40,763 bases of DNA, taken from positions 1-40,763 of the IMG/VR virus record IMGVR_UViG_3300048837_001212. One strand, given 5' to 3'. Below are positions 1 through 40,763 of the stretch, piece by piece. Made by a program: the position numbers and the translations under genes. A model generated the notes under the pieces. The model ran no database searches. It was given only the letters and a program-made list of their open reading frames with translations, and was not told the origin of the DNA. This DNA is from a virus. Each line of letters begins with the position of its first letter. Positions within the stretch are counted from its first letter, which is position 1.

Positions 1-127
1 GGCGGTGCCGGCGGCGATCGCCGACGCGCTGGGGGCGCTGACGGTGGAGATGGCGATGGTGTCGATGCGCTCGCTGCCGAGCGTGTTCCTGGTGCCGGTG
101 GCGCTGTTCGAGCCCACCCCGGTGTTG
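1..127. repeat. Terminal direct repeat, left copy (circular closure)
   Basis: These 127 bases are identical to the last 127 bases of the window. Read together they join the contig into a circle of about 40,636 bp. An overlap of exactly 127 bases is what a de Bruijn assembly with k=127 leaves on a circular molecule, so it is probably an assembly overlap and not a biological terminal repeat. The gene starting at 40284 reads cleanly through the join. Confidence 0.93.
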
Positions 128-136
128 CTGAATTGA
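2..136 (+). CDS. 3' end of the gene that spans the circular join
   Basis: This is the C-terminal part of the protein that starts at 40284. The reading frame at the right end of the window continues at base 128 with two more codons and stops at TGA 134-136. The whole protein is 162 residues. The part here is alanine- and valine-rich. See the entry at 40284 for the description. Confidence 0.85.
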   Translation, partial: AVPAAIADALGALTVEMAMVSMRSLPSVFLVPVALFEPTPVLLN

Positions 137-147
137 GCGGAGGCAAT

Positions 148-468
148 ATGCAGAAGATGTTCTCGCTGTTGATGGGTATGCCGGCTTTCGTGCTGGTCAA
201 CCTCATGCTGCTGATGAAAGGCCGTCCGAAGCGCCCGCTGACCTCGCTGGAGATCCTGATGCGCTTGCAGGCGATGGACGAGCTGGCGCGCTGCCTGCCC
301 GACCCGCGCACGCTGAACCGGTTCGAGCTGATGAGTTTCCAGGTGGTGATGGAATGGTTCAACGCGGAGATGGACGCGCTGCGCAAGCTGCGGCAGGTGC
401 ACGTGGTGATGGCGGGTACGGTTCCATTTGTCCATGATGAGAGTGTAGCCTGGGAGAAGCTGTCGTGA
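148..468 (+). CDS. Small early protein with N-terminal membrane segment
   Basis: I do not recognise this 106-residue protein. Residues 4 to 24 are hydrophobic (Phe, Leu, Met rich) and look like one membrane-spanning or signal-anchor helix, followed by a basic patch and a helical, charged domain. The start at 148 was chosen because GGAGG lies at 139-143; an upstream in-frame TTG at 133 has no such site. It starts 11 bases after the join-spanning gene and overlaps the next gene by GTGA, so it belongs to the early operon driven from about 39.36 kb. Confidence 0.7.
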   Translation: MQKMFSLLMGMPAFVLVNLMLLMKGRPKRPLTSLEILMRLQAMDELARCLPDPRTLNRFELMSFQVVMEWFNAEMDALRKLRQVHVVMAGTVPFVHDESVAWEKLS

Positions 469-812
469 ACATTCAGCCCGATTCCAGCCTGATTCTAGTC
501 GTGTTCCTGGCGCTGTTCGTCTTCGGGATCGGCTACAACTGGGCGGTGGCGGAGTTCGAGCGACGCAAGTACCTGGAAGGGTTCGTCTCGCTGGCGGTGG
601 TGCTGGGCGTGCTGGTGACCCTGGGCGGAGTGGCGGTGATCGAACGGCGGGCGGCGCAGCTGGCGCTGGGCGCGTTCGCGGCGAGCGGGGCGCCGATGGT
701 CGCCGGTTCGATCTGGCGGTACATCAAAGCGCGTTGGGAGGAGCAAAAGAATGCCAGACAAGCCGCGGCCGTGGCCGAACGTGGCGAAAGAACAGCGGGA
801 CCAGGCCGCTGA
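465..812 (+). CDS. Small membrane protein, early operon
   Basis: A 115-residue protein starting with GTG, overlapping the previous stop as GTGA. Residues about 9-29 and 40-60 are strongly hydrophobic and are probably two transmembrane helices, with a third weaker one around 66-84. The C-terminal 30 residues are polar and charged. No family is recognised. It sits with two other membrane-type proteins in the early operon, which suggests a joint role at the cell envelope, but this is inference only. Confidence 0.65.
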   Translation: MNIQPDSSLILVVFLALFVFGIGYNWAVAEFERRKYLEGFVSLAVVLGVLVTLGGVAVIERRAAQLALGAFAASGAPMVAGSIWRYIKARWEEQKNARQAAAVAERGERTAGPGR

Positions 813-978
813 GGCGGCGGTGCGTGCGGTGCGGGCGCTGGAACCGGTGGTGCGCGGCGAGCAGGCGATGACCGAGACCGAACGCCTGCGGCGCGAAGCG
901 ACGGCGCTGGCGGCGGTGCAGAAGATCGCGGCGCTGATGATCGAGGCCGGCGCGCCGGTGCGAATGATCAACGTGTAG
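751..978 (+). CDS. Small helical hypothetical protein
   Basis: A 75-residue protein rich in Ala, Arg and Glu, predicted by eye to be mostly alpha-helical. It overlaps the 3' end of the previous gene by 62 bases in another frame and has a good GGAGGAG ribosome site about 8 bases before the ATG, which supports translation despite the overlap. No domain is recognised. It is the last gene before the 844-base stretch without clear genes. Confidence 0.55.
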   Translation: MPDKPRPWPNVAKEQRDQAAEAAVRAVRALEPVVRGEQAMTETERLRREATALAAVQKIAALMIEAGAPVRMINV

Positions 979-1303
979 GAACTTTAACATTTTTTTTGGG
1001 CGGCATTGCGGACGCGACGCAAAGCAGAAGCGGATGAGGGAGGATACGAAACTGTCTCCAGCCCTTCGAGTTGCCGGTGGCACTCCGGCCAGGCAGATGA
1101 TGACAGCGTTAGCCTTACACATCCACCCCGTCGACTCGGGGCCGCCCAATTTGGATCAACCGGACGCGGGTGCTATCCACAGAAAAAGCATAACAGCGCG
1201 ACAGCCGGAGAGACGGCATGACAGGGCCAGGCCAGCGATTTGCTTTACTTCTTACACTCACCTGCTGTCTGTGCATTCAGAGCAAAAATGGTGAGCAACC
1301 CTG
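979..1303. other. Region without clear gene; DnaA-box-like site
   Basis: No ORF here has a credible start, ribosome site and protein-like composition. A run of eight T at about 992-999 follows the stop of the previous gene but has no strong hairpin before it. CTATCCACA at 1173-1181 matches the DnaA box TTATCCACA at 8 of 9 positions; it is a single copy, so a role in replication is only possible. A CCCCG/CGGGG hairpin lies at about 1127-1142. Otherwise I see nothing. Confidence 0.4.
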
Positions 1304-1395
1304 ATGGAGCATTGTGGGCTGGCAAAATGGGCGGCGAGGGAACAATCGCAGCGGCAGACTCCGAGAGCTTGCACGCAGGCAGGCTCCGCCGCAAG

Positions 1396-1423
1396 GGAGG
1401 TTCGAATCCTCCCTCGCCCACCA
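1396..1423 (+). ncRNA. tRNA-like T-arm and acceptor 3' end with encoded CCA
   Basis: GGAGG-TTCGAAT-CCTCC (1396-1412) is a canonical tRNA T-arm. It is followed by a 7-base acceptor strand CTCGCCC (1413-1419), discriminator A and CCA (1420-1423). An upstream GGGCGGC at 1329-1335 can pair with six of the seven acceptor bases, counting one G-T pair, which would give a 95-base class-II-sized tRNA. I could not fold a normal D-arm or anticodon arm between them; instead GCGGC (1351-1355) pairs with GCCGC (1388-1392). It may be a degenerate tRNA, a captured attachment-site fragment or a tRNA-like end of a larger RNA. Confidence 0.5.
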
Positions 1424-1822
1424 TACCCAATATTTTGTTTGCCCGCAAGTCCTTGGGGTGTTCCGCGGCTACAGTGCAGATATGCCGCCTCAGTTGGAGT
1501 AGCTGCACCGGGAGGGCAAGCGCCAAACGCGAAAATCGTCTGTGCGAACCGGCAGAAGGTTGTAGGCAAACCGGAAGAGCGAAACGGTAGGGCTAAGCGC
1601 CTGATGATCGTTTCGAGAGGAAGCCGAAGCCGTGATCACCCTAGTAGCGGCAGAGCCGGAACCGTAACCGGCAACCTGGGAGCGTCACCTGCTGAGTGGT
1701 GAGAAGGGGCCAGCCGCATGGGTCGTAAAATGCGACGCCGGATAACCTAACCGGCAACGGTCGCCTGGCGGACCGCAAAATGAAAATTGCCAGGGCTGGG
1801 CTTTTCGAACAGGAGAATAGCA
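1424..1822 (+). ncRNA. Candidate large structured RNA
   Basis: This gene-free stretch is full of complementary segments. TTGCCC (1439-1444) pairs with GGGCAA (1514-1519). Inside it GTGCAG (1474-1479) pairs with CTGCAC (1503-1508), and GCGGC (1465-1469) pairs with GCCGC (1484-1488), which together would form a pseudoknot. CGAAACG (1580-1586) pairs with CGTTTCG (1609-1615). Further hairpins occur near 1690, 1730, 1745 and 1760, with A-rich loops. Overlapping ORFs look like translations of structured RNA and have no ribosome sites. Large ornate RNAs of the GOLLD and ROOL type are known from phages near tRNAs, but I cannot assign it to any family. Confidence 0.4.
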
Positions 1823-2011
1823 ATGGACATCCTCATTCTGCAAATCCTCTTTACGGTCTTCTTCGTCATCATGGTAGCGGCTGCCTGCCTGCTCGCCTGG
1901 CTGCTGCTGTGCTGGGCGGCAGACGGCATCACCCGCCGCCGCCACAATCGCCGCTTCGACAAACTCACGCGCGTGGTGATCGCCGTGGAGGTGGGGCGTG
2001 AAGGCCGGTAG
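1823..2011 (+). CDS. Small single-pass membrane protein
   Basis: A 62-residue protein with one long hydrophobic segment at about residues 3-29, followed by a strongly basic tail (RRRHNRR), giving an N-out, C-in topology by the positive-inside rule. AGGAGAA at 1811-1817 places the start at ATG 1823. It overlaps the next gene by 14 bases. The family is not recognised. Two tiny membrane proteins in tandem between RNA-like regions could act together, for example in superinfection exclusion, but nothing in the sequence proves this. Confidence 0.6.
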   Translation: MDILILQILFTVFFVIMVAAACLLAWLLLCWAADGITRRRHNRRFDKLTRVVIAVEVGREGR

Positions 2012-2210
2012 AGTCACCTGCCTGTTCATTCTTCTGATCATGGCCGGCGTGTGCGCCTCCGGGTACGGGCTGGGCAGCCTGCTGTGGAATACCCGCCACC
2101 TGTGGCTGCAACCGGAAACGCTGAAGTGGGTCGCCAACGGCTGCCTGGTCCTGGCCGGGCTGATGGTCCTGCGCGGGCTGGTGGTACGGCCGGACCAGAT
2201 CCGGCATTGA
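1998..2210 (+). CDS. Small two-helix membrane protein
   Basis: A 70-residue protein with a GTG start overlapping the previous gene by 14 bases; GGAGGTGGGG about 5 bases upstream can serve as ribosome site. Hydrophobic segments at about residues 6-27 and 43-61 are likely membrane helices joined by a short polar loop. No family is recognised. It is probably co-translated with the gene before it. Confidence 0.55.
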   Translation: MKAGRVTCLFILLIMAGVCASGYGLGSLLWNTRHLWLQPETLKWVANGCLVLAGLMVLRGLVVRPDQIRH

Positions 2211-2543
2211 TTTTCGCCGGGCAGAGGGATTCCGCGGCCAACCCCCCTGAAGCCGCGCCCGGGTTCGACTCCCGGGAGCCCGAATATGGCGAGTGTCCAC
2301 CGCGCGGACCGGCAAGACCGCGCAACATCGGCGCGAAGGGTACGACCCGGATCGTGGGGAAGACAGCCGAGCTCGCCAGGTTTATGCGGTACGACGATGG
2401 CCCACACGTGCGGGAATTCCACGGGCATCCTGTGGTGACACCCCGGAAACAGCGTCCAAAAAGCCCTCCGGACGGAGCGGAGGCAACCCCTCTCCCCCTG
2501 GCGTTTCTCCTTCGCCAGGGGGAGAACGAAGAGGGCGAAAGGC
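2211..2543 (+). ncRNA. Gene-free, highly structured stretch with second tRNA-like T-arm
   Basis: CCGGG-TTCGACT-CCCGG (2259-2275) is a second canonical tRNA T-arm, followed by GAGCCCG (2276-2282) and discriminator-like A 2283, but no CCA. Five bases of a 5' acceptor partner lie at 2218-2222, and CGCGGC (2233-2238) pairs with GCCGCG (2252-2257) directly before the T-arm, the same arrangement as at 1351-1412. No D-arm is evident. The rest of the stretch is GC-rich with many short inverted repeats and ends in the hairpin at 2492-2524. The ORFs that cover it on both strands have no credible start. Confidence 0.4.
2492..2524. repeat. 12-bp perfect hairpin upstream of winged-helix gene
   Basis: CTCCCCCTGGCG (2492-2503) and CGCCAGGGGGAG (2513-2524) form a perfect 12-bp stem with a 9-base loop. 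It ends 19 bases before the next start codon and has no T-run after it, so it is not a classic terminator. It may be a mobile palindromic (REP-like) unit, an mRNA-processing site or a translational control element. Confidence 0.55.
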
Positions 2544-2939
2544 ATGAGCGATTCGCGTAGACAATCAACCGAGAAAGCTCCCGACCTGCGAGACGCGGTG
2601 CTGCGGGCACTGAGGGGGCGCGTGGGCCAGGAGAACGTGATCGAACGAGCGCACCTGGTCGGCGCCATTCGCCGGATGGGTTTTGCCGCGGGGATGAACT
2701 ACGCCACGCTGGACCGCAAGGTGCGCGAGACAATCCGCGACCTGCGCAGAGACGGCGAGCTGATTTGCAGCACATCCGGCGGCGGGGGATACTGGATCGC
2801 CAAGACCTGGGAAGAGTACAACGAATTTTCGCTGGTGGAGTACCGCGGGAAGATCGCCGACATGGCGCAAACGCTGGCGGCGATGGACGCCGCGGCGGAA
2901 CGAAAATTTGGGACTGCCCACCAGCCGGCTTTATTTTGA
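2544..2939 (+). CDS. Winged-helix DNA-binding protein with clamp-like C-terminus
   Basis: A 131-residue protein. Residues about 16-90 read as a winged helix: helices with a TLDRKVRETIRDLRRDGE recognition segment, then a glycine-rich wing ending in GGGYWIAKT. Such domains are common in phage replication and regulatory proteins. The last residues are QPALF, close to the consensus by which bacterial proteins bind the DNA polymerase sliding clamp (QLxLF). This hints at a role at the replication fork, but short motifs occur by chance. AAAGG lies just before the ATG at 2544. It is the first gene of the maintenance block. Confidence 0.65.
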   Translation: MSDSRRQSTEKAPDLRDAVLRALRGRVGQENVIERAHLVGAIRRMGFAAGMNYATLDRKVRETIRDLRRDGELICSTSGGGGYWIAKTWEEYNEFSLVEYRGKIADMAQTLAAMDAAAERKFGTAHQPALF

Positions 2940-2955
2940 AAAGAAAGGCAAAACA

Positions 2956-3732
2956 ATGGTCCGATACCTGATTACCTACGTAACCGAGCAACTCGACCAG
3001 CAGCTAAGCCTGCGGGATGCATTCCAAAGCCTGGCCCAGGTGATGGACGGCTTTCACCACTGCGAAGCGTCGCTGGTGGAGGTCGACGATCCGGCCATCG
3101 GCGAAGCGCTGGAGCGCATCTGCCGCGCGGCCGGGGTGCACTACGAGTTCCTAGGCATGCGAGTTCCGGCGAGCGGCCTGATGAAGCCGGAGGAAGTCCG
3201 CGCCGCGTTCCTGGAGACCGAACCGACCGAACTGGACCCCGAGCGCCTGGCGATGGCGCTGGGCGTGCGCGAATCCATGGATTCGCCGGTTCCCGCCGTT
3301 TCTGTAGAAACGGGCGTTTCTGTAGAAACGGTCGAGGCGGAAGATCTGCCGGTCTGCCCGTACTGCCGGGAGTCGTTCACGCCAAAAAATTCCAGGCAGA
3401 CCAACTGCAAGAAGCCGGAATGCCAGCGGGCTTACAACCGCGAATACATGGCGAATTACGCCAGGCGAAAGAAGGCGGATGCGGCGGAAACCCTGCCGGC
3501 GGGCGATGGATCGCCGGAGGAGCAGCCTGACGCCGAGTTCGACATGCCGGAATTCATCCGCCAGCCGGACGGCGGCGATCCGCCGATCGCTGGCGACCAG
3601 GCGGGCATAACAACGCCTGAGGAGCAGCCGCAGACAGACCCTTTCGAAGGGATCGACAAGGGGCGGGTGCGGGCCGCTCAGATAGAGCGGGGCGGCCAGG
3701 GCGAATCGTTGCCGGCAGTCCCTGGCGACTGA
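2956..3732 (+). CDS. Zinc-finger protein of the maintenance block
   Basis: A 258-residue protein of unknown function. Start 2956 (MVRYLITY) follows AAAGG at 2943-2947. Residues about 1-110 form a globular N-terminal domain. About residue 132 onward lies a Cys-x2-Cys ... Cys-x4-Cys zinc finger (CPYC ... CKKPEC) followed by a basic helix, then an acidic, proline-rich disordered tail. Two copies of the 14-bp palindrome (3298 and 3316) lie just before the zinc finger and are translated as VSVETGVSVET, apparently as linker. Its place next to ParB suggests a role in the cassette, where family members often have a protein E; this match is not proven. Confidence 0.65.
   Translation: MVRYLITYVTEQLDQQLSLRDAFQSLAQVMDGFHHCEASLVEVDDPAIGEALERICRAAGVHYEFLGMRVPASGLMKPEEVRAAFLETEPTELDPERLAMALGVRESMDSPVPAVSVETGVSVETVEAEDLPVCPYCRESFTPKNSRQTNCKKPECQRAYNREYMANYARRKKADAAETLPAGDGSPEEQPDAEFDMPEFIRQPDGGDPPIAGDQAGITTPEEQPQTDPFEGIDKGRVRAAQIERGGQGESLPAVPGD
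3298..3329 (+). repeat. Two tandem GTTTCT-GT-AGAAAC palindromes
   Basis: Copies at 3298-3311 and 3316-3329, 18 bp apart. Each has 6-bp inverted arms around a GT centre and is flanked by C and G, extending the arms to 7 bp. Both are inside the zinc-finger protein gene, in the frame that reads VSVET. They belong to a set of ten copies in the genome. Confidence 0.9.
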
Positions 3733-3734
3733 GC

Positions 3735-3836
3735 GACCTGCCGGAGCGAAGCAGGCGCTGCGTGCTGTGCGGCGAGCTCTATCGCAACTGCACGCAGCAC
3801 CTGCCACTGCGGAACGAAGAAATGGCGTTTGGTTAA
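3735..3836 (+). other. Short open frame with zinc-knuckle-like cysteines
   Basis: After the stop of the zinc-finger gene, an open frame with no good start codon encodes a short Cys-x2-Cys ... Cys ... His segment (RRCVLCGELYRNCTQH) ending at TAA 3834-3836. It may be a remnant or be reached by frameshifting from the upstream gene. The evidence is weak. Confidence 0.2.
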
Positions 3837-3882
3837 AGGCAAGTGGATCCATCATGTTTGCAACCCCTACCGGAGATAGACA

Positions 3883-5370
3883 ATGCAATCAGCCACAGAA
3901 ATTAAACTCGAATATTTCAACACCAGCCGCTACCAGCCGCGCGACGGCGAAGACCGGGAGCACATCGAGGGCCTGGCGCTGTCGATCGCGTGCAACGGCC
4001 TGATGCAGGCGCCGGTCGGGCGGCTGATCGGCGCGGACGGCCAGGCGCTGGTCCGCCACGAGGTCGAGCGCGAGTTCGGCCTGGAGCGCGCCTTCCGCGA
4101 AGGCGCGCGGGTGGAGCTTGCTTTCGGCAACTCGCGGTTAGCCGCCTTCCGGCTGCTCTACGACATCCAGACCAAGCTCAAACACAAGATCTTCATCGAC
4201 GCCCCGACCGAGATGGTGGAGGCAGCACGCGGCTACGACTTCGAACGCATGCCGGTGGTGATCCGCGATATGGATGACCTGGCGCTGTTCGAGGCGGGCA
4301 TCCGCGAGAACAACGACCGCAAAGACCTGGACCCCATCGAGCGAGCTCAGGCGATGGAGACCTATCGCGAGAAATTCGGCAAGACCTCGGTCGAAATCGG
4401 GCAATTGTGGCACATGAGCGACGGCGCGGTGCGCAACACGATCCGGCTGCTGCGGCTGCCGCCTTCTGCGCGGGCCTGGCTGCGGACGGGGCAGATCAGC
4501 CAGGGGACGGCGCGGGCGCTGGTGGCGCTCTATGATCTGACGGAAATCGAGCGCGCCGCGGCGGAAGATCAAGACGATTGGGCCAAGCCGAATGAGATCG
4601 TGGAACTGGCCCTCTCCGGCGCAAAGCCGGAGCAGCTTACGGCGATGATCGGCGAGCTGCACCGCTGGCTGCGCCCGGAGATGCAGCAGGGGTCGTTCGA
4701 CGCGGCTCCCCCGGTGGAGGAACCGGCGGCAGACGATCAACCGGGCGTTGAGACTTTCGAGACGGCGTCGGGCGAGTTCCAGCCGCTGCCGGCGGTGGAT
4801 GGACACTCGGTGCGGGTGTCGGAGCCGGTGATACCGGATCTACCTTCGCCCGAAGAAGAGAAAGCGATGGGGTACGATCCAGATTATGATCCCGCCGCGC
4901 CGGAAGATGCCGGCATTCCCGCAGGAATGAGCGTTTCTGTAGAAACGGTTACCGAAACGATCAACGAAGCGGCGGTGATGGAACCGGCGGCGACTGCACC
5001 GGTCCCCGCGCCTGCTCCCATCCCTACCCCACCCCAACCGGAGCAGGCAGCGACGGAGGTAAGCGTCACGCCGCCCGCGCAGACTCCAACGCCTGCGCCC
5101 CAGCCAAAGCCCGAGCCCGCTCCGCAGCCGAAACCCGAACCGGTCCCGGCAAAGAAACTCACGTGGGACCAGTCGACCATCGTTATCACCATCACGCTCT
5201 GGGCAGATGACGGCAACGAGAAAGGACGCCCGGTGGTGCTGGGCGTGCGAGCGAACCAGGACGCGCCCAAGATGCAGATGCTGCGCGCGCACGACCTCTT
5301 GGGTCACCTGCCGCCGCAGGCCGGTAATTTGATGAACCAGATCCGCGAAGAGATGGAAAAGGAGAGCTGA
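3883..5370 (+). CDS. parB: ParB-family protein of PRTRC-like cassette
   Basis: A 495-residue protein. The N-terminal ParB/Spo0J nuclease-fold domain starts with a YFNTSRYQPR segment; the box II equivalent GNSRLAAF is near residue 85 after an insertion of about 40 residues. A helix-turn-helix follows at about 155-205 (SVEIGQLWHMSDGAVRNTIRLL). Residues about 270-420 are acidic and then proline-rich with PQPKPEP repeats. The last 75 residues form a separate beta-rich domain (ITITLWADDG ... VVLGVRANQDAPKM). Family members bind DNA sites and partition or regulate plasmids. No ParA partner is present. The gene starts the cassette whose following genes are a ubiquitin-like protein, E2, JAB and E1 proteins. 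A palindrome copy lies at 4933. Confidence 0.85.
   Translation: MQSATEIKLEYFNTSRYQPRDGEDREHIEGLALSIACNGLMQAPVGRLIGADGQALVRHEVEREFGLERAFREGARVELAFGNSRLAAFRLLYDIQTKLKHKIFIDAPTEMVEAARGYDFERMPVVIRDMDDLALFEAGIRENNDRKDLDPIERAQAMETYREKFGKTSVEIGQLWHMSDGAVRNTIRLLRLPPSARAWLRTGQISQGTARALVALYDLTEIERAAAEDQDDWAKPNEIVELALSGAKPEQLTAMIGELHRWLRPEMQQGSFDAAPPVEEPAADDQPGVETFETASGEFQPLPAVDGHSVRVSEPVIPDLPSPEEEKAMGYDPDYDPAAPEDAGIPAGMSVSVETVTETINEAAVMEPAATAPVPAPAPIPTPPQPEQAATEVSVTPPAQTPTPAPQPKPEPAPQPKPEPVPAKKLTWDQSTIVITITLWADDGNEKGRPVVLGVRANQDAPKMQMLRAHDLLGHLPPQAGNLMNQIREEMEKES
4933..4946 (+). repeat. GTTTCT-GT-AGAAAC palindrome inside parB
   Basis: One copy of the 14-bp dispersed palindrome, GT centre, read in frame as VSVET in the linker between the ParB DNA-binding part and the proline-rich region. 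Confidence 0.9.
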
Positions 5371-5371
5371 C

Positions 5372-5803
5372 ATGGCAACCTACCAGGTGCTGGTCGAGGG
5401 GCAGATCATCCCCGTACCCGAAGAAATCGGGTCGAACGACGATGCTGTGAAGCAGGCGCTGAGCCCGTTTTACCCAGAGGTGGCAAACGCCGGGATCACG
5501 CGCAGTGAGAAGGACGGGGTGATCACCGTGACGGTGATCAAGAAGGCTGGGTCGAAGGGGCTGGACCCGCTGGATCATCTGATAGCTTGCGAAGGCGGTA
5601 AGAACCCGGCGGTGGCGCTGTTCGAGGAGATCCAGGAGCAGCAGGGCCGAACGGTCGGGCCGTTCGAGCTGCTGGCGATGGACGCGAAGATCGAAGCGGC
5701 CATCGCGGAAGGAGAAAGCCAGGCGGAAGCGGTGGCCTACGCCGGCAAGCGCCTGGCCCAGGCGCTGCCGCAGCCCAGCCGGTTCCACCTGGCAGGGTTC
5801 TAA
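5372..5803 (+). CDS. Ubiquitin-like protein (PRTRC protein C-like) with C-terminal extension
   Basis: A 143-residue protein. Residues 1-63 resemble the small ubiquitin-like PRTRC protein C family: a beta-hairpin start, a helix that ends in SPFYPEVANAGI, and a strand ending in IKKAGSKG. Family members usually stop near this point and are about 70 residues long. Here a helical 80-residue extension follows residue Gly63. A ubiquitin-like domain with extra residues behind a terminal glycine is what a JAB peptidase would need to trim, and one is encoded three genes downstream. Alternatively the extension is a stable fused domain. GGAGA lies before the ATG; it follows parB by one base. Confidence 0.75.
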   Translation: MATYQVLVEGQIIPVPEEIGSNDDAVKQALSPFYPEVANAGITRSEKDGVITVTVIKKAGSKGLDPLDHLIACEGGKNPAVALFEEIQEQQGRTVGPFELLAMDAKIEAAIAEGESQAEAVAYAGKRLAQALPQPSRFHLAGF

Positions 5804-6699
5804 TGGCTGCGACGGGGTTCGGGGAGTCGGCGCGCGGGCTGAAGCGCCTGCGCCTGCCAACCGTGTTTTCTGCGCTTGCTGCGCTGCGCCAGGCCCGGGC
5901 GACCACGTCCGCCGCGCGCATCCTGGAGGAACTGGACCCGGTCGCGCTGCGCGTGGCGTGCGCCGACGGCGTGGACCTGTTCGACCCGGACGACACGGCG
6001 CTGGTCGGCGTGGCCCTCTCAGCGATCGACTACGTCGCGCCGCTGGACCTGAACACGATCGAGCAGGAATTCTCGGAGGGCGACGGCGCGCCCTGGCTGC
6101 TGCCCCGGCCGGAAGGCTTTGCGTGCGGCTGGGATGAATGGTCCGATTACAGCAGCAGTCCTGCCGAATACGCGTGGGCAAAAATGTACATCTTCTGGAC
6201 GGCCGTCCGCTTGCAGGAAGGCGACACGCTGGAGCGGGCCGGGGTTGAATTCGGTTGGCTCGACTGGGGCCTGGAAATTCCGGGCGAATGGCCGGACGAG
6301 ATCGACTGGGAGGCGTTCGAGGGCGCTCTGCGGAAGCGCGGACTGGGGTGTCACCTCGCGGCGCGCGCGATCTGCTGGTACGACACCGGTTTGGATTATT
6401 TCGATTGGAACCCTAACGACGAAGGCCAATTCGGCGATTACCCGTACCGGGATTTCAGCATAGAAGGGGTGCGCGAACTGCAAGCCGAGTGGGAAAAAGC
6501 CCGGCCCATGAACGTAGATTACCAACTGGCGCGCGATGCGTTCGACATCGATCCCAGCCTGGCGGGCAAGCTGCTGGCGCTGTACTGCGCAAGCCGGAAG
6601 AAGAGGCGGCGGCGCGCCAGGGCGCGCACGCTAGCGGAGGTGTTCCAGGAAGAGCAGGCCCGGGGTTACGTGCCCGAACGGGTGAGAGTTCGGGGATGA
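5803..6699 (+). CDS. PRTRC protein F-position protein, unknown function
   Basis: A 298-residue protein that I do not recognise by motif. It is rich in Trp, Asp, Glu and Tyr with many short aromatic-acidic segments (WDEWSDY, FGWLDWGLEIPGEWPDEIDWEAF), and ends in a basic stretch (RKKRRRRARAR) that could bind nucleic acid. It starts at the A of the previous TAA and its own TGA overlaps the downstream ATG. In PRTRC cassettes the fast-evolving protein F lies between the ubiquitin-like protein C and the E2-like protein B, the place this gene occupies. The assignment rests on gene order only. Confidence 0.55.
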   Translation: MAATGFGESARGLKRLRLPTVFSALAALRQARATTSAARILEELDPVALRVACADGVDLFDPDDTALVGVALSAIDYVAPLDLNTIEQEFSEGDGAPWLLPRPEGFACGWDEWSDYSSSPAEYAWAKMYIFWTAVRLQEGDTLERAGVEFGWLDWGLEIPGEWPDEIDWEAFEGALRKRGLGCHLAARAICWYDTGLDYFDWNPNDEGQFGDYPYRDFSIEGVRELQAEWEKARPMNVDYQLARDAFDIDPSLAGKLLALYCASRKKRRRRARARTLAEVFQEEQARGYVPERVRVRG

Positions 6700-6710
6700 T
6701 GAGGTGGACG

Positions 6711-7409
6711 ATGGAACAGACGACGACGAAGAACAATGCCCTGACCATTTTGGGCGCGCCTCCGGCAGCGCCGCCGTTCCCGACCCAGGGGGTTTTGTAT
6801 TTCCTGGACGGCCAGTACCTGTTCTGCTACCCAACGCAGGCCGGCGGGCACGCGTCGAAGTTCGTCACGGCGAAGGACGTGGCGGCGGCATTCGCGCGGG
6901 TGGAAGAAGATTCGGGCTGGCTGCCGGCAGGCGTGGTGCGCTGCGGAAACAGCGCGCGGGGGCGGTGGTTCGCCTACACCGCGCCGGCGCAGAAGGTGGA
7001 GATCGCGCTGGGCGACGAGCACCTCACCGTCCCGATCCCGCGCACGGTGCTGCTGGTGATGGGTGACCAGCATTATCTGTGGGCGCTGTGGGAGAAATAT
7101 TTCTTTCCCGAGGCAGCCGCCTACCACGCGCCGTTTCCCAACGTCTACCCGGGCGGCAAGATTTGCTGGGGGCAGAACACACCGCCGGCGTTCGAGGTGA
7201 GCGAAGCGCGCCAGACCTGGGAGAAATTCTTCGCCACGCCGTTCAACCAGGACCTGGCCGAAGGCAAGAGCCGCGAGCACGGCAGCGCAATCGAGATGCT
7301 GCGCAGGCTGGCGGACGGGAAGCGGCGTACCTATCCGGGCGACGACCTGGTCGAGGCAGGCGGTTCAATCGGCAGCAAAATCAAATACGTGCTCGAAGGA
7401 GGTGGGTGA
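6711..7409 (+). CDS. E2-like ubiquitin-conjugating-fold protein (PRTRC protein B)
   Basis: A 232-residue protein. FPNVYPGGKICWG near residues 143-154 matches the heart of E2 enzymes, where His-Pro-Asn is followed by the active-site Cys in a GxIC segment; Cys152 is the candidate nucleophile. In ubiquitin-type systems the E2 receives the activated modifier from E1 and passes it to a target. GAGGT at 6701-6705 supports ATG 6711; in-frame ATGs at 6696 and 6699 overlap the previous stop and are alternatives. Its TGA overlaps the start of the JAB gene. The functional reading is from the family and the motif, not from a measured activity. Confidence 0.75.
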   Translation: MEQTTTKNNALTILGAPPAAPPFPTQGVLYFLDGQYLFCYPTQAGGHASKFVTAKDVAAAFARVEEDSGWLPAGVVRCGNSARGRWFAYTAPAQKVEIALGDEHLTVPIPRTVLLVMGDQHYLWALWEKYFFPEAAAYHAPFPNVYPGGKICWGQNTPPAFEVSEARQTWEKFFATPFNQDLAEGKSREHGSAIEMLRRLADGKRRTYPGDDLVEAGGSIGSKIKYVLEGGG

Positions 7410-8053
7410 TGGATGGCTCCGCTTTCGTCAATTACCGCTTTGCCCGGTCTCCTCAACTGCCGCCGGTGAGCGGCGGGCTGTACGAATACGTGGTCGCCGC
7501 GAACGGCATCTTCGTGCGCGCAAAGCGGCCCGAACTGGAGGCGATGATCTGGATCGCCGCGACGCGCGCGCCTCTGCGCGGGTTGAGCATCTTGCAGCCT
7601 TACCTGCACCCGGCGGCGCGCGTGCAGGCGCGAATGACGGCGCAGATGTTTGAGATGGCTTACCGGGCAGGAGGTAATGAGATCCTGTTCTATCTTGGCA
7701 TGCAGGGGGACGCCTGGCGGCTGGGGCTGCCAGAGCAGGCGCAGGGGGTGGTAAGCGTTCACCCGCTCAACCCGTTTGCCGGGGGCGCGGGCACAGCGCT
7801 GGAGGTGCACTCGCACCACGGGATGAATGCGTTCTTCAGCAAGACCGACGACAAAGAGGAATCGGCCGGGTTCCGGGTGTACGCGGTGATCGGCGACCTG
7901 GAGCGCGCGCCGGCGATCTTGACTCGGGTAGGAATTTACGGGCACTTCCAGGAAGTGCCCTCGACGTGGATCTTCGACCTGCCGCGCGGGGTGCGCGACG
8001 GGCTGTATCCGGCGGATGATAAGGAACTGCAATATGTCGACGTCGAAGATTGA
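7409..8053 (+). CDS. JAB/JAMM metalloprotease (PRTRC protein A)
   Basis: A 214-residue protein. His134-Ser-His136 followed by seven residues, Ser144, two residues and Asp147 is a perfect JAMM zinc motif (H-x-H-x7-S-x2-D), the active site of isopeptidases that remove ubiquitin from targets or trim its C-terminus. The start at ATG 7409 overlaps the TGA of the E2 gene, and AAGGAGG lies upstream. The 3' end overlaps the E1 gene by 20 bases. The likely substrate is the ubiquitin-like protein encoded at 5372. Similar JAB proteins work with E1 and E2 in bacterial antiviral CBASS and Bil systems. Confidence 0.88.
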   Translation: MDGSAFVNYRFARSPQLPPVSGGLYEYVVAANGIFVRAKRPELEAMIWIAATRAPLRGLSILQPYLHPAARVQARMTAQMFEMAYRAGGNEILFYLGMQGDAWRLGLPEQAQGVVSVHPLNPFAGGAGTALEVHSHHGMNAFFSKTDDKEESAGFRVYAVIGDLERAPAILTRVGIYGHFQEVPSTWIFDLPRGVRDGLYPADDKELQYVDVED

Positions 8054-8879
8054 TCCGAATTATCTTGACCTGGATTACTTGAATTCCTGCAAGCTGCTGC
8101 TGCCGGTGACCGATATGGTCTCACTCGTGTTGGTGGGCTGCGGGGGAACGGGCTCGTGGCTGGCGCCGCACGTGGCGCGGGTGGCGCGCCTGCTGGTGGA
8201 GAAGTTCCACAAAGAGACGCAGGTGTTTTTCTACGACCCGGACCAGGTTGAGGAGAAGAACATCTACCGCCAGAGCTTCAGCTATGCCGAGATCGGCCAG
8301 AACAAGGCGCAGGCGCTGGCCTGGCGCTATGGGCTGGCGTGGGGGCTGGAGATCGTGGCGGTTCCCAAGGCGTACGAGGCCGGCAAGCTCAGCTACCGGG
8401 GCTCCCTGGCGGTGGTGATCGGCTGCGTGGACAACGCCGCCGGTCGGACGGCGATCCGCGACGACGTGCAGCACTCGGCGCGCACCTGGTGGCTGGACTG
8501 CGGCAACACGCGGAGCGCCGGTCAGGTGCTCGTGGGCAGCGGGTACACGCGGCCCGAAGACCCGTACCAGCTGCCCGGGTTCTGCACGTGGCTGCCCTTG
8601 CCATCCGCGCGCCACCCGGAGCTGCTGGAGGCGCTGCCGGGAGAGGGCGTTTCTATAGAAACGGGCGTTTCTGTAGAAACGGTCGCACCGCAAAATATGA
8701 GCTGCGCGGAGATGGCGCTGGCAGACAGTCAGGGACTGGCGATCAACGCGCGCATGGCGGCCGAGGCGGCGGATTACCTGGTGCGGATGCTGGTGACGAA
8801 AGACCTGCGGAAATGGGGCACGTACATCGACCTGGCGAGCGGGAGCGCGCGGTCGAAATACATCACGAAGGATCATTAA
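8034..8879 (+). CDS. ThiF/E1-like adenylating enzyme (PRTRC ThiF protein)
   Basis: A 281-residue protein with the nucleotide-binding GCGGTGS at residues 35-41, followed by an Asp-rich strand end and a Gln-Asn-Lys region typical of the ThiF/MoeB/E1 fold. Such enzymes adenylate the C-terminal glycine of a ubiquitin-like protein and pass it on as a thioester. AAGGA at 8021-8025 favours ATG 8034 over the ORF start at 8016. The gene overlaps the JAB gene and its stop overlaps the next ATG. Two palindrome copies (8649, 8667) insert the linker VSIETGVSVET at about residues 206-216, close to where E1-type proteins have a flexible crossover loop. Confidence 0.85.
   Translation: MSTSKIDPNYLDLDYLNSCKLLLPVTDMVSLVLVGCGGTGSWLAPHVARVARLLVEKFHKETQVFFYDPDQVEEKNIYRQSFSYAEIGQNKAQALAWRYGLAWGLEIVAVPKAYEAGKLSYRGSLAVVIGCVDNAAGRTAIRDDVQHSARTWWLDCGNTRSAGQVLVGSGYTRPEDPYQLPGFCTWLPLPSARHPELLEALPGEGVSIETGVSVETVAPQNMSCAEMALADSQGLAINARMAAEAADYLVRMLVTKDLRKWGTYIDLASGSARSKYITKDH
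8649..8680 (+). repeat. Two tandem GTTTCT-NN-AGAAAC palindromes in the ThiF gene
   Basis: Copies at 8649-8662 (centre AT, fully symmetric) and 8667-8680 (centre GT), 18 bp apart, the same spacing as the pair at 3298. Both are in the VSxET frame. Confidence 0.9.
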
Positions 8880-9691
8880 TGTTCCCATGCCTTTCTGCTT
8901 TACAGGTTCGGGCGCTGTCTGGCGTGCCGGCGACGATCTACCTGCTGTTAATGAGCGAGCCGGCGGGCGGCAACCAGGAGTGGATCGAGCGCTATTCCGG
9001 GTTCTCTGACAAGCCCGTCAAGCAGGCCCTGGCGCTGCTGGTCGAACTGGGCATGGTATCGCGCTGCGGGGTTCGTGGGTCGTATACCTACCACCTGGTG
9101 CGGCCTGACCAGGAGCGGCAACTGCCGCTGCCGGTGGAGCGGATCGAAGCGGGGCCGGAGATTGTCGATGCTGTGGCAGCGGACGCTCAAGCGCCGAACG
9201 CACCCGGTCCGGAGTTTCCAGCGCAGGAAACAGCCGATGAAGATCAACCGGCGGGAAGGTTAGGGAAAATCGAGTCGGAGAAACTCCGACTCGCGCCTCT
9301 AGCTAGTAGTAGTAGTAGATCTTTAAATCTAGATTCTAGAGAGAATCTACTACCACCAGATTCTAGAAGAGCGGTCGAGTCGGAGAATTTCCGACTCGCG
9401 GCGCTGCTGGACCGGGCGGAGGTGCGCGACCCGGCGAAATCGCGTTTGCTGCGGGGTGGTTTTGACCCGGAGGTGATCGAGGCACACCTGCGGTTGAGCG
9501 ATTCGACCGGCCAGGCGATCTACCGCATCGAGCACAACTGGCCAGTGGCGTGGGATAAGTGGCGCGACTGGCAGCAGTTTCACTGCCGGGAATGCGGCGG
9601 AACGATCTATCCCGGGGAGCAGTGTTATCGCTGCGCGCCGAACGAGGAAGGCGAGGAGGATGACGATGACGGTTCGGGAGAAGTTGAGTAA
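8879..9691 (+). CDS. Winged-helix replication-initiator-like protein with zinc ribbon
   Basis: A 270-residue protein. Residues about 10-75 form a winged helix of the type seen at the N-terminus of phage and plasmid replication organisers (TIYLLLMSEP ... WIERYSGFSDKPVKQALALLVELGMVSR ... YTYHLV). A low-complexity linker follows, then a helical part and a Cys-x2-Cys ... Cys-x2-Cys zinc ribbon (CREC ... CYRC) and an acidic tail. The linker DNA (9270-9400) carries an origin-like repeat cluster, the same design as the lambda O gene, which contains its own origin. The function is inferred from the domain and this repeat cluster. It overlaps the ThiF stop by one base. Confidence 0.65.
   Translation: MFPCLSALQVRALSGVPATIYLLLMSEPAGGNQEWIERYSGFSDKPVKQALALLVELGMVSRCGVRGSYTYHLVRPDQERQLPLPVERIEAGPEIVDAVAADAQAPNAPGPEFPAQETADEDQPAGRLGKIESEKLRLAPLASSSSRSLNLDSRENLLPPDSRRAVESENFRLAALLDRAEVRDPAKSRLLRGGFDPEVIEAHLRLSDSTGQAIYRIEHNWPVAWDKWRDWQQFHCRECGGTIYPGEQCYRCAPNEEGEEDDDDGSGEVE
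9270..9400. other. Putative replication origin (repeat cluster in initiator gene)
   Basis: Two 26-bp direct repeats begin at 9270 and 9375, exactly 105 bases apart, and differ at only two bases. Each is itself palindromic: CGAGTCGGAG (9271) pairs with CTCCGACTCG, and CGAGTCGGA (9376) with TCCGACTCG. Between them the DNA is AT-rich for this genome: five TAG repeats (9304-9318), AGATTCTAGA at 9331 and again at 9358, and TAGATTCT/AGAATCTA (9330-9349). Paired protein sites around an AT-rich unwinding element are typical of origins. The protein here is only serine- and leucine-rich linker. Confidence 0.6.
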
Positions 9692-9869
9692 ACGTGAAGC
9701 GGGCAGGCTGGGCGGGCTGGCGACGGTCGAGAAGCACGGCAGGGAGCACATGCGCGCGATCGGCAAGAGGGGCTACGCGGCGGCGCGGGAGAAGTACCGC
9801 TTCCCGCCCGGGCGGTTGAAGAAGTGGCTGCGGAAGTACGGCACCCGGATGCGGGATTGCTGGAAGTAA
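9666..9869 (+). CDS. Small basic KGG-like protein
   Basis: A 67-residue, strongly basic protein. The part EAGRLGGLATVEKHGREHM is followed by a second similar unit, IGKRGYAAAREKYRF, resembling the repeated Gly-Gly motif of small KGG/stress-type proteins. GAGGAGG at 9653-9659 favours ATG 9666; ATG 9660 is an alternative. It overlaps the end of the replication gene. It probably binds nucleic acid, but no function can be given. Confidence 0.55.
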   Translation: MTVREKLSKREAGRLGGLATVEKHGREHMRAIGKRGYAAAREKYRFPPGRLKKWLRKYGTRMRDCWK

Positions 9870-9914
9870 GTGTAACAAGAGGAAAAATGGGCTATGCAGA
9901 ATAAAGTGTGGATT

Positions 9915-9941
9915 GGAACAACTGGAACAACTGGAGCAATC
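9915..9941 (+). repeat. Three tandem 9-bp repeats before the recombinase start
   Basis: GGAACAACT occurs at 9915 and 9924, and a third, diverged unit at 9933 (GGAGCAATC) ends directly before ATG 9942 and carries the ribosome site. Changes in copy number would alter the leader without shifting the frame. Confidence 0.6.
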
Positions 9942-10541
9942 ATGATATTTGGATACATCAGGGTCAGCAGCGACAAACAGACCGTTGAAAACCAGCGATT
10001 TGAAATCACCAACTTTGCAAACCGACAAAACATGGTCGTTGATCGGTGGATCGAAGAAACCATTAGCGGGACAAAATCCTATAACAAACGGTTGCTGGGT
10101 CAATTACTTAAAGATGTCAATAAAGGGGACCTGATCATCTGCGCTGAACTTTCCAGGCTTGGAAGAAACCTGTTCATGATCATGGAAATTCTCAACATCT
10201 GCATGCAGAAAGAATGCCGGGTCTGGACGATAAAAGACAATTACCGGCTTGGTGATGATATCCAGAGCAAAATATTGGCGTTTGCCTTTGGCCTTTCAGC
10301 AGAAATCGAGCGAAACCTGATCAGTCAGAGGACAAAAGAAGCGCTGGCGCGAAAAAAATCAGAGGGAAAGGTACTTGGCAGACCGAAAGGCCGGAAAGGG
10401 AGCCATTACAAACTAACCGGGAATGAGACTGATATCCAGGTTCTTCTCGGTCAGGGAGTTTCCAAGAGTGAAATTGCCCGGCGGTACCAAGTCAACCGGA
10501 TGACGGTTGCGGCTTTTTTACGAAGAGAGGGCATAGCATGA
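9942..10541 (+). CDS. Serine recombinase (resolvase/invertase family)
   Basis: A 199-residue protein with a full small serine recombinase: GYIRVSS at residues 4-10 with nucleophile Ser9, the ELSRLGRN segment with catalytic arginines, a long E-helix (IERNLISQRTKEALARKK), and a C-terminal helix-turn-helix (SEIARRYQVNRMTVAAFLRRE). Such enzymes resolve plasmid multimers or invert segments. The DNA is clearly AT-richer than its neighbours, so it was probably acquired. GGAG at 9933-9936 supports ATG 9942; an in-frame ATG at 9894 would add residues coded by 9-bp tandem repeats. No invertible segment or clear res site was found. Confidence 0.9.
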   Translation: MIFGYIRVSSDKQTVENQRFEITNFANRQNMVVDRWIEETISGTKSYNKRLLGQLLKDVNKGDLIICAELSRLGRNLFMIMEILNICMQKECRVWTIKDNYRLGDDIQSKILAFAFGLSAEIERNLISQRTKEALARKKSEGKVLGRPKGRKGSHYKLTGNETDIQVLLGQGVSKSEIARRYQVNRMTVAAFLRREGIA

Positions 10542-10822
10542 GAACCGACAAGGATTTTGACAACCATATTCTTCCGGACTTTCTAGAGTTTGCGGTGCCG
10601 ATACAAATACTTGCAATCCAATCTGGAGAAGTTCCACTCAACACCCATAGGCCCGACATAAACAAAATTATAGGCCAACACGGGGATGATCTGCTTTATG
10701 GGGGCAAGCATTGCGCAGAAGCAGCGGCGGCGGTAATCGAAGCCGTGGCTTTATGCGCCTTTGCTCCAGGAGGGATAACTATATTCGGACGCCACTTTGA
10801 GGCGACATTCCACACGCGGTGA
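10538..10822 (+). CDS. Hypothetical partner of serine recombinase
   Basis: A 94-residue protein that starts inside the recombinase stop codon (ATGA), so the two are translationally coupled. It has a mixed alpha/beta composition with an alanine-rich helix (AEAAAAVIEAVAL). No family is recognised. Its base composition resembles the recombinase more than the genome, so both probably arrived together. Confidence 0.6.
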   Translation: MRTDKDFDNHILPDFLEFAVPIQILAIQSGEVPLNTHRPDINKIIGQHGDDLLYGGKHCAEAAAAVIEAVALCAFAPGGITIFGRHFEATFHTR

Positions 10823-10825
10823 ATA

Positions 10826-11071
10826 ATGCGTGACAGAGTCATCTCTATGCAGATCCATCGAAGGACTCACGGCAGCGCGTGCTTCAGGCGGCGCCTGAAG
10901 CGCACGCGGCCTATTTGGCTGCGCTGCCTGCACTGCAAGCGGCGACTGGTGCGCGTGGACGTGCAGGACGGTTGGACGTGCATACCGGTTGACCATGCGC
11001 TGGTGGTGGAGGCGCAGCTGGTGTGTACGTGCGGCGAGGTGCGCTGTTTCCACGGCGTGCGGATTTCGTAA
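10826..11071 (+). CDS. Small cysteine-rich (zinc ribbon-like) protein
   Basis: An 81-residue basic protein with Cys-x2-Cys (CLHC) near residue 35 and a later Cys-x-Cys plus Cys (CTCGEVRC) that could form a zinc ribbon. An internal ATG at 10847 is an alternative start. It is the last gene before the strong promoter at 11083, a position where phages often place late-gene regulators, but no such function can be shown. Confidence 0.5.
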   Translation: MRDRVISMQIHRRTHGSACFRRRLKRTRPIWLRCLHCKRRLVRVDVQDGWTCIPVDHALVVEAQLVCTCGEVRCFHGVRIS

Positions 11072-11082
11072 AAAACTGATTG

Positions 11083-11111
11083 TTGATTTAATCACAATTT
11101 TGTTCTATGAT
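11083..11111 (+). promoter_or_regulatory. Sigma70-type promoter for the late region
   Basis: TTGATT (11083-11088), a 17-base spacer and TATGAT (11106-11111) match the sigma70 consensus at 4 of 6 and 5 of 6 positions. The region is AT-rich, directly follows a stop codon and precedes the lysis and structural genes. Confidence 0.75.
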
Positions 11112-11161
11112 AGATCTAAGCCGGTACGCGCCGTATAGCCCGCAAGGGCAGGCGCGCCCAG

Positions 11162-11220
11162 CGTCGGAGATTGGCGCCGACGACTTCCATGTCCATGTCT
11201 GGAGTCGTCGGCGTTTTTCT
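11162..11220 (+). terminator. Leader terminator with competing hairpin before lysis genes
   Basis: CGCCGACGACT (11175-11185) and AGTCGTCGGCG (11203-11213) form a perfect 11-bp stem followed by TTTTTCT, an intrinsic terminator placed between promoter 11083 and the holin-like gene. CGTCGG (11162-11167) can pair with CCGACG (11177-11182) inside the left arm, so a competing hairpin could block it. This is an attenuation or antitermination layout, as in lambda late control; the regulator is not known. Confidence 0.7.
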
Positions 11221-11242
11221 GTTTAAGCCTCGGGAGGGCAAA

Positions 11243-11647
11243 ATGACAATCGAAATGCTTCTCGGATTTGCGGTTACTTTGGGTGGGTTGGGATCGTTGA
11301 TCGCTGTTTTGGTCAATATCGGCAAGACGGTCGGCTGGGTCAAGGATGGACAGTCCGCCACAGTGGTAACCGGGCTGAACCTGCTGCTGATGGCGGCGGT
11401 GTTCGGCATGGGCGTTTTCAAGCCGGAATTCGACTGGAAGGGCCTGGATGAAAACGCCGGCCAGCTTGCAACCGTGCTCGCAACCGTCTTCGGTTTTGTC
11501 TGGCAGATGATCAGTTCCAAATTGGCGCACTCTGGCTTCAAGGGCGTTCCCGTGCTGGGAAAGAGCTATAGCCTGGATCAATCCCGGGTGATGCAGGCCC
11601 AGGCCGCTGAGTACGTCGCTGAACAAGCTCAGCGTTACGAGGGCTAA
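11243..11647 (+). CDS. Holin-like membrane protein
   Basis: A 134-residue protein with three hydrophobic segments at about residues 4-26, 40-58 and 73-92, and a polar C-terminus. It lies two genes before a lysozyme, the usual place of a holin, which makes holes in the inner membrane at lysis. GGGAGG at 11232-11237 marks ATG 11243; the longer ORF from 11171 would begin inside the leader terminator and is rejected. Assignment is by topology and position. Confidence 0.7.
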   Translation: MTIEMLLGFAVTLGGLGSLIAVLVNIGKTVGWVKDGQSATVVTGLNLLLMAAVFGMGVFKPEFDWKGLDENAGQLATVLATVFGFVWQMISSKLAHSGFKGVPVLGKSYSLDQSRVMQAQAAEYVAEQAQRYEG

Positions 11648-11650
11648 GCC

Positions 11651-12076
11651 TTGACAGTCGATTGGGGAACGATCCTTGAAGCATTGCTCATCGCCTTGAT
11701 CGGTGGCGGCCTGGTCTCCTGGTACGAACGCAAGGCCAGAAAGCGCCAGGCCGAGGGTTTGGCCGTGAAGATCGAGGCGGAAGCCGGGAAGATCGAGGCG
11801 GAAGCGGATTCGATCAAGTTTGACGCCACGGTCAAGACCCTGGACGGCGCGTTCCGGCTGATCGGGGTCTTGACCGATCAGCTCAAATGCCAGGAGAAGC
11901 GCCTGGACGAACAGGACTGTAAGCTGGCGAATCTGCAACAAACCGTTGTGCAGTATGCCCGGCGGATCGAGTATCTGATGCGCGGCATCCGCGTGCTCTT
12001 GGGGCAGTTCGAGCAGGCCTGCATCGAGCCGGCCTGGAGACCGGACGATTGGTCGGTGGAAGATGAGGGACCGTGA
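11651..12076 (+). CDS. Membrane-anchored coiled-coil protein of the lysis cassette
   Basis: A 141-residue protein starting with TTG. One N-terminal membrane helix (residues about 8-24) is followed by a basic patch and a long helical part with heptad-like repeats (KIEAEAGKIEAEADSIK and the 80-115 region). It lies between holin and lysozyme and overlaps the latter by GTGA. This topology fits a spanin-like or holin-accessory protein, but no family motif is visible. Confidence 0.55.
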   Translation: MTVDWGTILEALLIALIGGGLVSWYERKARKRQAEGLAVKIEAEAGKIEAEADSIKFDATVKTLDGAFRLIGVLTDQLKCQEKRLDEQDCKLANLQQTVVQYARRIEYLMRGIRVLLGQFEQACIEPAWRPDDWSVEDEGP

Positions 12077-13242
12077 ACAAGATCAGCGAGATGGACAAAC
12101 TGAATGCCGAAATGGCCTTGTGGGAGCAAAACCCCCGCGAGGTCCGCGCGTTTAATGCGCAGTACGAGCAGGATATTCCGATAGTGCTGGCGATGGCTAC
12201 CGCGACCGGGAGCGTCTCGGGGCTCAACCCGATGAGCTGCGCGCACTGGTGTGATATCAGTCACTGGACGGACGGCCTGGACCTGTACGACCTGCTCACC
12301 AATCATCGCTTCGACGGATCCATGCCAAAGGCCGCCGACGGCGCGCAGATGTACCCGGGCGACGCTTACGACCTGGGGAACTACGTCGATCATACCTTCC
12401 CCGGCTTTGTCGACCAGACCTACCACGCTCGCAAGGGCTGCATCCCGTACTTCTTCTTCCAGCCGAAATACTTCCAGGCTTCAACCCCTGAAAGCGACTG
12501 GCAGTACAAGCGCCTCAAATACGCCTTCAACAACAAGATCCCTGGTAAATCGTTTCATGCCCTGGCGATCGATCTGGAAGTGGGCGGCGACTCGGACGTC
12601 AACACGGTCAATAAGCTCAAGCGCTTTTTTGGCTGGCTGCTGTCGGATCCGCAGTTCAACACGGTGCCGATCATCTGGTACACCAGCATGGGCTATCTCG
12701 GGCAGCACCCGGCGATCGCCAACTGGTTCGGCGCCAAGGAAAGCCCGGTCGAGTTGTGGATGGCGCAGTGGTCCCACTCGCATGTCGCGCATGGGCCGAT
12801 CCCGATCGACCAGATGGACGCGCACATGGCCGCGGTCAACATGCGCGTGATGCTGCCCGGAAATAATAGCAAGCGGCGCTTTGTCCAGTGGACCGACGCG
12901 ATCGAAGTGGGTAAGCAGGGCGTCGACGGTAACTTCTATTTTGGCACGGTCGAGGAGTGTTACACCTGGTTAGGTGTAGATACCGCACCGCTGCCGCCAC
13001 CCCCGCCACCTCCCGCACCTGAACCGGTGACGATGACGATCGATAACCCGTGGTCTGACCGGATCAATCTGCGCTCAGCGCCGATCGTTTCTACAGAAAC
13101 GCTGAAGGGCCAGTTGCACGACGGCACGCAGGTCGAGGTGCTGGAAGAGAAGGTGGTCGGGGGTGATGTGTTTATCCGGGTGCGCGCTGAGGGCTGGATT
13201 GCCAAGCGCTACCAAGGTCGCAACTATATCGGAGGCAAGTAG
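12073..13242 (+). CDS. Endolysin: GH25-like lysozyme with SH3-type domain
   Basis: A 389-residue protein starting with GTG. The glycoside hydrolase 25 fold shows as CDISHW (Asp61), AIDLEV (Asp167, Glu169), a WYTS strand and LWMAQW/QWTD segments. These enzymes cut the N-acetylmuramyl bond of peptidoglycan. A proline-rich linker (about 310-325) leads to a C-terminal SH3-type wall-binding domain (INLRSAP ... GTQVEVLE ... GWIAKRY). No signal peptide is visible, so it would depend on the holin. A 50-residue N-terminal extension precedes the catalytic domain. A palindrome copy at 13087 lies in the SH3 domain. Confidence 0.85.
   Translation: MNKISEMDKLNAEMALWEQNPREVRAFNAQYEQDIPIVLAMATATGSVSGLNPMSCAHWCDISHWTDGLDLYDLLTNHRFDGSMPKAADGAQMYPGDAYDLGNYVDHTFPGFVDQTYHARKGCIPYFFFQPKYFQASTPESDWQYKRLKYAFNNKIPGKSFHALAIDLEVGGDSDVNTVNKLKRFFGWLLSDPQFNTVPIIWYTSMGYLGQHPAIANWFGAKESPVELWMAQWSHSHVAHGPIPIDQMDAHMAAVNMRVMLPGNNSKRRFVQWTDAIEVGKQGVDGNFYFGTVEECYTWLGVDTAPLPPPPPPPAPEPVTMTIDNPWSDRINLRSAPIVSTETLKGQLHDGTQVEVLEEKVVGGDVFIRVRAEGWIAKRYQGRNYIGGK
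13087..13100 (+). repeat. GTTTCT-AC-AGAAAC palindrome in the endolysin gene
   Basis: One copy of the dispersed palindrome, with AC centre (opposite polarity to those at 3-9 kb), read as VSTET within the SH3-type domain. Confidence 0.9.
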
Positions 13243-13246
13243 GCTT

Positions 13247-13597
13247 ATGCCCACATCCGCGCTCAAACCGTGCGCTTACCCTGGCTGCTCGCAGCTGGTC
13301 CGCTCTGGACGCTGCGAGCGTCACGCGCGTGAGGTGAGAGCGGCCCGGGCTTATCACGACCCGGAAGTTCAGAAGCTCTACAAGACCAGGCGCTGGCAGA
13401 TGATCCGCAGGCTGCAACTTGCGAAGGAGCCCTGGTGCAGCGATTGTCTGAAGGCGGGCCTGTGGGTTGAGGCCAGGCAGTGCGATCACATCACCCCGCA
13501 CCGCGGCGACGTGGCTGCCTTCTGGCGCGGTCCGTTTCAATCGCTGTGCGACTCCTGTCACAGTCGCAAGACGGCAGGCGAGGTATTGAACCAATGA
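13247..13597 (+). CDS. HNH endonuclease next to terminase
   Basis: A 116-residue protein. Two cysteine pairs and the core QCDHITPHRGD ... NLxxLCxxCH-like SLCDSCHSRKT form the HNH fold with zinc knuckles. In cos phages of the HK97 type a small HNH protein beside the terminase helps to cut concatemeric DNA at cos. The start at ATG 13247 follows GGAGG at 13231-13235; the longer frame from 13163 overlaps the endolysin. Confidence 0.88.
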   Translation: MPTSALKPCAYPGCSQLVRSGRCERHAREVRAARAYHDPEVQKLYKTRRWQMIRRLQLAKEPWCSDCLKAGLWVEARQCDHITPHRGDVAAFWRGPFQSLCDSCHSRKTAGEVLNQ

Positions 13598-13714
13598 GCG
13601 CCACCCCCTACCCCCCTCAGAAAGTTTTCGATTGGAGAGGGCGGAGCGCGTGTGGCCTTCCATGCGTAAAAAATTCCCAATGTGGAGAATCCGCTTAACC
13701 AACGGGGAGCCGAG
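13598..13714 (+). other. Candidate cos/packaging region
   Basis: This 117-base gap between the HNH and small terminase genes is unusual in so tight a gene block. It begins with a C-rich run (CACCCCCTACCCCCC) followed by an AT-richer stretch. HNH-terminase phages often carry their cos site here. No cut position can be read from the sequence. Confidence 0.35.
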
Positions 13715-14401
13715 ATGCCAGCCAAAAAGCCGCAAGGATTGAACCGCCGCCACAACACCAAGGCCGAAAACGCCGACAGAGTCGCGCGCGAAGATTCGGT
13801 GACGCCCGAGGTTGGCCTGCCGATGAGCGCACCGGCACGGTTAAAGGAGCATGCTGTTGCGGCTGGAGTCTGGCGGCGGTTGATGCGGTTGTACAGCAGC
13901 CTTGAGGCGGTTGTGGTGACCGCGCTGGACCAGGACCAACTGATCGACTACTGCCTGTTGATGGAGACGGCGGTCGAGGTGCTCCTGATGCGCAAAACCA
14001 CCTATCGCATGTGGTTGGAACTGGGCGTGGCACATGATCGAGCGATTGACAAGGCCAAAGAGGCAGCCGAAGCCGCTAAAAAAGCGGTAGCGGCGGCCAA
14101 TGAGAGCGGCGCTGAGATGCCTGAAAAAGGTATTGGCAGCCTGACAGAGGTCGAAAAATGGGAAGACCGCGCGGTGATGCTGGCCTGCAAGAGCCTGGAC
14201 GCCTGTAAGGCGGTGGAAAGGTTGGACGTCCGGTTTGACCAGAAGTGCAAGACCCTGTCGGGATTCCGGCAGACGCTGTATCTCACGTCGCGGTCCAGAG
14301 CAGGGGCGAGCCCGGCCAAGAAAGAGGAGCCGGAACCGAAGGGTGAACTTGAGTCGATCCTGGATGATGTGGATTCGTTTTTGAACGGCGATGGAAAATG
14401 A
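13715..14401 (+). CDS. terS: Terminase small subunit-like protein
   Basis: A 228-residue, largely alpha-helical protein with a basic N-terminus, a central helical region rich in Ala and Lys (about 110-130), and an acidic C-terminus that ends in ESILDDVDSFL. This layout and its place directly before the large subunit, with an ATGA overlap, identify the DNA-recognition subunit of the packaging motor, although the family is divergent. GGGGAG at 13704-13709 supports ATG 13715; GTG 13682 is an alternative. Confidence 0.75.
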   Translation: MPAKKPQGLNRRHNTKAENADRVAREDSVTPEVGLPMSAPARLKEHAVAAGVWRRLMRLYSSLEAVVVTALDQDQLIDYCLLMETAVEVLLMRKTTYRMWLELGVAHDRAIDKAKEAAEAAKKAVAAANESGAEMPEKGIGSLTEVEKWEDRAVMLACKSLDACKAVERLDVRFDQKCKTLSGFRQTLYLTSRSRAGASPAKKEEPEPKGELESILDDVDSFLNGDGK

Positions 14402-16143
14402 GACGATTTTTCGCAGTGCTTCTCTTGCTGGTGATGCTGATCGCGGAGGCTCCCGTGTTCAGTGAAAAGCACGCTGCCTGGGCCGTGAAATTCTTTGAGA
14501 GCCTGGTGCACACGGACGGCGAATTCTACAACCAGCCGTTCGTCCTGCTGCCCTGGCAGAAGCAGATCATCCGCGACGTTTACGGCACCTTGAAGCCGGA
14601 CGGAACGCGGCAGTACCAGTACGTCTACCTGGAGATCCCGAAGAAAAACGGGAAAAGCGAGCTGGCCGCCGGCGCGGCTTTGTATCACACCTTCGCCGAT
14701 CGCGAAATGAAGGGCGAGATCTACGGCTGCGCAGTCGACCGCGGGCAAGCCGATATCGTCTACCAGGTCGCCCGGGATATGGTCGAGCTGCACCCGGTGC
14801 TGTCGAAGCGAGCCAAGATCACGGATTCGGGCAAACAGATCTACGACCCGAAAACGAAATCGCTGTACAAGGTGCTGAGCGCTGACGCCTTCCGGAAGCA
14901 CGGCTTCAAGGTATCGGCGTGCATCTTCGATGAGCTGCACGCCCAGCCTAACCGCAAGCTGTGGGACGTGATGACCTTCGAGGCGGGTGCCAGCCGCAAG
15001 CAGCCGATCTGGTGGATCATCACCACCGCCGGAGAAGATCCTGATCGAGTCTCGATCTGCTGGGAGCAGCACGAGTACGCGCTCCAAGTGCTGGCGGCGC
15101 GCAACGGCACGGGCGATCCGGCCGCTGACGACCCGATCTGGTACCCGGTGATCTTTGGCTACGACGGCGAGGATATCTACAACGAGGCGAACTGGTTCAA
15201 AGCCAACCCTTCCCTGGGCACGGCGAAGAGCCTGGAGTCAATGCGCGACGCGGCGCGCACGGCGAAAAAGAAACCGGAAAATGAGCGGCTCTTCCGCTGG
15301 CTGGACCTGAACCAGTGGATCACCACGAAATTAACCACCTGGCTGCCGCTTGAATTGTTTGATAAGACCATCGGCAGTTGGAATCGCGCCGATCTCCTGG
15401 GAAAGGATTGCTTTCTAGGGATGGACCTCTCGTCGACCACCGACCTGACGGCAATCTGCGCGCTCTTCCCGCCGCAGGGCACGCAGTACGACTGGCGCGC
15501 ATTCTGGCACTGCTGGATCCCGGGCGATGCGCTTCAGGAGCGGGTGGAAAAGGATCACGTGCCCTATGACAAGTGGGCCGAGGCCGGGCACGTGACGGTG
15601 ACCGAGGGCGACGTGGTGGATTACACCAAAGTCGAAGCGACGATCCTGGAGATCAAGAAGTTCTACAACGTAATCGAGCTGCCCGCGGACCGCGCGTTCG
15701 CCGCTATGCTCTTGCAGCGCCTCGAGCAGCAGCAGATGCTGTGCGTCGATGTGCCGCAGACCTTCAAAGTGTTGACCTCACCGATGAACCTGATCCAGGT
15801 CCTGCTGAAGATCGCCGCCAAGCAGCAGGACGACGACCTGGAGCAGTTGAAGGCCGATCTCGCCCAGGCTCTGGGCATGCCTGCGCTCAACGCCGTTCTG
15901 CTGCGCGGCGGGTTGACGCATGAAAACAGCCAGGTCGCGCGCTGGTGCTTCGGCAATGCATCCAAGGCCACGAACGGTAATGCGGAGATCAAGCTGGTCA
16001 AAGAGCACAAGGGCCGGTCGGTGGACCGTACCAAGCGGATCGACCTGATGACGGCGCTGGTCAACGCGATGGCCCGGGCGCAGTTCTACCAGCCGAAGGT
16101 GGATCTCACCGCGGCGATCATGTCGGACGATTTTGGGTTTTAG
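14398..16143 (+). CDS. terL: Terminase large subunit
   Basis: A 581-residue packaging motor protein. The ATPase domain has the Walker A-like PKKNGKS at 81-87 and Walker B IFDE with Asp178-Glu179. The nuclease domain begins at MDLSSTTDLTA (about 342) and has a second acidic strand near ELPADRAF; RIDLMTALVNAM is the typical C-terminal segment of HK97-type enzymes. It cuts and pumps DNA into the prohead through the portal. The first 20 residues are unusually hydrophobic for this family, so a start at ATG 14434 is possible. Confidence 0.93.
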   Translation: MRRFFAVLLLLVMLIAEAPVFSEKHAAWAVKFFESLVHTDGEFYNQPFVLLPWQKQIIRDVYGTLKPDGTRQYQYVYLEIPKKNGKSELAAGAALYHTFADREMKGEIYGCAVDRGQADIVYQVARDMVELHPVLSKRAKITDSGKQIYDPKTKSLYKVLSADAFRKHGFKVSACIFDELHAQPNRKLWDVMTFEAGASRKQPIWWIITTAGEDPDRVSICWEQHEYALQVLAARNGTGDPAADDPIWYPVIFGYDGEDIYNEANWFKANPSLGTAKSLESMRDAARTAKKKPENERLFRWLDLNQWITTKLTTWLPLELFDKTIGSWNRADLLGKDCFLGMDLSSTTDLTAICALFPPQGTQYDWRAFWHCWIPGDALQERVEKDHVPYDKWAEAGHVTVTEGDVVDYTKVEATILEIKKFYNVIELPADRAFAAMLLQRLEQQQMLCVDVPQTFKVLTSPMNLIQVLLKIAAKQQDDDLEQLKADLAQALGMPALNAVLLRGGLTHENSQVARWCFGNASKATNGNAEIKLVKEHKGRSVDRTKRIDLMTALVNAMARAQFYQPKVDLTAAIMSDDFGF

Positions 16144-16145
16144 CG

Positions 16146-16310
16146 ATGAAAACGTTTCTACAGAAACACCTCGACGATCTCCTGATCCTGGCCGGCTGCG
16201 GCCTGATCGTGTACACCACGGCGCTTTTGAGCGTGATCGCAGCGATGTATACGGCCGGTGGGATGCTGATCGCCCTCGGGGTGCTGATCGGGCTGGGAGG
16301 TAAAAGATGA
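16146..16310 (+). CDS. Small membrane protein between terminase and portal
   Basis: A 54-residue protein with two hydrophobic segments (about residues 12-33 and 38-50). Its TGA overlaps the portal ATG. The codon run ACG TTT CTA CAG AAA at its start contains a palindrome copy (16154), here in another frame (FLQK). Tiny membrane proteins at this place are common in HK97-type phages, with unknown function. Confidence 0.6.
   Translation: MKTFLQKHLDDLLILAGCGLIVYTTALLSVIAAMYTAGGMLIALGVLIGLGGKR
16154..16167 (+). repeat. GTTTCT-AC-AGAAAC palindrome
   Basis: Dispersed palindrome copy with AC centre, at the 5' end of the small membrane protein gene. It is the only intragenic copy not in the VSxET frame; a GT centre in this frame would create a TAG stop. 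Confidence 0.9.
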
Positions 16311-17548
16311 TCATCCGCAACCTGAAGCGGCCGCGCGATGAAGGCAAAATAATGACCCTGCCCGAGACGGTGGAGGCGCTCAATCTGACGATGGGCACTG
16401 CCGCCGGGCAAACCGTGACGGTCGAGAATTCCAAAAATATCCACACGGCGTATCGCTGCGCGAACATTCTCTCGGACGACGTCGCCAAGATGCCGCTGCA
16501 GACCTTCATCAGCCGCGCGAGCGGGCAGATCGAGCGACAGCGCCCATCCAACCGCATGGAGAATATCTCCTGGCTGCTGGAAGTCAGTCCCAACCGCTGG
16601 ATGACGCCGTTTATTTTTAAGAAGGCACTGGTGATGTGGCTGCTGAATTACGGCGAGGCGTATGCCTGGCAACCGCCTCGCAGACCGGGGCGCAGGCGCG
16701 AGATGTTCCTGCTGCGCTCGAATATCACCTTGCCGGTGTTCGACGCAGGCGGCAACCTGTGGTACGAGGTGCGCTGGCCGGGCCAGAAACCGCAGCACAT
16801 CCCCGACGTAGAGGTGATGGCCCTGCTGATCAACTCATCTGACGGGATCACCGGCAATTCCGTGATCACCCACGCTCGCGAGACGTTAGGGCGACAGATG
16901 GGGGCGCACGAGACCCAGGGCAAGTTCTTTTCTCAGGGCCTCAACCCAGGCGGCATCATCTGGATGGCTGGCGATGTTGATAAAGCTGCGCGGGCCAAGG
17001 TGCGCGATTCGTATTCGGAAGCGATGGGCGGCAGCGATAACGCCTACCGCCTGGCGGTGATGGATCAGAAGGTGACCAAATTCGAGACGATCACAATGAG
17101 GCCGGTCGACGCGCAGTTCCTGGAGTCAATTGCGGCGAATGACGCCGAGATTGCGAACTTTTACGGCGTGCCGCTCTACAAGCTCAATATGGGCAAGCAG
17201 AGCTACCAATCGAACGAGCAGCAGAACATTGATTACCTTTCGACCACGCTCGACCCGTACCTGGTGCAGTGGGAGCAGGCCGCGGCGCTCAGATGGCTGA
17301 GCGAAGAAGAGCAGAACTACACCTATTTCCGTTTCAACCGGGATGTGCTCCTACGAACCGACGCTAAGACGCGAGCGGAGACAATCGAGCGGCGCATTTT
17401 CTCGGGGCAGCTAACGCCAAACGAGGGCCGCCAGATTGAGGATATGCCCGCTTACGGAGGCGGCGAAGCGCACTATATCTCCAGAAATGTGGCCCAGATA
17501 GGAGAGGATGGAAGTCTGATGATGGGAGGTGACAATGCCCAAACGTGA
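16307..17548 (+). CDS. Portal protein, HK97 family
   Basis: A 413-residue portal protein. Typical segments are NIHTAYRCANILSDDVAKMPLQ near residue 45, the SSDGITGNSVITHARETLG stretch near 180, and GVPLYKLNMG near 285. Twelve copies form the ring through which DNA enters and to which the tail connector binds. The ATG overlaps the previous stop, and the 3' end overlaps the protease gene by 14 bases. Confidence 0.93.
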   Translation: MIIRNLKRPRDEGKIMTLPETVEALNLTMGTAAGQTVTVENSKNIHTAYRCANILSDDVAKMPLQTFISRASGQIERQRPSNRMENISWLLEVSPNRWMTPFIFKKALVMWLLNYGEAYAWQPPRRPGRRREMFLLRSNITLPVFDAGGNLWYEVRWPGQKPQHIPDVEVMALLINSSDGITGNSVITHARETLGRQMGAHETQGKFFSQGLNPGGIIWMAGDVDKAARAKVRDSYSEAMGGSDNAYRLAVMDQKVTKFETITMRPVDAQFLESIAANDAEIANFYGVPLYKLNMGKQSYQSNEQQNIDYLSTTLDPYLVQWEQAAALRWLSEEEQNYTYFRFNRDVLLRTDAKTRAETIERRIFSGQLTPNEGRQIEDMPAYGGGEAHYISRNVAQIGEDGSLMMGGDNAQT

Positions 17549-18329
17549 ACCAGTTCGAATTTTTGAGGGTACGGCCAGGCCGTATGAGCCGTTCTGGCGA
17601 GTGGTCGACGCGGCCCAATCGGAGAGCGGGGAGCCGGAGATCGAGTTCTACGGGATCATCTCGGAATTTTCCTGGCGGGGCGACGAAGTCACCCCGGCGA
17701 AGTTCAAAGAGGATCTAGAAAAGCTCGGCCAGGGCGGACCGGTGACGGTACGCATCAACAGCGCGGGCGGGGAGGTGTGGGCAGCCAGCGTGATCCGCTC
17801 GATCATTGTGGATTACCCCGGGCGGGTGACCACGCGCATTGACGGTCTGTGCGCATCGGCCGCCACCTATGTGGCGATGGCCGGGGACGTGGTGAAGATG
17901 CAGGATAGCGCATTCTTTATGATCCACGATCCCTGGATGATGACCTGGGGTACGGTCGAGGAGCTGCGGAAGGCGATCAACCTGCTGAAAACGATTAAGA
18001 AGGGGATCGTAGAGACCTACCAATCCAAGACCGAACTGGAACCGGAAGAGATATCCAGGATGATGAACGCCGAAACCTGGATGACGGCCCAGGAGGCGCT
18101 GGAAAAGGGCTTTATCGACGAGGTGATCAGCGTGAATGCCGCGAAGCCCTACAAGGCCGCCCAGAACACGGCAGTGGTCAACACACTGCGAAATTATGCA
18201 AATCTACCGGAGGCGCTGAGGTCTCTCTTACAGCCCGAAGAGTCACCGGTTGATCCAGAACCAAATCCAGAGGCCGACCGGCTCCGCGCCGAGGCCAACA
18301 AAACCCTTGCGACGAGAGGAACATTATGA
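17535..18329 (+). CDS. ClpP-like prohead maturation protease
   Basis: A 264-residue protein of the S14/ClpP-type phage protease family. The oxyanion region VRINSAGGEVWAA, the nucleophile serine in CASAATYVAM and the histidine in FMIHDPWM form the catalytic set. It trims the capsid protein N-terminus during head maturation. GGGAGGT at 17524-17530 supports ATG 17535; a GTG at 17529 is less likely. It ends with an ATGA overlap to the capsid gene. Confidence 0.93.
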   Translation: MPKREPVRIFEGTARPYEPFWRVVDAAQSESGEPEIEFYGIISEFSWRGDEVTPAKFKEDLEKLGQGGPVTVRINSAGGEVWAASVIRSIIVDYPGRVTTRIDGLCASAATYVAMAGDVVKMQDSAFFMIHDPWMMTWGTVEELRKAINLLKTIKKGIVETYQSKTELEPEEISRMMNAETWMTAQEALEKGFIDEVISVNAAKPYKAAQNTAVVNTLRNYANLPEALRSLLQPEESPVDPEPNPEADRLRAEANKTLATRGTL

Positions 18330-19585
18330 GTCTCAAAAAGTTGTTTGACGCCGTGAACACGGCCCAGGCGCGGGTGCAGCAGATCGCCGCGCAGATCGTC
18401 GCCCTGTACGATGAGGGCAAAATCGCTGATGCTGTTTCCCTCCAGGCCCAGCTCGACGAGGCCAAGAAGAGCTACCAGGATCAGAATCAACTGTACCTAT
18501 CTATGCTGGCTGCGACCTCCGATAGCGGCGATCCTGCCCGGCGGTTCGTTCCGGTTGGTGGAGATCCAGAGCCCGCGCAGTCGCGCGACCGGCGCTCGTC
18601 AGATGCCTACCGCGACCAGTTTTTCGCAGCTCTGCGCAACGGGGTTACCCAAAAGAGTCTGCTGGATGGTAATCACCCGGTAGAGCGCTACAAGCTGATT
18701 CTGGATGAGCTGACCGAGTTTGGCGGCGCTCCTCCTGGAGCAGAGGGCGGCCTGCTGCTTCCGACCGACTTCGACACGACCATCCGTGAGTACCGTCGCC
18801 TGGCGGTCGATCTCTCGCTGTACGTGACGGTCGAGCCGGTGACCACGCTCTCCGGCTGGCGCGCGATGGAAGTCGGCGCAGCCGCGCTGCCGTTCGCGGA
18901 AATCTTAGAACCGGTTGTTCCACCGGCTGAGCGGTTGGCGCAAATGGAAAGCCCGACCTTCACGCGGGTGGTTTACACCGTGCGTGATTTTGGCGGGTAC
19001 CTGCCGATCGCCAACAACCTGCTCAGCGACACCCCGGCGGCAATTATGCGCTACCTGGGCCGTTGGATCGGGCGCAAGACCTCGCTGACCAACACCAGCT
19101 TGATTCTGGCGCTGGTAAACGCGCTGGCACCGGTGCCGGTCGCCAACCAGAACGATGTATTTGACGCGATCAAGACCGCGCTGAACGTCACTCTCGACCC
19201 GGCTATTTCCGTATCGGCCATGATTTTCTGCAACCAGTCAGGGTTCGATATTATGGATCAGATGGTGGACGGCGTTGGCCGCCCCATGCTGCAAGACGAT
19301 CCCACCAACCCTACCCGCAAGCAGTACAAAGGCCGCCCGATTGTGGTGGTCCCCACCGCACAGTGGGCCAACGTGGGCGGTCCGCCGGCAACAGATACCT
19401 ATATCGCGGTCGGCGACGGTCGCGAACTGGTGATGCTATTCGACCGGCAGCCGGGCGAGTTGGCCAGCACAGGCGTGGGCGGCAGCGCGTGGCGCAACAA
19501 CAACACCGAGATCCGCTACATCATGCGCCTGGACGTTCAGGCGGTTGACACGGCTGCGGTGGTGCTGCTGCAGGTCCCGCTGTAA
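18326..19585 (+). CDS. Major capsid protein, HK97 fold
   Basis: A 419-residue protein. The first about 65 residues are a charged coiled-coil scaffold (delta domain) that the upstream protease should remove. The mature part carries typical HK97-fold segments (GGLLLPTDF, YTVRDFGGYLPIANNLLSDTP, IGRKTSL, GRPIVVVPTAQW). The order portal, protease, capsid is the standard HK97 head module. Confidence 0.93.
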   Translation: MSLKKLFDAVNTAQARVQQIAAQIVALYDEGKIADAVSLQAQLDEAKKSYQDQNQLYLSMLAATSDSGDPARRFVPVGGDPEPAQSRDRRSSDAYRDQFFAALRNGVTQKSLLDGNHPVERYKLILDELTEFGGAPPGAEGGLLLPTDFDTTIREYRRLAVDLSLYVTVEPVTTLSGWRAMEVGAAALPFAEILEPVVPPAERLAQMESPTFTRVVYTVRDFGGYLPIANNLLSDTPAAIMRYLGRWIGRKTSLTNTSLILALVNALAPVPVANQNDVFDAIKTALNVTLDPAISVSAMIFCNQSGFDIMDQMVDGVGRPMLQDDPTNPTRKQYKGRPIVVVPTAQWANVGGPPATDTYIAVGDGRELVMLFDRQPGELASTGVGGSAWRNNNTEIRYIMRLDVQAVDTAAVVLLQVPL

Positions 19586-19605
19586 ATCGTTTTTGATAAT
19601 GAGAG

Positions 19606-19638
19606 CGCCCTCCGTTTCGGTGAAACGAGCGGAGGGCG
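19606..19638 (+). terminator. Strong hairpin after the capsid gene
   Basis: CGCCCTCCG (19606-19614) pairs with CGGAGGGCG (19630-19638), with an inner GTTTC/GAAAC extension. No T-run follows, so it more likely stabilises the capsid mRNA or is a weak terminator. Confidence 0.5.
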
Positions 19639-19671
19639 GATAAGGAAACCTGATCTGAAGGGAGATCAACG

Positions 19672-20661
19672 ATGGGTCATGCAACGAAAATCTATCTAAC
19701 TAACGGCGGCGACCGGCAGGTGATTGGCGCAGGCGGCGAGCTGCTGATCGAAGGAGCCGTGCTGGGCGCGCAGCCGGCCACCAGCTATTACGTCGACACC
19801 GTCAACGGCGACGACACCGCCCACGACGGCAAGAGCTGGGGCCAGGCCTTCGCTACGATGGCGCAGGCCCTGTCGGTCGTGGAGACGATGGGCAAGATCT
19901 ACTTTGTGGGCGACGTCCGCGAAGAGATCGTGGGGGATAACCTCAAGTTCGATATCTCGATCATCGGCTGCGGATCGAACCATCACCCGGATGTCCCCGG
20001 AGCCGGCTATCACCCGGGTGCTTCCTGCTGGCGGCCTCCGGTCGCCCCAACGGCCGCGACGCCGCTGATCGATGTCTTTGGCCGGGGCTGGACGTTCAAG
20101 AATATCCTGTTCGACTGCCCGGTGGATGCGGCCGCAATCCGGCTGAACAACAATTCCGGCGGCGGCCTGACCGAGGAAGATGCCAGCCATGCCACCGTCC
20201 AGTACTGCGGCTTCATCAGTGGAAAGTACGGCATCCACTGCGCCGGGACAATCGGGAACCTGCGCGTGGAAGATAACTGGTTCGCGATCCTCTCGGAAGC
20301 GGGCGGCTGCGCGATCTACGCGCTCGGCGGTGGACCGCATTACCGCTGGCAGGTGCGGAATAACTTCTTCGTGCCGGCAGCCACTGTGGAAGGGAACAAG
20401 GGTAACCAGAGTCACATTGACGTTGCCTTGTTCAGCGCGCTGGTCGTGGGCAACTTCTTCGGGACCGTCGAAGGAACCGGGTTGTACATCGATCTGACCG
20501 GCGGCCAGGACAATATGGTCGTGGATAACTTCCTGGGCGGGGTCTACGACACCGACGATTACGTCGCCGGGACCGGCGATATGTGGCTCGGGAACCGCGT
20601 GGCGGTCAAGGCTGTGACGGCTCCGGACGGCGTCTCGCTGACCGTTCCTGCCGGCCCGTAA
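19672..20661 (+). CDS. Right-handed beta-helix head protein
   Basis: A 329-residue protein with the hallmark of a right-handed parallel beta-helix: an N-terminal SYYVDTVNGDDTAHDGKSW motif, then repeats of short strands with asparagine turns (NNNSGGGL, VEDNWFAI, VRNNFFV, VVGNFFGT, VVDNFLGG). Phages use such folds for decoration and receptor-binding proteins. Its place directly after the capsid gene, not in the tail region, suggests a head fibre or capsid decoration. GGGAG lies before ATG 19672. Confidence 0.75.
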   Translation: MGHATKIYLTNGGDRQVIGAGGELLIEGAVLGAQPATSYYVDTVNGDDTAHDGKSWGQAFATMAQALSVVETMGKIYFVGDVREEIVGDNLKFDISIIGCGSNHHPDVPGAGYHPGASCWRPPVAPTAATPLIDVFGRGWTFKNILFDCPVDAAAIRLNNNSGGGLTEEDASHATVQYCGFISGKYGIHCAGTIGNLRVEDNWFAILSEAGGCAIYALGGGPHYRWQVRNNFFVPAATVEGNKGNQSHIDVALFSALVVGNFFGTVEGTGLYIDLTGGQDNMVVDNFLGGVYDTDDYVAGTGDMWLGNRVAVKAVTAPDGVSLTVPAGP

Positions 20662-20677
20662 TCTGAAGAGGTAACTC

Positions 20678-21274
20678 ATGGCGAATATCCTGACGGCGGC
20701 AGAGGCCGCGAATGTTTTGAGATGCGATGTGGCAGACGCGAACATGCTGGCGCTGCTGCCGTCGGTTGACGCCTATATCCAGAACGCCACCGGGCGGGAT
20801 TGGACGGCGGATAACCCGGTACGCCCGGAAGCAAAAGCCGCCGCCAGGATGCTGATGGTGCGCTGGCATGAAGACCCGGGCGGGATGGCGGCCGGCAGCG
20901 CGCTCTCGTTCGGCCTGGCGGCCTGCCTGGTGCAGCTCGAGGCGCTGGCGCTCGCGCTGGAGTCTGCTGGCGTTCCGGATGAGGAGCTGGCGCTCGAGCG
21001 GACGAATATCGCCGGCGATATGGCGATCGACGCGAATCTGGTACTGATCTTCAATCACCAGATGGATGCCGGCGCGATCGCGGCGGTGAGCCTCTCTACA
21101 GGCGCTGGCGTGCCGGTCGTCACCGTTAATTCGCTCGACGCGACCGTAAAGATCCTCACAATCGATCCTACCGGCAACCTGACCGCCGGAACTGCCTATC
21201 TGCTCACCATCACGGCCGCGGCCGATATCTACGGCCAGACGCTGACGACTGACGTGAGGTTTGCAACCGCATGA
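20678..21274 (+). CDS. Head-tail connector with C-terminal Ig-like domain
   Basis: A 198-residue protein. Residues 1-100 are helical (LTAAEAANVLRCD ... LPSVDAYIQNATGRDW) and resemble gp6-type head-tail connectors that dock on the portal. Residues about 105-198 are a bacterial Ig-like (Big_5-type) domain ending in LTIDPTGNLTAGTAYLLTITAAADIYGQ. A closely related domain ends the tail tube protein at 22600. Its ATGA overlap couples it to the next gene. Confidence 0.75.
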   Translation: MANILTAAEAANVLRCDVADANMLALLPSVDAYIQNATGRDWTADNPVRPEAKAAARMLMVRWHEDPGGMAAGSALSFGLAACLVQLEALALALESAGVPDEELALERTNIAGDMAIDANLVLIFNHQMDAGAIAAVSLSTGAGVPVVTVNSLDATVKILTIDPTGNLTAGTAYLLTITAAADIYGQTLTTDVRFATA

Positions 21275-21627
21275 ACCTGAACGGGAAGACCTTCAACCCT
21301 GGCGAACTACGCACGGCCGTCCTTCTTGCGCCGCGCACCGTTTCTACAGAAACGGGCGGCTTCCAGAAGCCCGCGCCGGACGTCTCACACGCTGTGAGCG
21401 CCTGGGCGAAGTGGGTCAACGCGCACGGGGCCGAGGTATGGACGGCCGACACGGCCGGGGCGGTGGAGCCGGCGACGGTGACCATCCGCTTCCTGGCTGC
21501 GCTCGACGCGACCTGGTACGTGAGCAAGGATGCAGGCGCGAGCTGGTTCGAGGTTGTGTCGCTGGATAACGTCCAGGAACGCGGCGAATACCTGGAACTA
21601 AAGGTCACCAGGACGAGGAGCGGGTAG
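21271..21627 (+). CDS. Head closure/head-tail joining protein
   Basis: A 118-residue protein. NPGELRTAVLL at the start and a W-containing beta-barrel (AWAKWVNAHG ... ATVTIRFLAALDATWYV) match the phage head-tail joining family that closes the portal after packaging. A palindrome copy (21340) lies in the first loop and reads VSTET. Confidence 0.75.
   Translation: MNLNGKTFNPGELRTAVLLAPRTVSTETGGFQKPAPDVSHAVSAWAKWVNAHGAEVWTADTAGAVEPATVTIRFLAALDATWYVSKDAGASWFEVVSLDNVQERGEYLELKVTRTRSG
21340..21353 (+). repeat. GTTTCT-AC-AGAAAC palindrome in head closure gene
   Basis: Dispersed palindrome copy with AC centre, in the VSTET frame, in the first loop of the head closure protein. It is the last copy before a 14-kb stretch of tail genes with none. 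Confidence 0.9.
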
Positions 21628-21635
21628 GAGGAAAT

Positions 21636-21845
21636 ATGCCTAAAAAAAATGTTCCCGATCATCCGGGTATGTTCTTTTGCAAAACAGGGACTTGCAAATG
21701 GTTCAATACCATTGCTGTGGTCAAAGGGGAACACCCATTTTTGCGAGTCATTTTCCATGACTCGACTGACCTCAGCATAAAGCTTAACACTGAAGTTTCC
21801 GACGTTACAGAGTGGGGCCCGGAATTAGAACGCCCCGCAGAGTGA
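21636..21845 (+). CDS. Small hypothetical protein, AT-richer insert
   Basis: A 69-residue protein with FFCKTGTCKWFNT near the start and an acidic end. No family is recognised. The base composition is AT-richer than the flanking connector genes, so it looks like a small late insertion in the head-tail module. AGGAGG lies before the ATG. Confidence 0.6.
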   Translation: MPKKNVPDHPGMFFCKTGTCKWFNTIAVVKGEHPFLRVIFHDSTDLSIKLNTEVSDVTEWGPELERPAE

Positions 21846-21855
21846 GGAGCGGGTA

Positions 21856-22260
21856 ATGCCGATCCGGACGAAACTGACCACCAAAGGCTTCGAGGAATAC
21901 CTGGAGCGAATCGCGCGGGCCGGGCGGGATATCAACGCCATTACCGGGCGGGCCCTGGCTGCCGGCGGGGATGTGCTTGTGGAAGGGATGCGAGAACAGG
22001 CGCCGAAAGACACCCACAATCTGGAGGCTAATATCCAGCGTACCGAACCCGAGCAAGACGGAAATTTTGTGTTTGTTATGGTCGGTCTGCCCTACGATCG
22101 CGATCTGGTAGATGCCGAAACCGCCCGGTACGGAATTGCGCAGGAGTTCGGCACCTCTTCGATGGCAGCCCAGCCCTACATCCGGCCGACGATCGACAAG
22201 GATATGGGCAAGGCTAAAAAGGCCATGCGGGCGGTGTACGAGGCGGAGGAGATCCTATGA
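21856..22260 (+). CDS. HK97 gp10-like head-tail/tail completion protein
   Basis: A 134-residue protein with the family end QEFGTSSMAAQPYIRPTID and an N-terminal helix (KLTTKGFEEYLERIARAG). HK97 gp10-type proteins help to join or complete the tail. It ends with an ATGA overlap to the next gene. Confidence 0.85.
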   Translation: MPIRTKLTTKGFEEYLERIARAGRDINAITGRALAAGGDVLVEGMREQAPKDTHNLEANIQRTEPEQDGNFVFVMVGLPYDRDLVDAETARYGIAQEFGTSSMAAQPYIRPTIDKDMGKAKKAMRAVYEAEEIL

Positions 22261-22595
22261 CGATCTGGGAGCGCGTCGCCGCGGCGCTGGCAGGCCTGGG
22301 CGTGCCCGTGGGCGCGAACGTGCTGATCGCCAATCCGCTGCCGGACGAATTTGTCGTCTACCAGTTGATCTCCGACCCGCCCGCCCAGCACGCGGACGAC
22401 GTGGAAACCCTGACCCGCTACCGGGTGCAGGTGACGGTTCACAGCCGGGACGGGCTGGCGGGGCTGCCCAACGTGCGCGCGGCGATGCTGGCAGCCGGTT
22501 TTACCCGCGGGCCTTCCCGCGAGCTGCCTTACAGTGAATCCACCAGGCATTACAGCCTGGCTCAAGACTATTTCTATCTGGATGGACAGGAGTAA
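22257..22595 (+). CDS. Tail terminator (DUF3168-like)
   Basis: A 112-residue protein with an N-terminal helix (WERVAAALAGLG), VVYQLISDPP and YRVQVTVHSRDGLAGL segments typical of gpU/DUF3168-type tail terminators, which cap the tail tube at the head end. Position between gp10-like protein and tail tube supports this. Confidence 0.75.
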   Translation: MTIWERVAAALAGLGVPVGANVLIANPLPDEFVVYQLISDPPAQHADDVETLTRYRVQVTVHSRDGLAGLPNVRAAMLAAGFTRGPSRELPYSESTRHYSLAQDYFYLDGQE

Positions 22596-22599
22596 TGCA

Positions 22600-23511
22600 A
22601 TGGGAATAAACGATGCAGAGTATCGCAGCGCGGTGGGCCTGGACAGTGTTTACGTGGCCGAAGTGCTGCAAGACGATTCGAGCGCTTACAGCGCCGATAC
22701 CCCCGAATATTTCGCGCCGGCGATCGAGGCCTCGATTGCACCGACGACCAACACCGAGACGCAGTATGCCGATGACAAAGCGTATGACGCGATGGTCAAC
22801 GAGGCTGAGACGGTGGTGGAGCTGGGGGTGACCAACATCCCGGCGGAGATCCTGGCAAAGGTGCTGGGAAAGCGCTTCGACGCCACCACGGGCCGGCTGT
22901 ATGACAACGCCGGCACTCCGCCGTATTATGCCCTGGGCTTCCGCTCGCAGAAGTCCAACGGCTCGTACGTTTACTACTGGTTCCTCAAGGGCCGGTTCCA
23001 GGCGCCCACGGAAGACAAGTCGACCAAGACCGATTCTCCCGATCCCAAGACGCGGACAATCACCTTTACTGCCCTGCAGACGGTGAAAACCTTCGACCTG
23101 GGCGACGGGGTGACCGACAGCGTCAAGCGGGTGGTTGGCGACGATGACACCGATGCATTCTCTGAAACCGACTGGTTTACGCAGGTGCAGGTGCCCGGCG
23201 TGGCCGCGGTGGATGCCCTGGCGCTCTCTGCCTCTGACCCGGCCGATGGGGCTGCCGCGGTGGCAGTTGATAAGACCTGCACCCTGACCTTCAACAATAA
23301 ACTGACCGCTGCCGCGATCAAGAACGTCGTGTTGGTGAAGGCCGACGGGACGGTGGTCGCGTCCGCGATCACGATCAACGCGGCTGGAAAGATCATCACG
23401 ATCAATCCCACCGGCAATCTGGACGCGGGTGGAACCTATATCCTGGCCTACGCCGTAGTCGACATTTACGGCCAGGCGCTCGCCGGCGCGGCCAACTTCG
23501 GAACGGCGTAA
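22600..23511 (+). CDS. Major tail (tube) protein with Ig-like domain
   Basis: A 303-residue protein. Residues 1-200 are the beta-rich tail tube domain (ALGFRSQKSNGSYVYYWFLKGRF is typical of one siphophage tube family). Residues about 208-303 form a Big_5-type Ig-like domain (ALSASDPADGAAAVAVDK ... INPTGNLDAGGTYILAYAVVDIYGQ). Such domains decorate the tail surface and often bind sugars weakly. AGGAG at 22588-22592 sets ATG 22600. Confidence 0.85.
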   Translation: MGINDAEYRSAVGLDSVYVAEVLQDDSSAYSADTPEYFAPAIEASIAPTTNTETQYADDKAYDAMVNEAETVVELGVTNIPAEILAKVLGKRFDATTGRLYDNAGTPPYYALGFRSQKSNGSYVYYWFLKGRFQAPTEDKSTKTDSPDPKTRTITFTALQTVKTFDLGDGVTDSVKRVVGDDDTDAFSETDWFTQVQVPGVAAVDALALSASDPADGAAAVAVDKTCTLTFNNKLTAAAIKNVVLVKADGTVVASAITINAAGKIITINPTGNLDAGGTYILAYAVVDIYGQALAGAANFGTA

Positions 23512-23521
23512 GGAGTAAATG

Positions 23522-23884
23522 ATGAGCGGTGCTCCGATCAAACTGACGATCTACGACCAGGAAGACGAATCGGTAGTCAAGGAATTCTCTGCCCATATCG
23601 TGCCCTGGGGCATTATGAAACGGGCCATCCGGCTCGGCAAGAGCATGAAAGGACTGGCGGGGAACGACGACGCCGCGATCCTGGAGCAGATGTCTGAAGA
23701 TGACATCGATAACCTGACCGGTCTGGTCGCCGACGTATTCGGCGGGCGGGTGACGGTCGAGGAACTCGAGCGGGGCGCAACCATCCCAGAGATGCTGGCC
23801 ATCCTTCAGGCGGTGATCGGGAAAGCGTTCGGAGCATCGCAAAACCCTACGGTTCCGGGAAACAAGACCCGGAGCCGGAAGTAG
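23522..23884 (+). CDS. Tail assembly chaperone, zero-frame product (gpG-like)
   Basis: A 120-residue protein between tube and tape-measure genes, the place of tail assembly chaperones. It has a beta-rich start and acidic helices (EQMSEDDIDNLTGLVADVF). AGGAG at 23511-23515 favours ATG 23522 over 23519. The zero frame stops at TAG 23882-23884. Confidence 0.8.
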   Translation: MSGAPIKLTIYDQEDESVVKEFSAHIVPWGIMKRAIRLGKSMKGLAGNDDAAILEQMSEDDIDNLTGLVADVFGGRVTVEELERGATIPEMLAILQAVIGKAFGASQNPTVPGNKTRSRK

Positions 23885-24078
23885 AGGACGTCACCGGCAT
23901 CGACTGGATGCTGGACCTGGAGATCTCGCTGGTGAAGGCCTTCCAATGGTCGGTCCACGAGATGGATAGAACCGACACCGAGAGCCTGATGCTGTTCGTC
24001 CACCGGCTGACGGCGACGAAGGGCGCGGGCTCTCGCAAAAAAAAGCAGTACATCGACCAGGCTAAGGGCTGGTTGTGA
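23522..24078 (+). CDS. Tail assembly chaperone, -1 frameshift product (gpGT-like)
   Basis: A slippery heptamer G-GGA-AAC lies at 23857-23863 in the correct phase of the zero frame. A -1 slip leads into an open frame that starts at base 23863 and runs to TGA 24076-24078, giving a 185-residue protein. The added part (DWMLDLEISLVKAFQWSVHEMD ...) is helical and has no start of its own. This is the conserved lambda G/GT arrangement, which sets the ratio of two chaperones that bind the tape measure. Confidence 0.85.
23857..23863 (+). promoter_or_regulatory. Programmed -1 ribosomal frameshift site
   Basis: GGGAAAC fits X-XXY-YYZ in the zero frame (codons GGA and AAC). The zero-frame stop is seven codons later and the -1 frame is open for 71 codons. 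A 4-bp CCGG stem downstream is weak, so the stimulator is not clear. Confidence 0.85.
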
Positions 24079-24088
24079 GGAGCGAACA

Positions 24089-24451
24089 ATGACCAAACGC
24101 GGAAACGTGTCACTTGGACATGTGAAGGTTGCGGGGGCCGGGACCGAGGCCGATCCGTATGTCGATAAAGTCGCGCTGACCGAGCATTACGCGCCGGTAG
24201 GGGCCCACGTCTCGGGGGCGAATATCGCCGCGGCGACGGCCCTGGTAAAACCAGCCGGTGCAAGCCAGATCCTGATCCAGGCGCTGACCCAAAACGTGCG
24301 CTTTACGCTGGACGGCAGCGACCCGACCGCGGCGGTCGGGTTCCAACTGCTGGCGGGCAGCGCGCCGGTGATCATCTCGGTGCCGGGCGTTTCGATCAAG
24401 GTGATCCAGGAAGCCGCGGCTGCCAGCCTGCAATACCAGTGGCTGGCGTGA
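24089..24451 (+). CDS. Small tail-region structural protein
   Basis: A 120-residue beta-rich protein (VALTEHYAPVGAHVSGANIAAAT ... VRFTLDGSDPTAAVGFQLLAG) of unknown family. The FTLDGSDPTA pattern is seen in small phage structural proteins. It lies between the chaperones and the tape measure and probably belongs to the virion. Confidence 0.6.
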   Translation: MTKRGNVSLGHVKVAGAGTEADPYVDKVALTEHYAPVGAHVSGANIAAATALVKPAGASQILIQALTQNVRFTLDGSDPTAAVGFQLLAGSAPVIISVPGVSIKVIQEAAAASLQYQWLA

Positions 24452-24477
24452 TTTGATCCTTCTGGGAAGGAGTCCCT

Positions 24478-26754
24478 ATGTCTGATAACCCGCTGAGCTC
24501 AAAAGTCGGGGTCGATACCACCGACGCCAAGGCCGGGATTGCCACCCTCAACCGGGAGATCCGGGTGATCGAGTCGGGTTTCCGCGCCACGGCCGCGGCG
24601 ATGGGTGAATGGGATAAGACCTCGGGCGGCCTGGAAGCGCGCCAGCGGGCACTGACCGATGAGATCAGTTTGCAGCAGCGCAAAATCAGTGCCTTGAACG
24701 GCGAATACGAGCGGATTGCCAAAGAGAAGGGCGAGACCTCGCGCGCCGCGCAGGACCTGCAGATCAAGCTCAACCGCGAGACTGAGACGCTCAACAAGAT
24801 GCAGCGCGAGCTCAAGCAGACCGAGAAAGGACTGGACGAGGTCGGGGACGAGTCAAAGACGACCGGCAAAGAGGTGCAGGACCTGGGCGAGAAGACCGAA
24901 GCCGCCGAGCGCAAGATGGGCGGCTTTGGCGCGGCACTCTCCAAGTTGGGCGGCTTCGCGAAAGGAGCGGTGGTCGCGATCGCTGCGGTCGGCACGGCCG
25001 CGCTGGCCGCGGCTGCCGGCATCGCTGGGATGGTGCTAAAAGCCACCGACGCGGCCGGTGAGCTGGTCGACATGAGCCTCAAGACCGGGCTCTCGACGAC
25101 CACGCTGCAGGAGCTGGCCTACGTGGGCGACCAGGTCGGTACAGGCGTGGATACGATCACTTCCAGCCTGGCGCGCTTGACGCGCTCGATGAGCGACACA
25201 GGCACCAGTAAAGAGGTCACCGCGGCATTTGATACCCTGGGGGTCGCGGCGCGCGATTCGAACGGCAACCTGCGCGACAGCGAGGTGGTCTTCGGGGAGT
25301 TGATCGACGCTCTGGGAGAGGTCGAAAACGAGACCGAACGCGACGCGCTGGCGATGGAGATCTTCGGTCGCAGCGCGATGGAGCTCAACCCGCTGATCAA
25401 AGCGGGATCCGAGGAGATGGCTCGGCTGACCGAAGAGGCCCACAAGATGGGCGCGGTGATGGATGCAGACGCGGTGGCGGGGCTGGAGGCGTTTGGCGAC
25501 ACGCTGGCGGGCCTGAAGGCCGGTTTGATGGGTACGGCGGGCACGTTGGCCAGTGCATTCCTGCCGGGGCTGTCAGGGCTGGCTGGAAAGGCGCAGGGCT
25601 ACCTGGGCAAGCTGGTCGATGTGGTGCAAGGCTCAGACGGCGACCTGGGCGAGATGGCGGTCGGGATTGGCGCCTTGCTGGGCGATGTTTTCACGGAGGT
25701 GGGTCAGCAGGCCCCGGCGATGCTGGAAGCTGGCCTGGGTATCATCCAGGGGCTGATCACGGCGATCATCGCGGCGCTGCCCACGCTGACCACGGCAGCC
25801 GTCACCATGATCATCAGCCTGGTGCAGTTCATTATCGCGGCCCTGCCGATGCTGATGCAGGCGGGGATCGATATCGTCCTGGCGCTGATCAACGGGATCC
25901 TTCCGCAGCTGCCGAAGCTGGTAACGACCGCGGCTGAGATGATCGTCACCCTGGCGACCGGACTGGCGGAAGCCATCCCGCAGCTCTTGCCGGTGATCGC
26001 CGAAGTGATTCCGCAGGTGATCCTGGCGCTGGTGGCGGCGCTGCCGGCGCTGATCGGCGCGGCGCTGCTGCTGATCCAGGCGCTGATCGATGGCCTGGTG
26101 ATTGCGCTGCCGATCTTGATCGAGTACACCCCACAGATCGTACAGGCAATCTTTGATGCGCTGGTATTGGCATTCCCGCTGATCTTTAAAGCGGCCATCA
26201 AGCTGGTCGAGACGTTGATCGATGGACTGATCAGCATGAACCCGCAGTACAACGAGGCTATGGTCGAACTGGTGATGATGGCGTTAGCAGCCTTGCAAGG
26301 CCTCAACCAGATCCTGTGGGACGCGGGCGTGGCGATCGTCGAGGCTATCTGGAACGGGATTCGGAGCGCGCGCGATTGGTTCTTCTCCCTGGTTTCGGAA
26401 TTCCTCCTGGACCTGCTCAAGGCTGCCAAAGATGCGATTGGCTGGCACTCACCGCCGGCCGCGTTCGTCGAGCTGGGGGAGGGCATGGCCAACGCGCTGG
26501 GGATCGGCTGGCGCAGTCAATTCGCGGGTATCGAGCGGCAGATCACGGGATCGATGGAAGGCCTGGCCGGGATGCAGATCGGCGGGCCGACCTTCGGCGG
26601 GCTGGGAGGGACGCTCAACGGGCAGCCGGCCGCGACGCAGGCAGCCAGCGCGCCGATCACCATCAACATCCGCGCGGAAGATATTGCCAGTTACCTGGAC
26701 CTGCGGGTTCTGGCGCGGATGCTGGCGGAAGAGATCCAGTGGAGCAGCCGATGA
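24478..26754 (+). CDS. Tape measure protein
   Basis: A 758-residue protein. The first about 150 residues are long charged coiled coil (LNGEYERIAKEKGETSRAAQDLQ), then an Ala/Gly-rich hydrophobic segment, and about 420-600 repeated hydrophobic helices rich in Ile, Leu, Ala. The C-terminal part includes a WHSPP segment and ends near the tail tip. By the usual 1.5 angstrom per residue it would give a tail of roughly 110 nm. GGAAGGAG lies before the ATG. Confidence 0.93.
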   Translation: MSDNPLSSKVGVDTTDAKAGIATLNREIRVIESGFRATAAAMGEWDKTSGGLEARQRALTDEISLQQRKISALNGEYERIAKEKGETSRAAQDLQIKLNRETETLNKMQRELKQTEKGLDEVGDESKTTGKEVQDLGEKTEAAERKMGGFGAALSKLGGFAKGAVVAIAAVGTAALAAAAGIAGMVLKATDAAGELVDMSLKTGLSTTTLQELAYVGDQVGTGVDTITSSLARLTRSMSDTGTSKEVTAAFDTLGVAARDSNGNLRDSEVVFGELIDALGEVENETERDALAMEIFGRSAMELNPLIKAGSEEMARLTEEAHKMGAVMDADAVAGLEAFGDTLAGLKAGLMGTAGTLASAFLPGLSGLAGKAQGYLGKLVDVVQGSDGDLGEMAVGIGALLGDVFTEVGQQAPAMLEAGLGIIQGLITAIIAALPTLTTAAVTMIISLVQFIIAALPMLMQAGIDIVLALINGILPQLPKLVTTAAEMIVTLATGLAEAIPQLLPVIAEVIPQVILALVAALPALIGAALLLIQALIDGLVIALPILIEYTPQIVQAIFDALVLAFPLIFKAAIKLVETLIDGLISMNPQYNEAMVELVMMALAALQGLNQILWDAGVAIVEAIWNGIRSARDWFFSLVSEFLLDLLKAAKDAIGWHSPPAAFVELGEGMANALGIGWRSQFAGIERQITGSMEGLAGMQIGGPTFGGLGGTLNGQPAATQAASAPITINIRAEDIASYLDLRVLARMLAEEIQWSSR

Positions 26755-28073
26755 CGATGAAACTGTACATCACGTACGGAGCGACCACACTCGATTTGCA
26801 AGCGGACGGGTTTCGGGTGATGAACGGATACTACCCGGTCAGCGCTGCCGCAACCGATCAGGTTGTTGGCGAATCCTTCGATCTATGGATCTCCAGCAGC
26901 AACCCGAGCGCGAAGATCACCGAACTGGAGCGGGCTTTTGAGTATGCCCGCGAGCATGCCGACCGGCCTGACTGCGCCTGGATCAACTTCGCGATCGACC
27001 AGGTTGTAGACGTTTACCGGGCGCGCCTGCTGGGCGGCCTGGCCCCGCTCGACGCGAAAATGCTGCGCAACTGGCGCGCCGAGCGGGCCAGGCTGCACGT
27101 GACGATCGAACGCGGCGGGTATTGGGAGGGTCCGGAGGCAGCGATCGAACTGTCGAACACCAGTGGAAGCGGGACCGCGGGGATCACCGTAACCAACACC
27201 CTGGATGCTACCCACGAGAATTACGTCGAGATCGCCGATGATCAGATCGCGGGCAATCTACCCACCCCGCTCAGGCTGCAAATCACCAACAGCTACAACA
27301 ACGTTATCACCCTGGGCCCGGTGTGGGTAGGTCATAACGTTTCGAGCGACCCGGAGAACCTCAACCCGGTGTTGGAAGCAGAGGACGCCACCGGAGGCAC
27401 GCCCACGGCCAATGCAACCTGCTCAGGCGGGGACTACAACGCATTTACGCTTGAAACCGATGGTGAGGTCCTGATGTACACCTGGACCCTCTCGGCAGGC
27501 CTGCTGGAGGCCTGCGGGGGGCGTTACTTCAAGACGATGCTGCGCTTCTTCTCCGGCAGCGTCACGAGCGTATGGTTTCGGCCGTACATTTATTATGGGT
27601 CGGTGGTCCCGCTCTGGCGCGGTCCCCTGGTGCGCTTTGACAGCGCTTATGCCCGTTACATGCGCGACCTGGCCGTCATCCAGCTGCCGCCCTGGCTGGA
27701 CGCGGTCGAAGACCTGGACGGCCTGACCCTGCGGCTGTACGGCAAGCGGGTCACCGCGGTGGATACGATCATCAACCTGGACTATCTCTACCTGCTGCCG
27801 GTCGAGTCGTTTCGCCTGTTTGAAGTCAACGGTGCGATCGCCTACCAGTCGGCCATCGTAGATGACGGGCCCAAGGGGCAGGTTTACAGCCAGAACGCCG
27901 CCGGCGCTGCCCGGAAAGCGAACGTGGTGGCCTATGGTTCTCCAATCATGGCTCATCCGGGCAAGGTGCAGCGCCTGTACTTCCTGTGTCACAGCGATGC
28001 TGCCAACACGGCCGAGATCGCGCGAACGCTGTCGATCAAGGCATGGTATCGCCCGCGGAGGTTGAGCGCATGA
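26751..28073 (+). CDS. Distal tail-type protein
   Basis: A 440-residue protein that starts in the tape measure stop (ATGA). The order after the tape measure and the beta-rich content (LYITYGATTLDLQADGFRV, with a later jelly-roll-like region about 150-300) fit a distal tail protein with an inserted carbohydrate-binding-like domain. Family assignment is by position and composition. It is coupled to the next gene by ATGA. Confidence 0.65.
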   Translation: MTMKLYITYGATTLDLQADGFRVMNGYYPVSAAATDQVVGESFDLWISSSNPSAKITELERAFEYAREHADRPDCAWINFAIDQVVDVYRARLLGGLAPLDAKMLRNWRAERARLHVTIERGGYWEGPEAAIELSNTSGSGTAGITVTNTLDATHENYVEIADDQIAGNLPTPLRLQITNSYNNVITLGPVWVGHNVSSDPENLNPVLEAEDATGGTPTANATCSGGDYNAFTLETDGEVLMYTWTLSAGLLEACGGRYFKTMLRFFSGSVTSVWFRPYIYYGSVVPLWRGPLVRFDSAYARYMRDLAVIQLPPWLDAVEDLDGLTLRLYGKRVTAVDTIINLDYLYLLPVESFRLFEVNGAIAYQSAIVDDGPKGQVYSQNAAGAARKANVVAYGSPIMAHPGKVQRLYFLCHSDAANTAEIARTLSIKAWYRPRRLSA

Positions 28074-29173
28074 GAGTCATCTTCCGCGAGCGCGACTTCT
28101 CGCGCGATCTTCTGCCGCTGCCGCTCACCTATCGGGTGGGGTGGTTATCTCATTCGGTCTTTGGCGGGCCGAAGGCGGCCGAGATCAGCGCGATTGGCGC
28201 CGACCTGGCGCTGTGGGAACTGATCGAGTACGTGCGCAGGCCGGTCGATATCTATAACGACCAGGGAGAGCGGGTGTGGTGGGGGTTCGTGGCTCAGGTC
28301 GACCTACAGGTGGGGACGGTCAAAGCCTCGGTGGGCATCGATACCATGTTCAACCGAATCGCAGTCGCCTACACCTCGGATGAGTTTGGCCGGCAGACAA
28401 CTGCCTGGGCCCAGGACGAGGAGAGCGTGACCGAGTACGGCATCCGCGAGCTGCTAATGACGATCAGCGGTTCGAGCGCCGATCATGCCGAAGCCGCCCG
28501 GACGATGGCTATCGCCCAGAAGAGATTCCCGATTCCCACCATCCAACCCGGACAGAGCAAAGTGACGCGCGGTCAGGTCACCCTGCGGTGCCGCGGATGG
28601 TGGTCGACCCTGGACTGGAAGTATTACTCCGCGGCGACGGCCAGCACAGATACAGCCACGCAGGTGCAGGATATCGCCGACACAGCCGGACAGTTCTTCT
28701 CGGCGGTCGAGGTGGAAGCGGAGAGTGGAATTGATACCGACGCGGCGCGGGATGGGGACGGCAAAGGATTATTCGAGGCTGAAGAACTGCTGGTGATGGG
28801 TACGGCCAATTACCGGCGCATGCTGGCCAGGCTGGACCCCAGCCGCATCCTGACGATCTATGAGGAGCCCGCTTACAGCCCGGCATCCGACACCAATCTG
28901 ATGATGGATAGCCGCGGCGAACTCTTCGACCGTTTCCGCAACCCGCTGCGCCGCGATACCTGCCCGGTGGGGGCGTACGTGCGCCTGGTGGACGTGATTC
29001 CCGGGTCGGTCGATACCAGCAGGCTGTCGGATCCGGGGCTGGCATTTATCGACGAGATGGAATACAGGGTCGTTCAGTACGATGACCAGGGCCGGGTGCG
29101 GCGCGATGCGCTGGTGTTCCGCGCCCGGGACGTTGAAGATCCCTGGAATATAGGGAGGCCTCGCGATGGGTGA
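28070..29173 (+). CDS. Tail tip/minor tail protein
   Basis: A 367-residue beta-rich protein (LWELIEYVRRPVDIYNDQGERVWWGFV) with the look of baseplate hub or minor tail proteins that follow the distal tail protein. It overlaps the previous gene by ATGA and the next by 8 bases. No peptidase motif was seen. Confidence 0.65.
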   Translation: MRVIFRERDFSRDLLPLPLTYRVGWLSHSVFGGPKAAEISAIGADLALWELIEYVRRPVDIYNDQGERVWWGFVAQVDLQVGTVKASVGIDTMFNRIAVAYTSDEFGRQTTAWAQDEESVTEYGIRELLMTISGSSADHAEAARTMAIAQKRFPIPTIQPGQSKVTRGQVTLRCRGWWSTLDWKYYSAATASTDTATQVQDIADTAGQFFSAVEVEAESGIDTDAARDGDGKGLFEAEELLVMGTANYRRMLARLDPSRILTIYEEPAYSPASDTNLMMDSRGELFDRFRNPLRRDTCPVGAYVRLVDVIPGSVDTSRLSDPGLAFIDEMEYRVVQYDDQGRVRRDALVFRARDVEDPWNIGRPRDG

Positions 29174-31232
29174 CAATGATTTATCGACCCTGGCCAAGCG
29201 GCTTCGTCCGTTTCTGGTTGCGGTGGGATACGCCGCGGCAGCTCACACCGACCACGGCGGGCTGACCGGGCTGGCGGATGACGACCACGGTCAATACGCC
29301 TCGGCCAACGGCTTAGGGACCCGAAGCGCTTACCAGGCTGAACGATTAAATAAAACGCTTACGGCCGGCGACGGCTTGAGCGGTGGCGGCCTGCTGACAG
29401 CGGACCGGACCCTGGCGCTGCAAACGCCCGGGACCCTGGCGCACGGATCGGCCAACAGCGCGGCCGGCAATCACACGCACGGGATCACGGCCAGCGACGA
29501 CCCGCAGGAGACTGCGTCCCTGTTGAAGACGAGCGCCGGTGGGCAGCTCACCCTCCAGCAGCTGATCATGCGCGGCGACCTGCTCCCATTCCTGCCAGAC
29601 GGATCGGATATTGGCAGTACATTGTACCCGTTCAATGAGGCGCACATCAGCGCGATGTACGGGACCAGGTTCGTCGAGGAGACCATCCAGGTGGCGGGGG
29701 GGACGTGGATCATCCCGAAATTGACCGCCACGCTGGCAGACAGCCTGACCAACGTCTCGGACTTTCTGGTAACAACCGAGCCGGTTGATTTTGCCGCAAA
29801 CGACATCCTGATTTTGAAGGATATCGGCAAGTCGGAATACATGCGGGTTATTAGCGAATACATAACCTATTCCGATAAAATGCACTGGCTGGTCGAGCGG
29901 CACGTCGACGGCGGCAGCATCGAGCCGTGGGACGCTGGGCAGGCGGTCGCCGATATCGGGTACGGGAACGATGAGGGCTACCTGGTTGCCTCCGGAGGAG
30001 ACGAGGCGAGTTTCAGCGTATGGCGCACCGGCACCGGTTATGCCAACCGGCGCGAAGTGGCGCGGCTGGGCAATCTGAACGGTTACGTGGGGGTGACAGC
30101 GGATCGGTGGGGGCTAGGGGTCGGGCAGAGCGCGGATAACGAGTATATGCGCTACACGCCCGAGGATGGGCTGCTGATCCGCGGAACGATCCAGGCGGAT
30201 GACGGCTACCTGCAAAACCTGACGGTGCAGGGGCTGCTGTCGCTCAATACATCGGGCGAGCTGCGCGCCGGCAACACAACCAACGGCCTGCGCTTCGGGT
30301 ACCTGACCGATGGTTACTACCTGCGCGGGGTGGGGGGTGGTGCGACTCAATTTGAGTTGAGAGCATCCAACGGTAAAGCCTATGCCGGCGGCGGAAATGT
30401 AATTTTGGATGCCGATGGGGTGCATGTTCTGACTGCTGCAAACTTTGATGAGCGAAACAGTTTTTCTATCTTTGACACTGGACTGGATTCGGAGATTGGC
30501 GGCTTGTGGGGGCGGTTTGATGCAGGCGGACCCGCTTCGGAAGTTTACCTGGAGAGCAGGGCGTATAAAGCTCTTTCTGTAGATTTTTCCAGGGTCCTGA
30601 TTGCCGCGTCGGTTTTTACCGCGGGCGGCGTATTGGAAGGACAGGCAGCGATCGAGCTTCTTACCGGCCTTTCGCCAAGGATCGAGCTGCTTCCTGGAAA
30701 TGGCGATATTTTTTATGTGGGAGGTGGTAAGGTCACCTGGGACGGGTATTTTAGCTCAGACGGAGGTATTTACAGTGGCCGAGATGCCGATCCTGGTGAT
30801 GGAAATGTGGCCTACACCGGGGCGCTGAAGAGTTATAAGAACGCGACCGAATACGCTGTTTATGGTTTTGTGCCACTGGCTGCACCCCTCACCTCCACGA
30901 GCTGGGACGGGGATGCGCGATCTACCACCGGAAAAACAAAGATTGATTTATCGGCCGTCTTCGGCGCGCCGGCTGGGGTCAAAGCGGTGTTGTGCGACGT
31001 GGCGATCCGAGACAGCGGAAGCGCTGCAGGGGATTGCTACCTCGTTCTTAGTCCAAACGCAACATCCGGCAGCGGTTTACTTACGGACTGTTCTGGACAG
31101 GCGAATGATTCCTGGGAACGGGATTCCTTGATTGTCCCATGCGATGCAAATGGTGATATCTATTTTCAGAACGCAGCCTCGGACGCATCCACAATGGATG
31201 TCTATCTGACTATTTGGGGTTACTGGATCTAA
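29166..31232 (+). CDS. Tail fibre/receptor-binding protein
   Basis: A 688-residue protein. The N-terminus contains AAAHTDHGGLTGLADDDHGQY, a small His/Asp repeat found at the start of many phage fibres, and GDGLSGGGLLTADRTLAL, typical of fibre shafts. The rest is beta-rich with many Gly turns; the C-terminal about 120 residues look like a separate knob. It probably contacts the host surface. Confidence 0.75.
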   Translation: MGDNDLSTLAKRLRPFLVAVGYAAAAHTDHGGLTGLADDDHGQYASANGLGTRSAYQAERLNKTLTAGDGLSGGGLLTADRTLALQTPGTLAHGSANSAAGNHTHGITASDDPQETASLLKTSAGGQLTLQQLIMRGDLLPFLPDGSDIGSTLYPFNEAHISAMYGTRFVEETIQVAGGTWIIPKLTATLADSLTNVSDFLVTTEPVDFAANDILILKDIGKSEYMRVISEYITYSDKMHWLVERHVDGGSIEPWDAGQAVADIGYGNDEGYLVASGGDEASFSVWRTGTGYANRREVARLGNLNGYVGVTADRWGLGVGQSADNEYMRYTPEDGLLIRGTIQADDGYLQNLTVQGLLSLNTSGELRAGNTTNGLRFGYLTDGYYLRGVGGGATQFELRASNGKAYAGGGNVILDADGVHVLTAANFDERNSFSIFDTGLDSEIGGLWGRFDAGGPASEVYLESRAYKALSVDFSRVLIAASVFTAGGVLEGQAAIELLTGLSPRIELLPGNGDIFYVGGGKVTWDGYFSSDGGIYSGRDADPGDGNVAYTGALKSYKNATEYAVYGFVPLAAPLTSTSWDGDARSTTGKTKIDLSAVFGAPAGVKAVLCDVAIRDSGSAAGDCYLVLSPNATSGSGLLTDCSGQANDSWERDSLIVPCDANGDIYFQNAASDASTMDVYLTIWGYWI

Positions 31233-31245
31233 TTCGGAGGGATGT

Positions 31246-31440
31246 ATGAACCTGAAAGCAAAGCGAGCGGAATATGAGAGGCTGCGGGAAGACACGCAGG
31301 AACGGCGCCAGGCACTGCTCTCCGATCTGCACCAGCTGGAGACGGCGATCGTAGCGCTGGGCGGCGCGATCCAGGCGGTGGACGATCTGATCGCGGAAGA
31401 AGCGAAGGAAGCGGCGACTGCGCAGGAGGTGGCGATATGA
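31246..31440 (+). CDS. Small coiled-coil protein of the tail fibre block
   Basis: A 64-residue, nearly all-helical protein with heptads (KRAEYERLREDTQERRQALLSDL as two segments) and a hydrophobic middle. GGAGGG lies before the ATG and the stop overlaps the next start (ATGA). It may trimerise or chaperone fibres; not shown. Confidence 0.6.
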   Translation: MNLKAKRAEYERLREDTQERRQALLSDLHQLETAIVALGGAIQAVDDLIAEEAKEAATAQEVAI

Positions 31441-32480
31441 GAGGGCTGGCAAGACTTTCGACAAATGAGGCTCGGCTGGGCAGAGCACCCACGAATTTGC
31501 GTTACCAGACCATCGACATTGATTTTTCGGAGCTGCCAGATGGTGCGTTGCCAGCGCCAGGAGTGGGCAGCACGTGGTTGATTGTTGGCGGAGTTTTGAT
31601 AAATGCTCCAGTGCTGAGTGACGAACTCCTGACCGATTCCGGCTTGGAGGGAGTGTACACCGATGGACTGTGTGCCTCACTCACTAAGCAGGGATCACCG
31701 ACAATCTCAGAGAGCGCAGACGCACACGGCGGATCGAAGGCACAGCAGTACGCTGGTGCTGCCTCCGCTACTCAGGCCGTCAGGCAAGCCGTGGCGGGTG
31801 TGACCGGAGAATGGTATCAATATGCGGTCTGGAGTAAAAGATCCGCTGGAACCGGGAATAATGTGATACCGCGAGTTTTCAACGCGAACCAGCTACCTGC
31901 CAGTAGTGCGCTGATGCCGCCGATTACCGGCGCGGAGTATGCCCGCAAAGTTGTGAACACCATCGCAGCCGATACCACCAGTTTACTATGTTATCCGGCC
32001 TATTCCTCGGTTGCCAGCGATACCGTAATCGTTGATGATCACAGTCTCAAAACAATCCTCAACGCCAGCAAATATGCCTTGTGGAAATCCGCGCCTGACG
32101 TGGTGGTAAAAGCGAAGATTGCTGTCAATATTGACGGCACGTTTATTGGTTTGGTGCTGCGAGCAGACACGCAAACCGATCCGCAGAACTGCATCGAAAT
32201 TCTGGCAAGGGAACGGTATAACAACACGGCGCAGTTGGATATATCGGCGGTAAAAAAGGTGAATGGAGCACCCTCGCTTTCTCAGGCCGTTGCGACTGTC
32301 TCGAAGGTTGCCGATGCCTGGCTTGAGGCGCAGGCCGATGGAAGCACGATCAAGATTTTTTACAACGGCGTGCAGGTTGGCACGGATCTCACCATAGCCG
32401 ATGGCCTGGCAAACACCTATCACGGTCTGATCAGCGGCGGAGGGAACGGCGTGAACCATTTTTTTGCGGGAGCGGCCTAG
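31437..32480 (+). CDS. Tail fibre-like protein with carbohydrate-binding-type domains
   Basis: A 347-residue protein. About residues 60-200 read as a jelly-roll carbohydrate-binding module (GSKAQQYAGAASATQAVRQAV ... GEWYQYAVWSKRS), and about 215-345 as a LamG-like sandwich (YALWKSAPDVVVKAKIAV ... LVLRADTQTD ... VKIFYNGVQVG-like). It is likely to bind host surface sugars together with the esterase encoded next. Its TAG overlaps the GTG start of that gene. Confidence 0.65.
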   Translation: MRGLARLSTNEARLGRAPTNLRYQTIDIDFSELPDGALPAPGVGSTWLIVGGVLINAPVLSDELLTDSGLEGVYTDGLCASLTKQGSPTISESADAHGGSKAQQYAGAASATQAVRQAVAGVTGEWYQYAVWSKRSAGTGNNVIPRVFNANQLPASSALMPPITGAEYARKVVNTIAADTTSLLCYPAYSSVASDTVIVDDHSLKTILNASKYALWKSAPDVVVKAKIAVNIDGTFIGLVLRADTQTDPQNCIEILARERYNNTAQLDISAVKKVNGAPSLSQAVATVSKVADAWLEAQADGSTIKIFYNGVQVGTDLTIADGLANTYHGLISGGGNGVNHFFAGAA

Positions 32481-33403
32481 TGCCGCAGCCAGTCTCCTTT
32501 GCAGGATCATCGTGGACGTATGGGACAGGCTATCGGCCTGATGTATATAGTTTTCTGATGGGGCAATATCCCGACTATAATTTCGGCTTTGTCTCTGCCG
32601 CCATAAGCGGGCACAACGTTTGGTCAAATCTCGTCCGGCTCACCCGCGACACACTAGCCAATAACCCGACTGTGCTGATTATCGACGATGCTAATGGGGT
32701 CATGAATGATTACATGGTGGAGGCATTTATCCGGCGCGCCTGGACAGCAAGGCCAACCATCAAAATTATCTGGATTTCCGCGCCAACGTGGAGTGGGTTG
32801 GATTATCACGACAACGCTGTTGTAACCACACCGCTGAATGCGGTCGATCTCGGAAAAACGGCAGCGATCCTGGCGCATTACGGCGTGAGCCACGCGGACT
32901 GGTGGTCGTGGGCGAAATCGGTTGTGCCGGACACCTATGACCTGGACGAAATTATTAGTGATGGCGTGCATCCAACGGATATTGGTTATGCCTGGATTGA
33001 CGAAACGGTTGACGGTTATCTCGCAACCGGGTTGTCTGTGCCACCTGTTACATTGCCGGAGCGGGTACATGCGGAAAGCGAAGACTACGAAAACGAAAGC
33101 ACGATCAAATTAGGCACGGCTTACGATAGCAAAACCGGAACCTGGACAGAAACCGGGACGCGGGTAGAGAGCAGCGAGGCAGGGGCAACCATCACCTACA
33201 GCGCCACCTGCCAGAGTTACGGCTGTTTTCGCGCTGACGGCGTGGCGCAACCTGCCGTGGAAATATCCGTTGACGGCGGCGCGTTCGCCGCTGGACTGGC
33301 TTACCAAAACGGCGTGGAGATTGCCACTGGTCGTGGCGCGCATACCATCACGATCAAGGTCGTTTCGGGTACGGTACGGATCGACGAATTTTGGGCGGTC
33401 TAA
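32480..33403 (+). CDS. SGNH/GDSL-type esterase tail protein
   Basis: A 307-residue protein starting with GTG. Block I is GSSWTYGTG with the candidate nucleophile serine, and block V is DGVHPTDIGY with the catalytic Asp-x2-His. IDDANGVMND is the block III-like segment. SGNH enzymes in tails usually deacetylate surface polysaccharides. The C-terminal 100 residues form a beta domain (AVEISVDGGAFAAGLAY). It is the last gene of the late region. Confidence 0.78.
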   Translation: MPQPVSFAGSSWTYGTGYRPDVYSFLMGQYPDYNFGFVSAAISGHNVWSNLVRLTRDTLANNPTVLIIDDANGVMNDYMVEAFIRRAWTARPTIKIIWISAPTWSGLDYHDNAVVTTPLNAVDLGKTAAILAHYGVSHADWWSWAKSVVPDTYDLDEIISDGVHPTDIGYAWIDETVDGYLATGLSVPPVTLPERVHAESEDYENESTIKLGTAYDSKTGTWTETGTRVESSEAGATITYSATCQSYGCFRADGVAQPAVEISVDGGAFAAGLAYQNGVEIATGRGAHTITIKVVSGTVRIDEFWAV

Positions 33404-33404
33404 C

Positions 33405-33419
33405 GTCCGCTAATCGGAA
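33405..33419 (+). repeat. 15-bp direct repeat, left copy (GTCCGCTAATCGGAA)
   Basis: The same 15 bases occur at 34380-34394, on the other side of the minus-strand cassette and just before the integrase. The unit itself contains TCCG/CGGA, and this copy has CTAAT/ATTAG around its right half. The repeats may be integrase arm sites or the scar of the cassette's insertion. Confidence 0.75.
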
Positions 33420-33471
33420 TTAGCAGATGTTGTTTTGGAGGTGGTTTTGAGCAGGTGGATCGAAGCGGAGG

Positions 33472-33499
33472 AAAATAAAAAGCCCGGCGGGTGCCGGGC
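33472..33499 (-). terminator. Intrinsic terminator of the minus-strand cassette
   Basis: On the minus strand GCCCGGC-ACCC-GCCGGGC (33499 to 33482) is followed by TTTTTATTTT. It lies just downstream of the 33507-33800 gene. Confidence 0.9.
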
Positions 33500-33506
33500 C
33501 TGTGAT

Positions 33507-33800
33507 CTATTCCTCTTTGGCTTTGCGTGGCCTTCCGCCTTTCTTGCCGTTCTCGCGGACGGCGGCGGTCTTGCGCTCGCTCCTGACAGAACCGAGAGCG
33601 GCAGCGGCGTTGCTGCGGTCAATGGCGTTGCTCTCGGCCTGCTTCGCTTCCTCGTAGGTATCATGGCTGGACACAATTTTGATGTCAACCATCCGCTCAC
33701 CCTGCCAGGTCTCGCGCGTTACATACCACCTGTCCTGATCACGGACGCGCAATTCTGCGCTACTGCCCTGCTGAGTATAAAATCTGTGCACGTTGTTCAT
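33507..33800 (-). CDS. Small basic protein with AT-hook-like end
   Basis: A 97-residue minus-strand protein with a beta-rich N-terminal half (RWYVTRETWQGERMVDIKIV), a helix (EEAKQAESNAIDRS) and a basic C-terminus KKGGRPRKAKEE, where GRPRK is an AT-hook-like DNA-binding motif. It is the second gene of the cassette and its stop lies just before the terminator at 33499. It could be a DNA-binding regulator of the divergent promoters, but this is not shown. Confidence 0.65.
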   Translation of the reverse strand: MNNVHRFYTQQGSSAELRVRDQDRWYVTRETWQGERMVDIKIVSSHDTYEEAKQAESNAIDRSNAAAALGSVRSERKTAAVRENGKKGGRPRKAKEE

Positions 33801-33848
33801 TGGTTTTCCTTGCTGGCCTATGGCCCAACCAGCGGGGCACTTTGTGTT

Positions 33849-34265
33849 TTACAGTCCGCGACCCGCCAGACCTTCTTCGGTTTGATCGCTGTAGCGGTTG
33901 CCGTTTGGCTGAACTTCGGTTTCGATATGGTCATCTTCGGCTACCTGACCAGGCCAACGACCGTTATTCATGAAGAACTGATTGCGTTCCTGAATTTCCT
34001 GGCTGCGCTCGGTGGCGCGGCGCTGTTCGTAAGCGCGGAACTCAGCAGTGCGTTTGCTGGCAGCGGCTACCCCGCCGGTCAAAGCGGCGCGACCAATCTC
34101 GACAACTTCCATACCGGTGATCCCGCTGGCTTTGGCATCGTTCATGGCCTGCACCACAACACCGTAAACGCCTTTGCGCTGCGCGTCATTCAGGAGTGCG
34201 GCCACTGCGGGGTGGTTCTTCATTCGTTTGCTCTCAAGTTCAAGTCCGGTGTACTGGCAGTTCAT
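33849..34265 (-). CDS. Hypothetical protein of the minus-strand cassette
   Basis: A 138-residue minus-strand protein, mostly helical, with a Gly/Ala-rich middle and a long charged helix (KRTAEFRAYEQRRATERSQEI). The start at 34265 has GGAGG about 8 bases upstream; longer starts at 34298 and 34310 would overlap the promoter. A consensus promoter lies 31 bases upstream. No family is recognised. An overlapping + strand ORF of 317 codons is rejected. Confidence 0.65.
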   Translation of the reverse strand: MNCQYTGLELESKRMKNHPAVAALLNDAQRKGVYGVVVQAMNDAKASGITGMEVVEIGRAALTGGVAAASKRTAEFRAYEQRRATERSQEIQERNQFFMNNGRWPGQVAEDDHIETEVQPNGNRYSDQTEEGLAGRGL

Positions 34266-34277
34266 TTCGTTTTCCTC

Positions 34278-34284
34278 CGTTTGG
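34278..34284. promoter_or_regulatory. Half operator over the cassette ribosome site
   Basis: CGTTTGG repeats one half of the palindrome at 34307 and lies over the ribosome-binding region of the 33849-34265 gene. It may be a weak third site. Confidence 0.3.
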
Positions 34285-34296
34285 TTTCTTGTATTC

Positions 34297-34326
34297 ATTA
34301 TACAATCCAAACGTTTGGTTTGTCAA
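34297..34326 (-). promoter_or_regulatory. Consensus minus-strand promoter with palindromic operator
   Basis: On the minus strand TTGACA (34326-34321), an 18-base spacer and TATAAT (34302-34297) match the sigma70 consensus perfectly. The spacer holds the perfect 12-bp palindrome CCAAACGTTTGG (34307-34318), which is placed to block RNA polymerase when bound. Confidence 0.9.
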
Positions 34327-34331
34327 GTGGT

Positions 34332-34375
34332 TTGAGTAAATCTGACTTAAATTGGTATAATAAGCAAACGTTAGG
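34332..34375 (+). promoter_or_regulatory. Integrase promoter with second operator
   Basis: TTGAGT (34332-34337), an 18-base spacer and TATAAT (34356-34361) with an extended -10 TGG form a promoter facing the integrase gene, back to back with the cassette promoter. GCAAACGTTAGG (34364-34375), at the expected start of transcription, matches the palindrome at 34307 at 10 of 12 bases. One repressor could therefore control both promoters. Confidence 0.8.
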
Positions 34376-34379
34376 TTAT

Positions 34380-34394
34380 GTCCGCTAATCGGAA
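34380..34394 (+). repeat. 15-bp direct repeat, right copy (GTCCGCTAATCGGAA)
   Basis: Identical to 33405-33419 and 975 bases from it. It lies in the integrase mRNA leader, 20 bases before the start codon. Confidence 0.75.
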
Positions 34395-34413
34395 CTATTG
34401 AAAGCGAGGAGGA

Positions 34414-35391
34414 ATGGCACGGCAAGACAGTCCCTATCTGACCGGTGAGTGGCGCGAGGCCTACGATCTGTGGATGGCCGGCCTGCGGTCGGATGGAACC
34501 CGCCGGGCCTACGCCCTGGCCTGGTGCTTTTTCCTGGACTTCGTTGAGAAGACGCCCGACCAGGTGGGGCGCTCCGACGTGGCGCGCTGGGTGGACGCGA
34601 TGCGCAAGCGCGGTTTGTCAGCATGCACCCGGCAGCAGCGCCTGGCGGCAATCTCATCCTTTTTTGCCTTCGTGGCGGAAGACTTCACCAAGGTCGTTGA
34701 CGGCCAGGAGGTTGCGCTGCATAGCGCCAATCCGGCTGCCGGCAGACGTTTCCGTGAGCACATCAATCCCTACGGAAAAGCAATCCACCTCGGAGTCACG
34801 GAAGTCAGGCAGCTGCTAGACGCCGTCCGGCGCAAAACCACGCCGATCGCGCAGCGCGATTATGCCCTGTACCTGGCTTACCTGCTGACCGGTCGGCGCA
34901 ACACAGAGATCCGCCAGCTGCGCTGGGGCGATCTGGAGCAGAGCGGCGGGCGCGTCTGGTACCGCTGGTCGGGGAAGGGCAAGCACGACCAACGTTATGA
35001 GATGCCCCTGCCGGTCTGGCAGGCGATTCGTGCCGCGCTGGCGGCCGCGGGCCGGCTGGAGTCGATCCAGCCAGGCGATTATATTTTTACCGCACTGCGC
35101 TGCCGGCGCGCGACACCGATCTCGATGCGTGAGGTCGGCCGCCGGCTGAAGCTGTACTGCGTGCAGGCCGGGCTCAACGCCGGCGCCATCCACGTGCACA
35201 CATTGCGGCACAGCGCGGCCATGCTGCGCAAATTGGCCGGCGATGACCTCGAAGTGATTTGTCACTTTTTGGGGCACTCGAACGTCGGCGTGACCCAGAT
35301 TTACATGCATTCCATCGAAGGAAATCGCGATGAAAGCTGGTCGAAGGCGGCCGATCTGTTGGGCTTGGAAAATGGGGAAGCACCAGGATAA
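34414..35391 (+). CDS. int: Tyrosine integrase
   Basis: A 325-residue tyrosine recombinase. An N-terminal SAM-like core-binding domain (about 8-100) precedes the catalytic domain with Arg162 in TGRRNTE, a Lys in the GKGKHDQR hairpin, His262-x2-Arg265 in HTLRH, His in GHSNV and nucleophile Tyr297. It lacks an evident arm-binding domain. GAGGAGG lies before the ATG. A likely attachment site with a tRNA 3' end lies 380 bases downstream, so this is the best candidate for integration of the phage. Confidence 0.92.
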   Translation: MARQDSPYLTGEWREAYDLWMAGLRSDGTRRAYALAWCFFLDFVEKTPDQVGRSDVARWVDAMRKRGLSACTRQQRLAAISSFFAFVAEDFTKVVDGQEVALHSANPAAGRRFREHINPYGKAIHLGVTEVRQLLDAVRRKTTPIAQRDYALYLAYLLTGRRNTEIRQLRWGDLEQSGGRVWYRWSGKGKHDQRYEMPLPVWQAIRAALAAAGRLESIQPGDYIFTALRCRRATPISMREVGRRLKLYCVQAGLNAGAIHVHTLRHSAAMLRKLAGDDLEVICHFLGHSNVGVTQIYMHSIEGNRDESWSKAADLLGLENGEAPG

Positions 35392-35396
35392 GAAAA

Positions 35397-35420
35397 CGAC
35401 CCCGGTGGTCACCGCGGTCG
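35397..35420. terminator. Hairpin after the integrase gene
   Basis: CGACC-c-CGGTG pairs with CACCG-c-GGTCG around GT, a 10-bp stem with one mismatch. No T-run follows on the + strand. It may be a weak terminator, mRNA 3' end or a recombination-related palindrome. Confidence 0.45.
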
Positions 35421-35539
35421 TTCATACCAGTAAGTTGCGCATTGGCGGGCCTTGCACCCCTTTTACCGGCTTGGGATCCTGTTCGTAGCAGCTCCCGACC
35501 GACTCCGGTTTTAGGCCTTTCACATAAATGCTGCATGCG

Positions 35540-35563
35540 TTGTGCATACAAAAAGTATAACAA
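35540..35563. promoter_or_regulatory. AT-rich inverted repeat near the attachment region
   Basis: TTGTGCATAC and GTATAACAA face each other across AAAAA in an AT-rich stretch. Such sites often bind integrase, excisionase or a repressor; the function here is not known. Confidence 0.35.
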
Positions 35564-35631
35564 TTTCGATCTAAATTTACAACCATCGAATTAGTTTAAT
35601 TAAAAAAGCCCCTATTCAAATCCGAACGGGT

Positions 35632-35645
35632 GTTTCTGTAGAAAC
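35632..35645 (+). repeat. GTTTCT-GT-AGAAAC palindrome, intergenic
   Basis: Dispersed palindrome copy with GT centre in the gene-free stretch between the integrase and the bidirectional terminator. It is one of two copies not inside a gene. Confidence 0.9.
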
Positions 35646-35670
35646 ACTGTGTTGACTGTCTGCAACATGT

Positions 35671-35711
35671 GCGCAAAACGGCCCGCTGATTTCCAGCGGG
35701 CCGTTTTGCGC
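35671..35711. terminator. Strong bidirectional terminator
   Basis: A perfect 18-bp stem (35671-35688 with 35694-35711) around the loop ATTTC. The upper GC-rich part is flanked by AAAA on the left and TTTT on the right, so it can stop transcription from both sides. Confidence 0.85.
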
Positions 35712-35771
35712 CGAGAGGCGATTCTTAACGAGGTTTCGAATCTCACGGCGAAGCGAAAAACGGGCAAAAAG

Positions 35772-35801
35772 TCGGGGCGGGCGGATTTGAACCGCCGACC
35801 T
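35772..35801 (-). other. Putative attP core: 3' end of a tRNA gene
   Basis: On the minus strand AGGTC (variable loop), GGCGG-TTCAAAT-CCGCC (T-arm, 35796 to 35780), CGCCCCG (acceptor) and discriminator A form the 3' part of a class I tRNA. The matching 5' acceptor strand CGGGGCG does not occur on this strand nearby, so it is not a full tRNA. Integrases commonly use such 3' ends so that the host tRNA is restored after insertion. It lies between the two tyrosine recombinase genes. Confidence 0.7.
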
Positions 35802-35897
35802 CACGGAAGTCCGTCTAAATCCCGTATACCGGCGGTTTGTGAATCTCGCGCGTTCAACCGTGAGCCCAAATCCGCGCTTGCATTTCGTTTTTTGATG

Positions 35898-36042
35898 TAT
35901 AATCAAACCATCGATTAAACCTTGTCGCGCCGAGCGGGAACTCGACGCGACGATGGCCCCAGACCGTGCGGGCGGTCCAAGGTACTTGGATTATACCATG
36001 CCTCCATCCGCCGCGCCGGTCACCGACCGGCGTTTTTTATTT
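35898..36042 (+). promoter_or_regulatory. Promoter element and attenuator-like leader
   Basis: TATAAT (35898-35903) is a likely -10 box, with no clear -35. The leader after it folds into consecutive hairpins: GTCGCG with inner CGAG/CTCG (35924-35951), GACCG/CGGTC (35962-35977), CCAAG/CTTGG (35977-35989), and then CGCCGGTC-ACC-GACCGGCG (36014-36032) followed by TTTTTTATTT. The last is a textbook terminator ending 8 bases before the start codon of the next gene. The CGGTC of the second hairpin could pair with GACCG of the terminator, giving an on/off switch. Confidence 0.65.
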
Positions 36043-36050
36043 GGAGCATC

Positions 36051-36458
36051 ATGGCACAACGATTCATGCGGGTACATCTGATCCGACTCTCACGGTTGAT
36101 GAACATGCAATATAAACCCTCCGAGATCGCGGAGGACATCGGGCTGACGGCGGAGACGGTGGTGCGGCACTGCCTGTCCGGGGGCTGCCCGTTCGAGCGG
36201 GACAAAAACGGGCACTTCTGGATCAACGGCGAAAACTTCCGGGCGTGGGCCCTCGCGGTGAACCAGAAAACCCGGCATAGGGGCGCGCTGGGCGACGGCG
36301 AGGGCTGGTGCTGCAAGTGCAACCAGGTGGTAAAGATGGTCAAGCCGCGCCTGCGGCACGAGGGACGCTATACCAAAATCTACCAGGGGAAGTGCCCGGC
36401 GTGCGGGAAGAAGGTCAACCGGGCTTATGCGGCATCCGTGGAGGTGAACTGTGATTGA
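36051..36458 (+). CDS. HTH and zinc-ribbon protein, partner of second recombinase
   Basis: A 135-residue protein. Residues about 20-66 form a helix-turn-helix (YKPSEIAEDIGLTAETVVRHC ... WINGENFRAWA) like those of MerR and excisionase proteins. Residues about 85-125 form a zinc ribbon (CCKC ... CPAC). It overlaps the recombinase gene by 8 bases. It may be a recombination directionality factor or a regulator of the second recombinase. ATG 36051 follows GGAG; it lies right after the leader terminator. Confidence 0.7.
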   Translation: MAQRFMRVHLIRLSRLMNMQYKPSEIAEDIGLTAETVVRHCLSGGCPFERDKNGHFWINGENFRAWALAVNQKTRHRGALGDGEGWCCKCNQVVKMVKPRLRHEGRYTKIYQGKCPACGKKVNRAYAASVEVNCD

Positions 36459-37434
36459 GCGGCAAAACTGGCTGGACACGAAGGAATACCTGGCGCACAT
36501 CGAGCGCATTGGTCGAAACCCGGAGACGGTGAAGCGGGTGCGCGGGCTGCTGCGCCACCTGCTGGAATGGGCGGACGCGACCCCCTTCCCAAAGGCGCGC
36601 ACGGTCGACCCGGCTTTCCCGGCCTACCTGGCGGTGAAGCGCAACGACGGGAAGCCCGGGGGCTTGAGCGCGGCGAGCATGAAGAAGGCGTGCGAGTACG
36701 CGCGCAAGTTCTTCGAGTGGATCCGGGGGGAGCACTTGCAGCGCTACCGGGCAATCTCGGGCAGCTGGATCGACACGATCCGCCCGAGCACCTCGCACGG
36801 CCTGCACAGCGAGTTCCAGGAGCACCGCTTTTGGGAGATCGACCAGGTGCGGGCGATCGCGGCGCTCGCGCCGGCGAACCTGAAGGAGGAGCGCGACCAG
36901 GCGGCAATCTGCTTTATGTTCCTCTCGGCGATGCGGGCGCAGGCCTTCGTCAGCCTGCCGGTGGAGGCGGTGGACCTGCGCCAATACAAGATCAGCCAGT
37001 TCCCAGGGCTGGGGGTGCATACCAAGAACTCGAAGGCGGCGAAGACGGATATGCTGCGGCTGCCGGACCTGCTGGCGGTGGTGCAGCGCTGGGACGCAAA
37101 ACTGCGCCGGAGCGGGATCGCGCTGTGGTACCCGCGCATCGACCGCTGGCACCGCTTCGTCGGCACGGAGAAGGGGTTCAACTGGCTGTCGCGGCGCGAG
37201 ATCCTAAACAAGGGGATCCGGGCGCTGTGCGCGCGGGCGGAACAGCCCTACCTGAGCAGCCACAAGCTGCGCCACGGGCACGCGGTGTACATGATGCGGC
37301 GGGTGAAGGACATGAAACAGTTGAAGAGCCTGAGCCAGAACATGATGCACGACAGCGTGGTGACCACGGACGAGACTTACGCGCGCATGGTGCAGGACGA
37401 TATCGCCTCCCTGTACGAGGGGGTTGAGGAGTAG
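36451..37434 (+). CDS. Second tyrosine recombinase
   Basis: A 327-residue tyrosine recombinase, starting with GTG behind GGAGGTGA. The catalytic set shows as Arg in LSAMRAQAF, Lys in HTKNSKAAK, His-x2-Arg in HKLRHGHAV, His in MMHDSV and Tyr in DETYARM. It is not a close copy of the first integrase. It may act on a separate site or on an element within the phage. The gene ends just before a palindrome copy and a bidirectional terminator. Confidence 0.88.
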   Translation: MIERQNWLDTKEYLAHIERIGRNPETVKRVRGLLRHLLEWADATPFPKARTVDPAFPAYLAVKRNDGKPGGLSAASMKKACEYARKFFEWIRGEHLQRYRAISGSWIDTIRPSTSHGLHSEFQEHRFWEIDQVRAIAALAPANLKEERDQAAICFMFLSAMRAQAFVSLPVEAVDLRQYKISQFPGLGVHTKNSKAAKTDMLRLPDLLAVVQRWDAKLRRSGIALWYPRIDRWHRFVGTEKGFNWLSRREILNKGIRALCARAEQPYLSSHKLRHGHAVYMMRRVKDMKQLKSLSQNMMHDSVVTTDETYARMVQDDIASLYEGVEE

Positions 37435-37437
37435 AAC

Positions 37438-37451
37438 GTTTCTACAGAAAC
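37438..37451 (+). repeat. GTTTCT-AC-AGAAAC palindrome, intergenic
   Basis: Dispersed palindrome copy with AC centre, 4 bases after the stop of the second recombinase. It is the only copy that breaks the polarity rule relative to the proposed origin. Confidence 0.9.
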
Positions 37452-37475
37452 GGTGTGTCGGGTTTCCCACGCAGG

Positions 37476-37513
37476 AAACAGCGGTAGAGTCGCGCGCGAC
37501 TCTACCGCTGTTT
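37476..37513. terminator. Perfect 38-bp palindrome, bidirectional terminator
   Basis: Nineteen bases on each side pair perfectly around a GCGCGC centre with no spacer. TTTT follows on the + strand and TTT on the minus strand. It lies between convergent genes and overlaps the last codons of the exonuclease gene. Confidence 0.8.
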
Positions 37514-38860
37514 TGAAACGCGGCCCGAGCGGACCAGTAGCCAGAGCACCAGGCCGCTGACCAGCGCGAAAACTAGGCCCAAAACCGAACCGATCATCAC
37601 GCCGCTGGTGTCTGATAGATCCGATAACGCAGCGGATAAGAACCCGGCAGTGAAGCAAAGGGAAATCAACAATAGGACCAGCAGCAGAACCCTGGCGGGC
37701 TTTATTCGTTTGGGTTTTGCGTCCGGCGGATGGGCCGGCTGCTGAGTTGACACGACCGGCGCTGCTTGCCCTTCGGTTGGGATCTCGTCCTTCTCTAAAT
37801 CCAGTAAATCATTTATGTCGATCGTTATCGTCTGAATTTCCGGTCGTTGGCTCACCGGGCGTTTTGGCAGGCTGCCCTTGATCCCCCTTCTCTTGACCCA
37901 TTTGCTAAAGGGCTCACCGGAGTCATCGACGGCCCGCATGAAGATCAAACCGGCCGTGCGGGCGTCTGCCAGGGCGTCGTGATGGTCGAACGCGATCTCG
38001 AACCGCTTCGCCAGGTCGGACAGCCCGTAACCGGAAGCCCGGCAGTCTTCCCAGGCGTAGCGTGCGACCGTTGAAGAGTCTAACCATGTGCAGTTGATGG
38101 GTTCTAGGCCATATTTTTCACAGGCGCGGTCGAAGGCCGTCCGATCAAAGGCGGTGTGATGCACGACGACTTGATTTTCCAGGATGGGACGCAATGTTTC
38201 GATGTATTGAACAAAGGTCGGCTCGCCCTGCACCATTTTATTAGTGATGCCGTGGATGCGGACGTTTGTCCTGCTGAATTCGCACCCGGGATCAATGTAA
38301 GTTTTGAGCGCATCGCACTCAACCCCATCCTTGAAGACTACCAGTCCTATCTGGCAGATGCTGGCATAATCGGACGTGGCGGTTTCCACGTCCAGCGCGA
38401 TGAAATCAAGAGGTGGTTCAGGTCGGGGTTTTCTCGGCGTAGTAACCTTCGCTCGCGAAGCGGTTTTCTCAGGAGTCTTGCCGTCACGAGCCGGGCGAAT
38501 ATCTACTTCTTCCTCATTCGCGGTTTCTAGCAATTTATCCAATCTCGCAAGTAACCGTGGAGGTGACACCCCTGGGCTGTGCTTTTGTCCGGCGAATCGC
38601 TGCAATATTTCGATTTCTTTTCCGCGTTGGCCCTGCTTCCGATAAAAAATCGCGAGTTTTTCGTAATACCAGGGAGCTACCCCTTCGTCGGTTGCGATAG
38701 ATCCTTCCTCCACTACCCGAACAAGGTTGAGGAGAAGGTTTTCAAGCTCCTGTTCGTCATTCTGCCTTTTGAGATTTATAACGATAGGCACATATTCAGA
38801 AATAGGTTTGCCAAGGTAAAACCACGGCTTTTCCACTGGTTCTGAGGATTCGCCTGTCAT
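37502..38860 (-). CDS. DnaQ-like exonuclease with C-terminal membrane anchor
   Basis: A 452-residue minus-strand protein. Residues about 10-115 are a helical, TPR-like domain. Residues about 151-315 are a DEDDh 3'-5' exonuclease: Asp157-Glu159 (LDVET), Asp239 (HHTAFDR) and His294 with Asp299 (HDALADA). Residues about 390-411 and 420-443 are two strong membrane helices. Exonucleases of this type trim DNA or RNA ends; a membrane anchor is unusual. It lies in the lysogeny region, reads with the repressor, and might degrade incoming phage DNA at the membrane. GGAGGGG supports the start at 38860; 38875 is an alternative. Confidence 0.85.
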   Translation of the reverse strand: MTGESSEPVEKPWFYLGKPISEYVPIVINLKRQNDEQELENLLLNLVRVVEEGSIATDEGVAPWYYEKLAIFYRKQGQRGKEIEILQRFAGQKHSPGVSPPRLLARLDKLLETANEEEVDIRPARDGKTPEKTASRAKVTTPRKPRPEPPLDFIALDVETATSDYASICQIGLVVFKDGVECDALKTYIDPGCEFSRTNVRIHGITNKMVQGEPTFVQYIETLRPILENQVVVHHTAFDRTAFDRACEKYGLEPINCTWLDSSTVARYAWEDCRASGYGLSDLAKRFEIAFDHHDALADARTAGLIFMRAVDDSGEPFSKWVKRRGIKGSLPKRPVSQRPEIQTITIDINDLLDLEKDEIPTEGQAAPVVSTQQPAHPPDAKPKRIKPARVLLLVLLLISLCFTAGFLSAALSDLSDTSGVMIGSVLGLVFALVSGLVLWLLVRSGRVSKQR

Positions 38861-38911
38861 ATCCCCTCCGATCATTCGAACTGTTTTTTTTGAATTACTA
38901 GAACAACTGAT

Positions 38912-39322
38912 CTAATTGTCTTTTAACGCACTTCGAGCCGGGCGTTTGCTCCGGCTCGGTTTCTTTTTCTCTTTGTCTTCCAGGCGGAACCTGGCGAACC
39001 TGATCAATTCATCCAGGTCGTCATCGTCCAACATATTCAACAAATAACTGAGTTCTGCCATTTTTGACTTTTCGGCTGAAACAGGCGGTAAAACCCCGGC
39101 CATCCGAAATACATGTTCTGCGGGAAGATTGAAGGCATTGGCTATAGCGCGAATAGATTGTTCTCCAAAGCCGCGCTCACCATTAAGGGCTTTGGTTATA
39201 TGGGCTGGAGAAATACCGGATCTTCTTGCCAGTTCGGCCTGAGTCCATCCCCGTTCCCGCAATTCATTTCTAAGCCAATCTATGAATGATGTTTCCATGA
39301 GACAACAAAAGCTTAGCATCAT
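38912..39322 (-). CDS. XRE-family repressor (cI-like)
   Basis: A 136-residue minus-strand protein with an XRE helix-turn-helix (WTQAELARRSGISPAHITKALNG as two segments, about residues 26-48), a linker, and a helical C-terminus with an acidic run (LDDDDLDEL) and a basic tail. It has no peptidase domain, so it is not LexA/cI-type self-cleaving. It is divergent from the early promoter with paired operators and is the best candidate for the immunity repressor. GAGGA before 39322 supports this start; Met at 39298 is an alternative. Confidence 0.8.
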   Translation of the reverse strand: MMLSFCCLMETSFIDWLRNELRERGWTQAELARRSGISPAHITKALNGERGFGEQSIRAIANAFNLPAEHVFRMAGVLPPVSAEKSKMAELSYLLNMLDDDDLDELIRFARFRLEDKEKKKPSRSKRPARSALKDN

Positions 39323-39345
39323 GTAAATTTCCTCTGGTTACTAAT

Positions 39346-39413
39346 AAATTGGCTATTGACAATCTATAGAATGTCACTATAATTGACTGTAGCCAATTTT
39401 ATATTTTCAATAG
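39346..39413 (+). promoter_or_regulatory. Early promoter with flanking inverted-repeat operators
   Basis: TTGACA (39356-39361), a 16-base spacer and TATAAT (39378-39383) are both perfect consensus boxes. AAATTGGCTA (39346-39355) upstream and TAGCCAATTT (39390-39399) downstream are perfect 10-bp inverted copies. A second motif, CTATTGACAAT (39353-39363), recurs inverted as CTATTGAAAAT (39413-39403). Repressor bound to both sides would shut the promoter, as in lambdoid switches. A matching promoter for the repressor itself was not found. Confidence 0.82.
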
Positions 39414-39427
39414 ACAACAGAGGTCTC

Positions 39428-39619
39428 ATGGCAGACGAAATTACCACCATCCAGATAAAAGTCTCAACCAGGGAGAAAGTCAGGGCACTGGCAGGTGAAG
39501 ACTACCGGTCGATGGCTGCCGAATTAGAATGGCTGGTTGACCAGGAATATTCCCGGCGGCACCCGCAGCCCGACCCCTGCCCGCCCGGCGACGATTCTCC
39601 TACCGAGCCGAAGGGGTAA
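39428..39619 (+). CDS. Ribbon-helix-helix protein (Cro/Arc-like position)
   Basis: A 63-residue protein. TTIQIKVSTREKVRALAG followed by SMAAELEWLVDQEYSRR is a ribbon-helix-helix DNA-binding fold of the Arc/MetJ type. The C-terminus is a short proline-rich tail. As the first gene of the early operon opposite the repressor it occupies the place of Cro or of an Arc-like antirepressor control. GAGG lies before ATG 39428. Confidence 0.8.
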   Translation: MADEITTIQIKVSTREKVRALAGEDYRSMAAELEWLVDQEYSRRHPQPDPCPPGDDSPTEPKG

Positions 39620-39622
39620 ACG

Positions 39623-39952
39623 ATGGCGCGCACACCTGGCGATTGGACTTTTGAAGTGCGCGAGGAAACGCGCGGGGTCAGCGCATATATTTTGGCCGGG
39701 AACACGCCAATCGCTCGCGTGTTTATTCGCAAGGCGTTGAATCCAAACGAATTCTTGCCCTACAGGGAGAATGGCAATCTCCTTGCCGTCGCGCCGGAAA
39801 TGCTGCGCGAACTGGAGGAAACCGCCCGGTGGCTCGAAATCTGCCTGAAGGTTCCCAGTTCCGGCAAGCAGTTGGAAGAACGCTGGCCCGGCCCGCACAA
39901 TCGACTGGCAGCACTCCACGCCGTCATTATTAAAGCGAAAGGAAGCGCATAA
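39623..39952 (+). CDS. Early phage protein with APELL motif
   Basis: A 109-residue protein. NGNLLAVAPEMLRELEETARWL resembles the conserved segment NARLIAAAPELLEALE, shared by many small early proteins of temperate phages (ea22-like), whose function is unknown. It follows the RHH gene by 3 bases. Confidence 0.7.
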   Translation: MARTPGDWTFEVREETRGVSAYILAGNTPIARVFIRKALNPNEFLPYRENGNLLAVAPEMLRELEETARWLEICLKVPSSGKQLEERWPGPHNRLAALHAVIIKAKGSA

Positions 39953-39955
39953 ACA

Positions 39956-40180
39956 ATGGCACAAGCAACGATGATCTCCACCAAAGCACTCCGCGCCGCG
40001 ATCCTGGACGGCATTGGGATCACCGCGCTGTACGAGGATGGCGGCACGGTCGAACTGGAATTCAGCTCCGAGCGGTCGGCTAAAAGTTTCTACGACCAAT
40101 TGGTCAACGATTCGCTGTTGGGTTTCAAACACGTCCCCGCTTCCGCCACGTTCACCCTCGCTAAAGACAACCTGGCTTAA
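39956..40180 (+). CDS. Small early hypothetical protein
   Basis: A 74-residue protein with alternating strand and helix pattern (ITALYEDGGTVELEFSSERSAKSFYDQLV as two segments), a ferredoxin-like or PH-like small fold by eye. No family is recognised. It starts 4 bases after the previous stop in the early operon. Confidence 0.6.
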   Translation: MAQATMISTKALRAAILDGIGITALYEDGGTVELEFSSERSAKSFYDQLVNDSLLGFKHVPASATFTLAKDNLA

Positions 40181-40187
40181 ACGGTTC

Positions 40188-40269
40188 GCCCGCCCCTGCG
40201 CGAACAGGGACGGGCAAGGCGGCTCCAACCGCCAATCGTATTCTACCGTATTTTCCAACCAAATACGAT
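40188..40269. promoter_or_regulatory. Inverted repeats before the join-spanning gene
   Basis: GCCCG-c-CCCTG pairs with CAGGG-a-CGGGC (about 40188-40215), and ATCGTATT (40235-40242) pairs with AATACGAT (40262-40269). The second pair ends just before AAGGAGG, so it could hide or expose the ribosome site. No T-run follows either. Confidence 0.4.
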
Positions 40270-40283
40270 CCAAGGAGGCTCCA

Positions 40284-40763
40284 ATGAAGAAGTTTTTCCC
40301 CATTTTGTTTCTGGTCGGACTGCTGATCGGGCTGGCGCAGGTGTGCGGCGGCGCGGCGACGCTGACCACCACCTCGGCGCAGCCGGCGACGCTGGGCGCG
40401 CAGGAAACGTTCCACGGCCTGCAGGCGGTGATGAAGAGCGCGCCGGGCAGTTTCGTGATGGAAAAGGGCAACCTGATCCTGATGGCCTGGCCGCGCCGCG
40501 GCGAGTACGCCTTCGCCGTCCTGGGCAAAACCGCCGACGTCGCCTGCGACCTGAACGGGCTGAAGGTGAACACGCTCTCGCTGAGCGCGATGGTGAAATC
40601 GCTGGAGACGGACGGCTGGAAGTACATCGCTCCCAAGGCGGTGCCGGCGGCGATCGCCGACGCGCTGGGGGCGCTGACGGTGGAGATGGCGATGGTGTCG
40701 ATGCGCTCGCTGCCGAGCGTGTTCCTGGTGCCGGTGGCGCTGTTCGAGCCCACCCCGGTGTTG
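40284..40763 (+). CDS. Exported or membrane-anchored early protein (5' part, continues at base 2)
   Basis: The first 160 of 162 residues; the frame continues through the circular join to TGA 134-136. MKKFFPILFLVGLLIGLAQV is a signal peptide or anchor: two lysines, then a hydrophobic core, then Cys20-like in VCGG, which is only a weak lipobox. The mature part is compact and mixed alpha/beta (FVMEKGNLILMAWPRRGEY). The family is not recognised. AAGGAGG marks ATG 40284. As an early secreted protein it might act at the envelope during infection, but this is inference. Confidence 0.75.
   Translation, partial: MKKFFPILFLVGLLIGLAQVCGGAATLTTTSAQPATLGAQETFHGLQAVMKSAPGSFVMEKGNLILMAWPRRGEYAFAVLGKTADVACDLNGLKVNTLSLSAMVKSLETDGWKYIAPKAVPAAIADALGALTVEMAMVSMRSLPSVFLVPVALFEPTPVL
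40637..40763. repeat. Terminal direct repeat, right copy (circular closure)
   Basis: Identical to bases 1-127. See the left copy. Confidence 0.93.

Follow-up and report, generated by a model that had tools for sequence, protein, structure and literature searches.

A complete temperate phage of 40.6 kb hosts a genuine ubiquitin-like conjugation cassette. The cassette forms one operon of six ORFs, encoding ParB, a ubiquitin-like protein (Ubl), an all-helical orphan, E2, JAB and E1 (Table 1). The window, i.e. the whole stretch of DNA analysed, is the IMG/VR record IMGVR_UViG_3300048837_001212 (40,763 nucleotides). To judge from sequence, the cassette is a divergent variant of the PRTRC/Prok-E2_D type, and ten palindromes dispersed in the same genome are cognate centromere-like sites of the ParB. 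It is an even bet that the operon is functionally coupled to this ParA-less ParB, whose clamps would direct Ubl conjugation on phage DNA. The dispersed sites, a rule linking JAB to a Ubl extension, and a cassette domain fused to ParB are new beyond an earlier note made on this DNA.

The phage and its cassette

An exact 127-bp repeat at the ends marks the record as circular. Terminase, portal, protease, capsid, tail and tape measure genes, along with two tyrosine integrases, bear out the phage context claimed by the earlier note. The gene downstream of the cassette, taken there for a replication gene, encodes a product that matched no family in profile scans. Hosts of the phage group are Anaerolineae. 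All six ORFs listed in the earlier note lie where it had placed them, with touching or overlapping ends; ParB and Ubl genes are 2 bp apart.

Table 1. Cassette genes and parS-like sites in the window
Feature	Position	Strand	Evidence
ParB-like CTPase/DNA clamp: ParB_N, ParB HTH, Pro-rich linker, C-terminal cassette domain (about residues 425-490)	3883..5370	+	PF17762 5.4e-16; TIGR00180 5.4e-18
Ubl precursor: beta-grasp-like domain ending AGSKG (residues 59-63; codons 5546-5560), 80-aa helical extension	5372..5803	+	PRTRC_C profile match, AF2, conserved GxKG
All-helical cassette protein, F position, orphan fold	5803..6699	+	AF2 pLDDT 91, pTM 0.81; present in relatives
E2-like conjugating enzyme; catalytic Cys152 in FPNVYPGGKICWG	6711..7409	+	PF14460 (Prok-E2_D) 3.6e-23; TIGR03737 (PRTRC_B) 1e-16
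JAB/JAMM peptidase, putative Ubl maturation and deconjugation enzyme	7409..8053	+	TIGR03735 (PRTRC_A) 2.4e-12
E1/ThiF activating enzyme; alternative start possibly 8034	8016..8879	+	TIGR03736 (PRTRC_ThiF) 1.6e-39
parS-like site GTTTCTGTAGAAAC	3298..3311	+	motif count vs 0 expected
parS-like site, tandem (18 bp) with 3298 site	3316..3329	+
parS-like site within parB	4933..4946	+
parS-like site within E1, in loop missing from other aligned E1 proteins	8649..8662	+
parS-like site within E1, tandem (18 bp) with 8649 site	8667..8680	+
parS-like site upstream of terS (595 bp)	13087..13100	-
parS-like site between terL and portal	16154..16167	-
parS-like site within open frame 21271-21627	21340..21353	-
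parS-like site downstream of first integrase	35632..35645	+
parS-like site just downstream of second integrase	37438..37451	-

The proteins were compared to the PRTRC reference models (TIGR03734-03738, TIGR03742, PF19556). Ubl, E2 and JAB products matched the PRTRC_C, Prok-E2_D/PRTRC_B and PRTRC_A families, respectively, as expected from the earlier note. The match of Ubl to PRTRC_C is weak alone (E 0.005) and becomes clear when profile is compared with profile (prob 96.8, E 2.8e-10). The gene order ParB-C-F-B-A-ThiF is found in the phage, and scores fall below the curated cut-offs for ThiF (135.7 vs 144.75 bits), A (46.8 vs 101.8), B (61.1 vs 131.45) and C (17 vs 45.95), as well as for the PRTRC ParB model. 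Membership in Prok-E2_D is indicated by PF14460 (82.6 vs a cut-off of 25) and by the catalytic Cys152, found in 20/20 E2 relatives as is Asn144. The 5803 product, formerly read as PRTRC F, had no hmmscan match to PRTRC_F and a probability of 0.1 in profile comparison, and Foldseek searches of its model against PDB and BFVD gave no match. What stands of the complete PRTRC-like cassette originally described is that a temperate phage carries a conjugation cassette of this kind. The variant is divergent: F is not detectably PRTRC F and E has no separate gene.

All the residues for ubiquitin-like conjugation are intact, that is, the E1 ATP site and cysteine, the E2 cysteine, the JAMM residues and the Ubl glycine. 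The E2, JAMM and E1 motifs quoted previously are present and invariant in relatives; loss of catalytic residues, set beforehand as an outcome that would count against the cassette, was seen in none of them. JAB residues E91, H134, H136, S144 and D147 are conserved in 19/19 sequences. In E1, GCGGTGS, D74, R85, K97, D139 and C230 are invariant or nearly so; Cys230 itself is invariant, and is a candidate thioester cysteine. As E1 is of the ThiF/MoeB type and mature Ubl would end in glycine, Ubl might be a sulfur carrier similar to ThiS/MoaD rather than a protein modifier. This is highly improbable, as simple sulfur transfer would call for neither a JAB nor a dedicated E2 whose Cys and Asn are invariant, and no sulfur-metabolism gene was found among the operon genes.

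JAB and the Ubl extension

The AF2 model of Ubl (pLDDT 88) has a strand-strand-helix-strand-strand topology. Foldseek retrieved weak beta-grasp-like matches (protein L/G, PB1), none at E <= 0.001, and support for the fold consists of topology and profile.

The GxKG motif is conserved across the Ubls compared. Ubls extended past GxKG were all found in cassettes with JAB (105/105, none in JAB-less ones), whereas those ending bare at the motif come from 6 cassettes with and 16 without JAB. The absence of JAB was checked, and in all the scorable JAB-less cassettes (16/16) Ubl ends exactly at GxKG. Because the extension tracks the presence of JAB, this enzyme probably matures the Ubl precursor. A Bacillus phage relative encodes a tandem Ubl precursor, in which repeats end with KAGVKG. 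On the E1 tree the JAB state changes only 5 times, and the loci have common ancestry; the 4 usable independent pairs, too few for significance, were all concordant in most pairings (p = 0.125). Maturation of Ubl precursors is known for Bil and archaeal Rpn11, and the rule brings it to the PRTRC-type family.

Spread of the cassette

The cassette order is kept in 12 IMG/VR relatives, in which structural genes vary, and likewise in over 100 further loci. Relatives of E1 are encoded on 93 IMG/VR contigs and on 407 PLSDB plasmids. The cultured Burkholderia phage BgVeeders33 (OK665841) encodes PRTRC E, C, F, B, A and ThiF, all scoring above cut-offs; these genes are annotated as hypothetical, except ThiF, denominated dinucleotide-utilizing enzyme. 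Given the 93 contigs and the BgVeeders33 cluster, the PRTRC-type cassette of phages is, by sequence comparison, not a one-off.

The cassette is accessory, being missing in some related phages. Many cassettes, including most cyanobacterial loci and those of Mu-like phages, have no ParB, which is therefore apparently not obligatory; ParB presence showed no association with whether a cassette is viral or non-viral. Both features would fit an anti-competitor or counter-defence role, in which Ubl is attached to proteins of the virion or the host, and ParB either has nothing to do with the cassette beside it or serves as a self-marker. Bil and type II CBASS employ E1, E2 and JAB against phages (PMC10097602; PMC11354881), and an antiphage reading had been put forward for this cassette. 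It found no direct support: PADLOC returned, besides a weak and generic similarity of E1, a single family, which is associated with type III-C CRISPR loci, and no CBASS cyclase or effector adjoins the operon. The cassette domain fused to ParB and the 2-bp abutment of ParB and Ubl favour a link between the two, and the defence-like role is judged unlikely.

ParB and its sites

The phage ParB has the nucleotide-binding motifs GNSRLAA and ENNDR. Its C-terminal domain is homologous to stand-alone proteins located upstream of Ubl in other cassettes; homology to PRTRC E was not detected with the available PRTRC E profiles, which are thin.

Ten parS-like GTTTCTRTAGAAAC sites (20 strand-wise matches) were found in the phage, where none are expected. 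Similarly, 12/13 phage records have 2-10 sites each, against shuffle means of 0.02-0.36. At least 2 sites are present in 19/31 loci with ParB, and in 0/101 loci lacking it. A chance origin of the palindromes is ruled out by the shuffles, by TerL relatives without the cassette, which are mostly site-free, and by ParB-less cassettes. ParB residues 173 and 201 are published specificity determinants (PMC7383237); in about 23 loci the bases of the sites track the ParB/Noc specificity residues 173, 201 and 204. Several relatives have Q173/R201 ParBs and ATTTCC sites resembling Noc sites. Loci G003/L004 and L077 encode code-type ParBs, and no matching site was found on the fragments examined. Asp173 of the phage ParB falls outside the published code.

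Sites are scattered over the genome and not clustered. An operator-only role is unlikely, because 7/10 are within genes. The same count, and the cassette domain borne by ParB, also speak against ParB being a sliding-clamp regulator, or a packaging or condensation factor, with the Ubl cassette as a separate module beside it. This reading looks to KorB, described as a ParB-family clamp responsible for long-range silencing of RK2 genes (PMC11790492), and to the site upstream of terS, kept at 222-262 bp in four phages and farther away here; it is considered quite unlikely.

In the complete genome of Leptolinea (3.57-Mb chromosome), 7/7 GTTTGCGCGCAAAC sites are inside a prophage integrated at tRNA-Val and delimited by 50-bp att repeats. 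In the two hosts examined, sites are confined to the prophage. The location of ParB sites in the virus genome and not in that of the host hints that the tagging is directed at viral DNA.

ParB and sites might alternatively be the centromere of a prophage kept outside the chromosome, in a plasmid-type partition or maintenance system where Ubl regulates ParB. The specificity of the centromere-like sites, the 407 plasmids with related E1 and the frequent plasmid location of PRTRC are in keeping with it. ParA (PF13614) was however found in only 1/13 phage records (control genomes positive 14/14), and its absence from the other 12 argues against partition. The ParA-docking motif is missing in 25/25 ParBs examined, including that of this phage; the scattered sites and the integrated Leptolinea prophage similarly make a partition role very unlikely.

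Proposed mechanism

The sequence establishes the cassette with its catalytic residues, the ParB sites, the link of JAB to the extension and the domain shared with ParB; conjugation as such, its place on phage DNA, its target and its benefit are set out here as we infer them. JAB would cut the Ubl precursor after GxKG, and E1 would adenylate the freed glycine. Ubl would then be handed from E1, probably via Cys230, to Cys152 of E2; JAB could also reverse the conjugates. As a clamp that depends on a nucleotide, ParB would load at the cognate palindromes spread over the phage DNA, where its C-terminal domain, perhaps together with the helical protein, would bring the conjugation enzymes. Tagging of ParB itself, or of other proteins bound to phage DNA, would mark or remodel the phage nucleoprotein; that ParB may be modified, as suggested in the earlier note, is possible and now better motivated. 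The most likely benefit would be protection or processing of incoming or prophage DNA. In a more demanding and rather doubtful version, ParB loads only on its own genome and recruits E1, E2 and JAB, and modification both takes place on viral DNA and depends on it.

Should ParB direct conjugation, the ubiquitin-like mark would be addressed by DNA sequence. DNA-addressed ubiquitin-like conjugation in a virus of bacteria is not described in the literature searched, in which no report on phage-encoded ParB-Ubl operons was found either. No PRTRC function is apparent from titles and abstracts of the open papers found to mention PRTRC. PRTRC-type relatives reside on hundreds of plasmids, and phages make their function testable: the cultured BgVeeders33 and the complete-genome lysogen Leptolinea sp. 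HRD-7 carry genes for study, and specific predictions now exist for where Ubl is cut, for the ParB sites and for the residues expected to act in catalysis.

Comparison with known systems

Of the ParABS hallmarks, cognate parS is recognized at the sequence level only, and the ParA partner is lacking. Noc/NBS has the same ParB fold, dispersed sites, ATTTCC sites like those of several relatives, and no ParA partner; Noc sites are however spread over the host chromosome, while the phage sites are found only in the phage, where a fused cassette domain and a Ubl operon are also present. KorB of plasmid RK2 is likewise a clamp of the ParB family with long-range action on a mobile element, but has no Ubl cassette and is a transcriptional repressor together with KorA.

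The CD-NTase and effector of type II CBASS were not found among the operon genes by profile and PADLOC scans. BilABCD also combines Ubl, E2, JAB and E1, and the Bil JAB exposes the C-terminal glycine of Ubl (PMC11354881). It differs in the tandem-Ubl BilA, an E1 with inactive and active adenylation domains, a CEHH-type E2 and the lack of ParB. NCBIfam and PADLOC (2023) scans, whose libraries may not contain Bil models, gave 0 Bil-named matches.

PRTRC-type operons were described in 2006 as Iyer operon class 6d (PMC1779556). In this class a His on the C-terminal side of the E2 Cys is absolutely conserved, whereas no invariant His was found after Cys152 among 15 aligned E2s. The BgVeeders33 cluster is similarly phage-borne, with Ubl-F-E2-JAB-E1 and an extended Ubl, but has canonical PRTRC genes, a Mu-like tail and no ParB found beside it. 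The PRTRC system of plasmids has the same order, ParB-(E)-C-F-B-A-ThiF, and homologous C, B, A and ThiF. In plasmids E lies between ParB and C, a position taken in the phage by the ParB-fused domain. The phage system further differs because Ubl carries the 80-aa extension, the cassette is phage-borne, and ParB sites are confined to the phage.

Cassette proteins and their phage setting

The earlier note had proposed, from the sequence alone, that this phage carries a PRTRC-like ubiquitin-conjugation cassette. The six frames claimed are all found, with ends abutting or overlapping (see table), and profile matches are found for the families of the ubiquitin-like protein (Ubl), E2 and JAB. ParB matches TIGR00180 (5e-18), E2 Prok-E2_D (3.6e-23) and PRTRC_B (1e-16), JAB PRTRC_A (2.4e-12), and E1 PRTRC_ThiF (1.6e-39). 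In a single-sequence search the Ubl matches PRTRC_C weakly (E 0.005); homology is secured by profile-profile comparison (probability 96.8, E 2.8e-10), and fits the topology of the AF2 model, strand-strand-helix-strand-strand plus a three-helix extension (pLDDT 88). Foldseek returned no significant match to this model. The 5803 product has no family match in profile searches; its helical structure is confidently predicted, and database searches found no structural match. It is, at a guess, the obvious adaptor or E3 candidate.

Residue conservation was scored over 19-20 phage and plasmid sequences (18 for the Ubl). Catalytic residues are retained in relatives: E2 Cys152 and Asn144, JAB Glu91, His134, His136, Ser144 and Asp147, and E1 Cys230 are invariant, as are Ubl Gly60, Lys62 and Gly63. 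The histidine following the E2 cysteine, conserved according to Iyer et al. (PMC1779556), is in contrast not conserved in the E2s aligned here. At the sequence level, the conjugation set is complete and constrained.

The record represents the whole genome of a temperate tailed phage: genes run from terminase through tape measure, there are two tyrosine integrases, and an exact 127-bp repeat lies at its ends. A resolvase is also present.

Coordinates of cassette genes, sites and related loci
Record	Positions	Feature
Window	3883-5370	ParB
Window	5372-5803	Ubl; PADLOC C3a152, specific to type III-C CRISPR, matches it together with some of the extension (E 1.6e-17)
Window	5803-6699	Helical protein
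Window	6711-7409	E2
Window	7409-8053	JAB
Window	8016-8879	E1
Window	8879-9691	Gene conserved in relatives, adjoining or near cassette; winged-helix-like start, Cys-rich end; no family found
Window	~35780-35890	Possible attP: resembles a tRNA 3' end; lies downstream of first integrase and of a parS-like site
Window	3298, 3316, 4933, 8649, 8667, 13087, 21340	Intragenic parS-like sites sharing one reading frame (GTT TCT ...)
L246 (TerL relative)	271, 9895, 13151	Perfect GTTTCTATAGAAAC sites; no cassette on fragment examined
Leptolinea sp. HRD-7 (complete)	2,696,541 and 2,732,679	50-bp repeats in tRNA-Val flanking the element
L040 (BgVeeders33, cultured Burkholderia phage)	16216-20702	Canonical PRTRC E-C-F-B-A-ThiF cluster
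L045 (Bacillus phage KLEB27-3)	664-1413	Tandem Ubl repeats, polyubiquitin-like; E2, JAB, E1 downstream
L041 (Vibrio phage D69)	2385-3176	As in KLEB27-3
G003 (relative)	23595-24473	Second, divergent ParB-like gene directly upstream of cassette ParB
G004 (relative)	14097-14972	As in G003

Proposed maturation of the Ubl

Ubls fall into two groups, those whose last residues are GxKG and those that extend past the motif. Extended Ubls are accompanied by JAB in 105/105 operons, and in JAB-less operons with a scorable motif the Ubl ends at GxKG in 16/16, a seventeenth ending GTKA (Fisher p 9e-16, ancestry ignored). Six operons have JAB and a Ubl ending at GxKG. No JAB was detected at E < 10 in JAB-less operons, where E2 and E1 are mostly adjacent. 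JAB state changes five times on the E1 tree; four supported independent pairs are concordant in most pairings, and are too few for significance. The tandem Ubl repeats of a Bacillus jumbo phage end KAGVKG. Across these operons JAB is coupled to a Ubl precursor, and we infer that it would cut after Gly63. BilA is processed likewise by a JAB enzyme (PMC11354881), as is archaeal ubiquitin (PMC6043591).

ParB and its sites

GTTTCTRTAGAAAC occurs ten times in the window (0 expected). Near-palindromes of RTTTSNNNNSAAAY number 2-5 per record in 11 of twelve relatives scanned, where shuffled sequences average 0.02-0.36; the twelfth, a fragment, lacks them. ParB residues 173, 201 and 204 (Caulobacter numbering) sort with site sequence: Q173/R201/R204 with ATTTCC (the Noc site), R173/R201/non-Arg204 with GTTTGC, D173/G201/R204 with GTTTC[CT]. 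Experiments have linked R173 to G1, Q173 to A1 and R201 to C6 (PMC7383237); the link between residue 204 and site position 5 is an observation of the present analysis. The rule held in later loci wherever matching sites are present (6 Q173, 10 R173 and 7 D173 loci over both rounds); a few code-type ParBs have no matching site on the fragment examined. At least two sites are found in 19/31 loci with ParB beside Ubl vs 0/101 without (p 3e-15, uncorrected for ancestry). In Leptolinea all 7 copies of GTTTGCGCGCAAAC lie within the prophage; in a second host five fall within 33 kb. ParB is, by these sequence correlations, a phage-specific DNA-binding protein with cognate sites.

Plasmid-style partition is an unlikely role for ParB and its sites. 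Nucleotide-binding motifs are retained in nearly all 25 ParBs; ParA is present in 1/13 phages, and the ParA-docking motif in 0/25 ParBs.

Two site pairs are tandem, with 18-bp spacing; the E1 pair is an insert missing from other aligned E1 proteins. Several relatives host a parS-like site in the 3' part of the 8879-9691 counterpart.

ParB ends 2 bp before the Ubl. In cassettes of cyanobacteria and others, free-standing proteins encoded immediately before the Ubl are homologous to the ParB C-terminal domain of ~65 residues (hmmsearch to 1e-8; HHalign probability 96.9). Mainly because profiles identify this domain as common to both, we propose that ParB may direct the conjugation enzymes to phage DNA. 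The Ubl would be attached to proteins, on phage DNA, with ParB or its neighbours as targets. Protection from host systems, prophage silencing and packaging are candidate benefits; four phages share a site lying 222-262 bp ahead of terS, which points tentatively to the late region. An antiphage role of the cassette is possible.

Distribution

Twelve close relatives turned up in IMG/VR scans, and gene content and order are conserved in all of them as far as the contigs extend. At wider reach, E1 relatives occur in 93 IMG/VR contigs (80 kept) and number 191 in bacterial genomes (80 kept), and the order Ubl-helical protein-E2-JAB-E1 is recurrent. The closest bacterial relatives are from Anaerolineae and other Chloroflexota, and one Desulforudis MAG contig; cyanobacteria come next. 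Some of these loci are prophages, and the PADLOC match of the Ubl suggests that cassettes elsewhere adjoin CRISPR loci. The cassette is accessory, because TerL relatives lacking it exist. E1 matches were found in 10/50,697 annotated phages and 407 plasmid records. KLEB27-3 and D69 genes are annotated as hypothetical, bar the KLEB27-3 E1 (ThiF) and a PRTRC_A note.

Relation to PRTRC systems

No function for PRTRC, and no phage ParB-Ubl operon, was found reported in the open-access literature, the scope of the search. In BgVeeders33, PRTRC C, F, B, A and ThiF all exceed cut-offs, and PRTRC_E is also found; the cluster is annotated as hypothetical, except for E1 (dinucleotide-utilizing enzyme). 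The window cassette resembles PRTRC in order, as the earlier note had it, and in chemistry, but strict membership does not hold, because the four shared conjugation proteins score under the curated cut-offs and neither E nor F passes. It is best described as a phage-borne, PRTRC-like (Prok-E2_D) variant.
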